From Streptomyces adustus (GTDB taxonomy: Bacteria; Actinomycetota; Actinomycetes; Streptomycetales; Streptomycetaceae): a DNA stretch of 64,000 nt. Under the pieces are notes generated by a model. The model was not told the origin of the DNA. It made no database searches and was given only the letters and a program-made list of their open reading frames with translations. Numbering within the stretch: the stretch's first letter is position 1; each line of letters starts with the position of its first letter. A program made the translations under genes and the position numbers. The stretch is from positions 1 to 64,000 of the forward strand of contig NZ_VJZD01000005.1 of assembly GCF_009377175.1 (NCBI RefSeq). Reading direction: 5' to 3'. Positions 1 through 64,000 of the stretch are shown piece by piece.

Positions 1-172
1 CCCGTCGCTCCGAAGCAGCCTGCGGAAGGCGCGGCTCTCGCCCTAATGGATCCAGTGCTCACGCCCAACCGCCCGGCGGGCACGCCATCCCATCAGAAGT
101 CAGGCCTCCCGGCCGATCAGCAAGGGCACGGTCTCAAGCCAGAACTCGCACTGGTTCAGGCAACGGTAGTGC

Positions 173-1249
173 TCACCTGCTGACGGCTACGGACCGTAGT
201 CTCTCCCACGACCCGCTGAGCCCCATTAGGCAGCGGATCACTTCACGGCGGGTCTTGCCTTGAGCCAGGCGTCGTTGCATGTAGTCCTGCGTGCGGTGGT
301 CCCAGCGAAGTCGGCTCAGCACGATGAAATGCAAGGCCGCGTTGGCTTGCCGGTCGCCGCCGCGGTTGAGTCTGCGGCGCTGGGTCTTTCCTGAGGATGC
401 CTCGACTGGGCTGACGCCTGCCAGAGCGGCGAAGGCAGCCTCGCTGTGTAAGCGCTCAGGGTTGTCACCTGCGGCGACGAGTAGACATGCCGCGATATCG
501 GGGCCGACGCCATGCTGGTCGAGCAGCGTAGGCGCTGTGCTCTGAACGGCGTGCTTCATGCGGGTGGTGAGGTCGTTGATCTCTTCGCTCAGGTTCTGGA
601 CGCGTCGAGCCAGGAGCCGGAGGGTGTGGCGGGCGGCATCGGAGGCCGTGGAGATGGTGCCGGCGTCGAGCTGTGTGCAGGCGCGGACCAGGCGGGCGAT
701 ACTCAAGCCCGAAAGGTTCTCGCGCAGGGCGGGATCCGTCGCCACCAGGACAGCCTTGAGCTGATTGATCGCCTGAGTGCGGGACTTGATCGCAGATGCC
801 TTGGCCAGCTTGAACAGCCGCAGCATCTCCACGGAACCATGGCCGGCCTTCGCGGTGGCAGTAGCTCGGCCGGACAAGACGGCGTGCGCCGCTGCGTGAG
901 CGTCGACAGAATCCGATTTGCCATGACGTCGGCGCGCTTGCTTGTCGGGTTGGTTCACCTCCGTAACCGAGACATCCTCGGCCTGGAGGTAACGCGTGAG
1001 CGCCGCACCGTAGGAGCCGGTGCATTCCACTCCTGCGCGGCGCATCACCCCAAACGAGCGTGCCCAGGAGAGCAATTGGCGGTATCCGTCGGCAGTCGCG
1101 GGGAAGCTCCGGCTGTCCAGGACGGTCCCAAGCACGGTCACAACCGCAGCGACGTGGGTGTCTTTGTGGGTATCCACACCGAGCAGGACCTCTTCGGTGG
1201 CTGGGAGATCGCCGTGAGGGGCGGCATCGCGGTGAGTCATGCTGAGCAC
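173..1249 (-). CDS. IS110-family transposase (DEDD recombinase)
   Basis: This 358-residue protein moves its own element by a DEDD-plus-serine recombinase chemistry. The N-terminal RuvC-like domain starts with GVDTHKDTHVAAV near residue 24. It continues with an acidic VECTGSYG motif and a SVDAHAAAHAVL motif. The C-terminal Transposase_20 region carries ASSGKTQRRRLNRGG, which contains the expected serine. Length is normal for the family and the frame is uninterrupted, so the enzyme may be functional. The start is either GTG at 1249 or ATG at 1240. No other gene is translationally linked to it. The non-coding stretch upstream of its start (1250 to about 1480) is where IS110-type elements encode their bridge RNA. 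Confidence 0.9.
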   Translation of the reverse strand: MLSMTHRDAAPHGDLPATEEVLLGVDTHKDTHVAAVVTVLGTVLDSRSFPATADGYRQLLSWARSFGVMRRAGVECTGSYGAALTRYLQAEDVSVTEVNQPDKQARRRHGKSDSVDAHAAAHAVLSGRATATAKAGHGSVEMLRLFKLAKASAIKSRTQAINQLKAVLVATDPALRENLSGLSIARLVRACTQLDAGTISTASDAARHTLRLLARRVQNLSEEINDLTTRMKHAVQSTAPTLLDQHGVGPDIAACLLVAAGDNPERLHSEAAFAALAGVSPVEASSGKTQRRRLNRGGDRQANAALHFIVLSRLRWDHRTQDYMQRRLAQGKTRREVIRCLMGLSGSWERLRSVAVSR

Positions 1250-1480
1250 AATCGCTGCCTTCGTGTCGCCGGAACGGAGGAACCACCAGGCCAGAGACGG
1301 TCAGGACTGTGAAGGTGCCGGTCGCGAAAGCCCCTATCGGGACACGTCCGCTGGCTTGGAGGCGTGGTGCACCCCGGACGGCAGCCAACGGATCAGTCTC
1401 AAGGCACGCAGCCAGTCGGGTGCCGGGTCAGACCGCCGTCCGGGACACCGACATCCTCACAGTCTGGTGCGGTCATCGTG
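1250..1480 (-). ncRNA. candidate IS110 bridge RNA region
   Basis: IS110 relatives such as IS621 transcribe a structured bridge RNA from the non-coding end that precedes the recombinase gene. Here that end is 1250 to about 1480, read on the minus strand, and it has no supported ORF. I did not fold it, so the assignment rests on position and family knowledge only. Confidence 0.3.
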
Positions 1481-1965
1481 CTGATCTCCTTCGAGCTTCG
1501 ACATCTCGAAGATCAGCCGGTGGCCGTTCTGATATCCGGGCCCTCACTCCGACGCGGGGACAAACACCCGGATCAGGTGGGAACCGGTACACCACTTCCA
1601 AGGACGCAACCCCACCCCATGGGTCACGGCTGCGCCCGCGGTCCTGAGGGGTGCCCATTCGGCCATGCCTGCCTGTCCAGGCGGGCTGACTGAGGGCGAT
1701 CGAGCCCAGCTGCCCGCTGGTATGCCGACGGGCTGGCTAGGCTCGCGGGACCAAGGCACTCGGCAAGAAGGACCGAGGGTGCTTCTGGTGCGTCCACCGT
1801 CGTGTGTGAGAGGCGTGGCCGATTCTGGCACCCCCTGTCCCGCGACCTCCGGGGCCGCACGGCCAGGTCCTGCGGAGCCCGGCGTGTCGCCCAACCTCAG
1901 GTCTCTGGTGTGGGTCCTGACGTGGTGCGGGGTGCTGGTGTGCGGCTGGATGGGGGTGGGTTGTT
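1481..1965. other. intergenic stretch without a supported gene
   Basis: Several overlapping open frames exist on both strands, but none has a convincing ribosome binding site or a recognisable domain. The last part (about 1900-1965) is unusually G/T-rich on the plus strand and leads into the next gene. Confidence 0.5.
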
Positions 1966-3471
1966 GTGGGTGAGGTGGTGTTGCCGTCGGGTGTGTCGTG
2001 GGTGATTGCGGCGTTGGTGGGTGACAACTGGCCCACCGCGCGGGCGGACCGGCTGGAGGACCTGTCGAGGCGGTGGGAGGAGATGGGCCGGCTCGCCTCG
2101 GCGGTGCAGCAGGAGATCACGGCCGCGCACGCGGCGCTGCGGTCGGGGGTGGGCGGGGACGTCGCCGATGCCTTCACCGGTTTTCTGGATGAGCTGGGTG
2201 CGGCGTTCGGTGCGGTGGTGGATTATACGGGGGAGATGTCGCGTTCGACGTTCAAGTCGGGCCAGGACATCGCCTACACCAAGGCCATGATGCTGCTTCA
2301 GGCGTTCGTGGTGCTGTTGCAGGTGTTGCAGTGGATGATCTGGGCGCCCGAGGCCATCCCCGCCCTGCTCACCGCGGGCCGTTACGGCATCCTGAAGGCC
2401 GCAGGGCAGCTCGCCGTACAGGCGGGGATCGCTGCCGTGATCGGTGCGGGCATGTCGCTGGCGGTGCAGATCTTCCAGATCATGTCCGGCGAACGCAAGG
2501 GCATCGACTGGGACGCGGTCGGCGCCGCCGCGAAGGACGGCGCACTGGGCGGTGCGGTGGTGGGTCTGTCCTTCGGTCTGGCGGGACTGCTGCCGAAGAG
2601 CTTCCGGGCGAACATCTTCACCAAGATCGTGGTTGCCGCGGCCGGCGGGGTGGCGGGCGCGGCGCTGACGTGGAAAGTCGACGGAGGCGGCCCCATCAAC
2701 TGGGGCCTGTCCTTCGTGGCGGGCGCGGCCGGCGGCATCGACGGCGGACGACACGCACGCAAAGCCCTCGGCTCCGACATCAAAGCCCCCCACCTGCTCA
2801 ACAGCCCCGACGCACTCACCGCCGTGGCGGACATGGTCCAGCACACCACCGACTGGGCCACCCTCGGCGGACAGGCCACCAGCACAGGCACAGGCACAGG
2901 CACAGGCAAAAGCAGCAGCGCGGGCCGAGGCACCGGTGCGGACCAGGCCGGCAGTGCAGGCCGGGGCAGGGGGGGCGGGCACCGGCAGCAAGGGTGACGC
3001 GGGCACCCGCGCCACCACCCTGGGCCCGGCCACCACCGGCAGGCACGTCAACAACGCCCACGCCTGGACCGCGCACATCGACCGCCTGGCCGCCCGCCCC
3101 GGCGGCACAGCCGAACCGGTCCGCACCACAGCCGAGACCACCGTGAGCGGGCGTGGCAGCAGCGAGCTGAACGCCGCCCGCAACCGCACGTCCACCACGA
3201 CGGTCGTTACAGTAGGAGTATCCGAGGCGGAAGTGGGAGCCGACCCCCGCTTCTGCCAACTGCTCAACGACCCTGAGCGAGACGGGCCCTGGCTCGTCTC
3301 GCTCACGGACACCCTTCGTGACGCCCTCACCGCGGCCACCCCGGAGCGCCTGCTGGAAACCGCCACCGCGGGGAGGACCCGGGGCTCATTGCCGACTTCC
3401 TGGAACGCCTCGGCGAACTCGCCCGCGACGCCGGGCCGCGACGACGCCTGTACTGCGGCATGTCCCTGTAG
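1966..3471 (+). pseudogene. WXG100-like / polymorphic-toxin-type protein, frame broken by two compensating indels
   Basis: The first 343 codons resemble the N-terminal part of Streptomyces WXG100-like or CpnT-like export proteins. A helical region (about residues 20-110) is followed by hydrophobic glycine/alanine-rich segments (about 115-260) and a Thr/Gly-rich linker. The frame stops at 2995-2997 just after a seven-G run at 2969-2975. Reading resumes one base over (from VNNAHAWTAHIDRLAA) and shifts back near a four-G run at 3370-3373. It then continues as GEDPGLIADFLERLGELARD to the stop at 3469-3471. One extra and one missing G restore the original frame and would give about 501 residues. 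This could be a real pseudogene or a pair of homopolymer sequencing errors. I recognise no toxin domain in the C-terminal part. The start could also be GTG at 1975 or 1978. Confidence 0.6.
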
Positions 3472-3575
3472 GGCGTCACACATTGGGAACAAGTCGGGCG
3501 GAATCAGTACCGCCGCGGTGATCAGGGACTCGATACCTCCTGATCACCCGGAGATCGCGCCTGCCTCCGTTCGAT

Positions 3576-3843
3576 GAGGAAGTCAGGACACGGGTGCTGC
3601 GCGAGGGTGGGAGTGGATGGGCTGCCCACCCTTTCTGGTCACCGCCAGGGAACCGACATGCCGTGAATTGCTGATCGGGGCCCTGCGCGCTCCCCTTGGA
3701 GGAGCGCAACCGTCAGACCGGGACGGTCACGCAGGGGTGTGCTGCAGCCGGTGATCGGCGGTGCCTGTGGTTACCAGGTCTGGATCCACTGGCTGCTGCC
3801 TTCCCAGCCTTCGGCCCCTATGCCCAGCCCGGAGACATCGCCC
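3576..3843 (+). repeat. inverted duplication, copy A (partner 9731-9998)
   Basis: These 268 bp match the reverse complement of 9731-9998 at roughly nine bases in ten by eye. Copy A holds the last 24 codons of the intact secreted-protein gene (3771-4148) plus about 195 bp downstream of it. Similarity starts abruptly at GAGGAAGTCAGGACACGG and ends at GAGACATCGCCC. The two copies enclose about 5.9 kb. Confidence 0.85.
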
Positions 3844-4148
3844 TTGTACCAAGCGGTACCGACAGTCTTGTGCGACCTCACGTCTATGACGTTGACCGGT
3901 TCCCAGGTGCCGATGGACGGCCAGTTCCACCAGTTGCACTGTCCGGGGCTGACAATGGTGCTTTCCATACCGCGGTAGGGAAACTGCAGCACGACGGGGT
4001 AGTCACCCTGGGCGCACAGTTGGACCCACTGGTTCTGGATCGTCGACGCGGACGCCGAGGGAGCCGTGACGGCGAGCAGGCTGGTGGCCGCGACGCAGAC
4101 CGCGGCCGCGGAGACGGCGACCTGCCTGGCGTTCTTGAGAAAGCGCAC
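3771..4148 (-). CDS. small secreted protein of unknown function (125 aa)
   Basis: I chose the GTG at 4148 because GGAGGA lies 5 nt upstream and a typical signal peptide follows at once: basic VRFLKNAR, a hydrophobic core, then a PSASAS-type cleavage region near residue 33. The mature protein is about 90 residues. It is rich in Trp (QNQWVQLC, CNWWNWPSIGTW, EGWEGSSQWIQTW) and has two cysteines (LCAQ and QCNWW), which may form one disulfide. I recognise no family; an extracellular beta-rich protein or peptide is likely. The last 24 codons are duplicated in inverted orientation at 9732-9803, where the rest of the gene is missing. No partner gene is co-directional nearby. Confidence 0.75.
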   Translation of the reverse strand: MRFLKNARQVAVSAAAVCVAATSLLAVTAPSASASTIQNQWVQLCAQGDYPVVLQFPYRGMESTIVSPGQCNWWNWPSIGTWEPVNVIDVRSHKTVGTAWYKGDVSGLGIGAEGWEGSSQWIQTW

Positions 4149-4430
4149 TGGATTCCTCCGGGGATGAGTGCTGAGGGAGGTTGACCCTTGGACTCGGGAC
4201 GGGGCCCGTTCCAATGGCCCCGGTGCTGCCGAAGCGTAGGAGCGCGGTTGCGTCAACTGGCCGGATGGCAGGCCTCTGTGTCCTTCCGTCACAACCCTCT
4301 GCCCTTCTGTCGCCGGTTACGACACGGGAGTTGAGCGGCCGCTCCCTCGGGAGGGACAGATCCAATGTGGCTGTCTTCGACGAAACGTGAGGACGCCGGA
4401 GGTAGCCCTCCGCGACCGGCCCCTGGACCA
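4149..4430. other. intergenic region upstream of the small secreted protein
   Basis: This holds the promoter side of the minus-strand gene that starts at 4148. I see no further gene. The IS256-like remnant follows directly on the other side. Confidence 0.5.
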
Positions 4431-4434
4431 CGGC

Positions 4435-4660
4435 CCTTGCGTACTCGTCCGAGTCGACGCCCTCACGCAGAAGGTCCGGGAGGCGGTCGTATCGTCGACG
4501 TCCACGCGCTGATCGCGGTCGGCGTCGACACCGACGGACACCGCGAGATCCTGCTGGACGTCGCCACCCGCGAGGACGGCGCCGGTCGGCTCGCCTTCCT
4601 CCGCTCGCTCATCGCACCGCCTGGTCCCGGACGAACTCGGTGGCCCCGGGGCGAGTTGGA
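4435..4660 (+). pseudogene. IS256-family (mutator) transposase remnant
   Basis: The fragment VRVDALTQKVR followed, one base out of frame, by GGRIVDVHALIAVGVDTDG and then TREDGAGRLAFLRSLIA corresponds to the central part of IS256-type transposases (pattern: VKVREGGRVV...GVNADGRRE...EDGAGWLAFLRDL). A one-base shift lies near 4481-4486, and both flanks of the transposase are missing. Only about 70 of some 400 residues remain, so it is inactive. It sits between the small secreted gene and the unknown gene at 4850, inside the inverted-repeat bracket. Confidence 0.7.
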
Positions 4661-4849
4661 CCGGTCGCCACAGGTACGGACGGGCTGCGGCGAGATCGAT
4701 GGGGCATCCCGGGTGCCTCAACAGGAACACCGCACGCGACGGTGTGGTGTTCGCCTCCGCCGTTGCGTTACATGGTCAGTGGTCCCCCGGTACCCCGTTT
4801 GCCGGGGGGCCACCAGAGTGTGCGTTCCCGTAGTGAATGAGAGCCATAC

Positions 4850-5596
4850 GTGGTCACCCCAGGTCGTCGGAGCCTGCGTATCCCCGCGGTCACCGTGACC
4901 GGCGAGTCGACGGAGAAGACGCGCGCCGCCCGCAGCGCGGTGCGCCGCCGGGCCGTCGGCATGAGCCACGCGGACGTCGTCCGGGTGCTGGACAGCATCG
5001 GATCCGGACCGGCGCCCGACCCCGACGGAGCGGACACGGCCGAAGGCACGCGCCAGGCGGTGGAGTTCGGCGAGTGGCGGCGCATCGAGCGACTGCTGGC
5101 CGACACGGCCGAGGTGTACGACCCGAAGACGGATCCGATGATCCGCGAGGAGCGCGTCGCGAGCTCGGAGGCCGCGGCCGCGCGCGCGGCGCGGGAGCAC
5201 CAGGAGCAGCGCAGTTACGACTACCAGGCACATGCCCGGGTCTACGCCCTCCAGGTCATCGAGGAGGCGGGCCTGCTAGAGGAGAGTCTCGGCGAGCGCC
5301 TCGGCGCCGAGGGCCCGCTGGTCCTGTTCGAGTCCGGTGATCTGAAGGCCTGGCGGCACGTCAGCGAGCGCACGCGGCACACGTCGGTGTCCCTTCAGGA
5401 GCGCATTCCGCACGCCGTCAAGGATCCGGCCGGCTTCCCCCCGTCCGTCAGGGCGCACAGCGCCCTGCTCACGACGATGGCCTGGGTGGGGCCGCTGAAG
5501 GCGATCGATCCGGCGTTCGTGGTGCGTCTGGCCCAGGCGGACCCCGAGGCCGCGCTGGCACTCGCCGACTGGCTCAAGGACATCCAGCGCCGCTGA
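4850..5596 (+). CDS. conserved hypothetical cytoplasmic protein (248 aa)
   Basis: The frame has strong actinobacterial codon bias and starts at GTG 4850; a start further downstream (for example GTG at 4895) is possible because the ribosome binding site is weak. The protein has no signal peptide or membrane segment. A basic N-terminus is followed by a charged helical middle part (around VASSEAAAARAAREHQEQ) and a C-terminal hydrophobic helical part ending LALADWLKDIQRR. I do not recognise the family. It is followed 133 bp later by the secreted subtilase gene in the same direction, and a separate promoter for that gene seems likely because of the gap. Confidence 0.6.
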   Translation: MVTPGRRSLRIPAVTVTGESTEKTRAARSAVRRRAVGMSHADVVRVLDSIGSGPAPDPDGADTAEGTRQAVEFGEWRRIERLLADTAEVYDPKTDPMIREERVASSEAAAARAAREHQEQRSYDYQAHARVYALQVIEEAGLLEESLGERLGAEGPLVLFESGDLKAWRHVSERTRHTSVSLQERIPHAVKDPAGFPPSVRAHSALLTTMAWVGPLKAIDPAFVVRLAQADPEAALALADWLKDIQRR

Positions 5597-5729
5597 TCAG
5601 CGCGCCGGGGCAGCGCTCGGTGCCCTTAGGGGCCGCATCGCCGAAGGCAACCCGTCCGTCAGCTCGTTAAAACGTTCAACTAGCTAGCATGCGGCCGACA
5701 TTGGACGGATCTCATGCGAAGGATCCTTT

Positions 5730-8700
5730 GTGAGACCGCACTTCCCGGGCCGATCAGGCCTACCGATCGTCGTGGGCGTCGCCGCGATGCTGATGGCGAT
5801 CCCACCGGCATCCGCGACCGACCTGGCCACGTCCGCCTCTTCGCCGGAGCAGACCTCCTCCGGCAGCGCCCCGCACCCCGCCGGGCCGCGCATCGTCACC
5901 CTCATCACCGGTGACCGTGTCACCGTCACGCAGGGCGGCGACGGCCCGCCCACCGTCACCGTGGAGGGACCGGACGGCCACCGCGCCGATGCCCGCGTCA
6001 CGACGCAGCAGGGCGACACGTACGTCTACCCGGCCGCCGCCGAGCGGTACGTGGCCGCCGGACTCCTCGACGACCGACTTTTCGACGTCACACGGCTCAT
6101 CGCCGACGGCTACGACGACGCGCACACCGACGGCCTGCCCGTCATCCTGACCTACGCCTCCGACACCCGCAGGAAGCAGGGCGCGCCCTCGCTGCCCGGG
6201 GGCTCCACCGGCGCGCGAGCGCTGACCAGCATCGACAGCACCGCGGTCACCCAGGAACACGGCAAGGCCGCGACGTTCTGGGCCGACCTCACCCGGCAGA
6301 ACCCCGCCTCCCGGACCGCTCGCCCGGCACAGAGGGCACCGGCACTGGCCGGAGGCGTCGAGAAGGTGTGGCTCGACGGAAAGGTCGAGGCCGATCTCGC
6401 CGACAGCGTCGCGCAGATCGGCGCCCCCGAGGTCTGGCAGGGCGGCGACACGGGCCAGGGCGTGGACGTGGCCGTCCTCGACACCGGCTACGACACCGCA
6501 CACCCCGACCTGAAGGGCGTGGTCGCCGACTCCGCCAGCTTCGTGCCCGGCCAGGACGTCGACGACCACCACGGGCACGGCACACACGTGGCCTCCACCA
6601 TCGCGGGCACCGGAGCGGCGTCCGGCGGCAAGGAGAAGGGCGTCGCCCCTGGCGTACGCCTGCACGTGGGCAAGGTCCTCGGCAACGACGGCGGCGGCTA
6701 CGACTCCTGGATCATCAGCGGCATGGAATGGGCCGCCCGCGACGCCAAGGCCCGCGTGATCAGCATGAGCCTCGGCGGCGACCGTCCCTCCGACGGAACC
6801 GACCCGCTCAGCCAGGCGGTCGACGACCTCAGCGCCGAGACCGGCACCCTGTTCACCATCGCGGCCGGCAACTCCGGTCCCTCCGACGGCACCGTGGCCA
6901 CCCCCGGTGCCGCCTCCGCCGCGCTCACGGTCGGCGCCGTCGACTCCGCCGACGCCCTCGCCGACTTCTCCAGCCGTGGCCCCCGCTTCCGGGACGACGT
7001 CATCAAGCCCGAGATCACCGCCCCCGGCGTCGGCATCCTCGCGGCCCGCTCGCAATGGGCGACCTTCGGCTCCGGCTCGTACGCCGCCCTCAGCGGCACC
7101 TCGATGGCCACCCCGCATGTCGCGGGCGTCGCCGCGCTGGTCGCCGCTGAACACCCGGACTGGGACGGAGCCCGCATCAAGGACGCCCTGGTCAGCACGG
7201 CTCACGCCACACCCGACATCCCCGCGGACGCCGGCGGCAACGGACGCGTGGACGCCGAGGCGGCCACCGGCCAACTGATCGCCATCGGCACGGCGGACGC
7301 CGGCATCCACACCCCGGGCCAGGCGTCCGGCACCGTGACCCGCACGGTCACCTGGACCAACTCGGGCGACACCTCCGTCTCCGTCACTCCGCGCATCGAG
7401 GCGTCCGACGCCCCCGAGGGCCTGTTCACCGTGACGGACCAGCCGGTCACCGTCCCCGCGCACGGCACTGCCACCGTCGACGTCACCACCACGCTCGACC
7501 GGGCCCCGGCGGACGCCAGATTCACCGGCCGCCTGGAAGGCGTCGTCGACGGCAAGGTCGTCACCCGCACCCTGCTCGCGGTCAGCACCCACGTCGAGTA
7601 CCACCACCTGCGCGTGCACACCACCGACCGGTCCGGCGCACCACTGCCCGGCGTGGTGATGAACTACCGGCGCAAGGGCGAGGACCTCACCGACACCGTG
7701 CTCGACGCCGACCTCGACGGCTCGACCGACGCCGTCGTTCCCCCCGGCACCTACACCGTCTGGACCTGGGCCGCCGTCCAAGGTGTGCACGGCGCCTCCT
7801 CCGTCGGCCGGGCACTGATGGCCAAGGCGGACGTCGTCGTCGGCGACACCGACGCCGACGTCACCCTCGACGGGACGAAGCTGCGCCGGACCGAGGTCGT
7901 CACACCGAAGACCTCCACCGACACCTACATACGCGCCGACTTCCACCAGTCCTTCAAGGACGGCTCACCGGCCGTCACGGACAGCGACACGCTCGGGGAC
8001 GCCTTCGACAGCGTGTGGGCCGAGCCCATGCCGAAGCCGTCCGGAAGCGACCTGACCTACACGGTCCGCTGGCGCATGCAGCAGCCCCAGCTCCAACTCT
8101 CCTCGGGTGCCCAGGACTTCGACGACCTGTGGCTCCAGCCCGGATCCGGCACCCCGGCCGAGGGCACCCGCAGCCTGCCCGCCGTGTTCGCGGGGGACGG
8201 CACCGCCGCTGAGTACGCGGCGGCCGGCGCCCGGGGCAAGGCGGCCGTGGTCCGCTACGTCCCCGACGAGGGCGACGACGATGACGACGACCGGACCGCC
8301 GCAGACGCCGACGACCAGTACACGGCCGCGCGCAAGGCGGGCGTCGCACTGCTGGTTGTGGTCAACGACCAGGACGGCCGCCTGCGCGAGCCCACCAGCC
8401 GCACCGACCTCGTCATCGCGGGCCTCTCCCGCACCGAGGGCGAGACCCTCATCGCCCGCATCCAGGCCGACCGCACCGGCTCGGTCCCGATGCGGATCGC
8501 CGGCCACGCGACGACGGATTACGTCTACGACCTGGTCCACAGCTGGCACGGCACCATCCCGGACACACAGCGCTACGCCCCCGCCCGCAGCGGACTCGCC
8601 CGCGTCGACGTCTCCTTCCGCGGCGACACGACAACCGAACTCGACGAGTTCCGCTTCGACCTGCAGCCCTACCTCGGGGTGAAGGTCGGCCTGTCACGGT

Positions 8701-9509
8701 CGGTCCCGGTCGGCGCCGAGCGCACCGACTGGGTCACCCCGGCCGGGGAGGCGGGCTGGATGGAGGAGGCCGCACGCGGCGTCACCTCGATGCAGTACTC
8801 CGGACTGGTCGGCTACCCGGCGGGCCGGACCACCGCCGTCCAGTGGTTCGGCCCCGTCGAACACCCCCGGCTGAACGAGTCCCAGCCACTGCCCCGGCGC
8901 ATCGGCGACTCCTTCGACATCGTCCTCCCGGCCTTCGGCGACGGCGGCCGTGACCACGCCGGAGTGGTCGGGCCGGGCACCACCCTCCAGGCGACCGAGC
9001 TCTACCGCAACGGCCGCCTCGTGACCCGCGCCGACGGCGCCGGCATCCGGGTGGAGGACCTGCCGGCCGGATCGGAGCGGTACCGGCTCGTGACGACGAC
9101 CGAACGGGTGGCGGGATATCCCTACTCGACGGCCACGCGCACCGAATGGGCCTTCACCTCGACCGCGCCCCGGTCGGACGACCCGCAGGTGCTTCCGCTC
9201 CTGCAGTTCGACTACAACATCACGACCGACGCGGACGGCGTGGCCGGCCGGGACGCCGACCTCACGGTGACGGCAGCCGCACTGCCGGGGATCTCGTCCA
9301 AGGCGGTGGACACCGACTCGGTCGAGGTGTCCTACGACGACGGCCGCACCTGGCAGCGTCCCGCCCGGCGCGGCACGGGCGAGGGAGCCGGCCGGGTCCG
9401 CCTGGACGCACCGAGGAAGGCCCGTTACCTGTCCCTGCGGGTCCATGCGTCGGACGGCCGTGGCGACACGGTGACGCAGACGGTGATCAGGGCCGCCGGC
9501 CTGGCCTGA
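5730..9509 (+). CDS. large secreted subtilisin-like serine protease (S8) with PA-like insert
   Basis: A 1,259-residue extracellular endopeptidase. GTG at 5730 follows AAGG at a suitable distance and opens a signal peptide (VRPHFPGRSGLPIVVGVAAM..., cleavage near PASA-TD). A propeptide fills roughly residues 40-230. The catalytic triad is complete: Asp251 in VAVLDTGYD, His283 in HHGHGTHVAS and Ser458 in SGTSMATPHVAG. Beta-sandwich domains follow, then a PA-like region (about 820-920) that contains an acidic DDDDDD stretch, and further beta domains to the end. Large S8 enzymes of this shape are common in Streptomyces and degrade extracellular protein. The gene stands alone and ends in a strong hairpin at 9523-9562. 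It lies within the inverted-repeat bracket. Confidence 0.92.
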   Translation: MRPHFPGRSGLPIVVGVAAMLMAIPPASATDLATSASSPEQTSSGSAPHPAGPRIVTLITGDRVTVTQGGDGPPTVTVEGPDGHRADARVTTQQGDTYVYPAAAERYVAAGLLDDRLFDVTRLIADGYDDAHTDGLPVILTYASDTRRKQGAPSLPGGSTGARALTSIDSTAVTQEHGKAATFWADLTRQNPASRTARPAQRAPALAGGVEKVWLDGKVEADLADSVAQIGAPEVWQGGDTGQGVDVAVLDTGYDTAHPDLKGVVADSASFVPGQDVDDHHGHGTHVASTIAGTGAASGGKEKGVAPGVRLHVGKVLGNDGGGYDSWIISGMEWAARDAKARVISMSLGGDRPSDGTDPLSQAVDDLSAETGTLFTIAAGNSGPSDGTVATPGAASAALTVGAVDSADALADFSSRGPRFRDDVIKPEITAPGVGILAARSQWATFGSGSYAALSGTSMATPHVAGVAALVAAEHPDWDGARIKDALVSTAHATPDIPADAGGNGRVDAEAATGQLIAIGTADAGIHTPGQASGTVTRTVTWTNSGDTSVSVTPRIEASDAPEGLFTVTDQPVTVPAHGTATVDVTTTLDRAPADARFTGRLEGVVDGKVVTRTLLAVSTHVEYHHLRVHTTDRSGAPLPGVVMNYRRKGEDLTDTVLDADLDGSTDAVVPPGTYTVWTWAAVQGVHGASSVGRALMAKADVVVGDTDADVTLDGTKLRRTEVVTPKTSTDTYIRADFHQSFKDGSPAVTDSDTLGDAFDSVWAEPMPKPSGSDLTYTVRWRMQQPQLQLSSGAQDFDDLWLQPGSGTPAEGTRSLPAVFAGDGTAAEYAAAGARGKAAVVRYVPDEGDDDDDDRTAADADDQYTAARKAGVALLVVVNDQDGRLREPTSRTDLVIAGLSRTEGETLIARIQADRTGSVPMRIAGHATTDYVYDLVHSWHGTIPDTQRYAPARSGLARVDVSFRGDTTTELDEFRFDLQPYLGVKVGLSRSVPVGAERTDWVTPAGEAGWMEEAARGVTSMQYSGLVGYPAGRTTAVQWFGPVEHPRLNESQPLPRRIGDSFDIVLPAFGDGGRDHAGVVGPGTTLQATELYRNGRLVTRADGAGIRVEDLPAGSERYRLVTTTERVAGYPYSTATRTEWAFTSTAPRSDDPQVLPLLQFDYNITTDADGVAGRDADLTVTAAALPGISSKAVDTDSVEVSYDDGRTWQRPARRGTGEGAGRVRLDAPRKARYLSLRVHASDGRGDTVTQTVIRAAGLA

Positions 9510-9522
9510 CCCGCCCTTCGCC

Positions 9523-9562
9523 CGGTGCTGGTGGCTCACCTCGCGGTGGGCCACCAGCACCG
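9523..9562 (+). terminator. hairpin terminator of the S8 protease gene
   Basis: A perfect 13-bp stem (9523-9535 with 9550-9562, arm CGGTGCTGGTGGC) and a 14-nt loop start 13 bp after the protease stop codon. Confidence 0.8.
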
Positions 9563-9730
9563 TCGTTCACACCATGCCTCAGCGGGCACCCCACCGCGGG
9601 TCCGCGACGGGCGCAAGAGGAACACCGTTCTCCGAAAAGTCGAACGGATTCCAGTCGAGCGGTGGGCCGGGGTGGGCTTCCTCGCCGGGGACGTGGATGG
9701 CCGCTGCGGGTGCGGCGGGTGGGGCAATGT

Positions 9731-9998
9731 GGGCGACGTCTCTGGTCTGGGCATCGGAGCCGAAGGCTGGGAGGGCGGCAGCCAGTGGATCCAGACCTGG
9801 TAACCACAGGCACCGCCGATCACCGGCTGCAGCACACCCCTGCGTGACCGTCCCGACTTGACGGTCGCGCTCCTCCGAGGGGAGCGCGCAGGGCCCCGAT
9901 CAGCAATTCACGGCATGTCGGTTCCCTGGCGGTGACCAGGAAGGGTGGGCAGTCCATCCACTCCCACCCTCGCGCAGCACCCGTGTCCTGACTTCCTC
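9731..9998 (-). repeat. inverted duplication, copy B (partner 3576-3843)
   Basis: This is the reverse-complement partner of 3576-3843. It holds the truncated 3' end of the small secreted-protein gene followed by the same downstream stretch. Outside 9731-9998 the similarity stops sharply on both sides. Because copy A has the full gene and copy B only its tail, copy B is probably the derived copy. Confidence 0.85.
9732..9803 (+). pseudogene. 3' fragment of the small secreted-protein gene
   Basis: Codons for GDVSGLGIGAEGWEGG followed by SQWIQTW and a stop match the end of the 3771-4148 product with one substitution (SS to GS). The upstream part of the gene is replaced by unrelated sequence, so no signal peptide or mature protein can be made. 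Confidence 0.85.
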
Positions 9999-10317
9999 GA
10001 TCCCCTCCAGGACGAGGAGGCGGAGCAGCCGACGCGCCCGGTCATTGCCGGCCGGGCGCTACTGCCTCGGTCGGCATGAGTACTGTGAGCGCCGCGGTTC
10101 GAAGACCCCGAGCGGACTCGCGGGGCACAGCATGCCAGGCCGACTCCGGCGACCCGTGCGGACGAAAGCCTTCGCGCCCTGCCTCCTGCAGTCCACGCTG
10201 CCGACGTAGGACCGGCCAGGTGATGGCCGCCCGTCGCCGCTCCCGCTCATTCGCCGGGTCATGCGCCCAGCGGTCATGACCTCCGTTTGCCCGACGGACG
10301 ACCCGTCTGTCGAACGG
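9999..10317. other. intergenic stretch without a supported gene
   Basis: Only short overlapping frames are present and none has a recognisable product. It separates the inverted-repeat copy from the SsgA-like gene. Confidence 0.5.
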
Positions 10318-10758
10318 TCATTCGTCGGCGGTCAGGAGGAGAGTCGCGATGTGATCCATGTCGACGTAGCTTCCCTCCGTGCCCGCCGGGACGAGCTCCC
10401 GGGCCCTGTCCAGGAAATGAGCGACAGGGGAAGCCTTCATGTCGAGCACTGCAGACCCGAGTCTGGACCGGACGACAATGCGAATGACCGGACCGTGCGA
10501 CGAGCGCCGGGGCGACACCAGGACGTCCCCTTCTCCCACCGGGCGGCTCATTCCGTCTTGCAGGAGACTGAGCGCGAATACCCAGTTGACCGTGCCGCTC
10601 GAGGTCGTCCCGATCGACAGACGTACGGCGTAGGGGTCGGCACGGTGATAGTGAAATGCTGCGGGGAGTGAAACATGCGGCTCACCTCCGACGACCACGT
10701 GCACTTCGAGCTCACAAGTGACCGTCGTCTCGGCCGCGCTTGAAAACGGTTGAGTCAT
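10318..10758 (-). CDS. SsgA-family sporulation/cell-division regulator (SALP)
   Basis: A 146-residue SsgA-like protein. This family is confined to sporulating actinomycetes and helps control septation and cell-wall remodelling during sporulation. Family features seen include an N-terminal strand region (TVTCELEVHVVV), the segment YHRADPYAVRLSI, the stretch VNWVFALSLLQDGMSRPVGEGDV, read here as two halves VNWVFALSLLQ and DGMSRPVGEGDV, then the C-terminal region FLDRARELVPAGTE. I place the start at ATG 10758 (MTQPFSS), with GGACGGG six bases upstream; ATG 10776 is the alternative. It is transcribed divergently from the STAND regulator at 11321 across a 560-bp gap. Which SALP class it belongs to cannot be told by eye. 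Confidence 0.88.
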   Translation of the reverse strand: MTQPFSSAAETTVTCELEVHVVVGGEPHVSLPAAFHYHRADPYAVRLSIGTTSSGTVNWVFALSLLQDGMSRPVGEGDVLVSPRRSSHGPVIRIVVRSRLGSAVLDMKASPVAHFLDRARELVPAGTEGSYVDMDHIATLLLTADE

Positions 10759-11320
10759 TTCCTGCCCGTCCAACATGGTCTGGGGGATGGCACCTCTTGT
10801 CCGAAAAAGCCTAGGGCCGCCCGAAGCCACCACTTGCCGGGAAATGTATGAAAGGTTGCCCAGGAGAGAACCACACGCGAGGCAACCTCGAGGCCACGCC
10901 TCTGCGGTTCCCCGGCTCCGCGGTCGCCGGAACCACCCCGGTCTCATGGACGCGGCCGACCGTGCCGTCGGGGAACGCCCCGGCAGATCAAGGCCGTTGT
11001 GAAGGCCGACCCGTCGTCCACGTGTTCCGCGTGACGGCGAGCGGCCGAAAACGGCAGCGGTATCGCATCGGCAACGAGGGCGGTCCCGGGAAGAGTTGGC
11101 GAACGCCGCTCAGTGGCGCACACACGTGCTCCACAGACACTCCGCTCCCGGCACCAGCGCGTATCACCTTCCATCACTCGGCATGATTTTGTGCATATCC
11201 TGTAGCCGTAAAACCGTCATGATCGCCAAGCGGCGTTCGTCTCCCCCGGCTTAGTCAGGCGGTCAAACGACCACATACCGTGATGAGCCGGTCGGACACA
11301 GAGGGACGCGGCACACGGGG
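10759..11320. other. divergent intergenic region (promoters for SsgA-like and STAND regulator genes)
   Basis: No gene is supported here. The last 150 bp are less GC-rich (around TTTTGTGCATATCCTGTAG near 11190-11210) and probably carry the promoter of the plus-strand regulator. I could not fix -35/-10 elements with confidence. Confidence 0.45.
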
Positions 11321-13588
11321 GTGGGTCAGGTGACCGAAGAGAACGGCGTCGGGTTCGGAGCGCTGCTCAGGCAGTTGCGCCTGGAGGCGTCACTGACGAT
11401 CGAGGCGCTGGCCGAGGCCTCGGGGGTGAGCGGGCGCGGGATCGGAGACCTGGAACGAGGACGCCGGGCGACTCCCCAGCGAGGCACGGTCGCGGCGCTG
11501 GCGAACGGACTGAACCTGCACGAGCCGGATCGCGAACGGCTGCTCGCCGCGGCCCGCATCGGCCGCAACCCGCGCCAGAGCCCCGCCGACGTGCGCGCCT
11601 TCCCGCGCGGCATCGACGATTTCGTCGGCCGGGAGCAGGAACTCGCCCACCTCACCGCGCTGGCAGGACAGGCCGCCCTCGGCCGGCCACAGGTCGTGGC
11701 GGTGTCCGGGCCTCCGGGGACCGGGAAGACCACCCTGGCGCTGCACGCGGCACGCGAGCTGGCGGACCGTTTCCCCGACGGGCAGCTCGTACTCGATCTG
11801 CGCGGCATGGACGAGGAGCCCCCCATGCCGGCAGAACTCATGCTGCGCGTGCTCAAGGCCGTCGGCGTCGCCGACCGGGACCTGGCCAAGGCCGGACCGC
11901 CAGGTCACCCGGACCTCTACCGGCAGGCGCTCGCCGGGCGCCGCTGTCTGCTGGTGCTGGACAACGCCCGTGACGAGGCTCAGGTCCGCCCCCTCCTGCC
12001 GAGTGCGGGCGGGGCGATGGTCCTGATCACCAGTCGAAGGATGCTCACCGGACTGGAGGACGTCGAACGCCTGCCCATCGGCGAACTCTCCCCCTCCGAA
12101 GCCGCCGTCTTCCTGACCGGCGTGATCGGCAAGGACCGCGCGGACGCCGATCCCGACGCTCTCTCCGAGGTCGCGCTGCGCTGCGCGTACCTGCCCCTTG
12201 CCCTGCGTGTGGCGGGCAACTGGCTGGCGACGCGCACCGGCTGGACCGTACGCCGTCTGGCCGATCGTCTCGCTCTGCAAGAACGCCGTCTGGACACCCT
12301 GGCCGCCGGTGACGTCCGCGTGTCCGCCGCCTTCGACCTGTCCTACCGTCAGCTCACCCCCGATGCCGCCCGGCTCTTCCGCCTCCTCGCCCTGGTCGAC
12401 GGCCCGGACGCCAGCGTCGCCGTCAGCGCCCAGCTCACCGGACAGGAGTGCTTCGACGTCGAAGACACCCTGGAGGAGCTGGTCGAGACCGGACTGCTGG
12501 GATCCGACCAGGACCGGTACCGCCTCCACGACCTGCTGAAGCTGTACGCCCGCGACCGGCTGAGAGCCGAGGAGCCCGAGGAGGCCGCCGAAGCGGCCAG
12601 GTCCGCACTGCATCACTGGCTGCTGGAGACCGCGGTCGTGGCCGGCCGCTGGTTCGAGCCCGACTACGGTGCCCCGCCTCCCACATGGCAGGGGATCGTC
12701 GATCTGTCGACTGCGGACCGCGCCCGCCGCTGGCTCCAGACGGAGAGCATCAATTGGCTTGCGGCCTTCCATTCCGCCGCCCACGAAGAGGACCACGCCG
12801 CCGTGGTCGAGGTCGCGGAAGCCCTCCACTGGTTCTCCGACCAGTGGATCTTCTGGGGGCACTGGCCGGAGGTCTCCGCCACCGCCGCCGCCAGTGCTCA
12901 GGCCTTGGGCGATCCCCTCCTCGAAGCCACCCACTTGAACCTCCACGCCTGGGCCCTGTTGATCTGCGAAGGCCGGCACCACGCCAGCATGGAGCGGTCA
13001 GCCGAAGCACTCGAGGCAGCCCGGCGCGCCCGTGATCTTCCCCAGCAGGCCTGGGCCCACAGCTACACGGCCTGGGCGCTCAGCCACCTCGGTGACTACT
13101 CCGCGGCAGCACCGCACAATCGCGAAGCGGCCCAACTGTTCGAAGCCGCGGGTGACATGCACGGGACCCTCCACGCCATGTGCAGCCACGCCGACACCCT
13201 GCTGCGAGCGGGACGTTACGAGGAATCCATCGCGGAGCACCTCCGTACGCTCGCCTTTCTCGATCAGGCCGGCGACAGCATCGAGCCGCACAGCGCCGCC
13301 TTCAATCGCGCCAACGTGCAGGCTTCCATAGGCCAGGCCCAGACTCTTCTCGAGAACTGGGCGAAGGCCGCCGATCACCTGCGCATCGCGGTGGATCTCG
13401 CCCGCGCGAGCGCGAATCCGGGTCTCGAGAGCCGAGCTTTGATCCATCTCGCGGAAGCCCTGCGGGCCGGCGGACATCATGAACAGGCTCGTGAGGTCTA
13501 CGTCCAATGCGTCGGTCTCGGAGAGTCCGGCAACCCTGAGCATGTGGTGGCGGCCCGGGAGCGCCTGGCGGAACTGGATCGCAGTTGA
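11321..13588 (+). CDS. STAND transcriptional regulator: XRE-type HTH, NB-ARC ATPase, TPR repeats
   Basis: A 755-residue signal-integrating regulator. An XRE-type helix-turn-helix fills residues 10-65 (LRLEASLTIEALAEASGVS, then GIGDLERGRRATP). The NB-ARC ATPase follows, with Walker A GPPGTGKTT at about 130-138 and a Walker B-like stretch CLLVLDNA near 210. A winged-helix part ends with YRLHDLLKLYARDRL near 405. The C-terminal 300 residues are TPR-like helical repeats that probably sense a ligand or partner. Streptomyces uses many such proteins in development and antibiotic control, but the target here is unknown. The start is GTG 11321; GTG 11330 is possible. It is divergent from the SsgA-like gene and has its own terminator at 13618-13662. 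Confidence 0.88.
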   Translation: MGQVTEENGVGFGALLRQLRLEASLTIEALAEASGVSGRGIGDLERGRRATPQRGTVAALANGLNLHEPDRERLLAAARIGRNPRQSPADVRAFPRGIDDFVGREQELAHLTALAGQAALGRPQVVAVSGPPGTGKTTLALHAARELADRFPDGQLVLDLRGMDEEPPMPAELMLRVLKAVGVADRDLAKAGPPGHPDLYRQALAGRRCLLVLDNARDEAQVRPLLPSAGGAMVLITSRRMLTGLEDVERLPIGELSPSEAAVFLTGVIGKDRADADPDALSEVALRCAYLPLALRVAGNWLATRTGWTVRRLADRLALQERRLDTLAAGDVRVSAAFDLSYRQLTPDAARLFRLLALVDGPDASVAVSAQLTGQECFDVEDTLEELVETGLLGSDQDRYRLHDLLKLYARDRLRAEEPEEAAEAARSALHHWLLETAVVAGRWFEPDYGAPPPTWQGIVDLSTADRARRWLQTESINWLAAFHSAAHEEDHAAVVEVAEALHWFSDQWIFWGHWPEVSATAAASAQALGDPLLEATHLNLHAWALLICEGRHHASMERSAEALEAARRARDLPQQAWAHSYTAWALSHLGDYSAAAPHNREAAQLFEAAGDMHGTLHAMCSHADTLLRAGRYEESIAEHLRTLAFLDQAGDSIEPHSAAFNRANVQASIGQAQTLLENWAKAADHLRIAVDLARASANPGLESRALIHLAEALRAGGHHEQAREVYVQCVGLGESGNPEHVVAARERLAELDRS

Positions 13589-13617
13589 TGCTGTCCTTCC
13601 ACCGTCGATCGCGGTGT

Positions 13618-13662
13618 CCGTGCCTGCCGTGGCTCGCGGGCCCGAGCGGACGGCAGGCACGG
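13618..13662 (+). terminator. hairpin terminator of the STAND regulator gene
   Basis: A perfect 13-bp stem (13618-13630 with 13650-13662, arm CCGTGCCTGCCGT) with a 19-nt loop begins 29 bp after the stop codon. Confidence 0.75.
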
Positions 13663-14166
13663 CGCCCGGTCTCCTTTGCGGGAGGCGCTGTGCGGTTTGC
13701 TGCTGATGCATGTCCTCGCCAGGGAGTTCATCGAGGGGCAGGTGCGGAGGTGCGCTTTCCGTGCAGTGGCGGGGTTCGGATGGAGGCTGCCGAGTGGGAG
13801 GCGAGAGGCGCTTCGTCCCACTCGGCGGCCAGAAGGAACGCTAGGCCTTCTCGGAGGCCTCAGCGCGTCCAGCAGTGCGCGTCAACTGGTCCATGGGTGC
13901 ACTCGGCCCCTGAGAATCAGCCCGAAAGTCCAGTGCCGGACTCAATAGGTTTGAGCACCAGAAAATGCGGCCTGTGATCAGCCCGCACGAACGGCGCGCG
14001 GTCCAAATGTGAAGACTCGACTTGAGCAGCTCCGGGTCGAACTCGTGTGGATTCTGCACCATGAGGCAGAGCATCCACACCAACGACTCGGCTGATGCGG
14101 TCCGGTGATCATTGCGCCAGTACGATTCAAATGACCTACATGCCCGTCTTCGATTTTAGGAGTGCC
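13663..14166. other. intergenic stretch without a supported gene
   Basis: Short overlapping frames only. The right end contains the promoter and ribosome binding site (AGGAG, 14158-14162) of the small secreted-protein gene at 14167. Confidence 0.45.
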
Positions 14167-14541
14167 ATGCTCGTGCGACGATGGATCACGGCGACAGCGG
14201 CGACGGCGGTTGCTGTCGTGATGACGTTGGCCGGGGCCGGTAGCGCTTCAGCATCCGACTACTTCTATATCGGCGGGTCCGAAGGAGAAGTCGACAACAG
14301 CCCTGGAAACGGTGCTCCGGGGTGGATATGGGTATACGCCGGGTCTGATTACAATTCCCTCGACAACGCGTCCGCGACACTGGAATTCCAACTTGCCGAC
14401 GGCAGCAGCGGAACGTACACCGTACTCAAGGACAAAGCCGGGTCCACGAATCTCTGGTCCGCGGTCTGGGCCGCCAGATTGTGCATCACCACTGCATACA
14501 AGAACCATTACAACTGCACCGAGTGGCACGAGTACGCGTAG
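14167..14541 (+). CDS. small secreted protein of unknown function (124 aa)
   Basis: ATG 14167 is preceded by AGGAG at 4-nt spacing. It opens a clear signal peptide: MLVRRW, a hydrophobic alanine/valine/threonine core, and cleavage near SASAS-DY at about residue 29. The mature part (about 95 residues) is rich in aromatic and small polar residues (DYFYIGGSEG, APGWIWVYAG, STNLWSAVWAARLC) and has two cysteines (RLCITT and YNCTEW), which may pair. No family is recognised. It is less GC-rich than its neighbours, hinting at separate acquisition. It converges on the sedolisin gene, with a shared hairpin at 14612-14643. Confidence 0.78.
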   Translation: MLVRRWITATAATAVAVVMTLAGAGSASASDYFYIGGSEGEVDNSPGNGAPGWIWVYAGSDYNSLDNASATLEFQLADGSSGTYTVLKDKAGSTNLWSAVWAARLCITTAYKNHYNCTEWHEYA

Positions 14542-14611
14542 TCATCGATGTGTGTCGCCCCCTGATCGACTTCTCTTGCCCGACCTCTAATCGCTGAGAG
14601 GCCGAACAGCC

Positions 14612-14643
14612 GGCCGCGGCGAACGGATTCGTCCGCCGCGGCC
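14612..14643. terminator. bidirectional hairpin terminator
   Basis: A perfect 10-bp stem GGCCGCGGCG (14612-14621) with its complement at 14634-14643 and a 12-nt loop lies between the convergent small secreted gene and the sedolisin gene. Confidence 0.7.
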
Positions 14644-14771
14644 GACCGTCACCCGCTTTCAGGCTCACCGTCCGGCGCGACTCCGCCGCCGGCGGCAGGT
14701 GTCCGAGCGACCTCTCGGGCAGACGTCCCGCGGTGCGACAGCCTCTGTCGCGTCCGATACATGGCCGGTGG

Positions 14772-17700
14772 TCATGCAACCTTCTTCAGTGTGAAGTCGC
14801 CGAGCGCCGAGTCCTGCTCCATCAGTTTCACCCGAGTCGTCTCCGGCTCGTAGCCCTCCATAGAGGTGGTCACCGTGAACGGGCCGCCACTGGCGTCGAG
14901 CCACAGGGAGAACGTTCCGTCGTCGGCGGTCGTCACGGTGTGGCTCGACTTCTTGCCGACGATCTGGACGGTGGCTCCGGTGAGGGGGGCTGTACCGCCT
15001 TCTCCATCGTCACCGAGCACGGTGCCCGTGTAGGCGCCCCATCCCTTGCGCGGGTCGACGTTCATCGTCACCGGGATCGAGGCGACGTGGTACGGCGTGT
15101 CGGTACTCACGCTCAACTTCGCTGCGTAGGCGCCTGGTTGAGTGACCTCGGAGACCGAGGCGTCCAAAGACACCGTGACGGTGGTGCTGGCTCCCGGGCG
15201 CAGGGTCGCCCGCTGTCCGTGGAGACCCAGCCATGTCACGTCGTCCGTACGGTCGCCCTGGTCGTATCCGGGCAGCACGCCGACGGCCGCGGTGAAATTG
15301 GCGAAGGGCGTGCGCATGCCTCCGACGCTGTAGAAGCCGGGAGCCGCACCGCCCCGGTAGATCGCGGAAGCGGCGTTGGGCAGCGCCGTCCATGTGCCGG
15401 ACTGAGGGTCGTAGGCGTAGCTCTTGTTGGTGACGCCGGTCGCGGTTCTGCCGCCGACGATGATGAACCGGCCGTTTGCTGCCGCGTAGTTCGGTCCCCA
15501 CACCGCCAGGGTCATGTCCGCGATCGGTGACCAGCTGTCGGTCACCGGGTCGTAGACATAGGCGTGCTTCGTTATGCCAGCGTTCACCGTCTCGCCGCCG
15601 GCGCAGTAGAGCTTGTCGGCGATCTCGCCGCAGGCGGTCCAGCCGATGGGGATGGGGTAGGGGGCCATCGCCGACCACTTGTCGGTGGCCGGGTCGTAGG
15701 CGTACACGTCGGTGTTGAGGCAGTTCTTCTTGCCGCATCCGCCGACGACGTACAGCTTGCCGTCCACGACCGCGCTTCCGGAGCCGGCGTAGGGCTTGGG
15801 TGTCGGCGCTCCGGTGCTCCAGGTGTCGGAGGCCGGGTCGTATATCTCCAGCTTGGGATCGAGCGTGGAGTCGTTGCGCCATCCGCCCACGGCGTAGAAC
15901 TTGCCGCCGATGAATCCCTTGGCCGGTGCGTCACGTTCGTCGGCTGCCGACGCCAGTTGCGACCAGGCGTCGGTGCCCGGGTCGTAGACGTACATGTCCG
16001 GGGTGTAGCTGCCAGTGCTGGGGGTGAAGCCGAACGCGGAGTAGAGCCGGCCGTCGTACGCGGCGACGGCATTGTCCGCCGTGGTCGTCGGCAGATTCGC
16101 CACCGACTGCCAGGCCGTGCCGTCGACCGTTTGCGTATCAGGGGTACTGGCCTGCTCGGCCACGGTGAAGGTGGCGGGAGCCTTGCCGGTGTTCTTTATC
16201 GTCAGCTTCGTCGTGGCTCTGCCGCCGAGGGACAGTGTCTTGTCGACGGCTGTCTGTTTGACGGTGAGCTTTCCGGACTGGAGACCGTAGTCGGACTCGG
16301 TCACACCGTCCGGTACCACGCGCGCTGTCCTGGTCCCGGTGGCGAACTTGCTCTTGGTCGCCGTGAAGGACTGCTTGCCGAGGGCGTCGGAGAAGAGCCA
16401 GTAGAAGCCGTCGTCCAGTTGCGGGTCGTCCGGGGTGGCCGCTGTCAGGCCGATCTGCCCGTGATCACCGGCGTTGCGGACCCTGGCGTTGAGGATCTTG
16501 GTACCGGTGTTGGCGTCGGTGACGACACCGGCCACCAGCCCTCCGCTCACGGGGGTGGTGGGGTGGTCGCCGATGAAAAGGTTGTCCAATTCCCAGAAGT
16601 TGTCATTGCTGGCGACGAATCGGAACCGCACCTGGACCGTCTTGGCTCCGGAGTAGGCGGCGATCGGAATGTCTATGTGGCCGGACTGGCTCACCTTTGT
16701 CCATGTGCGCAGATTGGTCCAGGTCACGCCGCCGTCGGTGGTGATGTCGACCGTGGCGCTCTGCGTGGCATAGGCGGGGTAGTCCATGTCGAAGGAGATC
16801 CGCGGCCTGGTGTAATCGCTGAAGTCGTAGACCGGGCTGAACAGTGACGAGTCCTGACGCTTGCCGGGGTAGCTGATGCTGTTGGCCAGGGCGAAGCCTC
16901 CGCTGCCACCGGTCCTGTTCCCTTGGTGCGTGGGATCCGAGAACCCCCAGCCGCCCTCGGTTCCGGGGGCGTTGACGACGCTCCAGCCGTCGGGCGGGGA
17001 GTCGGTCGCGTCGAACGCCTCGGTGCGGCCGACGGTTCCCACGTCGTAACCGGCGAAGGTGTCCACGTCACGGTCCACGGGGAGGGCGACGTCCGCCTTC
17101 TGTGTCGAGGATCCGAGGCTGATGTCCTTCGTTCCGGTCTGGTAGCCGGGGTACTGGGCGACGACCTTCAGCGTGTAGTCGTGGCCTTCCGGCAGTCTCA
17201 GCTTGTAGACGCCTGTGTAGGGGTTGGTGAAGACCGGCGCGCCGGGCACGTCCTCGGCGGTCACCGACGCGTAGAGCGGATATCCGTGGCCGGAGCCGTC
17301 GGTGATCTTGCCGGTGACGGTCTGGGACGGCGCGGTGTCCAGCGAGACGTCCTGTGTGACCGAGTCGCCGTCGGCCACCGTGACCGTCGAGGTCTTCGTC
17401 CGGTAGCCGTAGGCGTCGGCGCGCAGGTCGTACGTGCCGGGCGGGAGCGTGAGGGAGTAGTGACCGTGGGAGTCCACGGTGTCCTGGTAGCCGTCGGCCG
17501 TGACGGTCGCCGCGGTCAGCGGAGCGCCGGTGGAGTCGGTGACGGTCCCGCTGACCGTGCCGTGCGGGTAGTTGCGGAAGGCCGCCAGACCGTTGGGGGT
17601 GCCGAGGCCCGTCGGTCCGTCGTAGCCCGCGCCGGCAGTGCAGAGATAGGACGGGGTGCACGTGCCGTTGGTGCCGCTGGTGACGTCGTTGAGCGCGGAC

Positions 17701-18836
17701 TTCTTGAAATAGGGGTAGGCGTTCGGATAGGTGCCCGCGTCGGGAGTGGCGGCGGCCGCGTACACACCGGTGATGATGGGGGCGGCGGCGCTGGTGCCGC
17801 CCATCTCACCCCAGCCGTAGCCACCGTATGTCTGGTAGAACGCCACACCGGTGTAGGGGTCGGCGACCGCGGCCACGTCCGACACCGAGCGATTGTCACA
17901 GCCGGTGTCCCTCTGGAATCCGGGCTTGGGCTCGTAGGCCGAACACCCCGACCCGGTGAGGCCCCACGCCGATTCGGTCCAGCCACGTGACGCGGTCGTG
18001 CTCGGCCTGAGTGACGTGCCGCCGACGGCGGTCACGTGCTGCGAGGCGGCCGGGTAGGAGATGCCGTAGCCGAAGTCCCCGGTGGAGGCGACCATGGCGA
18101 CGCCCGGACGGTCGTAGTGGGCGTCGAATTCGGTGACCTCCTCCGGAACCTCGCCGCTGCCCGCTCCGCCCCTGTAGTCGCTTCCGTAGGAGTTGGAGAC
18201 GTACTGGGCTCCCTGCGCGACCGCCTGGTCGACGGCGGCGAAGATGTCCTGGAAGTCGGTGCTGTCCGCCTCGACCAGCAGGAGGTGCGCGGCGGGCGCG
18301 GAGGCCGAGACCATGTCCAGGTCGAGCGATGCCTCAGCCGCCCAACTGCCGTTGGCTTCGGGGAAATCGGTGCCGCCCCGCTGATCGACTTTTCGGAAGC
18401 ACCCGTCGGCGGCCGTGCACGCGGGCAGTCCGTACTGCTCACGGTAGACGGCCAGATCGGCCTCCGCCGTCGGATCGTCGTAGGCCACCACGACGGCGAC
18501 CGTGCGACCGCCGCCGCCGTCCGTCGGCAGGTCGTACGCGCTCTGCAGATCGGACGGGCCGTAGCCGACGGGCGCGGTGTCCGAGACTCCGTGCTTGGCG
18601 ACGGTGTCGGTGCGCCGGATCGCGAAGCACCCCACCTTGCCGGGTTTCGGCTCCGAGCACACGGACTCGGCGGCCGGCTTGGTGTCCTGCACCGACGCGT
18701 CGGCGCTGGGTTTCGCCGACGCCGCCGCGGCGAGCGGCAGGCCGGCGCCCAGCACCGCCATCACGATCGAGGCGACGACCCCCAGGCGTGGGGGCGTGGG
18801 CCCGGGTCTCGCGGTGAACAGCCTGGTTATTCGCAA
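14772..18836 (-). CDS. giant secreted sedolisin (S53) protease with carboxypeptidase-regulatory and kelch repeats
   Basis: Start TTG 18836 is chosen because AGGAG sits seven bases upstream and a signal peptide follows (LRITRLFTARPGPTPPRLGV, hydrophobic core to about residue 45). The product is 1,354 residues and extracellular. The sedolisin catalytic set is complete: Glu168 and Asp172 in EASLDLD (the family's E-x3-D spacing) and Ser349 in GGTSAAAP, with the C-terminal calcium-loop region around DGPTGLGTPNG. Two carboxypeptidase-regulatory-like beta domains follow (about 425-580), then a jelly-roll-like domain (about 590-760), another regulatory-like domain, five or so kelch repeats (about 920-1190, for example KLYVVGGC and FIIVGGRTA) and a final regulatory-like domain. 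Acid-active serine-carboxyl proteases of this family degrade extracellular protein; the kelch propeller may bind a partner or substrate. It is monocistronic. Confidence 0.9.
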   Translation of the reverse strand: MRITRLFTARPGPTPPRLGVVASIVMAVLGAGLPLAAAASAKPSADASVQDTKPAAESVCSEPKPGKVGCFAIRRTDTVAKHGVSDTAPVGYGPSDLQSAYDLPTDGGGGRTVAVVVAYDDPTAEADLAVYREQYGLPACTAADGCFRKVDQRGGTDFPEANGSWAAEASLDLDMVSASAPAAHLLLVEADSTDFQDIFAAVDQAVAQGAQYVSNSYGSDYRGGAGSGEVPEEVTEFDAHYDRPGVAMVASTGDFGYGISYPAASQHVTAVGGTSLRPSTTASRGWTESAWGLTGSGCSAYEPKPGFQRDTGCDNRSVSDVAAVADPYTGVAFYQTYGGYGWGEMGGTSAAAPIITGVYAAAATPDAGTYPNAYPYFKKSALNDVTSGTNGTCTPSYLCTAGAGYDGPTGLGTPNGLAAFRNYPHGTVSGTVTDSTGAPLTAATVTADGYQDTVDSHGHYSLTLPPGTYDLRADAYGYRTKTSTVTVADGDSVTQDVSLDTAPSQTVTGKITDGSGHGYPLYASVTAEDVPGAPVFTNPYTGVYKLRLPEGHDYTLKVVAQYPGYQTGTKDISLGSSTQKADVALPVDRDVDTFAGYDVGTVGRTEAFDATDSPPDGWSVVNAPGTEGGWGFSDPTHQGNRTGGSGGFALANSISYPGKRQDSSLFSPVYDFSDYTRPRISFDMDYPAYATQSATVDITTDGGVTWTNLRTWTKVSQSGHIDIPIAAYSGAKTVQVRFRFVASNDNFWELDNLFIGDHPTTPVSGGLVAGVVTDANTGTKILNARVRNAGDHGQIGLTAATPDDPQLDDGFYWLFSDALGKQSFTATKSKFATGTRTARVVPDGVTESDYGLQSGKLTVKQTAVDKTLSLGGRATTKLTIKNTGKAPATFTVAEQASTPDTQTVDGTAWQSVANLPTTTADNAVAAYDGRLYSAFGFTPSTGSYTPDMYVYDPGTDAWSQLASAADERDAPAKGFIGGKFYAVGGWRNDSTLDPKLEIYDPASDTWSTGAPTPKPYAGSGSAVVDGKLYVVGGCGKKNCLNTDVYAYDPATDKWSAMAPYPIPIGWTACGEIADKLYCAGGETVNAGITKHAYVYDPVTDSWSPIADMTLAVWGPNYAAANGRFIIVGGRTATGVTNKSYAYDPQSGTWTALPNAASAIYRGGAAPGFYSVGGMRTPFANFTAAVGVLPGYDQGDRTDDVTWLGLHGQRATLRPGASTTVTVSLDASVSEVTQPGAYAAKLSVSTDTPYHVASIPVTMNVDPRKGWGAYTGTVLGDDGEGGTAPLTGATVQIVGKKSSHTVTTADDGTFSLWLDASGGPFTVTTSMEGYEPETTRVKLMEQDSALGDFTLKKVA

Positions 18837-19508
18837 CGTGCCACTCCTGTGGGCTTGTACCTCGGACCAACCCTTTGACCACCGGTTGACTACGAACCCC
18901 TGTTCGCAACAGACGTTTTTGCAGATGAACTGATGAAAGGTCAAGTAATAATGTTCATGTGCACGTTCCGGGCATTCATCACCGAACCTACGGCCCGGAC
19001 GACCGGCCGAGCCGTCCGTCGTGAGAAGCGTGAGCCTGTTCACCACGACCGTGAGCCGGGTGGCGACGGCCGCCGGGAGGTGCGGCGCCCGCGGGGTGGT
19101 GGGCGACGGCACCGACTAGGAGCGGGACGGATCGAAGAGGAGCCTAGGAGCCGCGAGCCTGCCCGTTTGCCGTTCCGTGCACGGATGTTGTTCCCTCAGC
19201 GCACACGGAGTCGCGGAGCGCGCGTCGCCGGCCCCAGTCCGTGAACCCGCTGACCGCGGACGGTTCGTCACACCTGGACCGGCTGGCCGCTCATCGCTCT
19301 TCGGCGCGAGCAAGTGCCTCCCTGGGCAAGAGCCCGTGCGTTCCTCGACGCAAAACCGGAAGTGCGAGTTCGTAGGGTTCGGGACGACAATCCCGCTCTT
19401 TCGGGTGCGCGCTGCGGCCCTTGTCCGCCGTTCTGCGAGCCGTGGTCCTCCCCATCGGAATGCGCGCGGCTTCGAAGGGCTGCTCAGCCGATCTTCAAAG
19501 GGGTGAGC
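18837..19508. other. divergent intergenic region upstream of the sedolisin and WhiB-like genes
   Basis: No gene is supported. The stretch 18880-18960 is comparatively AT-rich and likely carries the sedolisin promoter on the minus strand. It contains the imperfect inverted sequence GAACCCCTGTTC, which might be a regulator site. The right end precedes the WhiB-like gene. Confidence 0.45.
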
Positions 19509-19784
19509 ATGAATACGTACACCAAGCCGCTTCTTGGGGTGTGGGCCTGGCAGAAGGACGCCGCATGCCGGGGCATGGACAGCTCCGTCTTCTTTTCACC
19601 GGACAGCGAAAGAGGCCGGGCTCGTCAACGGCGGGAAGAAGCGGCACGGACCATCTGCCGCGAGTGCCCGGTGAGCGGTCCCTGCGGCCGGTTCGCGCGG
19701 GCGTCGCAGCAGGAGTACGGCGTCTGGGGCGGCTGCACCGAGAACGAGCGGCGTTCCGCCACCGATGTAGCCGACCGGAATTGA
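19509..19784 (+). CDS. WhiB-like iron-sulfur transcription factor
   Basis: A 91-residue Wbl protein, a family specific to actinobacteria that carries a [4Fe-4S] cluster and often works with the primary sigma factor. The four cluster cysteines are visible at 20, 50, 53 and 59 (DAACRG; TICRECPVSGPC), with the canonical C-x29-C-x2-C-x5-C spacing. The GVWGG turn follows at about 71-75. An extra cysteine (76) directly follows the GVWGG turn. ATG 19509 follows AAGGGGTGAGC. It is shorter than chromosomal WhiB/WhiD and its basic C-terminal tail is almost absent, which might lower DNA binding. It is not in an obvious operon; the downstream gene is convergent. Confidence 0.9.
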   Translation: MNTYTKPLLGVWAWQKDAACRGMDSSVFFSPDSERGRARQRREEAARTICRECPVSGPCGRFARASQQEYGVWGGCTENERRSATDVADRN

Positions 19785-19835
19785 GCTTCTCGTATCTGCG
19801 GCGGCTCCTCGGCTGTCCTCCGGACGCGAGAAGGG

Positions 19836-20513
19836 TCAGTCGCCGGCATTCCGTTGCCCCATGACCAGATGCATCCGGCGGATGTCGTCCAGCGTCAGGA
19901 CGGCTCCTGCCATGGCGCAGGCGACACGCATGCCGATCAGGCTGTCGACCTCGCCGGGTTCGAGGTCCTCCCAATCGGCGATCCCGGCGGCCTCGAACGC
20001 GGCGACCAGTTCGGTGGACATGCCGGGAAGTCGTTCCTCCAGGCTGAGTTCGTCGATGACGACTTCCTCGATCTCCTCGCCGTCCACCGCGTAGTGGAGA
20101 CTGGCGTGCCCGTTGATGGTGTACACCGTCGTGACCGCGGTCCGCCCCCCGCGGGAGAGGACTTCGGCGGCGCCGTCAACGGTGTATCCCAAGTCATCGT
20201 AGACGAAGGTCCATTGCCCGATGCGGCCGGCGAGCAGTGTGGCGGCGTCTCCCGTGTCACCGCCGAGGGCCGCACTCGGCAGCGACGTGTACCGGTTCGG
20301 CTTCTGGTCGGGAAGCACGCACTGTTGGATCGAAGCGGGCTCGACGCGAAGGGCCTCCAGGGCCCGCACGGGTCCCATGTCCCGTACGACGTGCAGACTG
20401 TGGTTGGGGTCTTCGCTGGCGAGGTCGCGTATCCAGACCGGCAGCCCTTCCGAATCGAGCGTGTTGCGCGGAAATCCAGGCGTGACCACGGGCGACCTCT
20501 TAACGCTCTTCAT
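19836..20513 (-). CDS. conserved hypothetical protein, possibly DUF6461-like (225 aa)
   Basis: ATG 20513 (MKSVKRSPVV) follows CTGGGACACG and begins the region with coherent codon usage. The frame stays open further upstream but without a site. No signal peptide or membrane segment is seen. The middle part (GRIGQWTFVYDDLGYT) and the following beta-like stretch with YTINGHASLHYAVDGEE recall small Streptomyces proteins of the DUF6461 type, whose function is unknown. That family call is from memory and uncertain. The C-terminus is helical and acidic (ELSLEERLPGMS, then WEDLEPGEVDSLIG). It converges on the WhiB-like gene and has no co-directional partner. Confidence 0.6.
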   Translation of the reverse strand: MKSVKRSPVVTPGFPRNTLDSEGLPVWIRDLASEDPNHSLHVVRDMGPVRALEALRVEPASIQQCVLPDQKPNRYTSLPSAALGGDTGDAATLLAGRIGQWTFVYDDLGYTVDGAAEVLSRGGRTAVTTVYTINGHASLHYAVDGEEIEEVVIDELSLEERLPGMSTELVAAFEAAGIADWEDLEPGEVDSLIGMRVACAMAGAVLTLDDIRRMHLVMGQRNAGD

Positions 20514-21112
20514 CGTGTCCCAGCGCACCGGGAAGGTGCCGCAGGCTGCTCCGGAGAGATCGCGCGCCAGGCGACGGTCGAGCAAGATGGCAGAGGCGGA
20601 GTGGCACGCGCAACTCGACGGTGATCCTTGGGTCGGTCGCCGGACACCGTCAACGCCCGGCCTCAAGATGTGCTCGAAAGCGCTGTGACGGCGCCCTGGA
20701 GGGCACGCGGTGCTTCAGCTGCTGGCCCGCCGGATCCGCTTCGGCTGAACTGTGGTGAGGGCCAGTCCTGTGCGACCGGAATTCTCCTCCGGTCCGTCGA
20801 TCACCGGACGAGTCCGCCCAGGTCCATGAGCCAGGGCACGGGGCCGCGGCCGCCGCCCGCCTCCCATGGCCCGCCCGCCGGCCGGGCCCGCGAAGCGGAC
20901 GGCCTGGCTGCCGGAGCGCCTGTGCTGCACGGCGTACCGAAAATTCTTCCTGGACTTCTTCCTGGTACCTCTCGCGCGGGTGCGATGTGCTGAAAGCGCT
21001 CGCCGTAAGCCCTCAAGTCGCTTTGGTCGTCGATGGATCAGGGGGCCGGGAACCGCTCATGCTCGTCGGCCGCGTCGGCTGCACGTCCGCATGACCTCGC
21101 CAGGGAGTCGCC
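20514..21112. other. intergenic region upstream of the AraC pair
   Basis: It separates the divergent genes at 20513 and 21113. Several frames run through it but have no matching domain or start site. A GGGAG ribosome binding site for the AraC gene lies at its right end. Confidence 0.45.
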
Positions 21113-22075
21113 GTGTCCGTGGTCCTGTCCACCGCTCCGCTGTCCGTCTCGGATCGAGCCGAGTTCTGGCAGGACGCGGTGTCGCGAACGTTCGTCCCGC
21201 TGGATGTCGAGCTGCACGAGGACGAGCCTGCGACGGCGACGATCCTCAGCCGCCGGATGGGCTTCATGCAGGTCTCGACGGTCACGGCCGGACCGCAGAC
21301 GGTCGCCCGCAGGCCCCGGATGATCGCGAGGGACGGCAAGGAGACCGTGACGCTCACGCTGATGCGCCGGGGGGTCGCCGAGCGCTCGCAGGACGGCCGC
21401 GACGCGGTCGTGCACCCCGGGCAGTTCGCGCTCTCGGATTCCCGGCGCCCCTTCGACAAGGCGCTCCGGCAGGCGTTCAACCTCACATCCTTCCATTTCC
21501 CCAGGTCCGCGCTCAAGGTGAGCGATCTCGAACTGCGGGCCGTGACCGCCACGTCCTTCGGCTGGGACGAGCCCCTCTCCGCCCTTCTCGCCGGGCATCT
21601 GAAGCGTCTCGACAGCAGTGCGGAGGCGGTCGCTCCCACGCAGGGCGACAGACTCGCCACGGTGACCTGCGACCTGCTGGCGTGCCTGATCCAGGAGCGG
21701 CACGGGCGGCTGGCTCCCCAGGAGCCTGCCGCGGTCCAGGCGATGCTCCTTCGCGTCAAGGAGTACATGGTGCGGAATCTGGCGGATCCGGACTTGTCCC
21801 TTGTGGAGATCGCCTCCGCTCACCAGGTGTCGCTCAGGTACCTGCACAAGCTCTTCGAGACGGAGGGCGTCACCGCGGCCCGGTGGATCCAGCAACAGCG
21901 TCTGGAGCGCTGCCGCAAGGAACTGGCACGGACGACGTCCCAAGCCCCGACCGTCACGGTGGTGGCCCACAGCTGGGGCTTCGCCAACGCCTCCCATTTC
22001 AGTCGCGTCTTCAGACTCGCCTACGGCATCTCTCCTCGGGAGTTCCAGGCCACGGCGCGCAGGCATTCGAGGTGA
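21113..22075 (+). CDS. AraC-family regulator with cupin-like AraC_binding_2 domain
   Basis: A 320-residue regulator. The N-terminal half (LSVSDRAEFWQDAVSRTFVP and on to about residue 190) is the AraC_binding_2 type ligand domain found in many Streptomyces regulators. The C-terminal half carries the double helix-turn-helix of AraC proteins: LSLVEIASAHQVSLRYLHKL, then VVAHSWGFANASHFSRVFR and the closing GISPREF. GTG 21113 has GGGAG at a 5-nt distance. A paralogous gene follows after only 8 bp, so the two are probably co-transcribed. The target is unknown; the neighbouring adenylation-domain remnant suggests, but does not prove, a former role in secondary metabolism. Confidence 0.88.
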   Translation: MSVVLSTAPLSVSDRAEFWQDAVSRTFVPLDVELHEDEPATATILSRRMGFMQVSTVTAGPQTVARRPRMIARDGKETVTLTLMRRGVAERSQDGRDAVVHPGQFALSDSRRPFDKALRQAFNLTSFHFPRSALKVSDLELRAVTATSFGWDEPLSALLAGHLKRLDSSAEAVAPTQGDRLATVTCDLLACLIQERHGRLAPQEPAAVQAMLLRVKEYMVRNLADPDLSLVEIASAHQVSLRYLHKLFETEGVTAARWIQQQRLERCRKELARTTSQAPTVTVVAHSWGFANASHFSRVFRLAYGISPREFQATARRHSR

Positions 22076-22083
22076 AGGTGGCC

Positions 22084-23163
22084 ATGCAAAACTTTGCGCC
22101 CACTCGTACGGTGCCGGGGGTCCGTGACGACCGCGAGACGGCCGATACGGCACCACGTTCACCGGTGCAGTCACGCGAGCCGGTCGTGAGCGGCTGCCGT
22201 GCAGCCGAGCCGACACCGCGCGGAGCGGGCCACTGGCGCCAAGCTCTCCACAGCACGCTGGGCGTCGTCGATGTCGCGGTGCCCGACGGGCGGGACGTGG
22301 AAGCCGTCCGGGCCTTTCGACTGGGCCACTTGAAGCTCGCCACCGCAGAGGGAGGCGGGATGCGGCTGGCGCGGGTCCGACAGCCCATCGAGGAGGACGG
22401 CGGCCTGCTGGTCGTCATACTGGTGGACCGAGGCGCCGCTGTGGTCGAGCAGGACGACCGCCAGGTCTTCCTGAAGCCTGGGGAAATGGTCTTCTACGAT
22501 CTGGCACGGCCCATGTCGCTCGAATTCCCCGACCCGTTCCGTGTGAAGTTGCTCGTCCTGCCTCGCCAGCTCATCGGTCTGAGAGAGGATCAACTTCACC
22601 GGATCACGGCGACCTCGATCCGTCCCGACGCGACCATGAGCTCACTGGTCGCCGCGTTTCTGACACACCTGGTCGACACGGCCGCAGACCTCCCCGCGGC
22701 CACAGGAGTCCCGCTCGCAAGCAGCGCCATCGATCTGCTGACTCTCCTGGCCGAGGAACACCTGAGCCTGAGTTCGCAGGCGTCGGCAGGTCTCGACCGT
22801 CTGCTGGAGATCAAGAGGTTCATCGAACAGAACATCAAAGATCCCGACCTCACGCCGCAGGCCGTGGCCCACGCCAACTCGATCTCCGTCCGCTACCTCC
22901 ACAAGCTCTTCCGGGCCGACGGCGGAACAGTCGGCCAGTGGATCCAGCGGTGCCGACTGCAGAAGTGCCGTAGTGAACTGGCCGGGCTGGACGCCACGAG
23001 GCGCTCCATCTCCGCGGTGGCCCACCAGTGGGGATTCACCAGCGCGCCCCACTTCAGCCGGGCGTTCCGGTCCCTCTACGGGATCTCGCCGGCCGAGTGG
23101 AGAGACCCCGGCGCGAAACTCTTCGAGGGGTCCGTGGCAGCATCGGGCACGGCCGCCGCGTAG
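22084..23163 (+). CDS. AraC-family regulator, paralogue of the upstream gene
   Basis: A 359-residue regulator starting at ATG 22084, 8 bp after the first AraC gene ends, with GAAGGTGGCC before it. It has the same two-part plan: an AraC_binding_2-like N-terminal domain (VFLKPGEMVFYDLARPMSLE) and a C-terminal double helix-turn-helix (PQAVAHANSISVRYLHKLF, AVAHQWGFTSAPHFSRAF, GISPAEW). It carries about 50 extra N-terminal residues of low complexity. The DNA-binding halves are clearly related but not identical, so the pair is an old duplication with likely diverged binding. Being coupled, they could act as hetero- or antagonistic partners (inference). Confidence 0.87.
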   Translation: MQNFAPTRTVPGVRDDRETADTAPRSPVQSREPVVSGCRAAEPTPRGAGHWRQALHSTLGVVDVAVPDGRDVEAVRAFRLGHLKLATAEGGGMRLARVRQPIEEDGGLLVVILVDRGAAVVEQDDRQVFLKPGEMVFYDLARPMSLEFPDPFRVKLLVLPRQLIGLREDQLHRITATSIRPDATMSSLVAAFLTHLVDTAADLPAATGVPLASSAIDLLTLLAEEHLSLSSQASAGLDRLLEIKRFIEQNIKDPDLTPQAVAHANSISVRYLHKLFRADGGTVGQWIQRCRLQKCRSELAGLDATRRSISAVAHQWGFTSAPHFSRAFRSLYGISPAEWRDPGAKLFEGSVAASGTAAA

Positions 23164-23208
23164 CGGACCCGCTACCGGCCTCACCCGACACGAGTAGGGG
23201 CCGCCGGG

Positions 23209-23240
23209 CAGTGCACTGACGGACAACGTCCCGTGCACTG
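23209..23240 (+). terminator. possible hairpin after the AraC pair
   Basis: CAGTGCAC (23209-23216) pairs with GTGCACTG (23233-23240) across a 16-nt loop, 45 bp after the second AraC stop codon. It could equally be an operator, since each arm contains the palindrome GTGCAC. Confidence 0.35.
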
Positions 23241-23415
23241 TCCGGAATCCCGGGAGAAGCGGCCGGCTCTAGCGTCGTGGTGAACCAGTTGCAACGCAGC
23301 TCCCTGCGCGTCTTGTCGACACCTCCGTCGACATCCCACCCGCATCCGATGCGGCGTTGCATGAACCTCACAACCTGCGTCCCGCCAACGCGGCCGACGC
23401 ACGGGAGTACGACGC

Positions 23416-24632
23416 ATGCATACGCTGATGACTGACGCCGCGCACCCTTACGACCGCCTCCTCGACAGCCTTCGCGGCGCCGCGCCCTGGGCGACGGGCC
23501 GGACCGATCCCGCGCCGCAGACCGTCCACGGACCGCAGGACGACGCGGCGACCGAGGGGGAGTCGGTGGGCGCGCTCATCGCTCGGCGGTGCGCGTCCTC
23601 TCCCGAGGCCGTGGCCCTGCACACCGACGACGGTGACCTCACCTACGCCGAACTTGGCGCCCGGGCGGACGCGACAGCCGCCGCACTCCTTCGAGCCGGC
23701 ATCGGCAAGGGGGAGATCGTCGCCCTCGTCTTCGAGCGGAGCGCGGAATTCGTGGTGGCGGTGCTCGCCGTGTGGCGGGCCGGAGCCGCCTGTCTGCCGC
23801 TCTCCCCCGGCCGTCCCGAGGCGTGGCTGGCCGAAGCGGCCCACCGGGCGAAGGCCTCACTCGTGCTCGGCCGACCGATCCTCGGCCACCCGAGCCTGCC
23901 CGACATGACCGAACACGCCGACCCCGTGCGGGACGTCAACGCGCCCGGTGACCTGGCGTACGGGATCGCCACCTCCGGATCGACCGGGACACCGAAGCTC
24001 GTCGTGATCGAGCACCGCGGACTGACCCATCTCGCCCGAGCTCAGCGGGCGTTCTGCGGTCCGCTGCCCTCCCACACCCGCGTGCTGCTGTTCGCGCATC
24101 CCGCCTTCGACGCCGCCCTGTCAGACATCGTGCCGACGCTCACGAACGGCGTCCGGCTCGACGTCCCGGACGTGCCGGCCCAGTCCGGCGAGCCCCTCAC
24201 GATCGTGCTCACGGATCGGCGCACCACCCACGCCGTGCTGCCCGCGGCGGTGCTCCGGCCCCTCACGCCGGGCGGTTTCCCCGACCTGGAGGTACTGATC
24301 AGCATCGGTGACGTCTGGTGATGAACCACAACTTCTTCTCCCTCAACGTGCAGGGAAAGGTGGACCTGAAGGCGCTGTCCACTGCGACGAGACCGAAGCC
24401 GTCCGGACCATCGAGAGGGATGCTCGACGCCCGGGAGGAGATGATCGTGTCCCTCGTCGCCGGGGTGCGCGGCGTGCGGCCGGGCGCCGACGAGAACTTC
24501 TTCGACGCCGGCATGCACTCGCTCCAGGCGCTGCGGCCGGCCCTGTGCGCGACGGCCGCGATCGGCCGGGACGTGGGACTCCCCCTCGTGCTCGCCCATC
24601 CCACGGTCCGGACGGAACGACCGCCTACATGA
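23416..24632 (+). pseudogene. NRPS adenylation-PCP remnant with internal deletion
   Basis: The first part (23416-24321) is a normal adenylation-domain N-terminus: core motifs LTYAELGARA and TSGSTGTPK (A3), then FAHPAFDAALSDIVPTL and LEVLISIGDV. The frame then jumps at about 24312-24330 straight to SLNVQGKVDLKAL, which is the A10 motif. About 250 residues containing the second half of the substrate pocket, the GRxDxQVKVRG core and the hinge are missing. A carrier domain follows (24420-24610) with the serine in DAGMHSLQAL. The original gene was therefore a stand-alone A-PCP didomain of the kind used to load and modify one amino acid. It cannot be active now. It joins abruptly to a P450 fragment. 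Confidence 0.85.
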
Positions 24633-24830
24633 TCGGCGTCGCGGTGGCGCGCTGTTGTCGCATCCCAGCCAATTGGCCGCCTGCCGCGCGGCGGACGATC
24701 TCACCCCGGCCGTGACCGAACTGCTCTGCTACACCATGATCGCCCACAACACCACGCCGCGCGTCGCGACGGAGGACATCGTCATCGGCACCCTTTGGTA
24801 CGGGCCGCCGGCGAGGGCGTCCTGATCCAG
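24610..24830 (+). pseudogene. cytochrome P450 remnant (I-helix to post-K-helix part)
   Basis: DGTTAYMIGVAVA reads as the end of a P450 I helix. After a frameshift it continues with LLSHPSQLAACRAADDL, VTELLCY (the K-helix ExxR region, here with Cys replacing Arg) and PRVATEDIVIG, then after another break AGEGVLIQLD. The haem-binding cysteine region and the whole N-terminal half are absent. An A-PCP didomain next to a P450 is a known arrangement for beta-hydroxylating a carrier-bound amino acid, so the two remnants probably belonged to one pathway (inference). Confidence 0.75.
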
Positions 24831-24833
24831 CTG

Positions 24834-24947
24834 GACGTCGGCGTCCTCGCCGCCGCCGACGTCCTCACCCGGGACAACGCCTGGGCCCTCCTCGAATCCC
24901 TCCGCATCGACACCGGCATCTTCGGCCCCTTCGGCAACCACCCCTGA
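24834..24947 (+). pseudogene. C-terminal fragment of an MBL-fold hydrolase gene
   Basis: The 37 codons VGVLAAADVLTRDNAWALL to GPFGNHP and stop match the end of the complete protein encoded at 45179-46258 (GVLAAADVFTKDNAWTLL ... GPFGVRP) at about three residues in four. The upstream boundary coincides with the end of the P450 fragment. The stop codon and a terminator-like hairpin (24950-24970) are retained in the same relative place as in the intact gene. Confidence 0.85.
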
Positions 24948-24949
24948 CC

Positions 24950-24970
24950 CACTGGGGTAGCACCCCGGTG
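24950..24970 (+). terminator. hairpin following the MBL fragment
   Basis: CACTGGGGT (24950-24958) pairs with ACCCCGGTG (24962-24970) through one T-G wobble. It corresponds to the terminator found after the intact MBL gene at 45141-45164. Confidence 0.6.
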
Positions 24971-25193
24971 CGAAACGACCATCACTTCCGGTTTCGTGGA
25001 CACACCGGATCAGCGTCGGCCGCATCGCCCGTGCGGCCGCTGTTACCCGTCGCTCGTTCCAGCTCACTGACCCCGGGCGGCCTACATCACCGGCGCCGCG
25101 GTCGTCATCGACCGGCCCCCGTCGAATGCCTCTGACCCGCCGTCACCACACGGCGTCTCAGCCCCGCCCCCCTTGCCCCGTTTGGAGACATCA

Positions 25194-26192
25194 GTGAAAT
25201 TCCGTCTGTCCGGATCCCGTGGCCTGGCAGCCGCGGTCCTCGCCCTGGCCGTGGGCCTCGGCTCGATCACCGTCACGGCCGCGGCCTCCGACACGCAGGC
25301 AGCCTCGCCCTCGTCGTCCGGCGAGCAGGTCCCGGCCGGTTTCAGCGAGCACAAGGTCAAGGTGGCCGGCACCGGCATCAACTACGTGATCGGCGGCCAC
25401 GGCCCCACCCTGGTCCTCATCCACGGCTACCCGCAGACCTGGTACGAGTGGCACGACATCATGCCCGCCCTGGCCGAGCACTACACGGTCGTCGCACCCG
25501 ATCTGCCCGGCGCCGGCAAGAGTGACGCCCCCGCGTCCGGCTACGACAAGAAGACCATGGCCGCCGACCTGCACGCCCTCCTCGCCTCCCTCGGCAAGGA
25601 CCAGGACGTGAACGTCGTCGGCCACGACATCGGCACCATGGTCGCCTACTCCTACGCCGCCCAGTACCCGCACAGCGTCAAGAAGCTGGTGCTCAGCGAG
25701 GCCCCGATCCCGGACTCGGGCATCTACGACTTCCCGTCGCTGACCGCGCAGGGCCCCGGGGCGTGGCACTTCGGCTTCTTCTCGCTCCAGACCGGCCTGC
25801 CGGAGTCCCTGATCCAGGGCCGTGAACTGACCTGGACCACCGGCTTCATGCGCGGCATCGCCGTGCACAAGGACGCCCTCACCGACGACGACCTCCAGGT
25901 CTTCTCCTCCTACCTGAGCGACTACGCCCACCTTGAGGCGTCCTTCGCCTGGTTCCGGACTTTCCCGCAGGACATCGCCGACAACGCGCGCTTCCAGAAG
26001 ACGAAGCTGGCCATGCCGGTGCTCGCGATCGGCGCCGACGGCAGCCTCGGCTCCTCGGTCGGCAAGCAGGCCCGCCAGTACGCCACCCACGTCACGCCGG
26101 TCGTCGTCCGCGACTCCGGCCACTGGATCTACGAGGAACACCCGAAGGAAATGACGGACCTGCTCCTGCACTTCCTCGGTAGCCGACGATGA
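25194..26192 (+). CDS. secreted alpha/beta hydrolase, epoxide-hydrolase/dehalogenase type
   Basis: GTG 25194 is used because GGAG lies 7 bp upstream and a signal peptide begins there (VKFRLSGSRGLAAAVLALAV, cleavage near AAASD). The 332-residue product has an alpha/beta-hydrolase core: oxyanion motif LIHGYPQTWYEW, nucleophile Asp145 in VVGHDIGTMVAY, and the catalytic His in RDSGHWIYEE. An aspartate instead of a serine nucleophile places it with epoxide hydrolases and haloalkane dehalogenases. The substrate is unknown. The cupin gene at 26207 follows within 15 bp, so the two form an operon ending at the hairpin 26692-26709. Confidence 0.85.
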   Translation: MKFRLSGSRGLAAAVLALAVGLGSITVTAAASDTQAASPSSSGEQVPAGFSEHKVKVAGTGINYVIGGHGPTLVLIHGYPQTWYEWHDIMPALAEHYTVVAPDLPGAGKSDAPASGYDKKTMAADLHALLASLGKDQDVNVVGHDIGTMVAYSYAAQYPHSVKKLVLSEAPIPDSGIYDFPSLTAQGPGAWHFGFFSLQTGLPESLIQGRELTWTTGFMRGIAVHKDALTDDDLQVFSSYLSDYAHLEASFAWFRTFPQDIADNARFQKTKLAMPVLAIGADGSLGSSVGKQARQYATHVTPVVVRDSGHWIYEEHPKEMTDLLLHFLGSRR

Positions 26193-26206
26193 CATCAGGA
26201 GCGAAG

Positions 26207-26686
26207 ATGACGCAGTTCTTCCCGACCTTCGACCAGACAGCCGAGCGTGAACCGTTCTGGTTCCTCGGCGGCCAGGCCCGGATCCTGCTTCCCGGCACCG
26301 CCACCGACAACCGGCTCAGCCTCATGGAGTTCGCCGACCCGATCGGCCACGCGCCCCCGCACCACGTCCACGAGAACGAGGAGGAGGTCTGGTTCGTCCT
26401 CGACGGCGAGGTGACCTTCTTCGTCGGCGACCAGCGCCACGACCTGGTGCCGGGGCAGGTCGCCTACGGACCGCGCGGGATCCCGCACAGCTACCTGGTG
26501 CGCTCACCCGAAGGCGCACGGATAGCGGCACTGTTCAGCCCGGCCCGCATCGAGGAGTACTTCCGGAGCAACGGCATCTCGGTGGCCGAGGCCGGAGACC
26601 TGCCACCGGAATTCGACCTCGGAGCGGTCGTGGCCTCCGCCGAGGCCTTCAACCTGCGTGTCACCGGGCCGCCACCGACTCTGTGA
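26207..26686 (+). CDS. cupin-domain protein (quercetin-dioxygenase-like)
   Basis: ATG 26207 has AGGAG at 5-nt spacing; an earlier ATG at 26189 overlaps the preceding stop codon but lacks a site. The 159-residue product is a single-domain cupin with the metal-binding pattern HHVHENEEEVWFVLDGE and the second motif GPRGIPHSYLV. Such proteins include quercetin 2,3-dioxygenases, isomerases and non-catalytic sensors. There is no signal peptide, so it acts in the cytoplasm, unlike its exported operon partner. The reaction cannot be assigned from sequence. Confidence 0.8.
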   Translation: MTQFFPTFDQTAEREPFWFLGGQARILLPGTATDNRLSLMEFADPIGHAPPHHVHENEEEVWFVLDGEVTFFVGDQRHDLVPGQVAYGPRGIPHSYLVRSPEGARIAALFSPARIEEYFRSNGISVAEAGDLPPEFDLGAVVASAEAFNLRVTGPPPTL

Positions 26687-26691
26687 AGCAG

Positions 26692-26709
26692 TCCGCCCCA
26701 TCGGGCGGA
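26692..26709 (+). terminator. hairpin terminator of the hydrolase-cupin operon
   Basis: TCCGCCC (26692-26698), a four-base loop and GGGCGGA (26703-26709) lie 6 bp after the cupin stop codon. Confidence 0.65.
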
Positions 26710-27101
26710 GGCGACCAGATCCGCGACGGGTGCGACTCCGGCCCAGTGGCCGCCCCCCCCCAGACCAGGGCGACCGGGCAGGACTGCGACCCACCACAGC
26801 CCGAGTCCACCGAGCCGCACCCGTTCGCGATGCGCACACAAGCCGATCGATCCGCCAGGGAAGGCACCGTGCCGGCCCGTCCGCACGGAACTACGGGGCG
26901 CTCACGCGGCCCGGCCTTGGTGTGATTGACACGCCACCCGCGCCCCCTCTTCCGGGATGCGCCCAACGCCCTCGCGCTCTGGCATCACCACGACAACTGC
27001 CCCGCCGCGGGCCGCCCCGCCGACTGTCCGCCGAGGTCAAAGCCACGACTTGTGCGGTTGGGAAAGCCCGGACGACTTCCACCGGACCAGGAGAGACATC
27101 C
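26710..27101. other. intergenic region upstream of the SDR gene
   Basis: No gene is supported. The SDR ribosome binding site (AGGAG, 27089-27093) lies at its right end. Confidence 0.45.
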
Positions 27102-27893
27102 GTGAACGCCACGCCACGCCGTACCGTCCTCGTCACCGGCTCCACCTCCGGCATCGGCGAGGCGATCGCCACCGCCTTCGCCCGCGACGGAGCCGAAGTC
27201 ATCGTCAACGGCCGCGACACCCAGCGCACCAAGAACGCCGCCGAACGCATCCGCGCCGCCGCTGGCGACGGCGAGGTCCGCGCCGTCGCCGGCGACGTCA
27301 GCACCACGGCAGGCGTCCGCGCGGTGACGGACGCCGTGCCGGACGTGGACGTCCTCGTCAACAACGCCGGGATCTTCGACGCGAAGCCCGCGTTCGAGAT
27401 CACGGACGAGGAATGGATCCGCTACTTCGAGACCAATGTCCTCAGCGGTATCCGGCTCACCCGCCACTACGGTCCCGGCATGGTGCAGCGCGGGTGGGGC
27501 CGCGTCGTCTTCATCAGCAGCGAGTCGGGCATCAACATCCCCAAGGAAATGATTCACTACGGCGCCACGAAGACGACCCAGCTGGCCGTCGCCCGCGGAT
27601 TCGCCCAGGAGGTCGCCGGGACCGGCGTCACGGTCAACACCGTCCTTCCGGGTCCCACCCTCACTCCGGGTGTCCGGGTCTTCATCGCCGAGCGTGTCGG
27701 CGACGGCATTTCCTTCGAGGAGGCCGAACGCCGCTTCATTGCCGAGGAGCGTCCCACGTCGCTTCTGGGACGGCTCATCCGCCCCGAAGAGATCGCCAAC
27801 CTCGTCCACTACGTCGGCTCCGACGCAGCTTCCGCTACCACGGGCGCCGCGCTGCGCGTCGACGGCGGCGTGGTGAGCAGCATCATCCCCTGA
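27102..27893 (+). CDS. short-chain dehydrogenase/reductase (SDR)
   Basis: GTG 27102 with AGGAG upstream gives a 263-residue classical SDR that uses NAD(P)(H) to oxidise or reduce a small alcohol or ketone. The cofactor motif is VTGSTSGIGEA (TGxxxGxG), the NNAG motif is VLVNNAGIF, the catalytic serine lies in VVFISSESG and the YxxxK pair in HYGATKTTQ. The C-terminus GAALRVDGGVVSSIIP is typical of FabG-like members. It is not closely related to the SDR pair at 34591 and 47186. It stands 200 bases and more from its neighbours, so it is probably transcribed alone. Confidence 0.87.
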   Translation: MNATPRRTVLVTGSTSGIGEAIATAFARDGAEVIVNGRDTQRTKNAAERIRAAAGDGEVRAVAGDVSTTAGVRAVTDAVPDVDVLVNNAGIFDAKPAFEITDEEWIRYFETNVLSGIRLTRHYGPGMVQRGWGRVVFISSESGINIPKEMIHYGATKTTQLAVARGFAQEVAGTGVTVNTVLPGPTLTPGVRVFIAERVGDGISFEEAERRFIAEERPTSLLGRLIRPEEIANLVHYVGSDAASATTGAALRVDGGVVSSIIP

Positions 27894-28390
27894 CCCTTGG
27901 TCGCCTGAGTTCAGACCTCGTTGCGACGAGGTTCCTGGCGTGCGGCGACCGGATTCGTCGAGCAGCAGGACACCGAACTGGGCAGCGTCCGGGTGTGCCA
28001 GGCGGCTGTCCCCGCTGCGGGCCTGGCTGGCCGGCTACGCCTCGCCGTCAGCCACCCCGGTCGAGGAGAGGCAACAGGGTCCGTCTTCAAACGGATCTCG
28101 GCCAGGGCGGAAACGACGCGTGACCGGCCGCCGCTTCGTAGGAGGCGGCGGTCTAGTCGTATCTGGTGGCGGTGCCGCGCAGGCTCGCTCAGCCAGGCCG
28201 GTGGCTGTCCTGCTCGGTCGGCATGGTGATCGCCGACGCGATCCGCAGCCGCGTGCCCCCGCGTCGGCCTGGACACCGGCGCGACCAGGACAGGCGCTTG
28301 CGCAGAGGCACCGGCAGTGCCCTTCGGGGCGGGGGGTCTGTCCTATCGGGCATCGTCCTGTTGTCCGGGGCCTGTGGGGGGTTGGTGCTA
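27894..28390. other. intergenic region left of the iteron block
   Basis: No gene, tRNA or attachment-site-like duplication was recognised. It may be the left margin of the replication-like module that follows. Confidence 0.4.
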
Positions 28391-28400
28391 GATCGCTGGG

Positions 28401-28815
28401 GTCGCTCCGTTCGGTCGCTGGCGAAGTCGCAGGTCAGAGCCGCCTGTCCCGGATCAGCGACTGAAGCGACCGAAGGGTGGATATAGGTCGGCGACTTGAA
28501 ATGCGCGTATGTGCGTCCTGCATCGGAACCAGAGTCGCTTTGGTCGCTCATATGGTCATGGAAGTGGGTCTGACCTGCGCTTATGGCTACGGCTGGAAGG
28601 CCGGCGACTCGACGCTCCTGAGTCGCTAGCCCCGTGCGCAGCTGCTGTCGCCGGCCGGACTGCGGGTGGAGGCAATCCGGACGGGTCCTCGGCTACGTTA
28701 TGTCCACCCCGTTTGGATGTTGAGTCGCTTCGGTCGCTCCGAGAGCAAGCACGACTTACTGACCAGGACTTATTCCCCGGTGTGGGCCGTCGACCGGGTT
28801 CACGGGAAGAGCGAC
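28401..28815 (+). repeat. GTCGCT box array (candidate iterons / origin or operator)
   Basis: GTCGCT or its complement occurs ten times: plus-strand at 28401, 28414, 28534, 28543, 28622, 28724 and 28733, and as AGCGAC at 28456, 28465 and 28810. Three pairs have an exact 9-bp pitch. Two of them are almost the same 18-mer, GAGTCGCTTYGGTCGCTC, at 28532-28549 and 28722-28739; the pair at 28456-28470 is inverted. The array is confined to the non-coding 420 bp in front of the primase gene. This is the layout of an iteron origin or of a multi-site operator. Confidence 0.75.
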
Positions 28816-28839
28816 TGAACGAGATGAGGTGCTCTGGGC

Positions 28840-29931
28840 ATGGCCGACGACAGCCGTCACGCCGCATGGCGTTTCGACATGCTGAGCATCGCGCGCTGGT
28901 GTGCGGCTCAGGGCTGGCCCGTACTTCCGCTGGCCTCCGGGCGCAAGGTGCCCGCAGGGAATTGCCCTCGGTGCCAGGAAAAGGGACACACGCACGCGGA
29001 CTGTTCCTGCATTGCCGCGGGACGCTGGTGTCACGGATTTCACGCGGCCACGACGAACCCGGAGCGGATCGACCGGTGGTGGTCCGGCGACCCGCAGTTC
29101 GGCGTCGGGGTGGCGTGCGGCGCCGCAGGACTGGTGGTTCTCGACATCGATGCCCACGCCGAGTCCGTCCCCAGCAGGGACCGGATTCTCCCCGGTATCG
29201 CCATTCACGACCAGGTCGAACTCGAAGGCCTCGAGCATGGTTTCCACACGCTCGCCCTGCTCGCCGCGCTGCGGGGTGAGGAGGATCCCGCACAGGACGA
29301 TGGGACGCTGAGGGTGCGGACGCCCTCAGGAGGCCTGCACGTCTGGTATCGCGTCGACGACCGGCGTCGTTTCCGGTGCTCCACCGGCTCGGGCTCCACG
29401 CGTGCGCTCGCCTGGCAGGTCGACGTCCGCGCCGACGGCGGCTACATCGTGGCCCCTGGCACGACCACCGCCGCCGGTACGTACAAGCCGCTCGGAAGCA
29501 CGAGAACCCCGCGCAGGCTCCCGGAGTGGCTGGCCGTCGAGCTGACCCGCACCGGTCATCTGGATCTGCCCCAGCAGCGTTCCGTTCCCCGCATGCGGGC
29601 GCTGCCGCAGCGTGCCCGGCAAGCGGTCATCGCGGCGGGTGGCGGTCGCGGCCGCGCGGCCCAGATTCTGGAAGCGGCGCTGCGCGAGGTGGCCGCCTGT
29701 GCGGTGGTCGCCGAAGGAGCGGGTTTCTCCGACAAGCTCAACCGTGCCGCGTACACCGCGGGTGGTCTGGCTGCCGGCGGCTATGTCTCCATCGCGGACG
29801 TGGAGGGCGTTCTGAGGGGTGCCGCGGACTATGCGCGCCCAGGTCAGGAGAGGCGTTCGACCCAGATCATCCGGAGCGGGCTCGAGGCCGGCACCCGGCG
29901 GCCGCTGCACATCGAAGGACATCCTGCATGA
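28840..29931 (+). CDS. bifunctional primase-polymerase (AEP/PrimPol family)
   Basis: A 363-residue archaeo-eukaryotic-type primase, the kind found on plasmids, phages and satellites to start replication. The catalytic metal-binding pair Asp102/Asp104 lies in VVLDIDAHAE, and the GLHVWYR strand carries the second active-site element. An N-terminal Cys cluster (C42, C45, C55, C57, in NCPRC and HADCSC) may bind zinc. The C-terminal helical part resembles the PriCT-type extension. ATG 28840 follows the iteron block by 25 bp. Its stop overlaps the ATG of the helicase gene (ATGA), so the two are translationally coupled. Confidence 0.88.
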   Translation: MADDSRHAAWRFDMLSIARWCAAQGWPVLPLASGRKVPAGNCPRCQEKGHTHADCSCIAAGRWCHGFHAATTNPERIDRWWSGDPQFGVGVACGAAGLVVLDIDAHAESVPSRDRILPGIAIHDQVELEGLEHGFHTLALLAALRGEEDPAQDDGTLRVRTPSGGLHVWYRVDDRRRFRCSTGSGSTRALAWQVDVRADGGYIVAPGTTTAAGTYKPLGSTRTPRRLPEWLAVELTRTGHLDLPQQRSVPRMRALPQRARQAVIAAGGGRGRAAQILEAALREVAACAVVAEGAGFSDKLNRAAYTAGGLAAGGYVSIADVEGVLRGAADYARPGQERRSTQIIRSGLEAGTRRPLHIEGHPA

Positions 29932-31463
29932 CCGCGACCCGACGTGGTCCGGGTGCGTTCGACCCGGCTGCCGCCGCGCAGCAGATCCTTCAGGGCCCCA
30001 TTCAGCAAGCTCTGGCGATTCCGGGAGTACCTGCCCAGGCGGCAGCTGGTTCCGTGCACCAGGTCGCCACTTCCGTAGGGCTGCTGCCGGACTCCCTGAG
30101 CGACCGGGGCAATGCCAAGCTGTTCGTGGAGCTCTACGGGCGCGACTACCGGCATGTACCGGGTCTGGGCTGGTACCGGTGGGCCGGGCATCGGTGGCAG
30201 CTGGACGAGGAAGAAACGGTCCTGTGGGCGGTGGGGGAGATGGCCGAAGCCATCGCCGTCACCGATCCGACCGGGGTGTACACCGCCGCCGAGCTGCGCC
30301 GGCACCGTCGTCGTGCGTTGTCCACGTCGGGCATGAGCGCGTTGCTGATGCAGGCGAAGGCGTCTCCGGGCATGGTGATGAATGCGTCGCTGCTGGACGC
30401 CGATCCGTATGCCCTGTGCACGCCGGAGGGTGTGGTGGACCTGCGTACCGGTGGTCTTGTGCCCCCGGATCCGGGTACGCAGCATCATTCCCGGTCGACC
30501 ACGGTCGCACCGCATGTGATGCCCACGCCGCGTTGGCAGCGTTTTCTCGACGACACGTTCGGCACGGATGCCGAGGGCCGTCGGACGGCGGATTTCCTGC
30601 ACCTGCTGTTGGGGTATTCCATCTCAGGGGATGTGGGTGCCCAGGTGATGCCGTTTCTGTACGGGCAGGGCAAGAACGGCAAGAGTGTGCTGCTGGATGT
30701 GATGCTGCAGCTCATGGGGGACTACGCCGATGCTGCTCCGCCGGGCTTCCTGATGGCGAAGGTGTTCGAGGGGCACCCCACTGATCTGGCCGAGCTGCAC
30801 GGGCGGCGCATCATCGTCTGCTCCGAGCTCAAGCCCGGTGACCGCTTCGACGAGGCCCGGGTCAAGCTTCTGACGGGCGGTGACAAGCTCAAGGCCCGTC
30901 GTATGCGGCAGGACTTCTTCTCCTTCCATCCGACGCACAAGCTGTGGCTGCTGGGCAACCACCGTCCCGAGGTCAACACGGGCGGCTTCGCGTTCTGGCG
31001 CCGGATGCGTCTGATCCCCTTCGAACAGGTGGTTCCCGAGGAACGCAAGATCGACAATCTGGCGAGCGTCCTGGTGCGGGAGGAGGGCCCGGGCATTCTG
31101 GCCTGGCTCGTGGACGGTGCCCGGCGCTACTTCGCGGGCGAGAAGGATCTGGCGGGACCGGTGCGGGTCCAGGTCGCCACGACCGCGTACGCCGAGACCG
31201 AGGATCATGTGGGCAGGTTCCTGAGCGAGTCCTGCAAGGTCGAGGACAGCATGCGCGCCGAGCAGGCGCAGTTGTACGGTGCGTACACTCGCTGGTGCGG
31301 TTTCGAAGGTGCCAACCCTGTTTCTGCCCGTGCGTTCGCCGCCCGGGTGCGTGAGGCGCTGGGAATGGCCTCGCCGAAGGACATGGTCCTGTCCAATTCA
31401 CGAAAGTACTATCCGGGCATCGGCCTGGTTACCGACCCGGATATCGAGGAGCGGCAGCCGTGA
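29928..31463 (+). CDS. P4/D5-type phage-plasmid primase/SF3 helicase
   Basis: ATG 29928 overlaps the stop of the primase gene and gives a 511-residue protein. A D5_N-type domain occupies about residues 90-215. The SF3 ATPase follows with Walker A GQGKNGKS at 246-253, Walker B-like RRIIVCSELKPGDRFDE and the sensor region KLWLLGNHRPEV. The C-terminal winged-helix region (AYTRWCGFEG ... FAARVREALGM) matches the primase_Cterm part. SF3 helicases melt a replication origin and unwind DNA for a partner primase. With the PrimPol gene next to it and an iteron block upstream, a self-contained replication initiator set is the simplest reading. Confidence 0.9.
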   Translation: MTATRRGPGAFDPAAAAQQILQGPIQQALAIPGVPAQAAAGSVHQVATSVGLLPDSLSDRGNAKLFVELYGRDYRHVPGLGWYRWAGHRWQLDEEETVLWAVGEMAEAIAVTDPTGVYTAAELRRHRRRALSTSGMSALLMQAKASPGMVMNASLLDADPYALCTPEGVVDLRTGGLVPPDPGTQHHSRSTTVAPHVMPTPRWQRFLDDTFGTDAEGRRTADFLHLLLGYSISGDVGAQVMPFLYGQGKNGKSVLLDVMLQLMGDYADAAPPGFLMAKVFEGHPTDLAELHGRRIIVCSELKPGDRFDEARVKLLTGGDKLKARRMRQDFFSFHPTHKLWLLGNHRPEVNTGGFAFWRRMRLIPFEQVVPEERKIDNLASVLVREEGPGILAWLVDGARRYFAGEKDLAGPVRVQVATTAYAETEDHVGRFLSESCKVEDSMRAEQAQLYGAYTRWCGFEGANPVSARAFAARVREALGMASPKDMVLSNSRKYYPGIGLVTDPDIEERQP

Positions 31464-31864
31464 GCGCGTTGATCGACCCCGAGGAGATCGCCTACGAGAC
31501 CGACCTCGTGTGGCTCGAGGATCCGACGCTGCTCGACTACGTGCGCCAGTCCCTGGACCGGTTGCCCTCGCGCCGAGGGAAGCCCGCCTACCACCGGGAC
31601 GGGCGCATGGTCGGCTACGCGATCCTCGGCAAGGACGCCAAGCCGTCCCGGGCGTCGGGCACGTTCCGGCGCCGGGTGTTCTGGCTCCTGCCGCACGATC
31701 GTGACCAGCAGCCGGACGGACTGTACGAGACAGGCGCGCCGTCCGAGGCGATCGACCCCCGCACCGTCGCCCCGGGCGTCAAGGGCTACAAGACGGAGCG
31801 CTCGGAGGGCGGCCCCGCCTCGCCGGCGATGATCGCCCTGGGCATAGTGCTTCCCGCCGACTGA
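31460..31864 (+). CDS. small conserved protein of the replication-like module (DUF6009-like)
   Basis: GTG 31460 overlaps the helicase stop (GTGA), so it is the third coupled gene of the module. The 134-residue product is soluble, with an acidic N-terminus (LIDPEEIAYETDLVWLEDP), a conserved-looking basic centre (GKPAYHRDGRMVGYA, SGTFRRRVFWLLPHDRD) and GVKGYKTERSEGG near the end. I recall similar proteins under the name DUF6009 in Streptomyces; their role is unknown. Linkage suggests an accessory replication or copy-control function (inference). Confidence 0.7.
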   Translation: MSALIDPEEIAYETDLVWLEDPTLLDYVRQSLDRLPSRRGKPAYHRDGRMVGYAILGKDAKPSRASGTFRRRVFWLLPHDRDQQPDGLYETGAPSEAIDPRTVAPGVKGYKTERSEGGPASPAMIALGIVLPAD

Positions 31865-32107
31865 CAGCCGTGGCGGGCGCACTGCCCCCGGGGCGCCTGT
31901 TCCTGTCCCGCCGGGGCATTGGCGGCGAGGCGATCCCGAGTCCTCGGGTCGGCCGGCATTCTCCGCCCTTTCGTACCCGCACCTCGGCCTTGTCGTGCAC
32001 GTCTGGGCGTCGAGTATTGATCGGTGCTCCTGGGCGTTGCGTAACGTGGCAGGACCCCGCTTCGAGGAGTGGTCCGGCTTGGCTGCCACTCCGTCCTGGA
32101 TGGGCCC

Positions 32108-32497
32108 ATGGCCTGGAGGGTTGCTCTGTGCCACGTGTGTCCCACGACCGATTCCCCTGACGGTGGAGCCCCCCGGGTCTCCTCCATCGCCGACGCGCTG
32201 AAGGTCGTCGGTGACCGATGGAGCCTCCTCGTCGTCAGGGAGCTGTGCTTCGGGACACACCGGTTCAACGAGATCCAGATCAATACGGGTGTGCCCGCGG
32301 CCACGCTGTCCGAACGGCTGCGCAAGCTGGAGAGGGCCGGTGTCATCGCGCGCCGACGGTATTGCGACCACCCCAGGCGCTACGAGTACGTGCTCACGGC
32401 GGTGGGGGAGGACTTGTCTCCGGTCCTTGCCGCGCTGGGGGAGTGGGGGGCGCGGCACGTGACCCGCCCCCGGCGGGCGAACCCGGACATCCTTTAG
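32108..32497 (+). CDS. HxlR-family winged-helix regulator
   Basis: About 129 residues. The HxlR domain is clear: SSIADALKVVGDRWSLLVV, RELCFGTHRFNEIQ, PAATLSERLRKLERAGVIAR and the wing YCDHPRRYEYVLTAVG. The family often senses electrophiles or metabolites through an N-terminal cysteine; here cysteines occur in ALCHVCPTT. The start is uncertain between ATG 32108 and GTG 32135. It is followed by the secreted hydrolase gene at 32664 in the same direction, across a 166-bp gap that holds a perfect palindrome, so it probably has its own transcript. Confidence 0.82.
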   Translation: MAWRVALCHVCPTTDSPDGGAPRVSSIADALKVVGDRWSLLVVRELCFGTHRFNEIQINTGVPAATLSERLRKLERAGVIARRRYCDHPRRYEYVLTAVGEDLSPVLAALGEWGARHVTRPRRANPDIL

Positions 32498-32607
32498 CGC
32501 CCTTCCCGGCCCATGAGGCCGCCGACCGTTCATTCCCGGTTCCGGGTGTGACCTATCTTCCCGTTCCTTCCGTTGCCGGTGCATGGGTCCGGCGCTAGAT
32601 TCGATAG

Positions 32608-32625
32608 AGACAGAACGTTCTGTCT
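32608..32625. promoter_or_regulatory. perfect 18-bp palindromic operator
   Basis: AGACAGAACGTTCTGTCT is self-complementary and lies 38 bp upstream of the hydrolase start. A related core, AGAACGGTCT, occurs just upstream of the TetR gene start (34162-34171). The pair suggests a TetR operator controlling both genes. Confidence 0.7.
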
Positions 32626-32663
32626 GCACTGTCGAGACGGTGTACCACTGAAGGAGAAGACAG

Positions 32664-33512
32664 GTGTTCCAGCATCGCCCCGGCCGTATCGCGGCCCTCG
32701 CCACCACGACGCTCGCACTGGCAGCAGGCGTGAGCACCACCGCTTTCGCCACGTCGAACCATCACGCCGAGCCCGAAGCGAAGCCGACCGTGGTCCTCGT
32801 GCACGGCGCATGGGCGGACTCGTCGAGCTGGAGCGGGGTCGTCAAGCGCCTGCAGGCCGACGGCTATCCGGTGACGGCACCCGCGACCCCTCTGCGCGGC
32901 CTCGCCAGCGACGCCTCGTACCTGTCCGACTACCTCAAGACCGTCAAGGGCCCGATCGTCCTGGTGGGCCACTCCTACGGCGGCGCCGTCATCACCAACG
33001 CCGCGACCGGGAACCCCCATGTGAAGGCTCTCGTCTACGTGGCTGCCTTCGCTCCCGACAAGGGCGAGAGCACCGCGGATCTGCTCGCCAAGTACCCCGG
33101 TACCCACCTCGGCGCCGCCCCGGACGCCCCGCTGCCCAGGGCCCTGAACCCGGTTCCGTTCACCCAGGCCGACGGCAGCACCGGCACCGACCTCTACATC
33201 AAGGCCGACAAATTCCGCGACGTCTTCCTCAGTAACCAGGTCAACACGGCCAAGGCCGCCGAGCTCGCCGCCACGCAGCGGCCCATATCGGTCCAGGCCG
33301 TGGGCGAGCCTTCCGGCACCCCGGCATGGAAGACCATCCCTTCGTGGTACCTGGTCGCCGATGACGACCACACCATCCCCGCGGCCGCCGAGCGGGCCAT
33401 GGCCGCCCGGGCCCACGCGCACACCGTCGAGGTCGACGGTCCCCACGCCGTGGCCGTGACGGACCCGCACGCCGTGACCCGCCTCGTCGAGCAGGCCGCC
33501 ACCGCGCGGTGA
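32664..33512 (+). CDS. secreted alpha/beta hydrolase (serine type)
   Basis: GTG 32664 has AAGGAG eight bases upstream. The 282-residue protein begins with a signal peptide (VFQHRPGRIAALATTTLALA, cleavage near AFA-TS). The mature part has an alpha/beta-hydrolase fold of the AB_hydrolase_6 type: VVLVHGAWADSSSW, nucleophile Ser104 in LVGHSYGGAVI, Asp in VADDDHTIP and His in VDGPHAVAV. It resembles small esterases that act on low-molecular-weight compounds; the substrate is unknown. The palindrome at 32608-32625 in its promoter suggests repression by the convergent TetR gene. A bidirectional hairpin at 33530-33557 closes both transcripts. Confidence 0.86.
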   Translation: MFQHRPGRIAALATTTLALAAGVSTTAFATSNHHAEPEAKPTVVLVHGAWADSSSWSGVVKRLQADGYPVTAPATPLRGLASDASYLSDYLKTVKGPIVLVGHSYGGAVITNAATGNPHVKALVYVAAFAPDKGESTADLLAKYPGTHLGAAPDAPLPRALNPVPFTQADGSTGTDLYIKADKFRDVFLSNQVNTAKAAELAATQRPISVQAVGEPSGTPAWKTIPSWYLVADDDHTIPAAAERAMAARAHAHTVEVDGPHAVAVTDPHAVTRLVEQAATAR

Positions 33513-33529
33513 CAGGCCCCACGGGGCAG

Positions 33530-33557
33530 GCGGTCCCGGTGAGAAGCGGGACCGCCG
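33530..33557. terminator. bidirectional hairpin between hydrolase and TetR genes
   Basis: GGCGGTCCCG (33530-33539) pairs perfectly with CGGGACCGCC (33548-33557) over an 8-nt loop, between two convergent stop codons. Confidence 0.75.
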
Positions 33558-33562
33558 GCCGT

Positions 33563-34150
33563 TCAGCGCGCCGCGAGGAGCGCAGACGTTCCATGGACCA
33601 GGACGGCACCGGCCGCTCGGGGGTCGCCGAGGTAGCCGGCCACCATCGCGCCGTCGCGCAGCGCCACCATCGAGTCGGCGGACTGCTCGGGGCCGGCCGC
33701 TCCGAGTCGCTGGAAGGCCTTCCGCAGCACTTCACGGAACCAGCGCCGGTGACTCAGTACCGCCTGGTGGACCACGCTTTCGGGGTCCGGGTATTCGGCG
33801 GCGGCGTTGATGAACGGACACCCGCGGAATCCCGTGCCGCACACCTCGTCGCCGATGCCGTGCGCGACCGCCATGAGAAAGTCGGCGGGCGCCGAGATCG
33901 CCTTCTCGGCCGCACCGACCTGCTCCCGGATCTCGAGGTCGGCCGCCTGGAGGTACGCGCGCACCAGGTCGTCCTTGCCGTCGAAGTGCCGGTAGAAGGT
34001 GGCCCGTGCCACCTCGGCCTCCGCCATGACTCGGTCCACTCCGACCGCGCGGATGCCTTCGCTGTAGAAGAGCCGGCTCGCGGTGCCCAGAAGCCGTTCG
34101 CGCGCTTCGGAACGACGAATCGGCGCGCTCGCATCTGTTGGCTTCGACAT
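33563..34150 (-). CDS. TetR-family repressor, probable regulator of the 32664 hydrolase
   Basis: A 195-residue TetR protein. The N-terminal HTH is typical (LLGTASRLFYSEGIRAVGVD, VARATFYRHFDGKDDLV). The ligand domain contains GCPFINAAAEYPDPES, the 'GCxxxN' hallmark of a TetR subgroup that controls efflux or detoxification genes. Its start region carries AGAACGGTCT, related to the perfect palindrome before the hydrolase gene. This predicts autoregulation plus control of that hydrolase, although the genes converge. The inducer is unknown. Confidence 0.88.
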   Translation of the reverse strand: MSKPTDASAPIRRSEARERLLGTASRLFYSEGIRAVGVDRVMAEAEVARATFYRHFDGKDDLVRAYLQAADLEIREQVGAAEKAISAPADFLMAVAHGIGDEVCGTGFRGCPFINAAAEYPDPESVVHQAVLSHRRWFREVLRKAFQRLGAAGPEQSADSMVALRDGAMVAGYLGDPRAAGAVLVHGTSALLAAR

Positions 34151-34161
34151 GCCAAAAGTGT

Positions 34162-34171
34162 AGAACGGTCT
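34162..34171. promoter_or_regulatory. probable TetR autoregulatory half-match operator
   Basis: AGAACGGTCT matches 9 of the 10 central bases of the 32608-32625 palindrome and lies 12 bp upstream of the TetR start codon. Confidence 0.5.
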
Positions 34172-34590
34172 TTCTTTTCTTGCCTCGGCCGTCCCGATTC
34201 GGATCGATCACCGCGCGCCGAGTCCCCGGGGGAGCGGCCCCCGCACGGGCCGGCCCCGCTTTGGGGCAGGTGAATCCTGACCACCACGGTTCCGGCTCCG
34301 GCATGGACGTGCTGGATCCCACCGTCGTCGACGCCGTGCCGCCCGGCAGCGCAGGCGGGGGCGCGAGCGCGTCCTTCTGGAGTGTGGTGCTGTGCGGTCG
34401 AGGCCGCCCCGGTCTCGGGGCGGCCTCGGTGACGTTCCGGCGAACGGTGGTCGGGGTGGGTGGGGTAGCGGCGTCCGGCTGCTCGGTGCTGCCGTGTGCT
34501 TCGCGGAGCCCGGCCCGTGGTCCGCGGGGACTGGTCCGCGGGACCTCGCAGGCCGGGCGCGGCTGTGCCGGTGTGCGCGGGTGCCGGATG
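34172..34590. other. intergenic region with one strong hairpin
   Basis: No gene is supported although long antisense frames cross it. It contains the hairpin at 34400-34427 and the downstream flank of the SDR gene. Confidence 0.45.
34400..34427 (-). terminator. hairpin downstream of the 34591 SDR gene
   Basis: GAGGCCGCCCCG (34400-34411) pairs perfectly with CGGGGCGGCCTC (34416-34427) around a 4-nt loop. It lies about 165 bp past the SDR stop codon in the direction of transcription. Confidence 0.65.
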
Positions 34591-35385
34591 TCAGAGCGTC
34601 TTGATCTGTCCGCCGTCGATGACGCTCTCCGTTCCCGTGATGTTGGCGGCGAGAGGGGAGGCGAGGAACAGGGTGAGGTCGGCGACCTCGTGCGCCTCGG
34701 TGATCCGTCCGGTGGTGATCCCCATGCTCTGCGGCACGACCACGTCGAGCGCTTCCTGGGCGGTGATGCCGGCGCTCGCGGCGGTGGCGTCGGCGAAGCC
34801 GCCCGGGGCGGTCCAGAAGGGGGTGCGGACCGGGCCGGGGGCGATCGCGTTGACGCGCACGCCCTGCGGTGCGAACTCCTCGGACAGGGACTTGTTGAGG
34901 TTGGTCAGGGCGGCCTTGGCCGCCGAGTAGTCGACCACCATGGGGAAGGGCAGCCGGGCGTTGATCGAGCTGATGTTCACGATGGCCCCGCCGCCCGCCG
35001 CGATCAGATGGGGGAGGGCCGCGCGGCTGGTGCGTACGGCGCTGAAGAACGTGAGATCGAAGATCCGCAGCCAGTCGGCGTCGCTGACGTCGAGGAACGA
35101 CTCCCGGGGCTCGGCCGCGCCGACGTTGTTGACGAGGACGTCGATGCGGCCGTAGCGCTCCACGGCCTGCTGGACCAGCCGCTCGGCCCCTTCCACGGTG
35201 GACAGGTCGACCGGTACGAAGGTGACATCGTGCTCGGCTGCCAGGGCGTCCAGTTCGGGCGTGGAGGTACGGCTGCCGGCCACGACCTTGACGCCCTCCC
35301 CGGCCAGTTTCTCGACCACGGCCAGGCCGATGCCCTTGCTGGCTCCGGTGACGACGGCGACCTTGTCCGTGAGGTGCAGTTCCAT
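34591..35385 (-). CDS. short-chain dehydrogenase/reductase, copy 1 of a paralogous pair
   Basis: A 264-residue classical SDR with cofactor motif VTGASKGIGLAVVEKL, VLVNNVGAAEPRE, active-site NISSINARLPFPMVV with YSAAK, and C-terminus VIDGGQIKTL. It aligns without gaps to the product of 47186-47980; I count about 39 differences in 264 residues (about 85% identity). The 28 bp before the start are also largely conserved between the two genes, including the ribosome binding site AAAGGG. A TetR gene lies 92 bp upstream in the same direction and is the likely regulator. The substrate is unknown. Confidence 0.9.
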   Translation of the reverse strand: MELHLTDKVAVVTGASKGIGLAVVEKLAGEGVKVVAGSRTSTPELDALAAEHDVTFVPVDLSTVEGAERLVQQAVERYGRIDVLVNNVGAAEPRESFLDVSDADWLRIFDLTFFSAVRTSRAALPHLIAAGGGAIVNISSINARLPFPMVVDYSAAKAALTNLNKSLSEEFAPQGVRVNAIAPGPVRTPFWTAPGGFADATAASAGITAQEALDVVVPQSMGITTGRITEAHEVADLTLFLASPLAANITGTESVIDGGQIKTL

Positions 35386-35418
35386 GACGGTCCCTTTTGG
35401 AGCGGTCGATACAAAATC
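35386..35418 (-). promoter_or_regulatory. SDR leader conserved with the second copy
   Basis: On the minus strand TGTATCGACCGCTCCA is followed by AAAGGGACCGTC and the start codon. The second copy reads TGTATTGATCAATCCA and GAAAGGGATCGTC at 47157-47185. The shared stretch probably contains the -10 region and regulator site. Confidence 0.55.
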
Positions 35419-35477
35419 AGGGTAGAACGCATCGCGGATGCGGGCATGGCGGCCGACGGTGAGCGGCCCTGCGGCGG

Positions 35478-36053
35478 TCAGTCCAGTGCGCGCATCGCCG
35501 TGGTGAGGGCGTCCTCAACGAACTCCCTGCCCACCTTCGCCTGGCCCACGATCCGTATCCCCTGGATGAACGTGGTGAGGAACCGGGCCAGCTCTCTCGG
35601 ATCCTTCTCGGGCGAGATCTCACCCCGCGCCTGCGCCTGCTCCAGGGCGCCGGCGATGAACGACTCGACATGCCTGATCGCCGAGTTGACGCGGTCCCCG
35701 GCCGCGGGCAGGTTGCCGCACTGCGTGGCGCTGTTGACCACGAGGCAGCCGCGCACGGGGTCGGCCAAGTCCATCTCGACCAGTGAGGCGAGCAGCGTGC
35801 GGACGGCCGGCCGGATCTCCGGCGCCCCGTCGAGGATCTTCTTCAGATCGGCGTGCTGCATGGAGACGTAGCGTTCGAGGGAGCGGAGGTAGAGCTGCTC
35901 CTTCGAGCCGAAGGCCGCGTAGAAGCTCCCGCTGCCTATCGACAGCTCCTTCAACAGGTCCTGCAGGGACGTCTCGGCATAGCCGCGGCGCCAGAACAGG
36001 TCCATGGCGCGGTCCACCGCCTGGTCGATGTCGAACTCCCTGGTACGAGCCAT
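35478..36053 (-). CDS. TetR-family repressor upstream of SDR copy 1
   Basis: A 191-residue TetR protein with HTH segments FDIDQAVDRAMDLFWRRGYA and ELSIGSGSFYAAFGSKEQLY. The ligand domain contains RGCLVVNSATQCG, again the GCxxxN signature. It is read in the same direction as the SDR gene 92 bp downstream, so they may share transcription. An AT-rich block at 36072-36097 just upstream of its start contains the inverted motif ATTGATTGACTATT on the minus strand, similar to ATTGATCAAT in front of SDR copy 2. This points to a small regulon of itself and both SDR genes (inference). Confidence 0.87.
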   Translation of the reverse strand: MARTREFDIDQAVDRAMDLFWRRGYAETSLQDLLKELSIGSGSFYAAFGSKEQLYLRSLERYVSMQHADLKKILDGAPEIRPAVRTLLASLVEMDLADPVRGCLVVNSATQCGNLPAAGDRVNSAIRHVESFIAGALEQAQARGEISPEKDPRELARFLTTFIQGIRIVGQAKVGREFVEDALTTAMRALD

Positions 36054-36071
36054 GGCGCCAGGGTAGCGCCC

Positions 36072-36097
36072 TTTATGGAATAGTCAATCAATTATGG
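36072..36097 (-). promoter_or_regulatory. AT-rich promoter/operator region of the TetR gene
   Basis: TTTATGGAATAGTCAATCAA and the following TTATGG form an isolated AT-rich island 19-44 bp upstream of the TetR start. It is the natural place for its promoter and self-operator. Confidence 0.4.
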
Positions 36098-37143
36098 TCG
36101 GTCTCACTTGCCGGTGCCGTCTGCGCGGGCGAGGACATGCTTCGGCGCTGCCCGGTCACGACCGGGCAGGATCCGGTGAGGCGGGCGCAAGACTGCCTGA
36201 CGGGTCATGCGCGCAGTCCATGAGGGCATGATCGGCCGATCACGCTTGCCGGGCCGCGGTCGTCGCTGCGAGGCTCGCAGTGTCGGCCCGGTCGCCCTGG
36301 ATGGAGGGTGCCGGGTGCGGACTGGCGGAGCGGCTGATCGATCCGGATCGGCTTCCTGCAGCGGTCCAGGCCCTTTGCTCCCCGGCGGAGGCCTGGAGCG
36401 CTGCAGGCCGCCTCATACGCCCCCGCTGCCGTCGCGAGAACTCCCCCCCCGTCGGACCGCGCCGCGACGGCGGGACGCAAGCGGACACCTGATGTGCCCT
36501 CCCATCCCGGGACAGCCCCTCGCAGAACCCCGCTCGCGCCTCGGCCATGGGGGCGGAGGCGCGAGCGGGACCGAAACCTCTCGGCCCTGGAGCCCCGCGT
36601 TCCGATCCTGTCGTCCCCCACGCAGGCGGGAGGCGAAGGAAGGTCCGATCCCCGGTCGGTGCTCCCTGCCGGGTGCGGGCCCGTGTTCCCGGGCACTCCG
36701 TATCCCTGTTGCGCACCGAGCCCGGCTTCGCCGGCCGAGGGTCCCGCAGAGCGACGGCCGCCTACGGCTCCGCGCCTGCCGACCGCCTCCGTCGGTCGGC
36801 GCGATCGAGAGCGCGCACAGCCGACGCCACTTTTTCGAATAGGGGTGCCATGCCTGATCCCGGGTGCGCCGATGAGACGTGAAAGGCACCCCCTGTCGAG
36901 GGGCATTGCTGTTTTATCACATGCGCCACAGCGACTTCGCCGTGAGGTCTTCGATACTGCCTGTGAGTCACCACTTTCTGCCCAAACGATCCTGGCCGGG
37001 CTGGCCACGGCCATTTCATGGACGACGGCTGATAGAACCCGATGCTGTAGGCGTCTGTGTCAGGTCTGCTGAGCAATGCATCCGGCATCACGCCCGTTCC
37101 GCGGCAAGAGCATGAATAACCAGAGCAGAAGAAGGCATTTCAA
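36098..37143. other. long non-coding stretch (about 1 kb)
   Basis: Several overlapping frames run on both strands, but none has a recognised domain, a good start site or consistent codon bias. I could not identify a decayed gene. The right end is less GC-rich and leads to the promoter and AGAAGG site of the lipoprotein gene at 37144. Confidence 0.45.
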
Positions 37144-38721
37144 GTGATCAAGCACAGCAGGTGGACAACTTTGCCCATCTTGATGGGGCTGACGTCCGCA
37201 TTGTTGACCGGCTGTGGGTTCGGCATCGGTTCGGACGGCGGTGCCGGCATAGTGATCGGGATGTCCGACGAGGTTATGGCGACCGACCCTGCATCCGGTT
37301 ATGACCCCGGTTCATGGCTGCTTTTCAACAACGTCTTCCAGTCATTGCTCAGTTTCCCCAAAGGCGGTGCGCCGGATCCCGAACCCGACGCGGCCGAGAA
37401 GTGCTCCTTCTCTGATTCTCGTAGCCAAGTCTATCGATGCACCCTCAAGGACGGGCTCCACTTCAGCAACGGTGATTCGCTCACTGCCCAGGACGTGAAG
37501 TTCTCGTTCGACCGTCTGCGCAGGATCGACGATCCGGCGGGGCCGGCGGTCATGTTCCAGGGGCTCGACAGAGTGGAAGTGCCGGACGACAGGACCGTGG
37601 TCTTCCACCTCGACACGCCGGACGCCACCTTCCCCAGCAAGATCGCATCAGGCGCCGGATCCATCGTCGACCGGCACGAGTATCCGCCCAACGCGATCAG
37701 GCAGGATCACGCCGTCATCGGATCCGGGCCGTACACGCTGGACTCGTTCGACAAGAAGCGGGCGACCTTCTCGGTCAACGACTCCTACAAGGGCAACGCG
37801 CAGGTGAGGAATTCCGGTGTCACTCTGGAGTTCTTCCACGGTCAGCGGGATACCCTCAAGGAGGCTCTCACCGCCGGAGACGTCGACATCGCCTACCGCG
37901 GACTGAGCGCTCAGGACATCGCCAGCCTCGAGAAGCGGGGCGGGAGCGGCGACATCAATGTCGCCGAGGGCAACAGCGCCGAGGTCCAGGACCTGGTCTT
38001 CAACATGGACGACCCGGTCGTGGGCCGTCTCGGAGTCCGTCGGGCGATCGCCTATCTGATCGACCGGAACGCACTGGTCGACCGCGTCTACAAGGGCACG
38101 GCCCTCCCGCTGTACTCGATCGTTCCGGCCGGTATCACGGGTCACAACACCGCCTTCTTCGACCGTTACGGCGCGAATCCCTCGCGCTCGAAGGCGGCTG
38201 AGGCCCTGCGGGCGGACGGCATCACCGGCAAGGTGAAGCTGACCCTGTGGTCCACCCCGACCCGTTATGGATCGGCGACGGACGATGAAGTCAAGGCGAT
38301 CGCCGACCAGTTGAATGCCAGTGGTCTGTTCGACGCCCAGATGAAGTCCGTCTCGTACGGGCAGTACGAGAAGGGCATCGCGGCCGGACAATATGGGGTC
38401 TATGTCAAGGGCTGGCTTCCTGACTATCCGGACCCGGACAACTTCACCGCACCGTTCTTTGGTCCGGAAAACGTCCTAGGCAACAATTTCAATAACGCGA
38501 CCATCACGCAGCAGCTCATGCCGCGCACGGCGCTCATGAGCGACCGTTCACGCACGGCGTCCGACTTCGGCGCGATTCAGGAGATCGTGGCGGACCGGTT
38601 GCCGATGCTCCCGATCTGGCAGGCGAAGCAGTACGCGGTCGTTCGCACCGGCGTCGAAGGCTATGCGTACTGCCTGGACGCCTCGACGGTCTTCCGCTTC
38701 TGGGAGCTCTACAAGCCGTGA
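37144..38721 (+). CDS. orphan ABC-transporter solute-binding lipoprotein (SBP_bac_5)
   Basis: GTG 37144 has AGAAGG at an 8-nt distance. The 525-residue protein starts with a lipoprotein signal (lipobox LLTGC, Cys about 24). It has the family-5 fold used for oligopeptides, dipeptides or nickel: EVMATDPASGYDPGSW, CTLKDGLHFSNGDSLTAQDV, VKFSFDR, VIGSGPYTLDS and VRRAIAYLIDR. No permease or ATPase gene is near, so it either serves a distant transporter or acts as a peptide sensor. A related protein is encoded at 42921-44522 in the opposite direction, about 4 kb away. Confidence 0.88.
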   Translation: MIKHSRWTTLPILMGLTSALLTGCGFGIGSDGGAGIVIGMSDEVMATDPASGYDPGSWLLFNNVFQSLLSFPKGGAPDPEPDAAEKCSFSDSRSQVYRCTLKDGLHFSNGDSLTAQDVKFSFDRLRRIDDPAGPAVMFQGLDRVEVPDDRTVVFHLDTPDATFPSKIASGAGSIVDRHEYPPNAIRQDHAVIGSGPYTLDSFDKKRATFSVNDSYKGNAQVRNSGVTLEFFHGQRDTLKEALTAGDVDIAYRGLSAQDIASLEKRGGSGDINVAEGNSAEVQDLVFNMDDPVVGRLGVRRAIAYLIDRNALVDRVYKGTALPLYSIVPAGITGHNTAFFDRYGANPSRSKAAEALRADGITGKVKLTLWSTPTRYGSATDDEVKAIADQLNASGLFDAQMKSVSYGQYEKGIAAGQYGVYVKGWLPDYPDPDNFTAPFFGPENVLGNNFNNATITQQLMPRTALMSDRSRTASDFGAIQEIVADRLPMLPIWQAKQYAVVRTGVEGYAYCLDASTVFRFWELYKP

Positions 38722-38943
38722 CAGCACGGTGGTTCGCCACGACGGTCCGGCCGGCGCAAGGCGAGACCACGCCGGTCACGCGACGGCTCGATCTGCGCGA
38801 CCGCACCCATGCGGTGGCCTGCGCGACGCGGATGGGCGCTGCGTGAGCGGGTGCCGGATCTTCGATCCATCCGGCCGACGGGGAGCGGTCCGTTCATGAA
38901 GAAAGGTTTCCCTGTCCTTCGTGCCCTGGACTGGACGCGGCTC

Positions 38944-38972
38944 GTCCGCCGGTCGGCTGCCGACCGGCGGAC
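38944..38972. terminator. bidirectional hairpin between lipoprotein and MHYT-like genes
   Basis: GTCCGCCGGTCGG (38944-38956) pairs perfectly with CCGACCGGCGGAC (38960-38972) over a 3-nt loop in the gap between convergent genes. Confidence 0.75.
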
Positions 38973-39012
38973 GGGGCACGGCAATCCATCGCCGCCGTTC
39001 CTCACAGCGGTG

Positions 39013-40008
39013 TCAGCCACCGACGCGCAGCACGGGACCGGCCTCGACGACCAGGTCGTCACCGGTGGTCACGGGGACGGGCAGGCCGACGGCGGGCGCA
39101 TCACCGGCCTGGCCGTCCATCAGCAGATACTCCGGCATCTCACGCGCGGCCAGTGGCGCGGGGGCGTTCCGCACGTCCTGGGCCGGAGTGATGTACAGGT
39201 TGAAGGCCACCGTCAGCGCCACCAGCGCCAGGACGGCCGTCACCGCGATGGTGAGGGTGGGGTCGTTCGGATCAGCGCCGGCCTGAGTGCCCGTGCGTGT
39301 GGATGACGCGGTCAACGCGGCGAGGTTCACGTACTGAGCCGCGCACAGCAGTGCCGCTGACAGCGCGGAGACCGCGACGGCCACCCGGTGCGCGACGACC
39401 GTCGTCGTCAGCCACAGGACAGCCGCCATGGCCATCGCCGTCAGAGCGATGCCGACCACAGCGATGCCGACGGACGTATGGAACCGCGCGGGCGCGTCGA
39501 GGGCGCTCGTGCCCAGAACGAACGCCCCGGTGAAGCCGGCCGTCATCACGGCGCCGGCGGCGACTGCCCCCGGCCGGGTGCGCCGTGTCTCGGCCAGGAG
39601 AAGACCGGGCGCCGTCGCGCCGACACAGACCACCGCCGAGAGCTGGGTCAGCAGCGCGTCGTGGCCGATCGGCAGGTCGGACACGCCGAAACCGAGCAGG
39701 GCGATCACATTCGTGCCCCACAGGCCGACACCGAGCGCCAGGGCCGCGAGAGCGAGCCATGAGCGCCCTGTCTGCGCCCGGAGTGCCCGGAAGCGAACCA
39801 TGCAGGCCCACCCCTGGTACGAGCCGACGCACATGGTCGTGAATGCGAGCACGGGAATCAGCACGTGCGCAGAGAAAATTTGGTGGCCCAAGGCCAGACT
39901 CCCACTCCGAACGAACAGCGCACCAGAACGGTGACGCGTGAGCCATCCCCTCTCGCCACGGCTGAGAGAGGTCCGCAGGCCCGGGTGGTCGTTGTCTGTT
40001 TCGGCCAA
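39013..40008 (-). CDS. integral membrane protein related to MHYT sensor domains, histidine lost
   Basis: About 331 residues with seven or so hydrophobic helices followed by a hydrophilic tail of about 60 residues. The helix pattern IPVLAFTTMCVGSYQGW and ALGVGLWGTNVIALLGF aligns with MHYT proteins of Streptomyces, which read ...GIWVMHFIAMLGF at the second place. The signature His is replaced (GTNV for VMHF), so metal or gas binding as proposed for MHYT proteins would be lost or changed. The start is uncertain: TTG 40008 has no clear ribosome binding site and a later start is possible. It is divergent from the PAS-phosphatase gene, so the two may work together. Confidence 0.65.
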   Translation of the reverse strand: MAETDNDHPGLRTSLSRGERGWLTRHRSGALFVRSGSLALGHQIFSAHVLIPVLAFTTMCVGSYQGWACMVRFRALRAQTGRSWLALAALALGVGLWGTNVIALLGFGVSDLPIGHDALLTQLSAVVCVGATAPGLLLAETRRTRPGAVAAGAVMTAGFTGAFVLGTSALDAPARFHTSVGIAVVGIALTAMAMAAVLWLTTTVVAHRVAVAVSALSAALLCAAQYVNLAALTASSTRTGTQAGADPNDPTLTIAVTAVLALVALTVAFNLYITPAQDVRNAPAPLAAREMPEYLLMDGQAGDAPAVGLPVPVTTGDDLVVEAGPVLRVGG

Positions 40009-40374
40009 GCCGCATATTCGATCCAGAGCTTATGCAATCTGCCCAGGCCATGGACATTGTGACGGGACGGAGGGCGCCCGGAGAATAGCGAAGCGGTCAA
40101 CAAGACTGCCCCTTGGGGAACTTCGCTCGGGCTGAATTGGCGGCCGGGCTCCGCCGTGACGGGCGACGGGTCCGTCCCGCGGTCTTTCGGCCCGAGGGGG
40201 CGTGCTCACCCGTCGTGCCCGGGGAGGCACGGAAGCCGTGCCCGGGGCGCCGACGTGTCGCACGCAGATGTGGCGATCGTTTATCCGGTGACGCAGACTG
40301 GGCACGGAGAGGAAATCAGTCTAATTCGTGCGTATTGCACCTACGCATATCGCGCCCATTCGACCGGGAATACC
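40009..40374. other. divergent intergenic region between MHYT-like and phosphatase genes
   Basis: The phosphatase frame stays open upstream to 40156 but the best start is ATG 40375. The less GC-rich stretch 40300-40374 probably contains its promoter. Confidence 0.45.
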
Positions 40375-42810
40375 ATGACCGCGGTTCAGAATGACAGAAA
40401 TCCCTCGCCACGGCAGCCGGCCGGGCCCGCGGTCACGCCGGCCACGGCCCTCCTGGACGGCGCGGGCAACGTCATCGGGTGGTCCGAGGCCGCCGAGGCA
40501 CTGCTGGGCTATCGAGCGGACGAGATCCTGGACCGCCCCGCCGACAGGGTGCTCACGCCCGGCGGGGAAGTGCCACGCCCCGAGAACGGAGACTGGAGCG
40601 GGGTCGTAGAGGTCCGCCACCGGGCCGGACACACCCTGCGGCTCGAGGTCCGCATGGGCGCGATGGGCGGCGCCGCGGGCCGTGCGTACTGGCTGATGAC
40701 GGTCTTCGACCCGGACGAGGGCGCGCTGCCCGGGGTGAACCGGTCTCTGCTGGACGGCCTGCTCTCCCACTCACCCATCGGCATGGCCGTCATGGACACG
40801 GACCTGAGATACACCTGGGTCAACGAGGCTCTGGTGCGGACGTCCGGTGCAGCGGACCGGCTGGGGCGCACGCTCAGCGCGGTCTTCCCCTCCCAGCAGG
40901 CGGCCGCGGGTGAGGCCGCGATGCGCCGGGTCCTCGAGACGGGCACACCACGGATCGACTACGAGTACAGGGGACCCATCCTGTCCGACCCGACCGGCGA
41001 GCACATGTACTCGGCGTCCTTCTTCCGGCTCGAGGACGAGCACGACAAGCCCACCGGCCTGTGCTACCTGGTGATCGACATCACCGAACGGTGGCGCAGG
41101 CATCGTCGCGAACTGATGCTGAGCAGAGCCCGTGCGTGCGGAAAGGAGCTCGATCCCGTCCGGGCCGCTCAGGAGCTCGCGGAGATCTGCGTGCCGGACT
41201 TCGCGGACCTGGTGAGCATCGACCTCGCCGACGCCGTGCTCCAGGGCAGTGAGATCCCCTGTGCCTCCGCACAGGGATCCGTCTCCCTGCGCCATGCCGG
41301 CCACCAGGCCGACGGCGGGGTGTGCGCGAGTTCCCTACGAGGCAGGGGCGACGCGGTGGAGTACGGCCCGCAGTCGCCGGCCGTGCGATGCCTGGAGGAC
41401 GGGAAGGGCGTCCTCGGGGCACCGGCTCACGCCGCGCCCGCAGCCCGGACCACCGAGAGCGCGCCCGGGCGCCCCCCGACGGGCGAGGAAGACGCGTTCC
41501 ACCCGCCGATCATGGTCCCGCTGTGCGCGAGCGCTCTCTCGCTGGGCCTCGCCACCTTCCTGCGCGCCCGTGACAAGGAGCCTTTCACACCGGAGGACCT
41601 CGCCTTCGCGGAGGAGTTCGCGGTCCACGGAAGTTCCGCGCTGATCGCCGCGCACCGCTTCGCGCAGGAGCGCAGGATCTCGCTGTCGCTGCAGCGGAGC
41701 CTGCTCCCGGGGCGGCTCGGCGCGGACGAGGCGGCCGAGATCGCCTGGCGCTACTTTCCCGCCTCGCAGGAGGCGGGCGTCGGCGGGGACTGGGTCGACG
41801 CGATCCCTCTCTCCGGAGCCCGGATCGCGCTGGTGGTCGGCGACGTGGTGGGGCACGGCGTCAATGCGGCAGCGGCCATGGGGCGACTGCGCGCCGCCGT
41901 CCACACCCTGGCGGCCATGGACCTGCCGCCCGACGAACTGCTCGCCCACCTCGACGACTTCGTGACACGTATCTGCGCGGAGCAGCCATCGGGAACGCGC
42001 TGCGGCGAGGAGGGTTCCAGCCTCATGGGGACCCTGGGTGCCTCTTGCATGTACGCCGTCTACGACCCCGTCGACCGGACATGCGCGATGGCGCGTGCCG
42101 GCCACCCCGCACCGGTGATCACGCGGCCGGACGGGACGACCTTTGTGCCCGATCTCCCGGTCGGCCCGCTGCTGGGCGTGGGGTCGGTCCCCTTCGAAGC
42201 CGTCGAGATGACGTGCCCCGACGGCAGCCTGCTTGCCTTCTTCACGGACGGCCTGGTGGAGGACCGCAGCAGGGACATGGACGAGGGCGTCGCACAGTTG
42301 CGTTCCCTGCTGGGCGACGCAGACGCACCTCTTGAACAACTGTGCGACGACGCGGTGGCGGCCCTTGTCTCCCGCCCGCTGAGGGACGACGCCGCCCTCC
42401 TGCTCGCCCGCACCGCCTCGTTCCCGTCCTCCGCCGTGGCGACCTGGGAGATCCCCGTCGACCCCGCATATGTCAGTGAGGCCCGGGCCCTGGCGGATCG
42501 CCAGCTCGAGGAGTGGGATCTGGGAGACCTGCAGTTCACCACCGAACTCATCGTGAGTGAGCTGGTCACCAACGCCATCCGCTACGGGGCGGCACCGATC
42601 CGACTCCGCCTGATCCACCACCGCGTGCTCACCTGCGAGGTGTTCGACGGCAGCAGTACATCACCGAGGCTGCGCCACGCCAGGACGATGGACGAAGGAG
42701 GCCGCGGGCTGTTTCTCGTGGCCCAGGCCTCGCAGCGGTGGGGCTACCGGTACACGGGTTCGGGGAAGTCGATCTGGGTGGAGCAGGCGCTGCCCCCACC
42801 ATGGCCGTGA
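40375..42810 (+). CDS. PAS-PAS-GAF-SpoIIE phosphatase with HATPase (anti-sigma-type) domain
   Basis: ATG 40375 opens an 811-residue multidomain regulator. Two PAS domains come first (for example NVIGWSEAAEALLGYRADEI and HSPIGMAVMDTDLRYTWVNE), then a GAF-like domain (about 245-430). A PP2C/SpoIIE phosphatase follows with GVGGDWVDAIPL and VVGDVVGHGVNAAAAMGRLR. The C-terminal GHKL ATPase has the N box FTTELIVSELVTNAIRYG and G box GGRGLFLV. Such proteins dephosphorylate anti-anti-sigma factors and can also phosphorylate them through the kinase-like domain, so one protein sets both directions of a partner switch. No STAS gene lies nearby. The signal seen by the PAS/GAF part is unknown. Confidence 0.9.
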   Translation: MTAVQNDRNPSPRQPAGPAVTPATALLDGAGNVIGWSEAAEALLGYRADEILDRPADRVLTPGGEVPRPENGDWSGVVEVRHRAGHTLRLEVRMGAMGGAAGRAYWLMTVFDPDEGALPGVNRSLLDGLLSHSPIGMAVMDTDLRYTWVNEALVRTSGAADRLGRTLSAVFPSQQAAAGEAAMRRVLETGTPRIDYEYRGPILSDPTGEHMYSASFFRLEDEHDKPTGLCYLVIDITERWRRHRRELMLSRARACGKELDPVRAAQELAEICVPDFADLVSIDLADAVLQGSEIPCASAQGSVSLRHAGHQADGGVCASSLRGRGDAVEYGPQSPAVRCLEDGKGVLGAPAHAAPAARTTESAPGRPPTGEEDAFHPPIMVPLCASALSLGLATFLRARDKEPFTPEDLAFAEEFAVHGSSALIAAHRFAQERRISLSLQRSLLPGRLGADEAAEIAWRYFPASQEAGVGGDWVDAIPLSGARIALVVGDVVGHGVNAAAAMGRLRAAVHTLAAMDLPPDELLAHLDDFVTRICAEQPSGTRCGEEGSSLMGTLGASCMYAVYDPVDRTCAMARAGHPAPVITRPDGTTFVPDLPVGPLLGVGSVPFEAVEMTCPDGSLLAFFTDGLVEDRSRDMDEGVAQLRSLLGDADAPLEQLCDDAVAALVSRPLRDDAALLLARTASFPSSAVATWEIPVDPAYVSEARALADRQLEEWDLGDLQFTTELIVSELVTNAIRYGAAPIRLRLIHHRVLTCEVFDGSSTSPRLRHARTMDEGGRGLFLVAQASQRWGYRYTGSGKSIWVEQALPPPWP

Positions 42811-42845
42811 CTTCGGGCGGCGGGGCGGTGGCGGGAGCAGACGAA

Positions 42846-42916
42846 CGACGGGTGCGCGGTATTGCGGTACCGCCCACCCGTCGTCGGGTCGCACTGCGCC
42901 GCCGTCGACGCAGTGC
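42846..42916. terminator. double hairpin between convergent phosphatase and lipoprotein genes
   Basis: CGACGGGTG (42846-42854) pairs with CACCCGTCG (42875-42883), and GCACTGCG (42891-42898) with CGCAGTGC (42909-42916). The gap between the two stop codons is only about 110 bp, so they likely serve both transcripts. Confidence 0.65.
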
Positions 42917-42920
42917 GTGC

Positions 42921-44522
42921 TCAGTCGCTCAGGCCGTGGCCGAGTTCCCACAGCTGTAGCACGGAGGAGGAGTTGATGGCGTAGGCGACTCCGGTGATGT
43001 CGTCGCGTGCGGCCACGTACTGCTTGCCCTGCCACAGAGGCAGTACGGGGACGTCGTCGGCGACGGTGTCCTGGATCCGGGTCAGTGTCTTCACGGCCCT
43101 GAGACGATCGGCGTCGCGCCTCGTCTCGGGAATCAGTGACTGCTGGATGGTCTTGTTCGAGTACGGCGAGTTGAGGAAGTTGTCCTTGTCGAGGAAGGGT
43201 GCGACGAAGTTGTCGGCGTCGGGGAAGTCGGGGAACCAGCCCATGCCGTAGACGTCATAGTCGCCCTTGCGTTCAGCGGTGCTGAAGTCCGCCCAGGGGG
43301 TGCCCTGGATGGTGACGTCGAACAGGTGGCTGGCCTCGAGCTGCTTGCGCAGGATCTCGAACTCCTGCTTCGTCGCCGTTCCGTAGTGGTCGGTGGTGTA
43401 GTGCATGGTCAGTTTCACCGGAGTGGCGACGCCTGCCGCGTCGAGGAGGTTCTTCGCCCTTGTGATGTCGGGAGTGCCGTACTTGTTGAAGAACGAGTTG
43501 GAATGCCCGGTGAGGGATGCCGGAACTAGTGAGTACAGGGGCTCGACTTGAGTACCGTAGACCTTGGAGACCAGCTCGCCGCGGTCGACGATCTGAGCCA
43601 TGGCCTGCCGGACGGCCTTGGCCCTGACGGTGGGCGCGTCGGTGTTGAAACCCAGGTAGCGGATCTCCAGGCTGGGCATTTCGACGAGATTGACGCTCTT
43701 GTCGTTCCCCGCCTCGAGCTGCTTGATCTGGGCGGGTGACATGGTGCGTACCATCACATCGATATCGCCCCGGCTGATGGCGGTGCCCATGGCCTTCGCG
43801 TCGTCGAAGACATGCACCACGACCTGGTCGTTGTTCACCTCCAGGCTGCCTCTGTAGAGCGAATTCTTGGTGAAGGTGACGGTCGTGATGGCGTCGTCCT
43901 TCACCTCGGCCTTGAAGGTGTACGGGCCCGAACCGTCGACGGCGAAGCCGTCACGGAGCCTGTCTCCGTCGTAATCCCTGGGGTTGACGATGCCCGCGAC
44001 CGGAGTCGTCAGCTTGTACGGGAAAGTGGCGTCTGCCGTCTTCAGATGGAAGATGATCTCACGGTCGCCCCGGGTCTCGATCGTGCCGATCGTGTTCAGC
44101 AGTGCGGAGACGTCGGTGTCGGCCTTGATGCGCAGGGCCCGTTCGATGGAACTCTTCACGATGTCGGCGGTGATCTTGTCGCCGTCGGCGAACTGCAGAC
44201 CCTCGCGCAGGGTGCAGACGTAACGGTTGTTGCCGCCTCCGTCGAAGCCGCAGCGCTCGGCCGCCTCGGGCACCGGGGCGCCCTCGCCCTTGGGTTCGAC
44301 CAACAGTGTCTGGACCGTCTGGCGCAGGAGGTTCCAGGAGTTGGTGTCGTAGGTGTAGGCCGGGTCGAGGGGAGCCGGGGCGTCCTTGGTGGCCGTGAAC
44401 CTGTCGGTGGTGCCGATGACGATGGTGCCGGCCCTATTCCCGCTGTCGGAATCGCTGCACGCGGTGACAACCGGCGTGAGCAGGCCGGCGACTGCTGCCA
44501 GCACCCAGGTCTTGCGGTTCAT
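42921..44522 (-). CDS. orphan ABC-transporter solute-binding lipoprotein (SBP_bac_5), paralogue
   Basis: ATG 44522 with GGAG nine bases upstream gives 533 residues. The lipoprotein signal MNRKTWVLAAVAGLLTPVV ends in TAC, placing the lipid-anchored Cys at about 22. Family-5 features are TYDTNSWNLLRQTVQ, CTLREGLQFADGDKITADIV, AVDGSGPYTFKAEV and KAVRQAMAQIVDRGELV. It shares layout and many motifs with the product of 37144-38721 but the identity is moderate. No permease or ATPase genes are adjacent. Peptide uptake through a distant transporter, or sensing of extracellular peptides, is possible. Confidence 0.88.
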   Translation of the reverse strand: MNRKTWVLAAVAGLLTPVVTACSDSDSGNRAGTIVIGTTDRFTATKDAPAPLDPAYTYDTNSWNLLRQTVQTLLVEPKGEGAPVPEAAERCGFDGGGNNRYVCTLREGLQFADGDKITADIVKSSIERALRIKADTDVSALLNTIGTIETRGDREIIFHLKTADATFPYKLTTPVAGIVNPRDYDGDRLRDGFAVDGSGPYTFKAEVKDDAITTVTFTKNSLYRGSLEVNNDQVVVHVFDDAKAMGTAISRGDIDVMVRTMSPAQIKQLEAGNDKSVNLVEMPSLEIRYLGFNTDAPTVRAKAVRQAMAQIVDRGELVSKVYGTQVEPLYSLVPASLTGHSNSFFNKYGTPDITRAKNLLDAAGVATPVKLTMHYTTDHYGTATKQEFEILRKQLEASHLFDVTIQGTPWADFSTAERKGDYDVYGMGWFPDFPDADNFVAPFLDKDNFLNSPYSNKTIQQSLIPETRRDADRLRAVKTLTRIQDTVADDVPVLPLWQGKQYVAARDDITGVAYAINSSSVLQLWELGHGLSD

Positions 44523-45140
44523 GCTCTGTTCTCCAAGGGGCGTTCCGTTCCAGCCGCCCACATGTGCTGGCGGCGCGGCAGAGTGCCGGGCTGCGACTGT
44601 TGTTTTGCGAAACGCTGATGTGCAGTCACAGGAAGGCTCGCAGTCGTGCGAGTTGACCCCTGGGCATGCGGCGTGAGCCGGCATGGGAACGACACCGGCG
44701 ATGTTTTGTTGATACTTCAACATTAGGGAGGGCTTTGAATGCCTGTCAATGCGCCCAGAGTCATGCCTGATTCGCCGGTCGGATCTTAGAATCGCCGCCG
44801 GCCGCAACAGCGGGACAGCTGCTCAATGGTGCTCGATCGGGTAGATGGAAAGCATCAAAGGGCATACCTGCGGACCGGAATCTGCGGTCCCGATTTTTTG
44901 GTGACGGCTTTCGACGGAGACCGGGCAGGCCACCTCGGCCAGGGCGTGTTTCGAATGAGGCCCAAGGTGTGTTTCGAAAGAGCGGCGACGGTCTCGCGGT
45001 CACCGGCTCGCAGTCCGGCTTCGGCCTGCTGCGCAGCCGGAGTCCGTGGATGAAGACCACGGCAACGGGAAGCGGGGCGGTCGTGGTGGGAGCCTGCTCG
45101 CAAGGGAGTGCCGACCCGGCATGTGCCCACGGAAGCGGGA
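44523..45140. other. intergenic region between two minus-strand genes
   Basis: No gene is supported. The part next to 44522 is comparatively AT-rich and likely holds the lipoprotein promoter. A short direct repeat GTGTTTCGAA occurs at 44946-44955 and 44969-44978; its meaning is unclear. Confidence 0.45.
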
Positions 45141-45164
45141 ACCCCGGTGCTCTCGCACCGGGGT
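45141..45164 (-). terminator. hairpin terminator of the MBL-fold gene
   Basis: ACCCCGGTGC (45141-45150), loop TCTC and GCACCGGGGT (45155-45164) form a perfect 10-bp stem 14 bp past the stop codon. Confidence 0.8.
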
Positions 45165-45178
45165 GACACCCCTGTGAT

Positions 45179-46258
45179 TCAGGGCCGGACGCCGAACGGC
45201 CCGAGAACACCCGCGTCGATCCGCAGGGACTCCAGCAGGGTCCAGGCGTTGTCCTTGGTGAAGACGTCGGCGGCGGCGAGGACTCCGGCGTACTTCGCGG
45301 CCACCGGGGCGGCCGCGGTCTCCGCGACCGCGTCGAGGAACGTCCTGAAGATCGCCCACGAGTTGCCCTGTGCGCCGTACTTGGCGAAGTACGGGCTCGG
45401 GTCGACGGAGTCGATCGCGGAGCGGGTGCTGGCCTCCAGATCGTTCATGTACTGGATCTGCAGGGTGCCGTCCGCGCGGACTCCGAGGCGCCCGAGGTGG
45501 CCGCCGACGAAGGTCTGCCACGGGTAGTCCATCGCGATGCTCTGAGCCTTGATCCAGTCGGGGATGTCCTGGGAGACCGCGAGGTTCTTGAAGGGCACCC
45601 AGCCCGGATACAGGACGTCGACCAGCATCAAGGTGGCGTACTCGGGCGCGTAGACGAAGATGTTGTCGGGGGAGTGGTTGGGCCCGTGGTATGCCAGCTG
45701 AAGGGTCTCTCCGCCGACCTTGAGCTGGTACTTGTCGCGGAACGTGACCGTCGGCTGCGGACGGTTGGGGTCCGCCGCACGGGCCAGCAGGCCGGCCGTC
45801 GCGGCGTGCGAGACCCGTATGACGTCTGTTCCGAACAGACCGGCCGCGCCGATGTGGTCGGCGTGCGAGTGCGAGTAGACCAGGTGCGTCACCTTGCCGG
45901 GCCGGCCGTTGGCCCGGGTGACGTCGTCGATCGCGCGGAGCAGGTTGTGCCCGATGGTCGGCGGCGCGTCGACGAGGACGACGCCGCGTGTGGTCGTCAG
46001 GAACATGGACTGGTAGTAGGAGTCGGTGACCCAGTAGAGGTTTCCGGCGATCCGGCCCACGTAGTAGCCGTCCGCGTTCGGGGTGGGCCCGACCGAGGCG
46101 GCGGGGATCGGGGCGAAGTCCGGCAGACCGTTGTCGTCGGCGCGGGCGGGTTGGGCCAGTGCGCCGACGAGACTGGCGGCGGCGGGGACGGCGAGGGCGC
46201 CGGCGGCGCCTTTGAGGAATCCGCGGCGGCCGGTCGGAGACGGGAGATTGGCAGGCAT
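45179..46258 (-). CDS. Tat-exported metallo-beta-lactamase-fold hydrolase
   Basis: A 359-residue protein with a twin-arginine signal (TGRRGFLKGAAGA, residues 9-21) and cleavage near ARA-DD. The MBL metal site is complete: H130, H132, D134 and H135 in YSHSHADHIG, a further His in YHGPNHSPDN, Asp in MLVDVLYPG and His in FVGGHLGRLG. Export through Tat fits a protein that folds around metal before secretion. Enzymes of this shape include lactonases, arylsulfatase-like and N-acyl hydrolases; the substrate is open. The last 37 codons and terminator exist as a decayed copy at 24834-24970. It is divergent from SDR copy 2 across 0.9 kb. Confidence 0.87.
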   Translation of the reverse strand: MPANLPSPTGRRGFLKGAAGALAVPAAASLVGALAQPARADDNGLPDFAPIPAASVGPTPNADGYYVGRIAGNLYWVTDSYYQSMFLTTTRGVVLVDAPPTIGHNLLRAIDDVTRANGRPGKVTHLVYSHSHADHIGAAGLFGTDVIRVSHAATAGLLARAADPNRPQPTVTFRDKYQLKVGGETLQLAYHGPNHSPDNIFVYAPEYATLMLVDVLYPGWVPFKNLAVSQDIPDWIKAQSIAMDYPWQTFVGGHLGRLGVRADGTLQIQYMNDLEASTRSAIDSVDPSPYFAKYGAQGNSWAIFRTFLDAVAETAAAPVAAKYAGVLAAADVFTKDNAWTLLESLRIDAGVLGPFGVRP

Positions 46259-46599
46259 GGAGATCTGGTCGCCTTTCGGTTCGATGACAGGGGGAACGGA
46301 AGGGATGGGACTGAGGGACTGAAGGGGCGTCGCTCAGTGCGGCGAAGTCGGGGTGGAAGCCAGGGCGGAGGACCCCTTCCTCGAGACGGCCGCCGACGAT
46401 TCCGCGCCCCTGGCCGCGCACACGGTGATTGCCGACGACGTCAGGACACCACCGTGTGCACAGCGTTCGCACCGGGGCTCCACCCCAGCAGGACGCCCCG
46501 TCGACAGCCGCCACGGACTGGGGTGAACACTGTGATGCGAGCCGCGCGGGGCCATGGCCAACACGCATGGCCCGCGTGGCGGTGTGTGTGGTGGGGGGT

Positions 46600-46632
46600 G
46601 AGAACCCGGCATGACGAAGATGCCGGGTTCTC
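46600..46632. terminator. orphan 13-bp hairpin
   Basis: GAGAACCCGGCAT (46600-46612) pairs perfectly with ATGCCGGGTTCTC (46620-46632) around a 7-nt loop, followed by TTCC. It lies between divergent promoters, where no terminator is needed for either flanking gene. Confidence 0.6.
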
Positions 46633-46988
46633 TTCCTGCCGCGCCTTGTCCCCCCACGGGCCAGTGCGCGCCGGAAGCGGGCCGGGGCGGCCGAGTGAGG
46701 CGTGGTCCGCTGCCCCTCTTCATCCACGCGTGTGTCAGAAGAGCTCCGCACTGTAAGCACGTAGGAGTCCGGGGAAAAGGTTCACATCATGTGCGCCTGT
46801 TGTGCCGGGCGGGCGCGGACGGGGCGAAGGGGGATCCGACGAGGCTCGGGGTGAGCAGCCTGCGAGGGCGCCGACAACCGCAGCCGCGCGCAACGCGCGA
46901 CTTGGACATGGACTTCAGGCGCGGCCTCGATCCGCCCGATGCCGTCGTGCCTGCCCGAAGGGGTGACGGAGGCCACTTCGGTTGTGGA

Positions 46989-47016
46989 TTGAACGTTAAA
47001 CAATTTCTGCTAGTAT
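46989..47016 (+). promoter_or_regulatory. promoter-like sequence upstream of SDR copy 2
   Basis: TTGAAC (46989-46994), a 16-bp spacer and TAGTAT (47011-47016) fit a primary-sigma promoter. The distance to the SDR start is 170 bp, which leaves room for a leader or for a second promoter. Confidence 0.45.
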
Positions 47017-47152
47017 CGCCCTGCGGGGAGCGCCGGAGAGTCCGATCGGGCGGTATGGCGGTCGGGCGGATGTCTCCCGGCGGGAACATGTACGGCCCGA
47101 GAAGGGTGTCGACGCATGGCTGTCGACGCCTTCTGCGGGGGCGTACGCGGTA

Positions 47153-47185
47153 ATTATGTATTGATCAATCCAGAAAGGGATCGTC
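47153..47185 (+). promoter_or_regulatory. SDR copy 2 leader with palindrome ATTGATCAAT
   Basis: The leader resembles that of copy 1 (35386-35418). It contains the perfect 10-bp palindrome ATTGATCAAT at 47159-47168 and the ribosome binding site GAAAGGG. Confidence 0.55.
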
Positions 47186-47980
47186 ATGGAACTGCACCTC
47201 AAGGGCAAGGTCGCCGTCGTCACCGGAGCCAGCAAGGGCATCGGCCTGGCCGTCGTCGAGGGCCTGGTCCGTGAAGGCGCGAAGGTCGTGGCGGGCAGCC
47301 GCACCTCCACTCCCGAACTGGACGCCCTGGCCGCCGCGCACGACGTGAGCGTGGTGTCCGTCGACCTGTCCACCGCGGAGGGCGCCGAGGCCCTGGTGCG
47401 TGCCGCTGTGGAGCGGCACGGCCGGATCGACATCCTGGTCAACAACGTCGGCGCGGCCGAGCCGCGCGAGTCGTTCCTCAAGGTGACCGACGAGGACTGG
47501 CAGAAGGTCTTCGGCGTGACCTTCTTCAGTGCCGTCCGCGCCAGCCGTGCGGCCCTGCCGCACCTGCTCGCCGCCGAAGGAGCGTCGATCGTCAACATCA
47601 GCTCCATCAACGCCCGGCTGCCCTTCCCGATGGTCGTGGACTACTCGGCGGCCAAGGCGGCGCTGACCAACCTGAACAAGGCGCTGTCCGAGGAGTTCGC
47701 CCCGCAGGGCGTGCGGGTCAACGCCGTCTCCCCGGGCCCGGTCCGCACCCCCTTCTGGACCGCGCCGGGCGGCTTCGCCGACGCCACTGCCGCGGCCGCC
47801 GGCACCACCGCCCAGGAAGCGCTCGACGTGGTCGTGCCGCAGAGCATGGGCATCGCTTCCGGCCGGATCACCGAGGCGCACGAGGTCGCCGACCTCACCC
47901 TCTTCCTGGCCTCCCCGCTGGCCGGCAACATCACCGGAGCCGAGATCGTCATCGACGGCGGACAGATCAAGACCCTCTGA
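47186..47980 (+). CDS. short-chain dehydrogenase/reductase, copy 2 of a paralogous pair
   Basis: A 264-residue SDR, same length and without gaps relative to the product of 34591-35385. Motifs are VTGASKGIGLAVVEGL, ILVNNVGAAEPRE, NISSINARLPFPMVV with YSAAK, and VIDGGQIKTL at the end. Differences cluster in the N-terminal half and around residues 100-140, while the active site and the substrate loop (PVRTPFWTAPGGFADATA) are conserved, so both copies probably use related substrates. Unlike copy 1 it has no adjacent TetR gene, but its leader carries a palindrome similar to the operator-like sequence before that TetR gene. Confidence 0.9.
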   Translation: MELHLKGKVAVVTGASKGIGLAVVEGLVREGAKVVAGSRTSTPELDALAAAHDVSVVSVDLSTAEGAEALVRAAVERHGRIDILVNNVGAAEPRESFLKVTDEDWQKVFGVTFFSAVRASRAALPHLLAAEGASIVNISSINARLPFPMVVDYSAAKAALTNLNKALSEEFAPQGVRVNAVSPGPVRTPFWTAPGGFADATAAAAGTTAQEALDVVVPQSMGIASGRITEAHEVADLTLFLASPLAGNITGAEIVIDGGQIKTL

Positions 47981-48240
47981 CCGTCCCCCTGACACCCGTG
48001 TCATCCCGCCCGGACGCCGTGACGGCCCCATGGCCGAGCGGTCATGGGCGGGACAGCGGTGACGGGGGAACGGGGACCCGGCCGCGCGCGACCGCGCACA
48101 ACGAGCCGAACACCGTCGGCCGGTCACGGATCGTGGGCCGGGCACGGATCGTCGGCCGGTGCAGTCACCTCGACCGAGCAGTACATCCATGGTCTCGCGC
48201 CATGTGAGCAACATCGGAACCCCGAAAGGTAGGACGCCAG

Positions 48241-48894
48241 GTGAGCGACTCTGGACCGTCGCGCCCCATGCAGGTGACCGTCCTGGCAGAAGACAGGCTG
48301 ACCGCGCAGGGCGTGGAAGCGCATCTCGCCGCTGACGACCGCGTGCACGTGCTGCCGGTGGGCGCCGAGGAAAGTCCGGATGTTCTGCTGGTCATCACGG
48401 CCGAGCTGGAGGAGAAGACGTTCACGGCGCTGAAGCGCTACTGCCCGGAGGACCCCGCAGCGGCACCTCGGCTCGTCCTCGTGGCCGACAAACCGACCGC
48501 CCAACAACTCGTCAGGGTGATCAGGCTGGGACTCGTGGCCTTCATGTCCCGCGAGAAGACCACCCTCGCGGACATCACCGAGATGCTGTGCGCGGTGGCC
48601 CGCGGCGCCGCGTCGCTGCCGCAGTCGATGCTCGGTTCACTGCTGGAACAGATCCGTACCCGCCAGTGGAACGGCCAGGGCCCCGATACCGAGGACGAGT
48701 CGTCGTCCTTCACCGCCAGGGAACTCGCGATACTACGGCAACTGGCCGCGGGCTTGAGTACCACGGAGATCGCCGCCGCTCTGCACTACTCGGAGCGAAC
48801 CGTCAAATACGTCATCCACGAGATGATCGCGCGGCACGGTCTGCGCAACAGGGTTCACGCGGTCGCCTACGCGCTGCGCCAAGGTCTCCTCTGA
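48241..48894 (+). CDS. LuxR/NarL-type regulator with a degenerate receiver domain
   Basis: GTG 48241 follows GAAAGGTAGGACGCCAG. The 217-residue product has a C-terminal LuxR HTH (FTARELAILRQLAAGLSTTE, IAAALHYSERTVKYVIHEM). The N-terminal part (MQVTVLAEDRLTAQGVEAHL and on) has the length of a response-regulator receiver. The position of the phospho-accepting Asp (expected in a PDVVLLD-like strand) reads PDVLLVIT, so phosphorylation is unlikely. Atypical receivers in Streptomyces pathway regulators can bind small molecules instead. It converges on an ECF sigma gene and stands at the left edge of the biosynthetic region. Confidence 0.83.
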   Translation: MSDSGPSRPMQVTVLAEDRLTAQGVEAHLAADDRVHVLPVGAEESPDVLLVITAELEEKTFTALKRYCPEDPAAAPRLVLVADKPTAQQLVRVIRLGLVAFMSREKTTLADITEMLCAVARGAASLPQSMLGSLLEQIRTRQWNGQGPDTEDESSSFTARELAILRQLAAGLSTTEIAAALHYSERTVKYVIHEMIARHGLRNRVHAVAYALRQGLL

Positions 48895-48961
48895 CGGGCC
48901 CGGCCATCGGCCCCCGGCGCCGAACCGTGCTCGGCCGAACCCGGGGCGCGTCCGGGCCCGG

Positions 48962-49519
48962 TCAGGCCGCCGCACGGTCCGGCGGTCCGGCGGCGGCTCC
49001 CGCGTGAATCCGACGACGGAGCTGCCGCAGTGCGTAGTGCTGCCGGGATTTGACGGTGCCCGCGGGGACTCCGAGAATCCTCGCGGTCTCCTGCACGGTT
49101 TTGTCGTTCAAATAGGTGTGGACCAGGACCTCCCGATGCTCCCGCGAGAGCTGCCGCAGCAGGGCCGCGGCGTCGACCGAGGCCAGCACCGTGTCGGCAT
49201 GGTCGCTCTGGAGCACGCCCTGATGCTCCGCGCCAGGGGACTCATGACGGAAGCAGGCGCTGCGGATCCGGTCGATGGCCAGGTTGCGGGCCACGGTAAG
49301 CAGCCAGCCCCGTATCGAGCCTTCGTGGGTACACAGCCGTTCCGAGTGGCGCCAGGCGCGTATCAGGGTCTCCTGCACGATGTCCTCCGCCATGTGACGG
49401 TCACGCAGCATGCGCTCGACGTAGGCGAGTAGCGGCTTGGTGTGGTCGTCCACCAACACCTGCAGAAGGTGCTCGCAACGTGCTCCCGAAGGCTCGGCCG
49501 GACCAACTGCGGAAATCAT
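48962..49519 (-). CDS. ECF-type RNA polymerase sigma factor
   Basis: A 185-residue sigma factor with region 2 (MAEDIVQETLIRAWRHSERL) and region 4 (LSREHREVLVHTYLNDKTVQ, ETARILGVPAGTVKSRQHYA). It resembles the SigK/SigL-like ECF group. These usually have a membrane anti-sigma gene directly downstream; none is present here, so this one is orphaned or controlled from elsewhere. ATG 49519 has GGGA upstream. It may direct genes of the neighbouring biosynthetic cluster (inference). Confidence 0.88.
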   Translation of the reverse strand: MISAVGPAEPSGARCEHLLQVLVDDHTKPLLAYVERMLRDRHMAEDIVQETLIRAWRHSERLCTHEGSIRGWLLTVARNLAIDRIRSACFRHESPGAEHQGVLQSDHADTVLASVDAAALLRQLSREHREVLVHTYLNDKTVQETARILGVPAGTVKSRQHYALRQLRRRIHAGAAAGPPDRAAA

Positions 49520-49913
49520 GTCAATCCCAAAGAGGCCAGGTCACGCCCGTCGGAGCCACTCGCACGGCCGACGCCGGCCGGACAACGGCCGGGCGGGTGC
49601 GGGACCGCCGAAGAGCGGGGCAGAGGCGGTGCGCCGACCGAACCGCGCTCTGGGCTCGTTGCCGACGGGCACGACGCATTTCGTGCCTGCTACGGCGAAG
49701 TTCCTGTCGGAAGCGACGCGTTCGGTGATCGTAGGCAGACGCCACCACCGGAAAACTGACGAGATTCTGACCGCGCGCATGCCGAGGAGACGAGGGGGCG
49801 AGCCGGGCCGGTACCCCGGTCCGCCTCTTCCCGTCGTCCGCGCATTCCGTGACCAGGCGTGCGTTCCCTGCCAACGCCTTCGGGTGATACACGGTCCCGC
49901 GCCGCGGCAGGGT
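49520..49913. other. intergenic stretch without a supported gene
   Basis: Between the sigma-factor start and the end of the SARP remnant. Frames are short and lack recognisable features. Confidence 0.45.
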
Positions 49914-50342
49914 TCAGCCGTGTCCCGTAAGCCTGCCGCGGTCTCCGTCGGCATCCGGGTGGCCGATGCCCTCCAGGATGACCACCGCCTGCCTCAACGC
50001 CCGGGCCGAACTGTCCGTCCGGCCCGCGGCACGATGCGCGTCGGCGATGTGGACGAGGGCGTCCGCCTCCAGAGACGACTCCTGGATCTGTCGGTGAGCA
50101 ATGCCGCAGCGCAGATCGGGTTCGAGCAGCCGGCGCAGGGCAGCGACGTGGCGGTGGATCACGTTCACCGCCGTCGCCGGTGGATCCTCGTGCCACAGCG
50201 CGTCCACGATCACGGGCAACGGCACCGGTTGACCGGCGTGCGCCGGCAACGGGGCCGGCAGAGCCTGCTGTTTGGGAGGGCCGAGCTTCACGCCGGCAGA
50301 ACCCCGCCATGCCCGGAGGGGCCCAAGAATCTGAAAACGCAC
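49914..50342 (-). pseudogene. SARP-family regulator remnant (internal deletion)
   Basis: The first 76 codons are the winged-helix DNA-binding domain of an AfsR/SARP regulator (MRFQILGPLRAWRGSAG, VIVDALWHEDPPATAVNVI, HRHVAALRRLLEPDL). The sequence then jumps to a TPR-like tail of the kind found at the end of large SARP-NB-ARC proteins (IADAHRAAGRTDSSARALR, QAVVILEGIGHPDADGDRG). The bacterial transcriptional activation domain and any ATPase part are missing. At 142 residues against at least 250 for the smallest SARPs, it is unlikely to activate transcription. It probably was the pathway-specific activator of the cluster on its right. Confidence 0.8.
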
Positions 50343-50570
50343 AGCCAGTCGATTCCATTGGCCGTCGGACGCCGGGCACGTCTCCGGCGCTCTCGGTGCG
50401 CGAGGTGCGCGGCGGAGTTCACGTGGGCACCCGGGTATGCCGCGGGCGTGGTGCTCACTTCAATTTCAGGACCTGCCCGCGGGTGGATTCCGTGATCTCC
50501 GAGACGGAAGAATGCGCCGTCCGACGATTCTTCTGGCCCCCGACCGGGGCCATGTGCCCCGGAGACCGTG

Positions 50571-51263
50571 ATGACGACCCGATTGAGCAGCCCGCCGGAA
50601 ACCGCCGAGACACCGCCGGTACCCCACTGGACCGTCCAGGTCGCCGGTGCGCTCACCGACGAGGCGAGCGGCGACGAGGGACCGGTGCACCCCGCCGCCG
50701 GGACGTCGTTCGCCGCCCTCCATCTCTGGCATGCCGGGACGGTGGCGGACCTGATCGGCGAGGCGGTCGCCCGGCACGGCGGGGATCCAGCTCCGCACGA
50801 GGCGCTGCGGGCGGTGCACGCACGCGCGGCGGCCGGCGAGGTGTTCGGCGAGAACGCGTGGTCGGCGGTGCTGGAACCGGCGTTGCGGGAGGTGTACCGG
50901 CTGGCCTACCCCGGCGAGCAGGTCCGCGCCAGGGCAGCCGCGGCAGCCTCCTCCTTCGCGCTCTCGCGCGGATGGGCCGAGGAGGACGCAGAGGACTACG
51001 GGAACTCCTACGCGCGGATGCACACAGAGGTGAGCGAGCGAGTGCACGCCGGGGCGAACGCCGTCGCGAACGCCGCCGCGTATGCCCTGGCGTTCGCCAC
51101 CCGGGACGCGTGGGAGTACGCGCATGCCTGGCCGTTCGCTCTGGTGCAGGCGTGGATCGCCGCTTACGCGGGACCGGCCGACTTGGACGGGCCGGTCGCG
51201 CAAGAGGCCCGGGCGCGTCTGCGGGGCGGTCTCGCCGAGGCGGTGAGGTGCGCCATCGCGTGA
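50571..51263 (+). CDS. conserved hypothetical protein rich in Ala (about 230 aa)
   Basis: ATG 50571 has GGAG six bases upstream; GTG 50568 is one codon earlier. The product is soluble and strongly helical, with aromatic/alanine periodicity in its second half (VHAGANAVANAAAYALAFAT, DAWEYAHAWPFALVQAW). I do not recognise a catalytic motif. I faintly recall similar alanine-rich proteins among Streptomyces biosynthetic loci, but cannot name a family. It converges on the dioxygenase gene with a shared hairpin at 51284-51317. Confidence 0.65.
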   Translation: MTTRLSSPPETAETPPVPHWTVQVAGALTDEASGDEGPVHPAAGTSFAALHLWHAGTVADLIGEAVARHGGDPAPHEALRAVHARAAAGEVFGENAWSAVLEPALREVYRLAYPGEQVRARAAAAASSFALSRGWAEEDAEDYGNSYARMHTEVSERVHAGANAVANAAAYALAFATRDAWEYAHAWPFALVQAWIAAYAGPADLDGPVAQEARARLRGGLAEAVRCAIA

Positions 51264-51283
51264 ACGGTGACGACGGATGAGGT

Positions 51284-51317
51284 GTCGTGCGCGGTCCCCC
51301 CACGGGCCGTGCACGAC
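51284..51317. terminator. bidirectional hairpin
   Basis: GTCGTGCGCGG (51284-51294) pairs with CCGTGCACGAC (51307-51317), with one G-T wobble and a 12-nt loop, between convergent stop codons. Confidence 0.7.
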
Positions 51318-51337
51318 GCCTGATCCGCGTCGTCCTG

Positions 51338-52210
51338 TCAGCCCTTGACGGGGCCGCCGTTGATGGCGACGCGCTGGCCGTAGCGGGAGTAGGGGTAGTA
51401 GTCGTAGATCGCGTGGTGCTGGACGCAGCGGTTGTCCCAGAAGACGAGCGTGCCCGGCGTCCAGCGGACGCGCAGGTGCAGGACCGGCCGGCGGGCGATG
51501 GTGTCGAAGAGCATGTCGAGCAGGGCTCGGCTCTCCTGCTCGGAGAGCTGTGGGATGCGGCTGGTGTAGGCCTTGTTGACGTACAGCAGCTTGCGGTCGG
51601 TCTCCGGGTGCCGGGCGACGAGCGGGTGCTCGCTCTTGGGGATGACGTAGTCGGCCGGCGGGGTGTAGCCCGCGAGGGCCTGCGCGCCGTCGTGGACGGC
51701 GGTCAGCGGGTCCAGTAGGGAGCGCATGGCCGGGGAGAGCATCTCGTAGGCCAGGTGCATGTTGGCGAAGAGGGTGTCACCGCCGCAGCCCGGCTCGGGC
51801 ACCTCGGTGATGTACAGCATCGATCCGAGCGAGGGTTCGGCGTCGGCGGTGCCGTCGGCGTGCCAGCCGTTGCCCGCCACGTTGGCCGCGGCGGAGGGGG
51901 TGCGGATCTCCAGGATGTACGGGTCGCCCTCGGGCGGTGGCGGGTTGACGGCCCGCAGCTCACCGAAGGCCGAGGCGAAGCGCTTGTGGTCCGCGGCGGT
52001 GATGGTTTGGTCGCGGAAGACGAGGACATGGTGGTCACGGAACGCGGTGCGTATCTCCTCCATCTGCTCGTCCGGGATCTCCTGCGACAGGTCGACACCG
52101 GAGACCTCCGCACCCATGACGGGGGTGATCCGCTCGACCGCGAGGGTGCGGTAGTCGTGCACGGGACGCGTGGTCACCGCTTCCAGCGCTGCGCGTTCGT
52201 ATGACTCCAT
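51338..52210 (-). CDS. TauD/TfdA-family Fe(II)/2-oxoglutarate dioxygenase
   Basis: A 290-residue oxygenase starting at ATG 52210 with GAAGGA five bases upstream. The iron ligands are His117 and Asp119 in GNGWHADGT and a distal His (265 or 266) in DNRCVQHHAIYDYYP. Arg280 in YGQRVAI is placed to bind 2-oxoglutarate. The family hydroxylates, desaturates or cleaves small substrates such as sulfonates and, in biosynthetic clusters, amino-acid or polyketide parts. It shares direction with the SGNH, GSCFA and NRPS-PKS genes and was probably their last operon member. An IS200/IS605 element now lies just 24 bp upstream of its start, so it may have lost the operon promoter. Confidence 0.9.
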   Translation of the reverse strand: MESYERAALEAVTTRPVHDYRTLAVERITPVMGAEVSGVDLSQEIPDEQMEEIRTAFRDHHVLVFRDQTITAADHKRFASAFGELRAVNPPPPEGDPYILEIRTPSAAANVAGNGWHADGTADAEPSLGSMLYITEVPEPGCGGDTLFANMHLAYEMLSPAMRSLLDPLTAVHDGAQALAGYTPPADYVIPKSEHPLVARHPETDRKLLYVNKAYTSRIPQLSEQESRALLDMLFDTIARRPVLHLRVRWTPGTLVFWDNRCVQHHAIYDYYPYSRYGQRVAINGGPVKG

Positions 52211-52234
52211 GACGTCCTTCCAGAAGGGAGTGGA

Positions 52235-52732
52235 TTATCGGGACTCTTGCAGAAAGCCCCGGCGTTCACGCCAGGGATGAATGCATCTCAAGACTGCTCT
52301 GACGTGCACGTTAGAGCGGACGTTTTGCTGCTCGATGTACTGGCGCACGATCGCCAACGGTGCTCCCCCGCACGAGGCGGAGAAATACGAGGGCGACCAC
52401 AGGTGCCCGTGCATGATGGCGCGGTTGATCCGGCCGGTGAACTCCTGCCGTATCCGGCGGGCGGAGACGCCCTTGAGGCTGTTGACCAGCTTGGAGACGG
52501 CGACCTTGGGCGGGTAGTACACGAGGAGGTGGACGTGATCGCGTTCCCCGTTGAACTCCTTCAGCTCCGCCTCGAAGTCCTCGCAGACCTTGCGCATGAT
52601 CTCTTCGCAGCGTGTCAGCATCTCGTCGTTGAACACCCCGCGCCGGTACTTCGTCACGAAGACCAAGTACCAAGTGCACATGCATCGCCGCAACAACGTG
52701 CCTGCCACGTCTGTAATCGTTCTGCCCACCAA
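52235..52732 (-). CDS. tnpA: IS200-type Y1 transposase TnpA
   Basis: Up to 165 residues; the start is uncertain (TTG 52732 or GTG 52729, or a little downstream). The Y1 transposase domain is clear: CTWYLVFVTKYRRGVF, the HUH motif in ERDHVHLLVYYPP, VSKLVNSLKGVSARRIRQE, and the catalytic Tyr in IVRQYIEQQN. It cuts and joins single-stranded DNA at the hairpin ends of the element. It runs past the usual C-terminus by about 25 residues (HVRAVLRCIHPWRERRG), reading through the left-end hairpin, which suggests that the original stop codon was lost or that the tail is a variant. Confidence 0.87.
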   Translation of the reverse strand: MVGRTITDVAGTLLRRCMCTWYLVFVTKYRRGVFNDEMLTRCEEIMRKVCEDFEAELKEFNGERDHVHLLVYYPPKVAVSKLVNSLKGVSARRIRQEFTGRINRAIMHGHLWSPSYFSASCGGAPLAIVRQYIEQQNVRSNVHVRAVLRCIHPWRERRGFLQESR

Positions 52733-52760
52733 TGAGATTCATCGTCGTAGGGTCTTGGGT

Positions 52761-54005
52761 GTGCAGCTTCGCTACAACTACCGGGCCTACCCGGATGCCA
52801 CCCAGCGCCGTGCGCTGGCCCAGGCGTTCGGGTGCGCGCGGGTGGTGTGGAACGACTGCCTGCGTGATCGCAAGGAAGCGCACGCGGCGGGGCTGCCGTA
52901 TGTGAAGTCGGCCGAGCTGTCCCGGCTGCGCATCACCTTGGCCAAGCGCACCGCCGAACGCGCCTGGCTCGCCGACGTGTCGGCGGTCGTCCTGCAGCAG
53001 TCTCTGCGGGACCTGGATGCCGCCTACAAGAACCTCTTCGACAGCCTCAAGGGCAAGCGGCAGGGCCGCAAGGCCGGCCCTCCCCGCTACAAGTCGAAGA
53101 AGGACACCCGGCAGTCGATCCGCCTGAACACCAACGCCTTCTCCCTCCAGGACGACGGCACGGTGTACGTGGCCAAGGTCGGCAACCTCAAGGTCAAATG
53201 GTCCCGCCAGCTTCCGGCCGCACCCACGTCCCTGACCGTCACCAAGGACAGCTGCGGCCGGTACTTCCTCAGCTTCGTCGTGGACACCGAACCGGACATC
53301 CTCCCCGGCGTGGAGAGCGACGCCGGTATCGACCTCGGCCTGTCCGCCTTCGCGATCCTGTCCGACGGCAGCAGAATCGACAGCCCCCGCTTCCTGCGCC
53401 GGGCCGAGAAGAAACTCAAGCGCCTTCAGCGCGAGCTGTCCCGCAAGACCAAGGGATCGAAGAACCGGGCCAGGGCCCGTATCAAGGTCGCACGTCAGCA
53501 CGCCAAGGTGGCCGACCGGCGTCGGGACTTCCACCACAAGGCATCCACACAGATCATTCGCGACAAGCAAGCGGTGTACGTGGAAGACCTCACGGTGTCC
53601 GCTCTCGCGCGTACCCGGCTCGCCAAGTCCGTGCACGATGCGGGATGGTCCGCGTTCGTCGGCATGCTGCAGTACAAGGCGGCCCGGCACGGCCGCACCT
53701 TCGCCAAGGTGGACCGCGCCTTCCCGTCCTCCCAGGTCTGCTCGGCCTGCGGATTCAGGGACGGCCCCAAGCCCCTGCACGTCCGAAAATGGACGTGCAG
53801 CGCCTGCGGCACCGTGCACGACCGCGACCACAACGCAGCACGCAACGTCCTCTTCGAAGGACGCCGCATCGTCGCCACCGGACGGGTGGAGACGCCAAAC
53901 GCCTGTGGAGCGCCGGTAAGACGGGCACACGTGCCCGCACAGCGCGTTGAAGCAGGAAGCCCCCGGAAGGGTCAGACGACCCAGGCCGGAATCCCTGGAC
54001 TTTAG
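52761..54005 (+). CDS. tnpB: IS605 OrfB / TnpB RNA-guided nuclease
   Basis: GTG 52761 gives a 414-residue TnpB, the ancestor-type relative of Cas12. RuvC-like catalytic residues are visible in DAGIDLGLSAFAILSDG, VYVEDLTVSAL and HDRDHNAARNVLF. The zinc-finger pairs CSACGFRDG and CSACGTVHD are both present. All key residues are intact, so it could be an active nuclease guided by an RNA from the element's right end. It is divergent from tnpA. It converges on the SGNH gene, 13 bp away. The long C-terminal tail (GAPVRRAHVPAQRVEAG and on) overlaps the region expected to encode the guide RNA scaffold. Confidence 0.9.
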   Translation: MQLRYNYRAYPDATQRRALAQAFGCARVVWNDCLRDRKEAHAAGLPYVKSAELSRLRITLAKRTAERAWLADVSAVVLQQSLRDLDAAYKNLFDSLKGKRQGRKAGPPRYKSKKDTRQSIRLNTNAFSLQDDGTVYVAKVGNLKVKWSRQLPAAPTSLTVTKDSCGRYFLSFVVDTEPDILPGVESDAGIDLGLSAFAILSDGSRIDSPRFLRRAEKKLKRLQRELSRKTKGSKNRARARIKVARQHAKVADRRRDFHHKASTQIIRDKQAVYVEDLTVSALARTRLAKSVHDAGWSAFVGMLQYKAARHGRTFAKVDRAFPSSQVCSACGFRDGPKPLHVRKWTCSACGTVHDRDHNAARNVLFEGRRIVATGRVETPNACGAPVRRAHVPAQRVEAGSPRKGQTTQAGIPGL

Positions 54006-54016
54006 GCCAGAGAGCA
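53850..54016 (+). ncRNA. candidate omega/reRNA at the IS605 right end
   Basis: TnpB guide RNAs overlap the 3' end of tnpB and extend through the right end of the element, with the guide taken from the flank. Here that would place the scaffold at about 53850-54010 and the guide in the 3' part of the SGNH gene. This is family knowledge plus position; no folding was done. Confidence 0.35.
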
Positions 54017-54018
54017 CG

Positions 54019-54732
54019 TCAAAGGCCTCGGTCGAGCAGTTCGGCGAGGACGATGCGGCCGAAGGCGAGGTTGCCGTGGACCTCGTCGTCGGCCTCGCAC
54101 AGGTCGGGGCGTTGCAGTCCGTCCGGGCCGGTGGTCCGGTGGCGCAGGTCCACGACGTCGACACCGAGTTCCGTGACGGCCAGCCGGATGCGCTCCTGCG
54201 CCGCCAGGAAAACGGCGGCGTCGGACTGGCCCGGGACCCGCTGCGGAGGCATCACCGCAAGGACCCGCAGGCCCAGGTCCACGGCGTATTCGTAGAACGC
54301 GAGCGCGTCCCGTACGGCGGCGCGCACGACGGTGTCGAACAGGGTGCCGGCGAGGAGAGCGGGAGGGACGGCGCCGCCGCGGTCGCGGTAGATGTCCCAG
54401 TTCTCCCGTAGCGCGACGAAGTGCGCGCAGAACCCGAACGTCGCGACCAGCGGTATGCCCAGCTCGGCGAGGGCGCCCACGCCGAGTTCCTTGAGGAAGC
54501 GGCGGTAGTGTTCCTCGGCTTCGCCGGAGTGGAAGACCACGTCGCTGCCGCTGCCGCTGCCGCTGGTGCCGTGGCGGGTGGCGAAGAAGCTGTCGGTGAA
54601 CTCCCGTCCGGCACCGATGGGGCCGCCCTGGAACGGGATGCCGGCCTGCCGGGCGGCCTGTCCGATCGGTCCCGCGTGGGAGTCGCCGAGCAGCAGGAAC
54701 CTAGCGGGGGCTGTAGTAGTCAAGGACGGCAT
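54019..54732 (-). CDS. SGNH-fold hydrolase/esterase-like protein
   Basis: ATG 54732 (MPSLTTTAPARFLLLG) lies within the end of the GSCFA gene, so the two are translationally coupled with a 32-nt overlap. The 237-residue product has the block-I motif LLLGDSHAG with the nucleophile serine and the C-terminal D-x2-H pair in EADDEVHGNLAFG. The middle part is less conserved. There is no signal peptide, so it acts in the cytoplasm, likely as an esterase or acyltransferase on a biosynthetic intermediate. Its 3' end is 13 bp from the IS605 tnpB stop codon and seems undamaged. Confidence 0.75.
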   Translation of the reverse strand: MPSLTTTAPARFLLLGDSHAGPIGQAARQAGIPFQGGPIGAGREFTDSFFATRHGTSGSGSGSDVVFHSGEAEEHYRRFLKELGVGALAELGIPLVATFGFCAHFVALRENWDIYRDRGGAVPPALLAGTLFDTVVRAAVRDALAFYEYAVDLGLRVLAVMPPQRVPGQSDAAVFLAAQERIRLAVTELGVDVVDLRHRTTGPDGLQRPDLCEADDEVHGNLAFGRIVLAELLDRGL

Positions 54733-55741
54733 CCTCACAGGCGGCATCTGCCGAACGGGCGGGGGCGTTGTGACCGGGCCGCACCTGCGGTGCCCGGTGG
54801 TGGAGTCCGGCCACGAAGTGCCGCATCACGAAGTCGACTCCCTCGGGGGTGACGGTGCGGTGGTTGGGGCCGAAGAACCGGCTGCCGAACACGGGGCCGG
54901 TGATGAGCTCGTAGGAGGGGAAGTAGTCGATGTCCGGATCCTCGAGTGCGAGTTGCCCGGCGACCGCGCGCAGCACGGACTTGGTGTAGCCGTTGGCGGC
55001 CAGCGCGTGAGCGCCGGTGGCGGTCGCGGTCAGGGGCTGCGGTGAGACCGTCAGCAGGATCCGCAGGCCGGGATTGACCAGCCGTGCCATCGCGATCGCC
55101 TCGGTCATGTCCCGGTGGGCCTCGGCGAACGTGAAGTTGTGCAGGACGTACCGGGAGGCGTCGAAGGTGCCGCGCACGGTGCCGGGGCAGGTGGGGTGCA
55201 CCGTGCCGTCGACGGTGTCGAGCCAGGCTTCGGTGAGCCCCATGGTGAAGACCAGGCAGCTCGCCTTCATGACGGCGGTGCGGATGGCGTCGAGCGTGAC
55301 GTCGCGCGCCAGCAGCATCTCGGCCGGGGAGACGAACCCGTCGGGTTCGATCGCCGGCCGGTAGGGGTCGACGCAGCGCTCCCCGTCGGGCCACGCCTCC
55401 TGGGGCGGCTGCGTGTGATCCAGGGCCCACGACAGCCACTGACGCAGGACGGCGGGCGTGTAGATGTTGCCCGTGCGGAACGAGAAGGCGCCGTAGTTGC
55501 GGTACCGGCGCTCCTCGCGGGTCAGGCCCGGCGGGGCGGGTTCGGCGTCGAGCCAGTTCATGCCCGAGTCCAGCAGCGCCCGGCCGATCTGCGCGGCGAA
55601 GCAGGATCCCGCGGTGACGACCGGGTCGTCCTGGCCGAGGGCGAACTTGGGCCTCCAGACGTCGTCGATGTCCAGCGGGTCCGGTTCGGCGACGGCCGGC
55701 CGCCAGAACGACCGGACCGGCAGGTACTGGTAGGGGTTCAC
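54701..55741 (-). CDS. GSCFA-family protein (GDSL-like fold)
   Basis: GTG 55741 overlaps the megasynthase stop codon (GTGA). The 346-residue protein has the family's N-terminal hallmark TAGSCFAAQIGRAL, followed by YRNYGAFSFRTGNIYTPAVL, VMKASCLVFTMGLTEAWLD and VSPQPLTATATGAHALAAN. GSCFA proteins are distantly related to GDSL/SGNH esterases and have no well-defined reaction. Here the gene is coupled on one side to an NRPS-PKS and on the other to an SGNH gene, which argues for a tailoring, transfer or editing step in this pathway (inference). Confidence 0.87.
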   Translation of the reverse strand: MNPYQYLPVRSFWRPAVAEPDPLDIDDVWRPKFALGQDDPVVTAGSCFAAQIGRALLDSGMNWLDAEPAPPGLTREERRYRNYGAFSFRTGNIYTPAVLRQWLSWALDHTQPPQEAWPDGERCVDPYRPAIEPDGFVSPAEMLLARDVTLDAIRTAVMKASCLVFTMGLTEAWLDTVDGTVHPTCPGTVRGTFDASRYVLHNFTFAEAHRDMTEAIAMARLVNPGLRILLTVSPQPLTATATGAHALAANGYTKSVLRAVAGQLALEDPDIDYFPSYELITGPVFGSRFFGPNHRTVTPEGVDFVMRHFVAGLHHRAPQVRPGHNAPARSADAACEDAVLDYYSPR

Positions 55742-58700
55742 AGAGCGCGCTCCGATGTGTGCTCGCGGTCGGGCCGGGGACCGGCTGCGACGTCCGCGAG
55801 GGTCGAGGTGATGGTCTCGGCCACGGTGTGGACGTGCGGCGGTGCGACGACGCCGTAGTGGTCGGTGGGAAGCGTTCGCCGCAGGGCGGAGGCGGGCAGG
55901 CACGCGTCCCACTGGCGGGCCGTCTCCCGCGGGTCGCCGGGTGCGGGCACGCCCGCCGTGGGCTGTTCGGCCAGCCACAGGAGGGTGGGGGTGAGGGTGA
56001 GCGGCCGTACCCGGTGCTCGCCCAGAGCGTGCAGGTTGGCTCGGCAGCAGCGGGCCAGCCGCTCGGCGTACGCCTGCGCGTGCTCCGCCGACGCCGCCGA
56101 GGCTCCGGCACCGAGTTCGGCGGCGAACACCGTCTCGAGATGGGTCTCGTCGTAGGCGGCGACCAGCGCGTCCGCCCGCGGCGGCGGGGGATCGAGCAGA
56201 CAGAGGGCGTGCACCGGGTCTCCCGCGGCCTCGGCGAGGGCGGCCATCTCCATGGCGACGCGGGCGCCGAAGGACCAGCCCGCCAGGTGCAGCCGGTGCT
56301 CCCGTGCGCCGAAGCGCTCGCGCAGGGCAGCGTCGTAGAGGCGGGCGCGTTCGGCCAGCGACCAGGAGGGCAAGCCGGGGGAGCGCAGGGCAGGGTCGGC
56401 GATCAGGCACACGGTCGGCTCGGGTCCCAGCGCCGCCGCCAGCGACCGGTAGGCCTGGATGTCGCCGCCGACCGGGTGCACCAGGCACAGCACTGCCGAG
56501 CCGGTGCCCTCCTGCCAGACGTCGACGGTGACCGGCGACGTGGTGAGGGCCATCCGGTGGGCGGGCGCGGGGGCGAGGGCCTCCTGGAGGTGCTTGAGGA
56601 TCTCCACGAGACTGACCCGGTGGCTGAAGGTGGCCAGGTCGAACTCGACACCGTAGTCGTCCTCGATCTGCGCGATCAGACTGAGCAGGGTCAGCGAGTC
56701 CGCGCCGAGGTCGTACAGCGAGTCGTCCGGGGCGAAGTCGTCCACACCGAGCAGGTCCTGGATCACGCGGGTCATGACAGCGGCGCGCTCGGCGGACTCG
56801 GCGGCGTCCGCGGTCGCCGCCTCGTCGGCCGCGTCCCGCGCCGGTCCGGCCGGCACCCCGGCCGCAGGCTCCGTCCGCGCCTGCGGGGCAGGCGCGTAGA
56901 AGGCCCGGGAGGACTCGATGTCCGTGGTGGAGACGAGGAGCTGGGGCAGCTGCAGGGCCAGCGCCCGGCCGAAGACCGCCATGCCCTCCTCGACCGTCAG
57001 CCCCACCTCCAGGTGGGCCTGGTGGCGGCTGTCCGCGGCCGGCGCTCGCGTCGCCATTCCCGTCTCGCGCCAGATGTCCCAGTCGACGCTGATCCGGACC
57101 GTCCTGTCGGTCTCGGCGGCGCGGTGGTGGGCGAAACCGTCGAGAAGGCTCGCGCCGGCGGCGTAGTCCGTGTGGCCGGTGCCTCCGAGCAGAGCGGCCA
57201 TGGAGGAGCAGTACACCGCGAGATCCGGGCGGAAGGTCTCGATCAGGCGTTCCACGACGAGGGCGCCGTTCTCCCTGGCGGCCGCGCCGGCGCGCATCGC
57301 TCCGGCGTCGCGGCGCAGCAGCAGGCTGCCGAAGCCCTGGCCGGCGGCGTGGATCACGCTGTCCAGCCGTGCGGTGTGCGCGGCGACGGCCGCCGCCGCC
57401 TCGTGCGGGGGCAGCGCCGCGAGATCGGCTTCGACGAGTGTGATGCGGCCGGCCCAGCGGGCGAGCTCCTCGGGCAGCCGAGGCTTCCTCGACAGCAGCA
57501 GGATCCGTCCGTCCGTGTGCTCCAGCAGCCACGCGGCGACGGCCCGGCCGATGCCGCCCGTCCCGCCCAGGACCAGGTGGACCGTGTCGTCGCCGGACGG
57601 AACGACCGGCTCGGCGGCGGGCATCGTCGGCACGGGTGCGATGCCCGGTCGCCACCAGTAGCCCTGCCGCAGCGCGAGCTGCCGGGGCAGCGCCGGGCCG
57701 GTCGGGTCCTGGGGCGCACGGCGCATCTGGGCGATGACCGAGGCGACGTGGGGTGCCCACCGGGCGAGGCCGCCGTCGGGGAGGTCCAGCCAGTGTCCGG
57801 CCAGGACGTTCTCCTGGTGGGCGACCTCGACCGGCCCCGCGAGGAGGGCCAGTTCGGGTCGCTGCACCGTGCCGTTCACCGGACGCGCGCCGTACGACAG
57901 CCACCACACACGGGGGGATCCGGTGTGGCCGGACACCGCCTGCGCCAGGGCGGCGGTGGTGTCCAGACAGGCGTGGCGTGCTTCCGCCAGCGCGCCCATA
58001 CCGACAGGCCCTGCCACCGCCAGAGGCAACGCGTGTACCCACTCGGTGTCGGCGAGACAGTCGCCGACCTCCTCGGACAGCGCGTCGAACAGCAGGCGCA
58101 GGGACGCCGGGTCGGCCGGATCGGCCTCGTAGACGTCCGGCCCGCGGCGCGCGAAGGCGTCGGCAGGGCGCACCCGCACCACACGGGCCCCCACCGTCCC
58201 GAAGGCGTCGAACGCCTCTCGTGGCACCGTCCACGGAGCCACGACGAACACGACGCGGGCGCGCTGGGACCGTGGGACGGTGCCGTCCTGGGTCGCGCGG
58301 CGCAGTCGGACCCAATACGGCTGGTGCAGCCACTCGGCCTGCGGCAGCCTTCGGGGGCCGGTCGGTACGGCCTTCGGCGTACGGTCGAGCTCGTACGGCG
58401 CGAGCGCGAAGGACGGGGGTGGGAAGTCCCAGGGAGCCGGGGCCGGGCCCGGCTGCCAGTCGATGTTCCGGCCAGCGTTCCACTGCCGGGCGAGGTCGTG
58501 TGCCGCACGGTCCGCCGCGGGAACCGGGGGCGTGTCCGGGTCCAGTACGGCGTGCGGGATCTCGCCGGCGGCCACTGAGCTCAGCCAGCGCACCGCGGAG
58601 TCGACGCCGGACACGGGTGCCGCGACCCGCAGGGGGCGTGCCGGGCGCCCGGCCTGAAGGTGGCGCAGCGCCGGCTCGTAGTGTTCGGGACGCAGCCGCA

Positions 58701-61700
58701 GGTGCTCCGCGATCCGGGCGGCATCGGCCGTGAGGGCCCGGGCACTGGACGCGGAGAGCACCAGGCACTCCGGGACCGTCGCCGACGGATCCGTGCCGGC
58801 CCGGGTCTCCGGCTCCAGGACGACGTGTGCGTTCGTACCGCCGATGCCGAAGCTGCTGACCGCGGCGACCCGTGCGCGTCCCGCTGGCCACGCCGTGGCC
58901 CGGGTGGGGACGTGGAAGGGAGTGGGGTCGGGGCCGATCTCCGGGTTGAAGGCCCGGAAGTTGAGGTTGGGCGGGATGGTGCCGTGGTGCAGTGCCAGGG
59001 CGGCGCGCACGAGGCCGACCACGCCGGCGGCCGCTCCCAGGTGCCCGAGCTGGCTCTTGACCGAGCTGAGCGCGCAGCGGCCGGACTCGCCGACGTCGAA
59101 CGCCTGGCGCAGCGCGCTCACTTCGATGGGATCGCCCAGCCGGGTGCCGGTTCCGTGTGCCTCGACATAGCCGAGGTCGGCGCCGGTGCGTCCAGCCCGG
59201 GCAAGGGCGGTGCGGATCACCTCGCGCTGCCCGGCCAGGGACGGCGCGGTGTAACTCATCTTGGCCGCGCCATCGTTGTTGATCGCGGAGCCGGTGATGA
59301 CCGCGTAGACGGTGTCGCCGTCGCGGCGGGCGTGCCGCAGCGGTTTGAGGACCACGACGCCGATGCCGCTGGCGCCGACCGTGCCGGTCGCGTCGTCGCT
59401 GAAGGGCCGGCAGTCGCCGTCGGCGGAGAAGATGTGCTGCGGGCGGTAGCGGTAACCGCCGGTCAGTCCGGGGTCGATGAGCACGCCGCCGGCGAGCATC
59501 ACGTCGGCGTCGCCCTGACGGAGCAGACCGGCCGCGAGGTGCACGGCGACCAGGGAGCTGGAGCACGCCGTCTGGGCGCTGAAGGCCGGGCCGGTCAGGC
59601 CGAGGTGGTAGGCCGCCTTGGTGGCCAGGAAGTCCTTCTCGTGGTGCAGGGCGAGCTGGAAGCCGTCGGGCAGCCGGGCGGGGTCCGCCTCGCGCAGCAG
59701 GGACTGGAAGTACGTGTTCTCCCCGGCGCCGGCGACCAGCCCCACGCGGGTGGCGGAGGTGTCCCGGACACCCGCGTGGGCCAGGGCCTGGACACAGGCC
59801 ATCAGCAGGTGGCGCTGCTGGGGGTCCATCAGGCGTGCGTCGTGCGGGCTGATGCCGAAGTGGCCCGGGTCGAAGTCGAACATGCCGTCGAGCGTGCTGT
59901 GTGCGCCGACGACACCCTCGGGGGCGTCGAAACGGCGGATGCCGGTGCCGCCGGAGACCACCAGGTCCCAGAACGCGGCCAGGTCCGGGGCGCCCGGCAC
60001 GCGTACGGCCATGCCGACGATCGCGATCGGCTCGGCGGGGTCCGTGCCGACGCCCTCCCCCGTGGCCTCCACGGCAGCCGTCCGGGAGCCGGGGACGTCC
60101 TCGGCGGCGAGGTGGCGGGCCAGGGCGCGGACGGTGACGTGCTCGAACAGCTCGGCGACGCCGAAGCGCAGGCCGAGTTCGGTGGTGCAGCGCAGATGGA
60201 AGCGCATGAGGGTGAGGCTGGAGGCACCCGCCTCGAAGAAGGTCTGGTCGGGCTCGATGCTCGCCCCGGTGACCGCCTCGAAGGCGGCGGTGAGCCGTGC
60301 CTCCTGGGCCGACAGCCTGGCGCGGGCGGCGACCGTGCGGCGAATGTCCTCGCCCGGCGCCCGCAGCGCCGCCTTCCGGTCCAGCTTGCCGCTGGGGGTA
60401 CGCGGCAGGGCCGTGAGCCGGCGGAAGCGGTCCACGCGGACGTAGGAGGGCAGCAGCGCGGCGAGGTGGGCGGTGAGATCTTCGGCGGTCGGGGTCTCGT
60501 CACGGAACTCGAGACAGGCCGTCAGCCTGTCGCCGTCACGGGCCACGACGGCGTTGACCACCGCCGGATGACGCAGCAGGGCCGCTTCGACGGAGCCGAG
60601 TTCCAGCCGGTGGCCGCTCAGCTTGATCTGCTGGTCGTCACGGCCCGCGTAGTGCAGCAGGCCGTCGTGGTCGAACCAGGCCCGGTCGCCGCTGCGGTAG
60701 AACAGGCCCTCACCGGGCACGTCGAGGAAGCGCTCGTCGTCGAGGACGGGGTCGTCGAGGTAGCAGCGGGTGGTCATGGTGCCGCCGAGCAGCAGTTCGC
60801 CGGTGCAGCCGGGCGGGAGAGCGTCGCCGAGGGCGTCCACCACCCGCAGGTCGGCGCCGGCCACCGGCCGTCCGATGGCGGGCCGCTCGGGCCACTGCCG
60901 CGGGTCCCCCTCCAGACACAGGGCGCTGACCACGTGCGTCTCGGTGGGACCGTAGTGGTTGAAGAGGCGGGCGCCCGGCAGTCCCGCGAACCAGCGGCGG
61001 ATGGTGTCGGTGCACACCAGCTGCTCGCCTGCGGTGACCACTTCACGCAGCCGGGACGGGTATCTGCCCAGGCGCACCCCGTACTCGGCGAGCAGTTGCA
61101 GCGCCACGTACGGCATGAAGATCCGCTCGGCTCCCGCGGACTCCAGCCGGTCCAGGAGGGCGGGGACGTCCTGGCGCCAGCCGGGTTGTACGAGCTGGAG
61201 CCTGCCGCCGGTGCACAGCGTCCCGAAGATCTCCTGGAAGGAGACGTCGAAGGACAGCATCGAAAACTGCTGGGTCGCCGCCGAAGCGGCCAGACCTCCG
61301 GGCCCGGACTGCCACTGGATCAGGTCGCACAGGGTGCGGTCGGATATCTGGACACCCTTGGGGGTGCCGGTGGACCCGGAGGTGAACAGCGTGTACAGCG
61401 GCCGGTCGCCGTCGTGCGTGCGTCCGTCGTACGGGGCCGTCGCGCTCTCGGCCGGCCGTGGTGCGAGGGCGACGGGATGGCGGACGATGCCGTCCGGGAG
61501 CAGAACGTCGAGTGCCGATGCGGGCTCGGAGGCCGTCAGTACGCACAGGGGGTCGACCCGCTCCAGGACGTGGCGCAGCACCTCGGCCGGGTAGGAGGGG
61601 TCCAGGGGGACAGCGGTGACGTTCAGCCGGGCCAGCGCCAGCAGCGCCACCACGTGCTCGGCCGACGGGTCCAGGTACAAGGCCGCCCGGCAGGGGGTGC

Positions 61701-64000
61701 CGTCGACCGGGATCGGGTAGCGGTCGGCCAGGTCCGCGGCGAGGGCCGCGGCGTGGGCGTCGAGCTCCGCGTAGCTCAGGGAGTGTCCGTCCGCGGTCAC
61801 GACGGCGCAGGCGTGCGGGGTGCGCACGACCTGGTGTGCGAAACCCTCGGCGACGGTGGTGAAGCCCGGTTCGGGGGCGGGCCCGCGTCCGAACCGCGGC
61901 AGGGAGCGCCGGTAGGGGGCGACCAGTTCCCGCGGGGTGGAGCGCCCGCCCGCGGCGAGTGCGTCCACGCCCCGCCGCAGCAGGTCGGCCATCGCCTCGA
62001 CGGCCTCGCCGGTGAAGCGGTCCTCGGCGTACTCCCACAGCAGGTCGAGCCCGTCGGCATGTTCGAGGACGGAGACCGTCATCGGGCACTTGGCCTCCGG
62101 GGCGGCCCACCACAGAGGACGCTGGGCACAGCCCGGCAGACGCAGTGCGCCGAAGTCGGTGTTCTCCAGGACGAACAGCACGTCGAACGGGGTGCCGTCG
62201 CCGACGGCCTCCCAGCCGGTCAGCACGTCGGCGAGGGCCACGTCCTGGCGCTGTAGCACCTGCCCGGTGTCGGCTCCGGTACGGGTGAGCTGGGAGCGCA
62301 GGCCCTCACCCGGTGACACCGTCACCGGCAGCAGCACGGTGTTGGCCAGCATCCCCACGCTGTCCTGGAAGTCGCGGACGGGGCGGTTGGCGACCGGGGC
62401 GGCGATGCGGGGGCGGAGCAGGCCGGTCGCGCCGTACAGGCTCCAGGAGAATGCGCCCAGCAGCACCTGGAAGCGGGTCAAGCCGAGCTCGGCGCAGAGC
62501 CGGTCGACCTCGGCCCGGCGCACCACGTCGAGGGTGGTGTGGAGGAGCTGAGCCCGCGGTGCCGGACCGCCGGCCCGGTCCAGAAGCGGTTCCTGGGGTT
62601 CCTCCAGGCCTCGGTAGTAGGCCAGAAGCTCGTTACGCCGCTCCTGGTAGGCGGCGGTGGCGAACCAGTCGGACTGCCAGGCGGCGAAGTCCAGCGGGGT
62701 GGGTGCCGCTGTCCTGCTCTCGCCGGCGTCGGTACCGGTACCGGTTTCGGCGTAGGCGGTGGACAGATCCTGGAGCAGGACGCTCAGCGACCAGCCGTCG
62801 ACGGCAATGTGGTGCAGGTGCAGCAGCAGGGTGCCGCCGCCGTCGTCGGGCATCCAGCAGGCCCGCAGCATGCGCGGCACGGCGAGGTCGAAGGGTTCGG
62901 CGAAGAAGGTGTCGGCGAAGGCGTGCGCCTCCTGCTCGTCCCACGTGCGGCCCTCGCCCGGATCGTGCCAGGGGTCGTACGGCTCGTCGACGGTCTGCCG
63001 CAGCCCGTGCGGTCCGAGGGCGAAGCCCGTGCGCAGTGCTTGGTGGCGTGCCACCACGGTCCGCAGCGCCCGCCGCAGCGCGGTGGTGTCGACGGGTCCG
63101 TCCACACGGAAGGCCTGGTTGACGGAGTAGGCGCGGGACGAGGGAGTACGACGCTGCAGCAGCCACAGGCGTTCCTGCTCGGCGGTGGCGGCCGCCGACC
63201 GGGCGTCGGTCCTCTGCGGCGCCGGGTAGGTGCTCTTCTCGCCCGTCCCGGCCGCGGCGACGGCCCGCGCGATGCCGGCCATGTCTGCGTGGAGGACGTC
63301 CGTCTGCGCCACGTCGCAGCCCCATCGCCGGCGGATCGCGAAGCAGAGCCGCAAGGCCTTCAACGAGTCGCCACCACTGGCGATCCACCGGTCGCCGAGC
63401 CCGAGGCCCGTCGTCTGCAGGATGTCCTCGGCCAGTTCCAGGACCTCCCGCTCGGTACCCGTCGCGGTGCGGGCGTCCGTCGCGGCGGGCCGCCAGGGCC
63501 GGTCGGCCAGCCGCAGCAGGGCGGCCTGGTCGACCTTGCCATTGGCGTTGAGCGGCAGTTCCTTGAGGCGATGAATTTGGTGCGGGCGCATGTAGGCGGG
63601 CAGGTGGGCCGTCAGATGGGCGTCGAATTCCTCGTAGGACAGATCCTGTTGCAGGACCACGAACGCCAGCAGTTCGTTCGGGCCCTCTTCGCCCGCGCGC
63701 CGGGTGCACACATGGGCCCGCCGGATCGCCGGATGGGACAGGACCCGGCGTTCCACCTCGCCGGGCTCGATCCGGAAGCCGCGGACCTTGACCTGGCGGT
63801 CGGTCCGGCCGACGTACTCGATCCGGCCCTCGTCGTCGCACCGCACCAGGTCCCCGGTGCGGTAGTACCGCTCGGCGCCGCCGTCGAGCCATGCCAGTCG
63901 TACGAAGCGCCGCTCGGTCTCCTCGGGAAGGTTGCGGTAGCCGGCCGCGAGTCCCTCGCCGCTGAGCAGGAGCTCGGCCACCTCGCCGGGCGCGGCGGTC
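55738..64000 (-). CDS. hybrid NRPS-PKS megasynthase, partial: A-PCP-C-A-PCP-KS-KR-ACP-TE
   Basis: The gene enters from beyond 64000; about 2,750 codons are seen. Domains by position: A1 C-terminus (63520-64000, YYRTGDLV, NANGKVDQ), PCP1 (Ser in GGDSLKALRL), C (61900-63190, HHIAVDG), A2 (60390-61830, TSGSTGTPKG, YGPTETH, PSGKLDR), PCP2 (FFEAGASSLTLM), KS (58760-60030, Cys in TACSSS, EAHGTGT, SQLGHLGAAAG), KR (56890-57620, GGTGGIG), ACP (LGADSLTLL) and TE (55750-56550, GWSFGARVAM with TDHYG). There is no AT between KS and KR, so malonate must be loaded in trans. A2 pocket residues D-V-Q-(Y/V)-V-A-H-V-V-K resemble proline-activating domains. The TE ends the line by hydrolysis or cyclisation. The last module thus extends a prolyl-type residue by two carbons. 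Confidence 0.92.
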   Translation of the reverse strand, partial: TAAPGEVAELLLSGEGLAAGYRNLPEETERRFVRLAWLDGGAERYYRTGDLVRCDDEGRIEYVGRTDRQVKVRGFRIEPGEVERRVLSHPAIRRAHVCTRRAGEEGPNELLAFVVLQQDLSYEEFDAHLTAHLPAYMRPHQIHRLKELPLNANGKVDQAALLRLADRPWRPAATDARTATGTEREVLELAEDILQTTGLGLGDRWIASGGDSLKALRLCFAIRRRWGCDVAQTDVLHADMAGIARAVAAAGTGEKSTYPAPQRTDARSAAATAEQERLWLLQRRTPSSRAYSVNQAFRVDGPVDTTALRRALRTVVARHQALRTGFALGPHGLRQTVDEPYDPWHDPGEGRTWDEQEAHAFADTFFAEPFDLAVPRMLRACWMPDDGGGTLLLHLHHIAVDGWSLSVLLQDLSTAYAETGTGTDAGESRTAAPTPLDFAAWQSDWFATAAYQERRNELLAYYRGLEEPQEPLLDRAGGPAPRAQLLHTTLDVVRRAEVDRLCAELGLTRFQVLLGAFSWSLYGATGLLRPRIAAPVANRPVRDFQDSVGMLANTVLLPVTVSPGEGLRSQLTRTGADTGQVLQRQDVALADVLTGWEAVGDGTPFDVLFVLENTDFGALRLPGCAQRPLWWAAPEAKCPMTVSVLEHADGLDLLWEYAEDRFTGEAVEAMADLLRRGVDALAAGGRSTPRELVAPYRRSLPRFGRGPAPEPGFTTVAEGFAHQVVRTPHACAVVTADGHSLSYAELDAHAAALAADLADRYPIPVDGTPCRAALYLDPSAEHVVALLALARLNVTAVPLDPSYPAEVLRHVLERVDPLCVLTASEPASALDVLLPDGIVRHPVALAPRPAESATAPYDGRTHDGDRPLYTLFTSGSTGTPKGVQISDRTLCDLIQWQSGPGGLAASAATQQFSMLSFDVSFQEIFGTLCTGGRLQLVQPGWRQDVPALLDRLESAGAERIFMPYVALQLLAEYGVRLGRYPSRLREVVTAGEQLVCTDTIRRWFAGLPGARLFNHYGPTETHVVSALCLEGDPRQWPERPAIGRPVAGADLRVVDALGDALPPGCTGELLLGGTMTTRCYLDDPVLDDERFLDVPGEGLFYRSGDRAWFDHDGLLHYAGRDDQQIKLSGHRLELGSVEAALLRHPAVVNAVVARDGDRLTACLEFRDETPTAEDLTAHLAALLPSYVRVDRFRRLTALPRTPSGKLDRKAALRAPGEDIRRTVAARARLSAQEARLTAAFEAVTGASIEPDQTFFEAGASSLTLMRFHLRCTTELGLRFGVAELFEHVTVRALARHLAAEDVPGSRTAAVEATGEGVGTDPAEPIAIVGMAVRVPGAPDLAAFWDLVVSGGTGIRRFDAPEGVVGAHSTLDGMFDFDPGHFGISPHDARLMDPQQRHLLMACVQALAHAGVRDTSATRVGLVAGAGENTYFQSLLREADPARLPDGFQLALHHEKDFLATKAAYHLGLTGPAFSAQTACSSSLVAVHLAAGLLRQGDADVMLAGGVLIDPGLTGGYRYRPQHIFSADGDCRPFSDDATGTVGASGIGVVVLKPLRHARRDGDTVYAVITGSAINNDGAAKMSYTAPSLAGQREVIRTALARAGRTGADLGYVEAHGTGTRLGDPIEVSALRQAFDVGESGRCALSSVKSQLGHLGAAAGVVGLVRAALALHHGTIPPNLNFRAFNPEIGPDPTPFHVPTRATAWPAGRARVAAVSSFGIGGTNAHVVLEPETRAGTDPSATVPECLVLSASSARALTADAARIAEHLRLRPEHYEPALRHLQAGRPARPLRVAAPVSGVDSAVRWLSSVAAGEIPHAVLDPDTPPVPAADRAAHDLARQWNAGRNIDWQPGPAPAPWDFPPPSFALAPYELDRTPKAVPTGPRRLPQAEWLHQPYWVRLRRATQDGTVPRSQRARVVFVVAPWTVPREAFDAFGTVGARVVRVRPADAFARRGPDVYEADPADPASLRLLFDALSEEVGDCLADTEWVHALPLAVAGPVGMGALAEARHACLDTTAALAQAVSGHTGSPRVWWLSYGARPVNGTVQRPELALLAGPVEVAHQENVLAGHWLDLPDGGLARWAPHVASVIAQMRRAPQDPTGPALPRQLALRQGYWWRPGIAPVPTMPAAEPVVPSGDDTVHLVLGGTGGIGRAVAAWLLEHTDGRILLLSRKPRLPEELARWAGRITLVEADLAALPPHEAAAAVAAHTARLDSVIHAAGQGFGSLLLRRDAGAMRAGAAARENGALVVERLIETFRPDLAVYCSSMAALLGGTGHTDYAAGASLLDGFAHHRAAETDRTVRISVDWDIWRETGMATRAPAADSRHQAHLEVGLTVEEGMAVFGRALALQLPQLLVSTTDIESSRAFYAPAPQARTEPAAGVPAGPARDAADEAATADAAESAERAAVMTRVIQDLLGVDDFAPDDSLYDLGADSLTLLSLIAQIEDDYGVEFDLATFSHRVSLVEILKHLQEALAPAPAHRMALTTSPVTVDVWQEGTGSAVLCLVHPVGGDIQAYRSLAAALGPEPTVCLIADPALRSPGLPSWSLAERARLYDAALRERFGAREHRLHLAGWSFGARVAMEMAALAEAAGDPVHALCLLDPPPPRADALVAAYDETHLETVFAAELGAGASAASAEHAQAYAERLARCCRANLHALGEHRVRPLTLTPTLLWLAEQPTAGVPAPGDPRETARQWDACLPASALRRTLPTDHYGVVAPPHVHTVAETITSTLADVAAGPRPDREHTSERAL

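What the first reader, a model, noticed from the sequence alone, without database searches (positions are those of the whole stretch)
55738..64000. Terminal PKS module has KS-KR-ACP-TE but no acyltransferase
After the KS (ending about 58760) there is a linker and a KR structural half, but no AT motif such as GHSxG appears before the KR. Extender loading must come from a trans-acting AT or another pathway's AT. An AT-less KS module fused behind an NRPS in Streptomyces is uncommon outside trans-AT systems, and none of the neighbouring genes seen encodes an AT.
Basis: partly seen in the sequence, partly recalled or inferred. Interest (0 to 1): 0.65.

Follow-up and report, generated by a model that had tools for sequence, protein, structure and literature searches.

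The report
Detoxin-type synthase borrowing FabD acyltransferase
This enzyme really does lack its own acyltransferase, but that is the normal design of the known detoxin/rimosamide family of antibiotic-antidote synthases, which borrow the acyltransferase FabD from fatty-acid synthesis, so the finding is mostly ordinary.

Summary
The PKS module at 55738-60033 (minus strand) is KS-linker-KR-ACP-TE, and no acyltransferase (AT) domain is detected by Pfam or by a purpose-built AT profile. The gene runs past the window to contig base 65064 and encodes A-T-C-A-T-KS-KR-ACP-TE. It is the signature hybrid (DetG/RmoI/PipC) of a detoxin/rimosamide-like cluster: the C-A-T-TE NRPS, GSCFA protein, SGNH-like protein, TauD dioxygenase and SpcZ sit beside it in the family's order. 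All nine relatives read through the module lack an AT too. This is already published: FabD loads the ACP of PipC in vitro, and PipC works in E. coli without an added AT. Here the only stand-alone AT in the whole genome is FabD, in its fabD-fabH-acp-fabF operon; no AT gene lies on the 96.9-kb contig. The KS forms one clade with other detoxin-type KSs inside the hybrid NRPS-PKS KS group, not in the core trans-AT clade, so this is neither a classical trans-AT system nor a recent AT loss. A side observation of some interest: the window's subclade has replaced two KR catalytic residues.

The parts
55738..64000 (-). [quoted passage not shown] 3108 aa, start at contig base 65064, beyond the window
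   Evidence: 54-80% identity to hybrids of eight Streptomyces/Streptantibioticus loci
61933..63192 (-). Condensation domain
   Evidence: Pfam PF00668
60370..61842 (-). Second adenylation domain; pocket residues read by eye D-V-Q-F-V-A-H-V-V, proline-like
   Evidence: Pfam PF00501/PF13193; specificity read by eye from the sequence and from memory of the A-domain code (lead, not a test)
58813..60033 (-). Ketosynthase (KS); active-site Cys motif at 59571-59554 and both His motifs intact
58252..58812 (-). Post-KS linker (KS C-terminal extension plus short post-AT-like motif); no AT domain
   Evidence: Pfam KAsynt_C_assoc 54 bits, RhiE-like linker 17.7 bits (below its cutoff), no PF00698
57580..58251 (-). 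Structural half of the ketoreductase
   Evidence: Alignment of ten relatives
56899..57579 (-). Catalytic half of the ketoreductase; GGTGGIG, Ser and Tyr kept; catalytic Lys replaced by Arg, Asn by Ala
56599..56808 (-). Acyl carrier protein, LGADSL at 56709-56692; the part that needs malonyl from a trans-acting AT
   Evidence: Pfam PF00550
55801..56568 (-). Thioesterase, GWSFG at 56280-56266
   Evidence: Pfam PF00975
54701..55741 (-). GSCFA-domain protein (MirD/RmoJ/PipG type), GTG start overlapping the hybrid's stop
   Evidence: PF08885 E 4e-44, the only GSCFA match in the genome; 86% identical to the L017 GSCFA gene
54019..54747 (-). SGNH/GDSL-like protein (MirC/RmoK/PipF type)
   Evidence: 86% identical to the syntenic L017 gene; weak Lipase_GDSL_2
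52596..54005 (+). IS200/IS605-type TnpB gene inserted between the two tailoring genes; not part of the pathway
   Evidence: PF01385, PF07282, PF12323; the flanking genes are about 27 bp apart in L017
51338..52210 (-). TauD-family dioxygenase (MirB/RmoL/DetJ/PipE type), predicted to hydroxylate the proline ring
   Evidence: PF02668 E 2e-57; 92% identical to L017 TauD
50568..51263 (+). SpcZ-like protein (MirA/RmoM/DetL type)
   Evidence: 68% identical to the annotated SpcZ at the same place and orientation in L017

Best explanation
The gene is the signature hybrid synthase of a detoxin/rimosamide-like (DRL) depsipeptide cluster. A1 and A2 load an aliphatic amino acid (Val/Ile-like) and proline (inferred from residues read by eye), and the KS extends the dipeptide with malonate. 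The malonyl unit is placed on the ACP in trans by the FabD of fatty-acid synthesis, because the module has no AT of its own. The KR would reduce the ketone, the TE of the neighbouring C-A-T-TE NRPS would esterify the hydroxyl, and the TauD, GSCFA and SGNH-like proteins would hydroxylate and acetylate the proline ring. Shown here: domain order, absence of AT, cluster content and synteny, and FabD as the only stand-alone AT. Shown elsewhere on homologues: FabD loading and the acetylation genes. Inferred for this strain: all of the chemistry.
For: No AT by Pfam or AT profile in this gene. Full DRL gene set in synteny with L017: NRPS 86%, hybrid 80%, GSCFA 86%, MirC-like 86%, TauD 92%, SpcZ 68%. 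Genome-wide PF00698 scan gives ten ATs, nine inside large PKS frames and one stand-alone (335-aa frame, C166:41053-41883) next to FabH, ACP and FabF. Of the two other DRL genomes checked, G011 has only a FabD-sized stand-alone AT (374-aa frame); G003 has one (424-aa frame) plus a partial match in a 296-aa frame. Literature: PMC12828459 (PipC homologues of known DRL clusters lack AT; FabD loads PipC-ACP in vitro; PipC works in E. coli with no added AT), PMC9503745 (MirF/MirE lack AT), PMC8302735 (family core is the detG/rmoI hybrid plus tauD).
Against: FabD loading was measured for Pseudomonas and E. coli enzymes, not for this strain. FabD here scores 190.6 bits on TIGR00128, below that model's cut-off of 260.9 and just behind the related mdcH model (197 bits), although its operon context is canonical. 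The genome is a 562-contig draft, so an unassembled AT cannot be wholly excluded. The altered KR active site leaves the reduction step uncertain in this lineage.
Confidence: 0.88

Rival explanations
1. An AT domain from another PKS of the same genome, or a dedicated trans-AT missing from the assembly, loads the ACP.
For: The genome has nine AT domains inside PKS genes and is split into 562 contigs. True trans-AT clusters with free ATs exist in relatives: tandem AT-AT at G029:C41, a free AT at G021:C14.
Against: No AT gene on the whole 96.9-kb contig. In the DRL relatives G003 and G011 no AT match lies near the hybrid. The homologue PipC functions in E. coli with no added AT (PMC12828459). The assembly is rated 100% complete.
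Confidence: 0.07
2. The ACP malonylates itself from malonyl-CoA without any AT.
For: [quoted passage not shown]
Against: The same paper finds FabD-catalysed transfer after correcting for that background.
Confidence: 0.03
3. The module is a decayed, non-functional remnant that lost its AT recently.
For: KR catalytic Lys and Asn are replaced in this subclade; a TnpB element sits inside the tailoring region.
Against: The 3108-aa frame is intact; KS Cys-His-His, ACP Ser and TE Ser are kept. dN/dS against L017 and L018 is 0.14-0.16 for KS and 0.28-0.37 for KR. AT absence is shared by the whole family, Serratia relative included.
Confidence: 0.02

Closest known systems
Miramide cluster mirA-mirG, Streptomyces mirabilis Lu17588 (PMC9503745)
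   Same: Same gene set: C-A-T-TE NRPS, A-T-C-A-T-KS / KR-T-TE, GSCFA, putative protein, TauD, SpcZ; no AT domain
   Different: There the hybrid is split into MirF and MirE; here it is one gene, and a TnpB gene interrupts the tailoring region
Pseudotetraivprolide PipC with FabD, Pseudomonas entomophila (PMC12828459)
   Same: AT-less KS-KR-ACP-TE module behind the NRPS modules; FabD shown to act as trans-AT; GSCFA and SGNH proteins, dioxygenase
   Different: Different phylum; two upstream NRPSs and an N-acetyltransferase (PipH) not seen here
Rimosamide (RmoI) and detoxin (DetG) clusters of Streptomyces
   Same: Single-gene hybrid, TauD, SpcZ and GSCFA homologues according to Table 1 of PMC9503745
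   Different: Their sequences were not held under their names here, so no direct comparison was made
Barnesin A BrnF (PMC13096860)
   Same: AT-less PKS module behind an NRPS; FabD proposed as trans-AT, supported by E. coli expression
   Different: Has a DH domain and makes a vinylogous amino acid; different cluster
Classical trans-AT PKS
   Same: No AT in the module; loading in trans
   Different: No dedicated AT gene; KS outside the core trans-AT clade

Membership tests
Detoxin/rimosamide-like (DRL) clusters | Hybrid NRPS-PKS of DetG/RmoI/PipC type (A-T-C-A-T-KS-KR-T-TE, no AT) | tested here: met
Detoxin/rimosamide-like (DRL) clusters | TauD-like dioxygenase (DetJ/RmoL/PipE) | tested here: met
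   51338-52210, PF02668 E 2e-57; synteny
Detoxin/rimosamide-like (DRL) clusters | Companion NRPS with ester-forming TE (C-A-T-TE) | tested here: met
   Contig 65064-69059: Condensation, AMP-binding, PP-binding, Thioesterase; the ester-forming activity itself is not testable here
Detoxin/rimosamide-like (DRL) clusters | GSCFA, SGNH-like and SpcZ genes (not present in all members) | tested here: met
Detoxin/rimosamide-like (DRL) clusters | Product with a detoxinine unit and antagonism of blasticidin S | not testable with these tools
   Needs chemistry
Classical trans-AT PKS | AT-less modules | tested here: met
Classical trans-AT PKS | Dedicated free-standing AT gene in the cluster | tested here: not met
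   No PF00698 match on contig C518; the only stand-alone AT is FabD
Classical trans-AT PKS | KS in the core trans-AT clade | tested here: not met
   DRL plus core trans-AT KSs as one clade rejected, AU p 0.015; grouping with the hybrid-type AT-less KSs (4wky, 4oqj, L039) is not rejected, p 0.425
cis-AT modular PKS | AT domain between KS and KR | tested here: not met
FabD-dependent module | Own FabD malonylates the module's ACP | not testable with these tools
   Shown for PipC in PMC12828459 only

The most novel reading that the evidence does not exclude
In the window's subclade of detoxin-type synthases the ketoreductase has a rewritten active site (Arg-Ser-Tyr-Ala instead of Lys-Ser-Tyr-Asn) yet is kept by selection. 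It could therefore be non-reducing or serve another role, so that these clusters make a beta-keto or differently released variant rather than a standard detoxinine ester.
Probability: 0.15. Interest if true: 0.4.

Novelty: new member of a known kind. Interest (0 to 1): 0.15.

Why it matters
It files an apparently odd AT-less module under a family with an experimentally worked-out answer, in which primary-metabolism FabD feeds a secondary-metabolite synthase. The KS tree suggests that this family became AT-less on a line separate from core trans-AT synthases. The subclade with altered KR catalytic residues gives a concrete, testable question about product structure.

Tried and rejected
A large genus search with the whole module failed twice on the server; a KR-only query worked. 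Lankacidin plasmid pSLA2-L, wanted as a trans-AT yardstick, is not held; trans-AT KSs were taken instead from relatives whose clusters have free ATs and from PDB alignments. 'Recent AT loss' and 'free AT to the right of 64000' were rejected as described. The exact sister group of the DRL KS clade is unresolved: next to cis-AT KSs in one tree, open in the other.

Full report
What is there. Translation of the minus strand from 55738 gives one uninterrupted frame that leaves the window at 64000. Taking the rest of the contig (C518, 96,904 bases) shows the gene starting at 65064 (METRATASPTG), 3108 aa. Pfam domains in order are A, T, C, A, T, KS, KR, ACP, TE. No Acyl_transf_1 appears, even at E<=10 on the KS-KR stretch. 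There is no GHSxG or GQSxG in any of six frames of 56899-60033. KS end to KR Rossmann motif is 411 aa: KS C-terminal extension, a linker and the structural KR half.

The surroundings. On the same strand upstream lies a C-A-T-TE NRPS (contig 65064-69059). Downstream are a GSCFA protein (54701-55741; PF08885 E 4e-44, the only one in the genome), a 242-aa SGNH-like protein (54019-54747), a TauD dioxygenase (51338-52210) and, on the other strand, an SpcZ-like gene (50568-51263). The annotated plasmid of Streptomyces sp. NBC_01455 (L017) has the same genes (NRPS, hybrid, GSCFA, SGNH-like, TauD, SpcZ) in the same order and orientation, at 86, 80, 86, 86, 92 and 68% identity. The difference is a TnpB gene (52596-54005, +) between the SGNH-like gene and tauD, which are about 27 bp apart in L017.

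What it is. This gene set is that of the detoxin/rimosamide-like (DRL) clusters. PMC9503745 lists mirG (C-A-T-TE), mirF/mirE (A-T-C-A-T-KS and KR-T-TE), mirD (GSCFA), mirC (putative protein), mirB (taurine dioxygenase) and mirA (SpcZ), and states that MirF/MirE lack an acyltransferase domain and that a stand-alone one probably loads in trans. PMC12828459 states that all PipC homologues from known DRL clusters lack an AT domain, that PipC makes its product in E. coli without an added AT, and that FabD of E. coli and of P. entomophila transfers malonyl to the PipC ACP; it assigns acetylation to PipDFG, with PipG a GSCFA protein. PMC8302735 describes the family as having a detG/rmoI hybrid and a tauD-like gene.

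Who supplies the malonyl group here. A whole-genome scan finds ten AT matches. Nine lie in PKS frames of 1051-4919 aa. One is stand-alone (335-aa frame, C166:41053-41883) and is followed by FabH, ACP and FabF: the housekeeping FabD. In the DRL-bearing relatives G003 and G011 the stand-alone AT is again FabD-sized; G003 also has one partial match in a 296-aa frame. FabD loading in this strain is inferred from homology and elimination, not shown.

Trees of 58 and 53 KSs place all ten DRL-type KSs, including one from a Serratia plasmid, in one clade (100/100). It lies inside a large group of hybrid-type KSs (100/100) in which cis-AT modules and AT-less modules (PDB 4wky, 4oqj; KSs of the G029:C41 cluster with its tandem free ATs) are mixed. 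The core trans-AT clade (7zma and KSs from three clusters with free ATs on the same contig) is elsewhere. Forcing DRL into it is rejected (AU p 0.015), while joining DRL with the hybrid-type AT-less KSs is not (p 0.425). The p-values are for two trees under one model with a thin set of trans-AT references, and the groups were named after seeing the tree. Hence the simple choice 'trans-AT clade or recent AT loss' does not fit: AT absence is old and shared by the family.

Frequency. A KR query finds DRL-type hybrids in 20 of 199 sampled genomes of the genus, the window's own included. None of the 20 loci shows an AT match in the stretch read; these loci mostly cover about 500 aa upstream of the catalytic KR, so they span the KS-KR linker but not the whole KS. 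The relatives (L015, L017-L022 and the G003 and G011 loci, nine in all) were read from KS onward; all nine have no AT, and L035/L036 extend G003 and G011 through the whole module.

A side observation. The KR catalytic Lys and Asn are Arg and Ala in the window; Ser and Tyr are kept. Of 26 DRL KRs in the tree, 17 keep K/S/Y/N. A clade of seven including the window (100/100) has R/S/Y/A; L078 (R/S/Y/A) and L019 (K/S/Y/A) fall outside it. dN/dS of the KR among the three compared members of that clade is 0.27-0.37, in the range of ACP and TE, so the domain is maintained. Whether it reduces is not known. L018 also shows no match to the GSCFA and SGNH-like genes.

Verdict. Correct observation, ordinary explanation: a new member of the DRL family, whose AT-less module and FabD dependence are published. 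Interest is low for the finding itself, moderate for the KR variant.

Noticed in passing
56899-57579 (-); L017, L018, L072-L075, L078, L019: KR catalytic Lys->Arg and Asn->Ala in a well-supported subclade of detoxin-type synthases including the window, with the domain still under purifying selection.
   Followed up: partly
52596-54005 (+): IS200/IS605-type TnpB gene inserted between the SGNH-like gene and tauD; it may uncouple tauD from the operon.
   Followed up: partly
L018 (Streptomyces mirabilis NBC_01248 plasmid), L036, L015: These relatives show no GSCFA or SGNH-like match (L015 and L036 are cut short downstream), so some detoxin-type clusters may make unacetylated products.
   Followed up: no
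L022 (Serratia proteamaculans plasmid) 4870-17993: A detoxin-like NRPS plus AT-less hybrid (about 35% identity) on a conjugative Serratia plasmid, without an annotated TauD or GSCFA gene nearby.
   Followed up: partly
L017-L021: Several of the closest relatives found lie on large linear Streptomyces plasmids, which would fit horizontal spread (only the plasmid collection was searched in this way).
   Followed up: no
34591-35385 (-) and 47186-47980 (+): Two short-chain dehydrogenase genes of the same length (264 aa) in opposite orientation about 12 kb apart, possibly duplicates.
   Followed up: no
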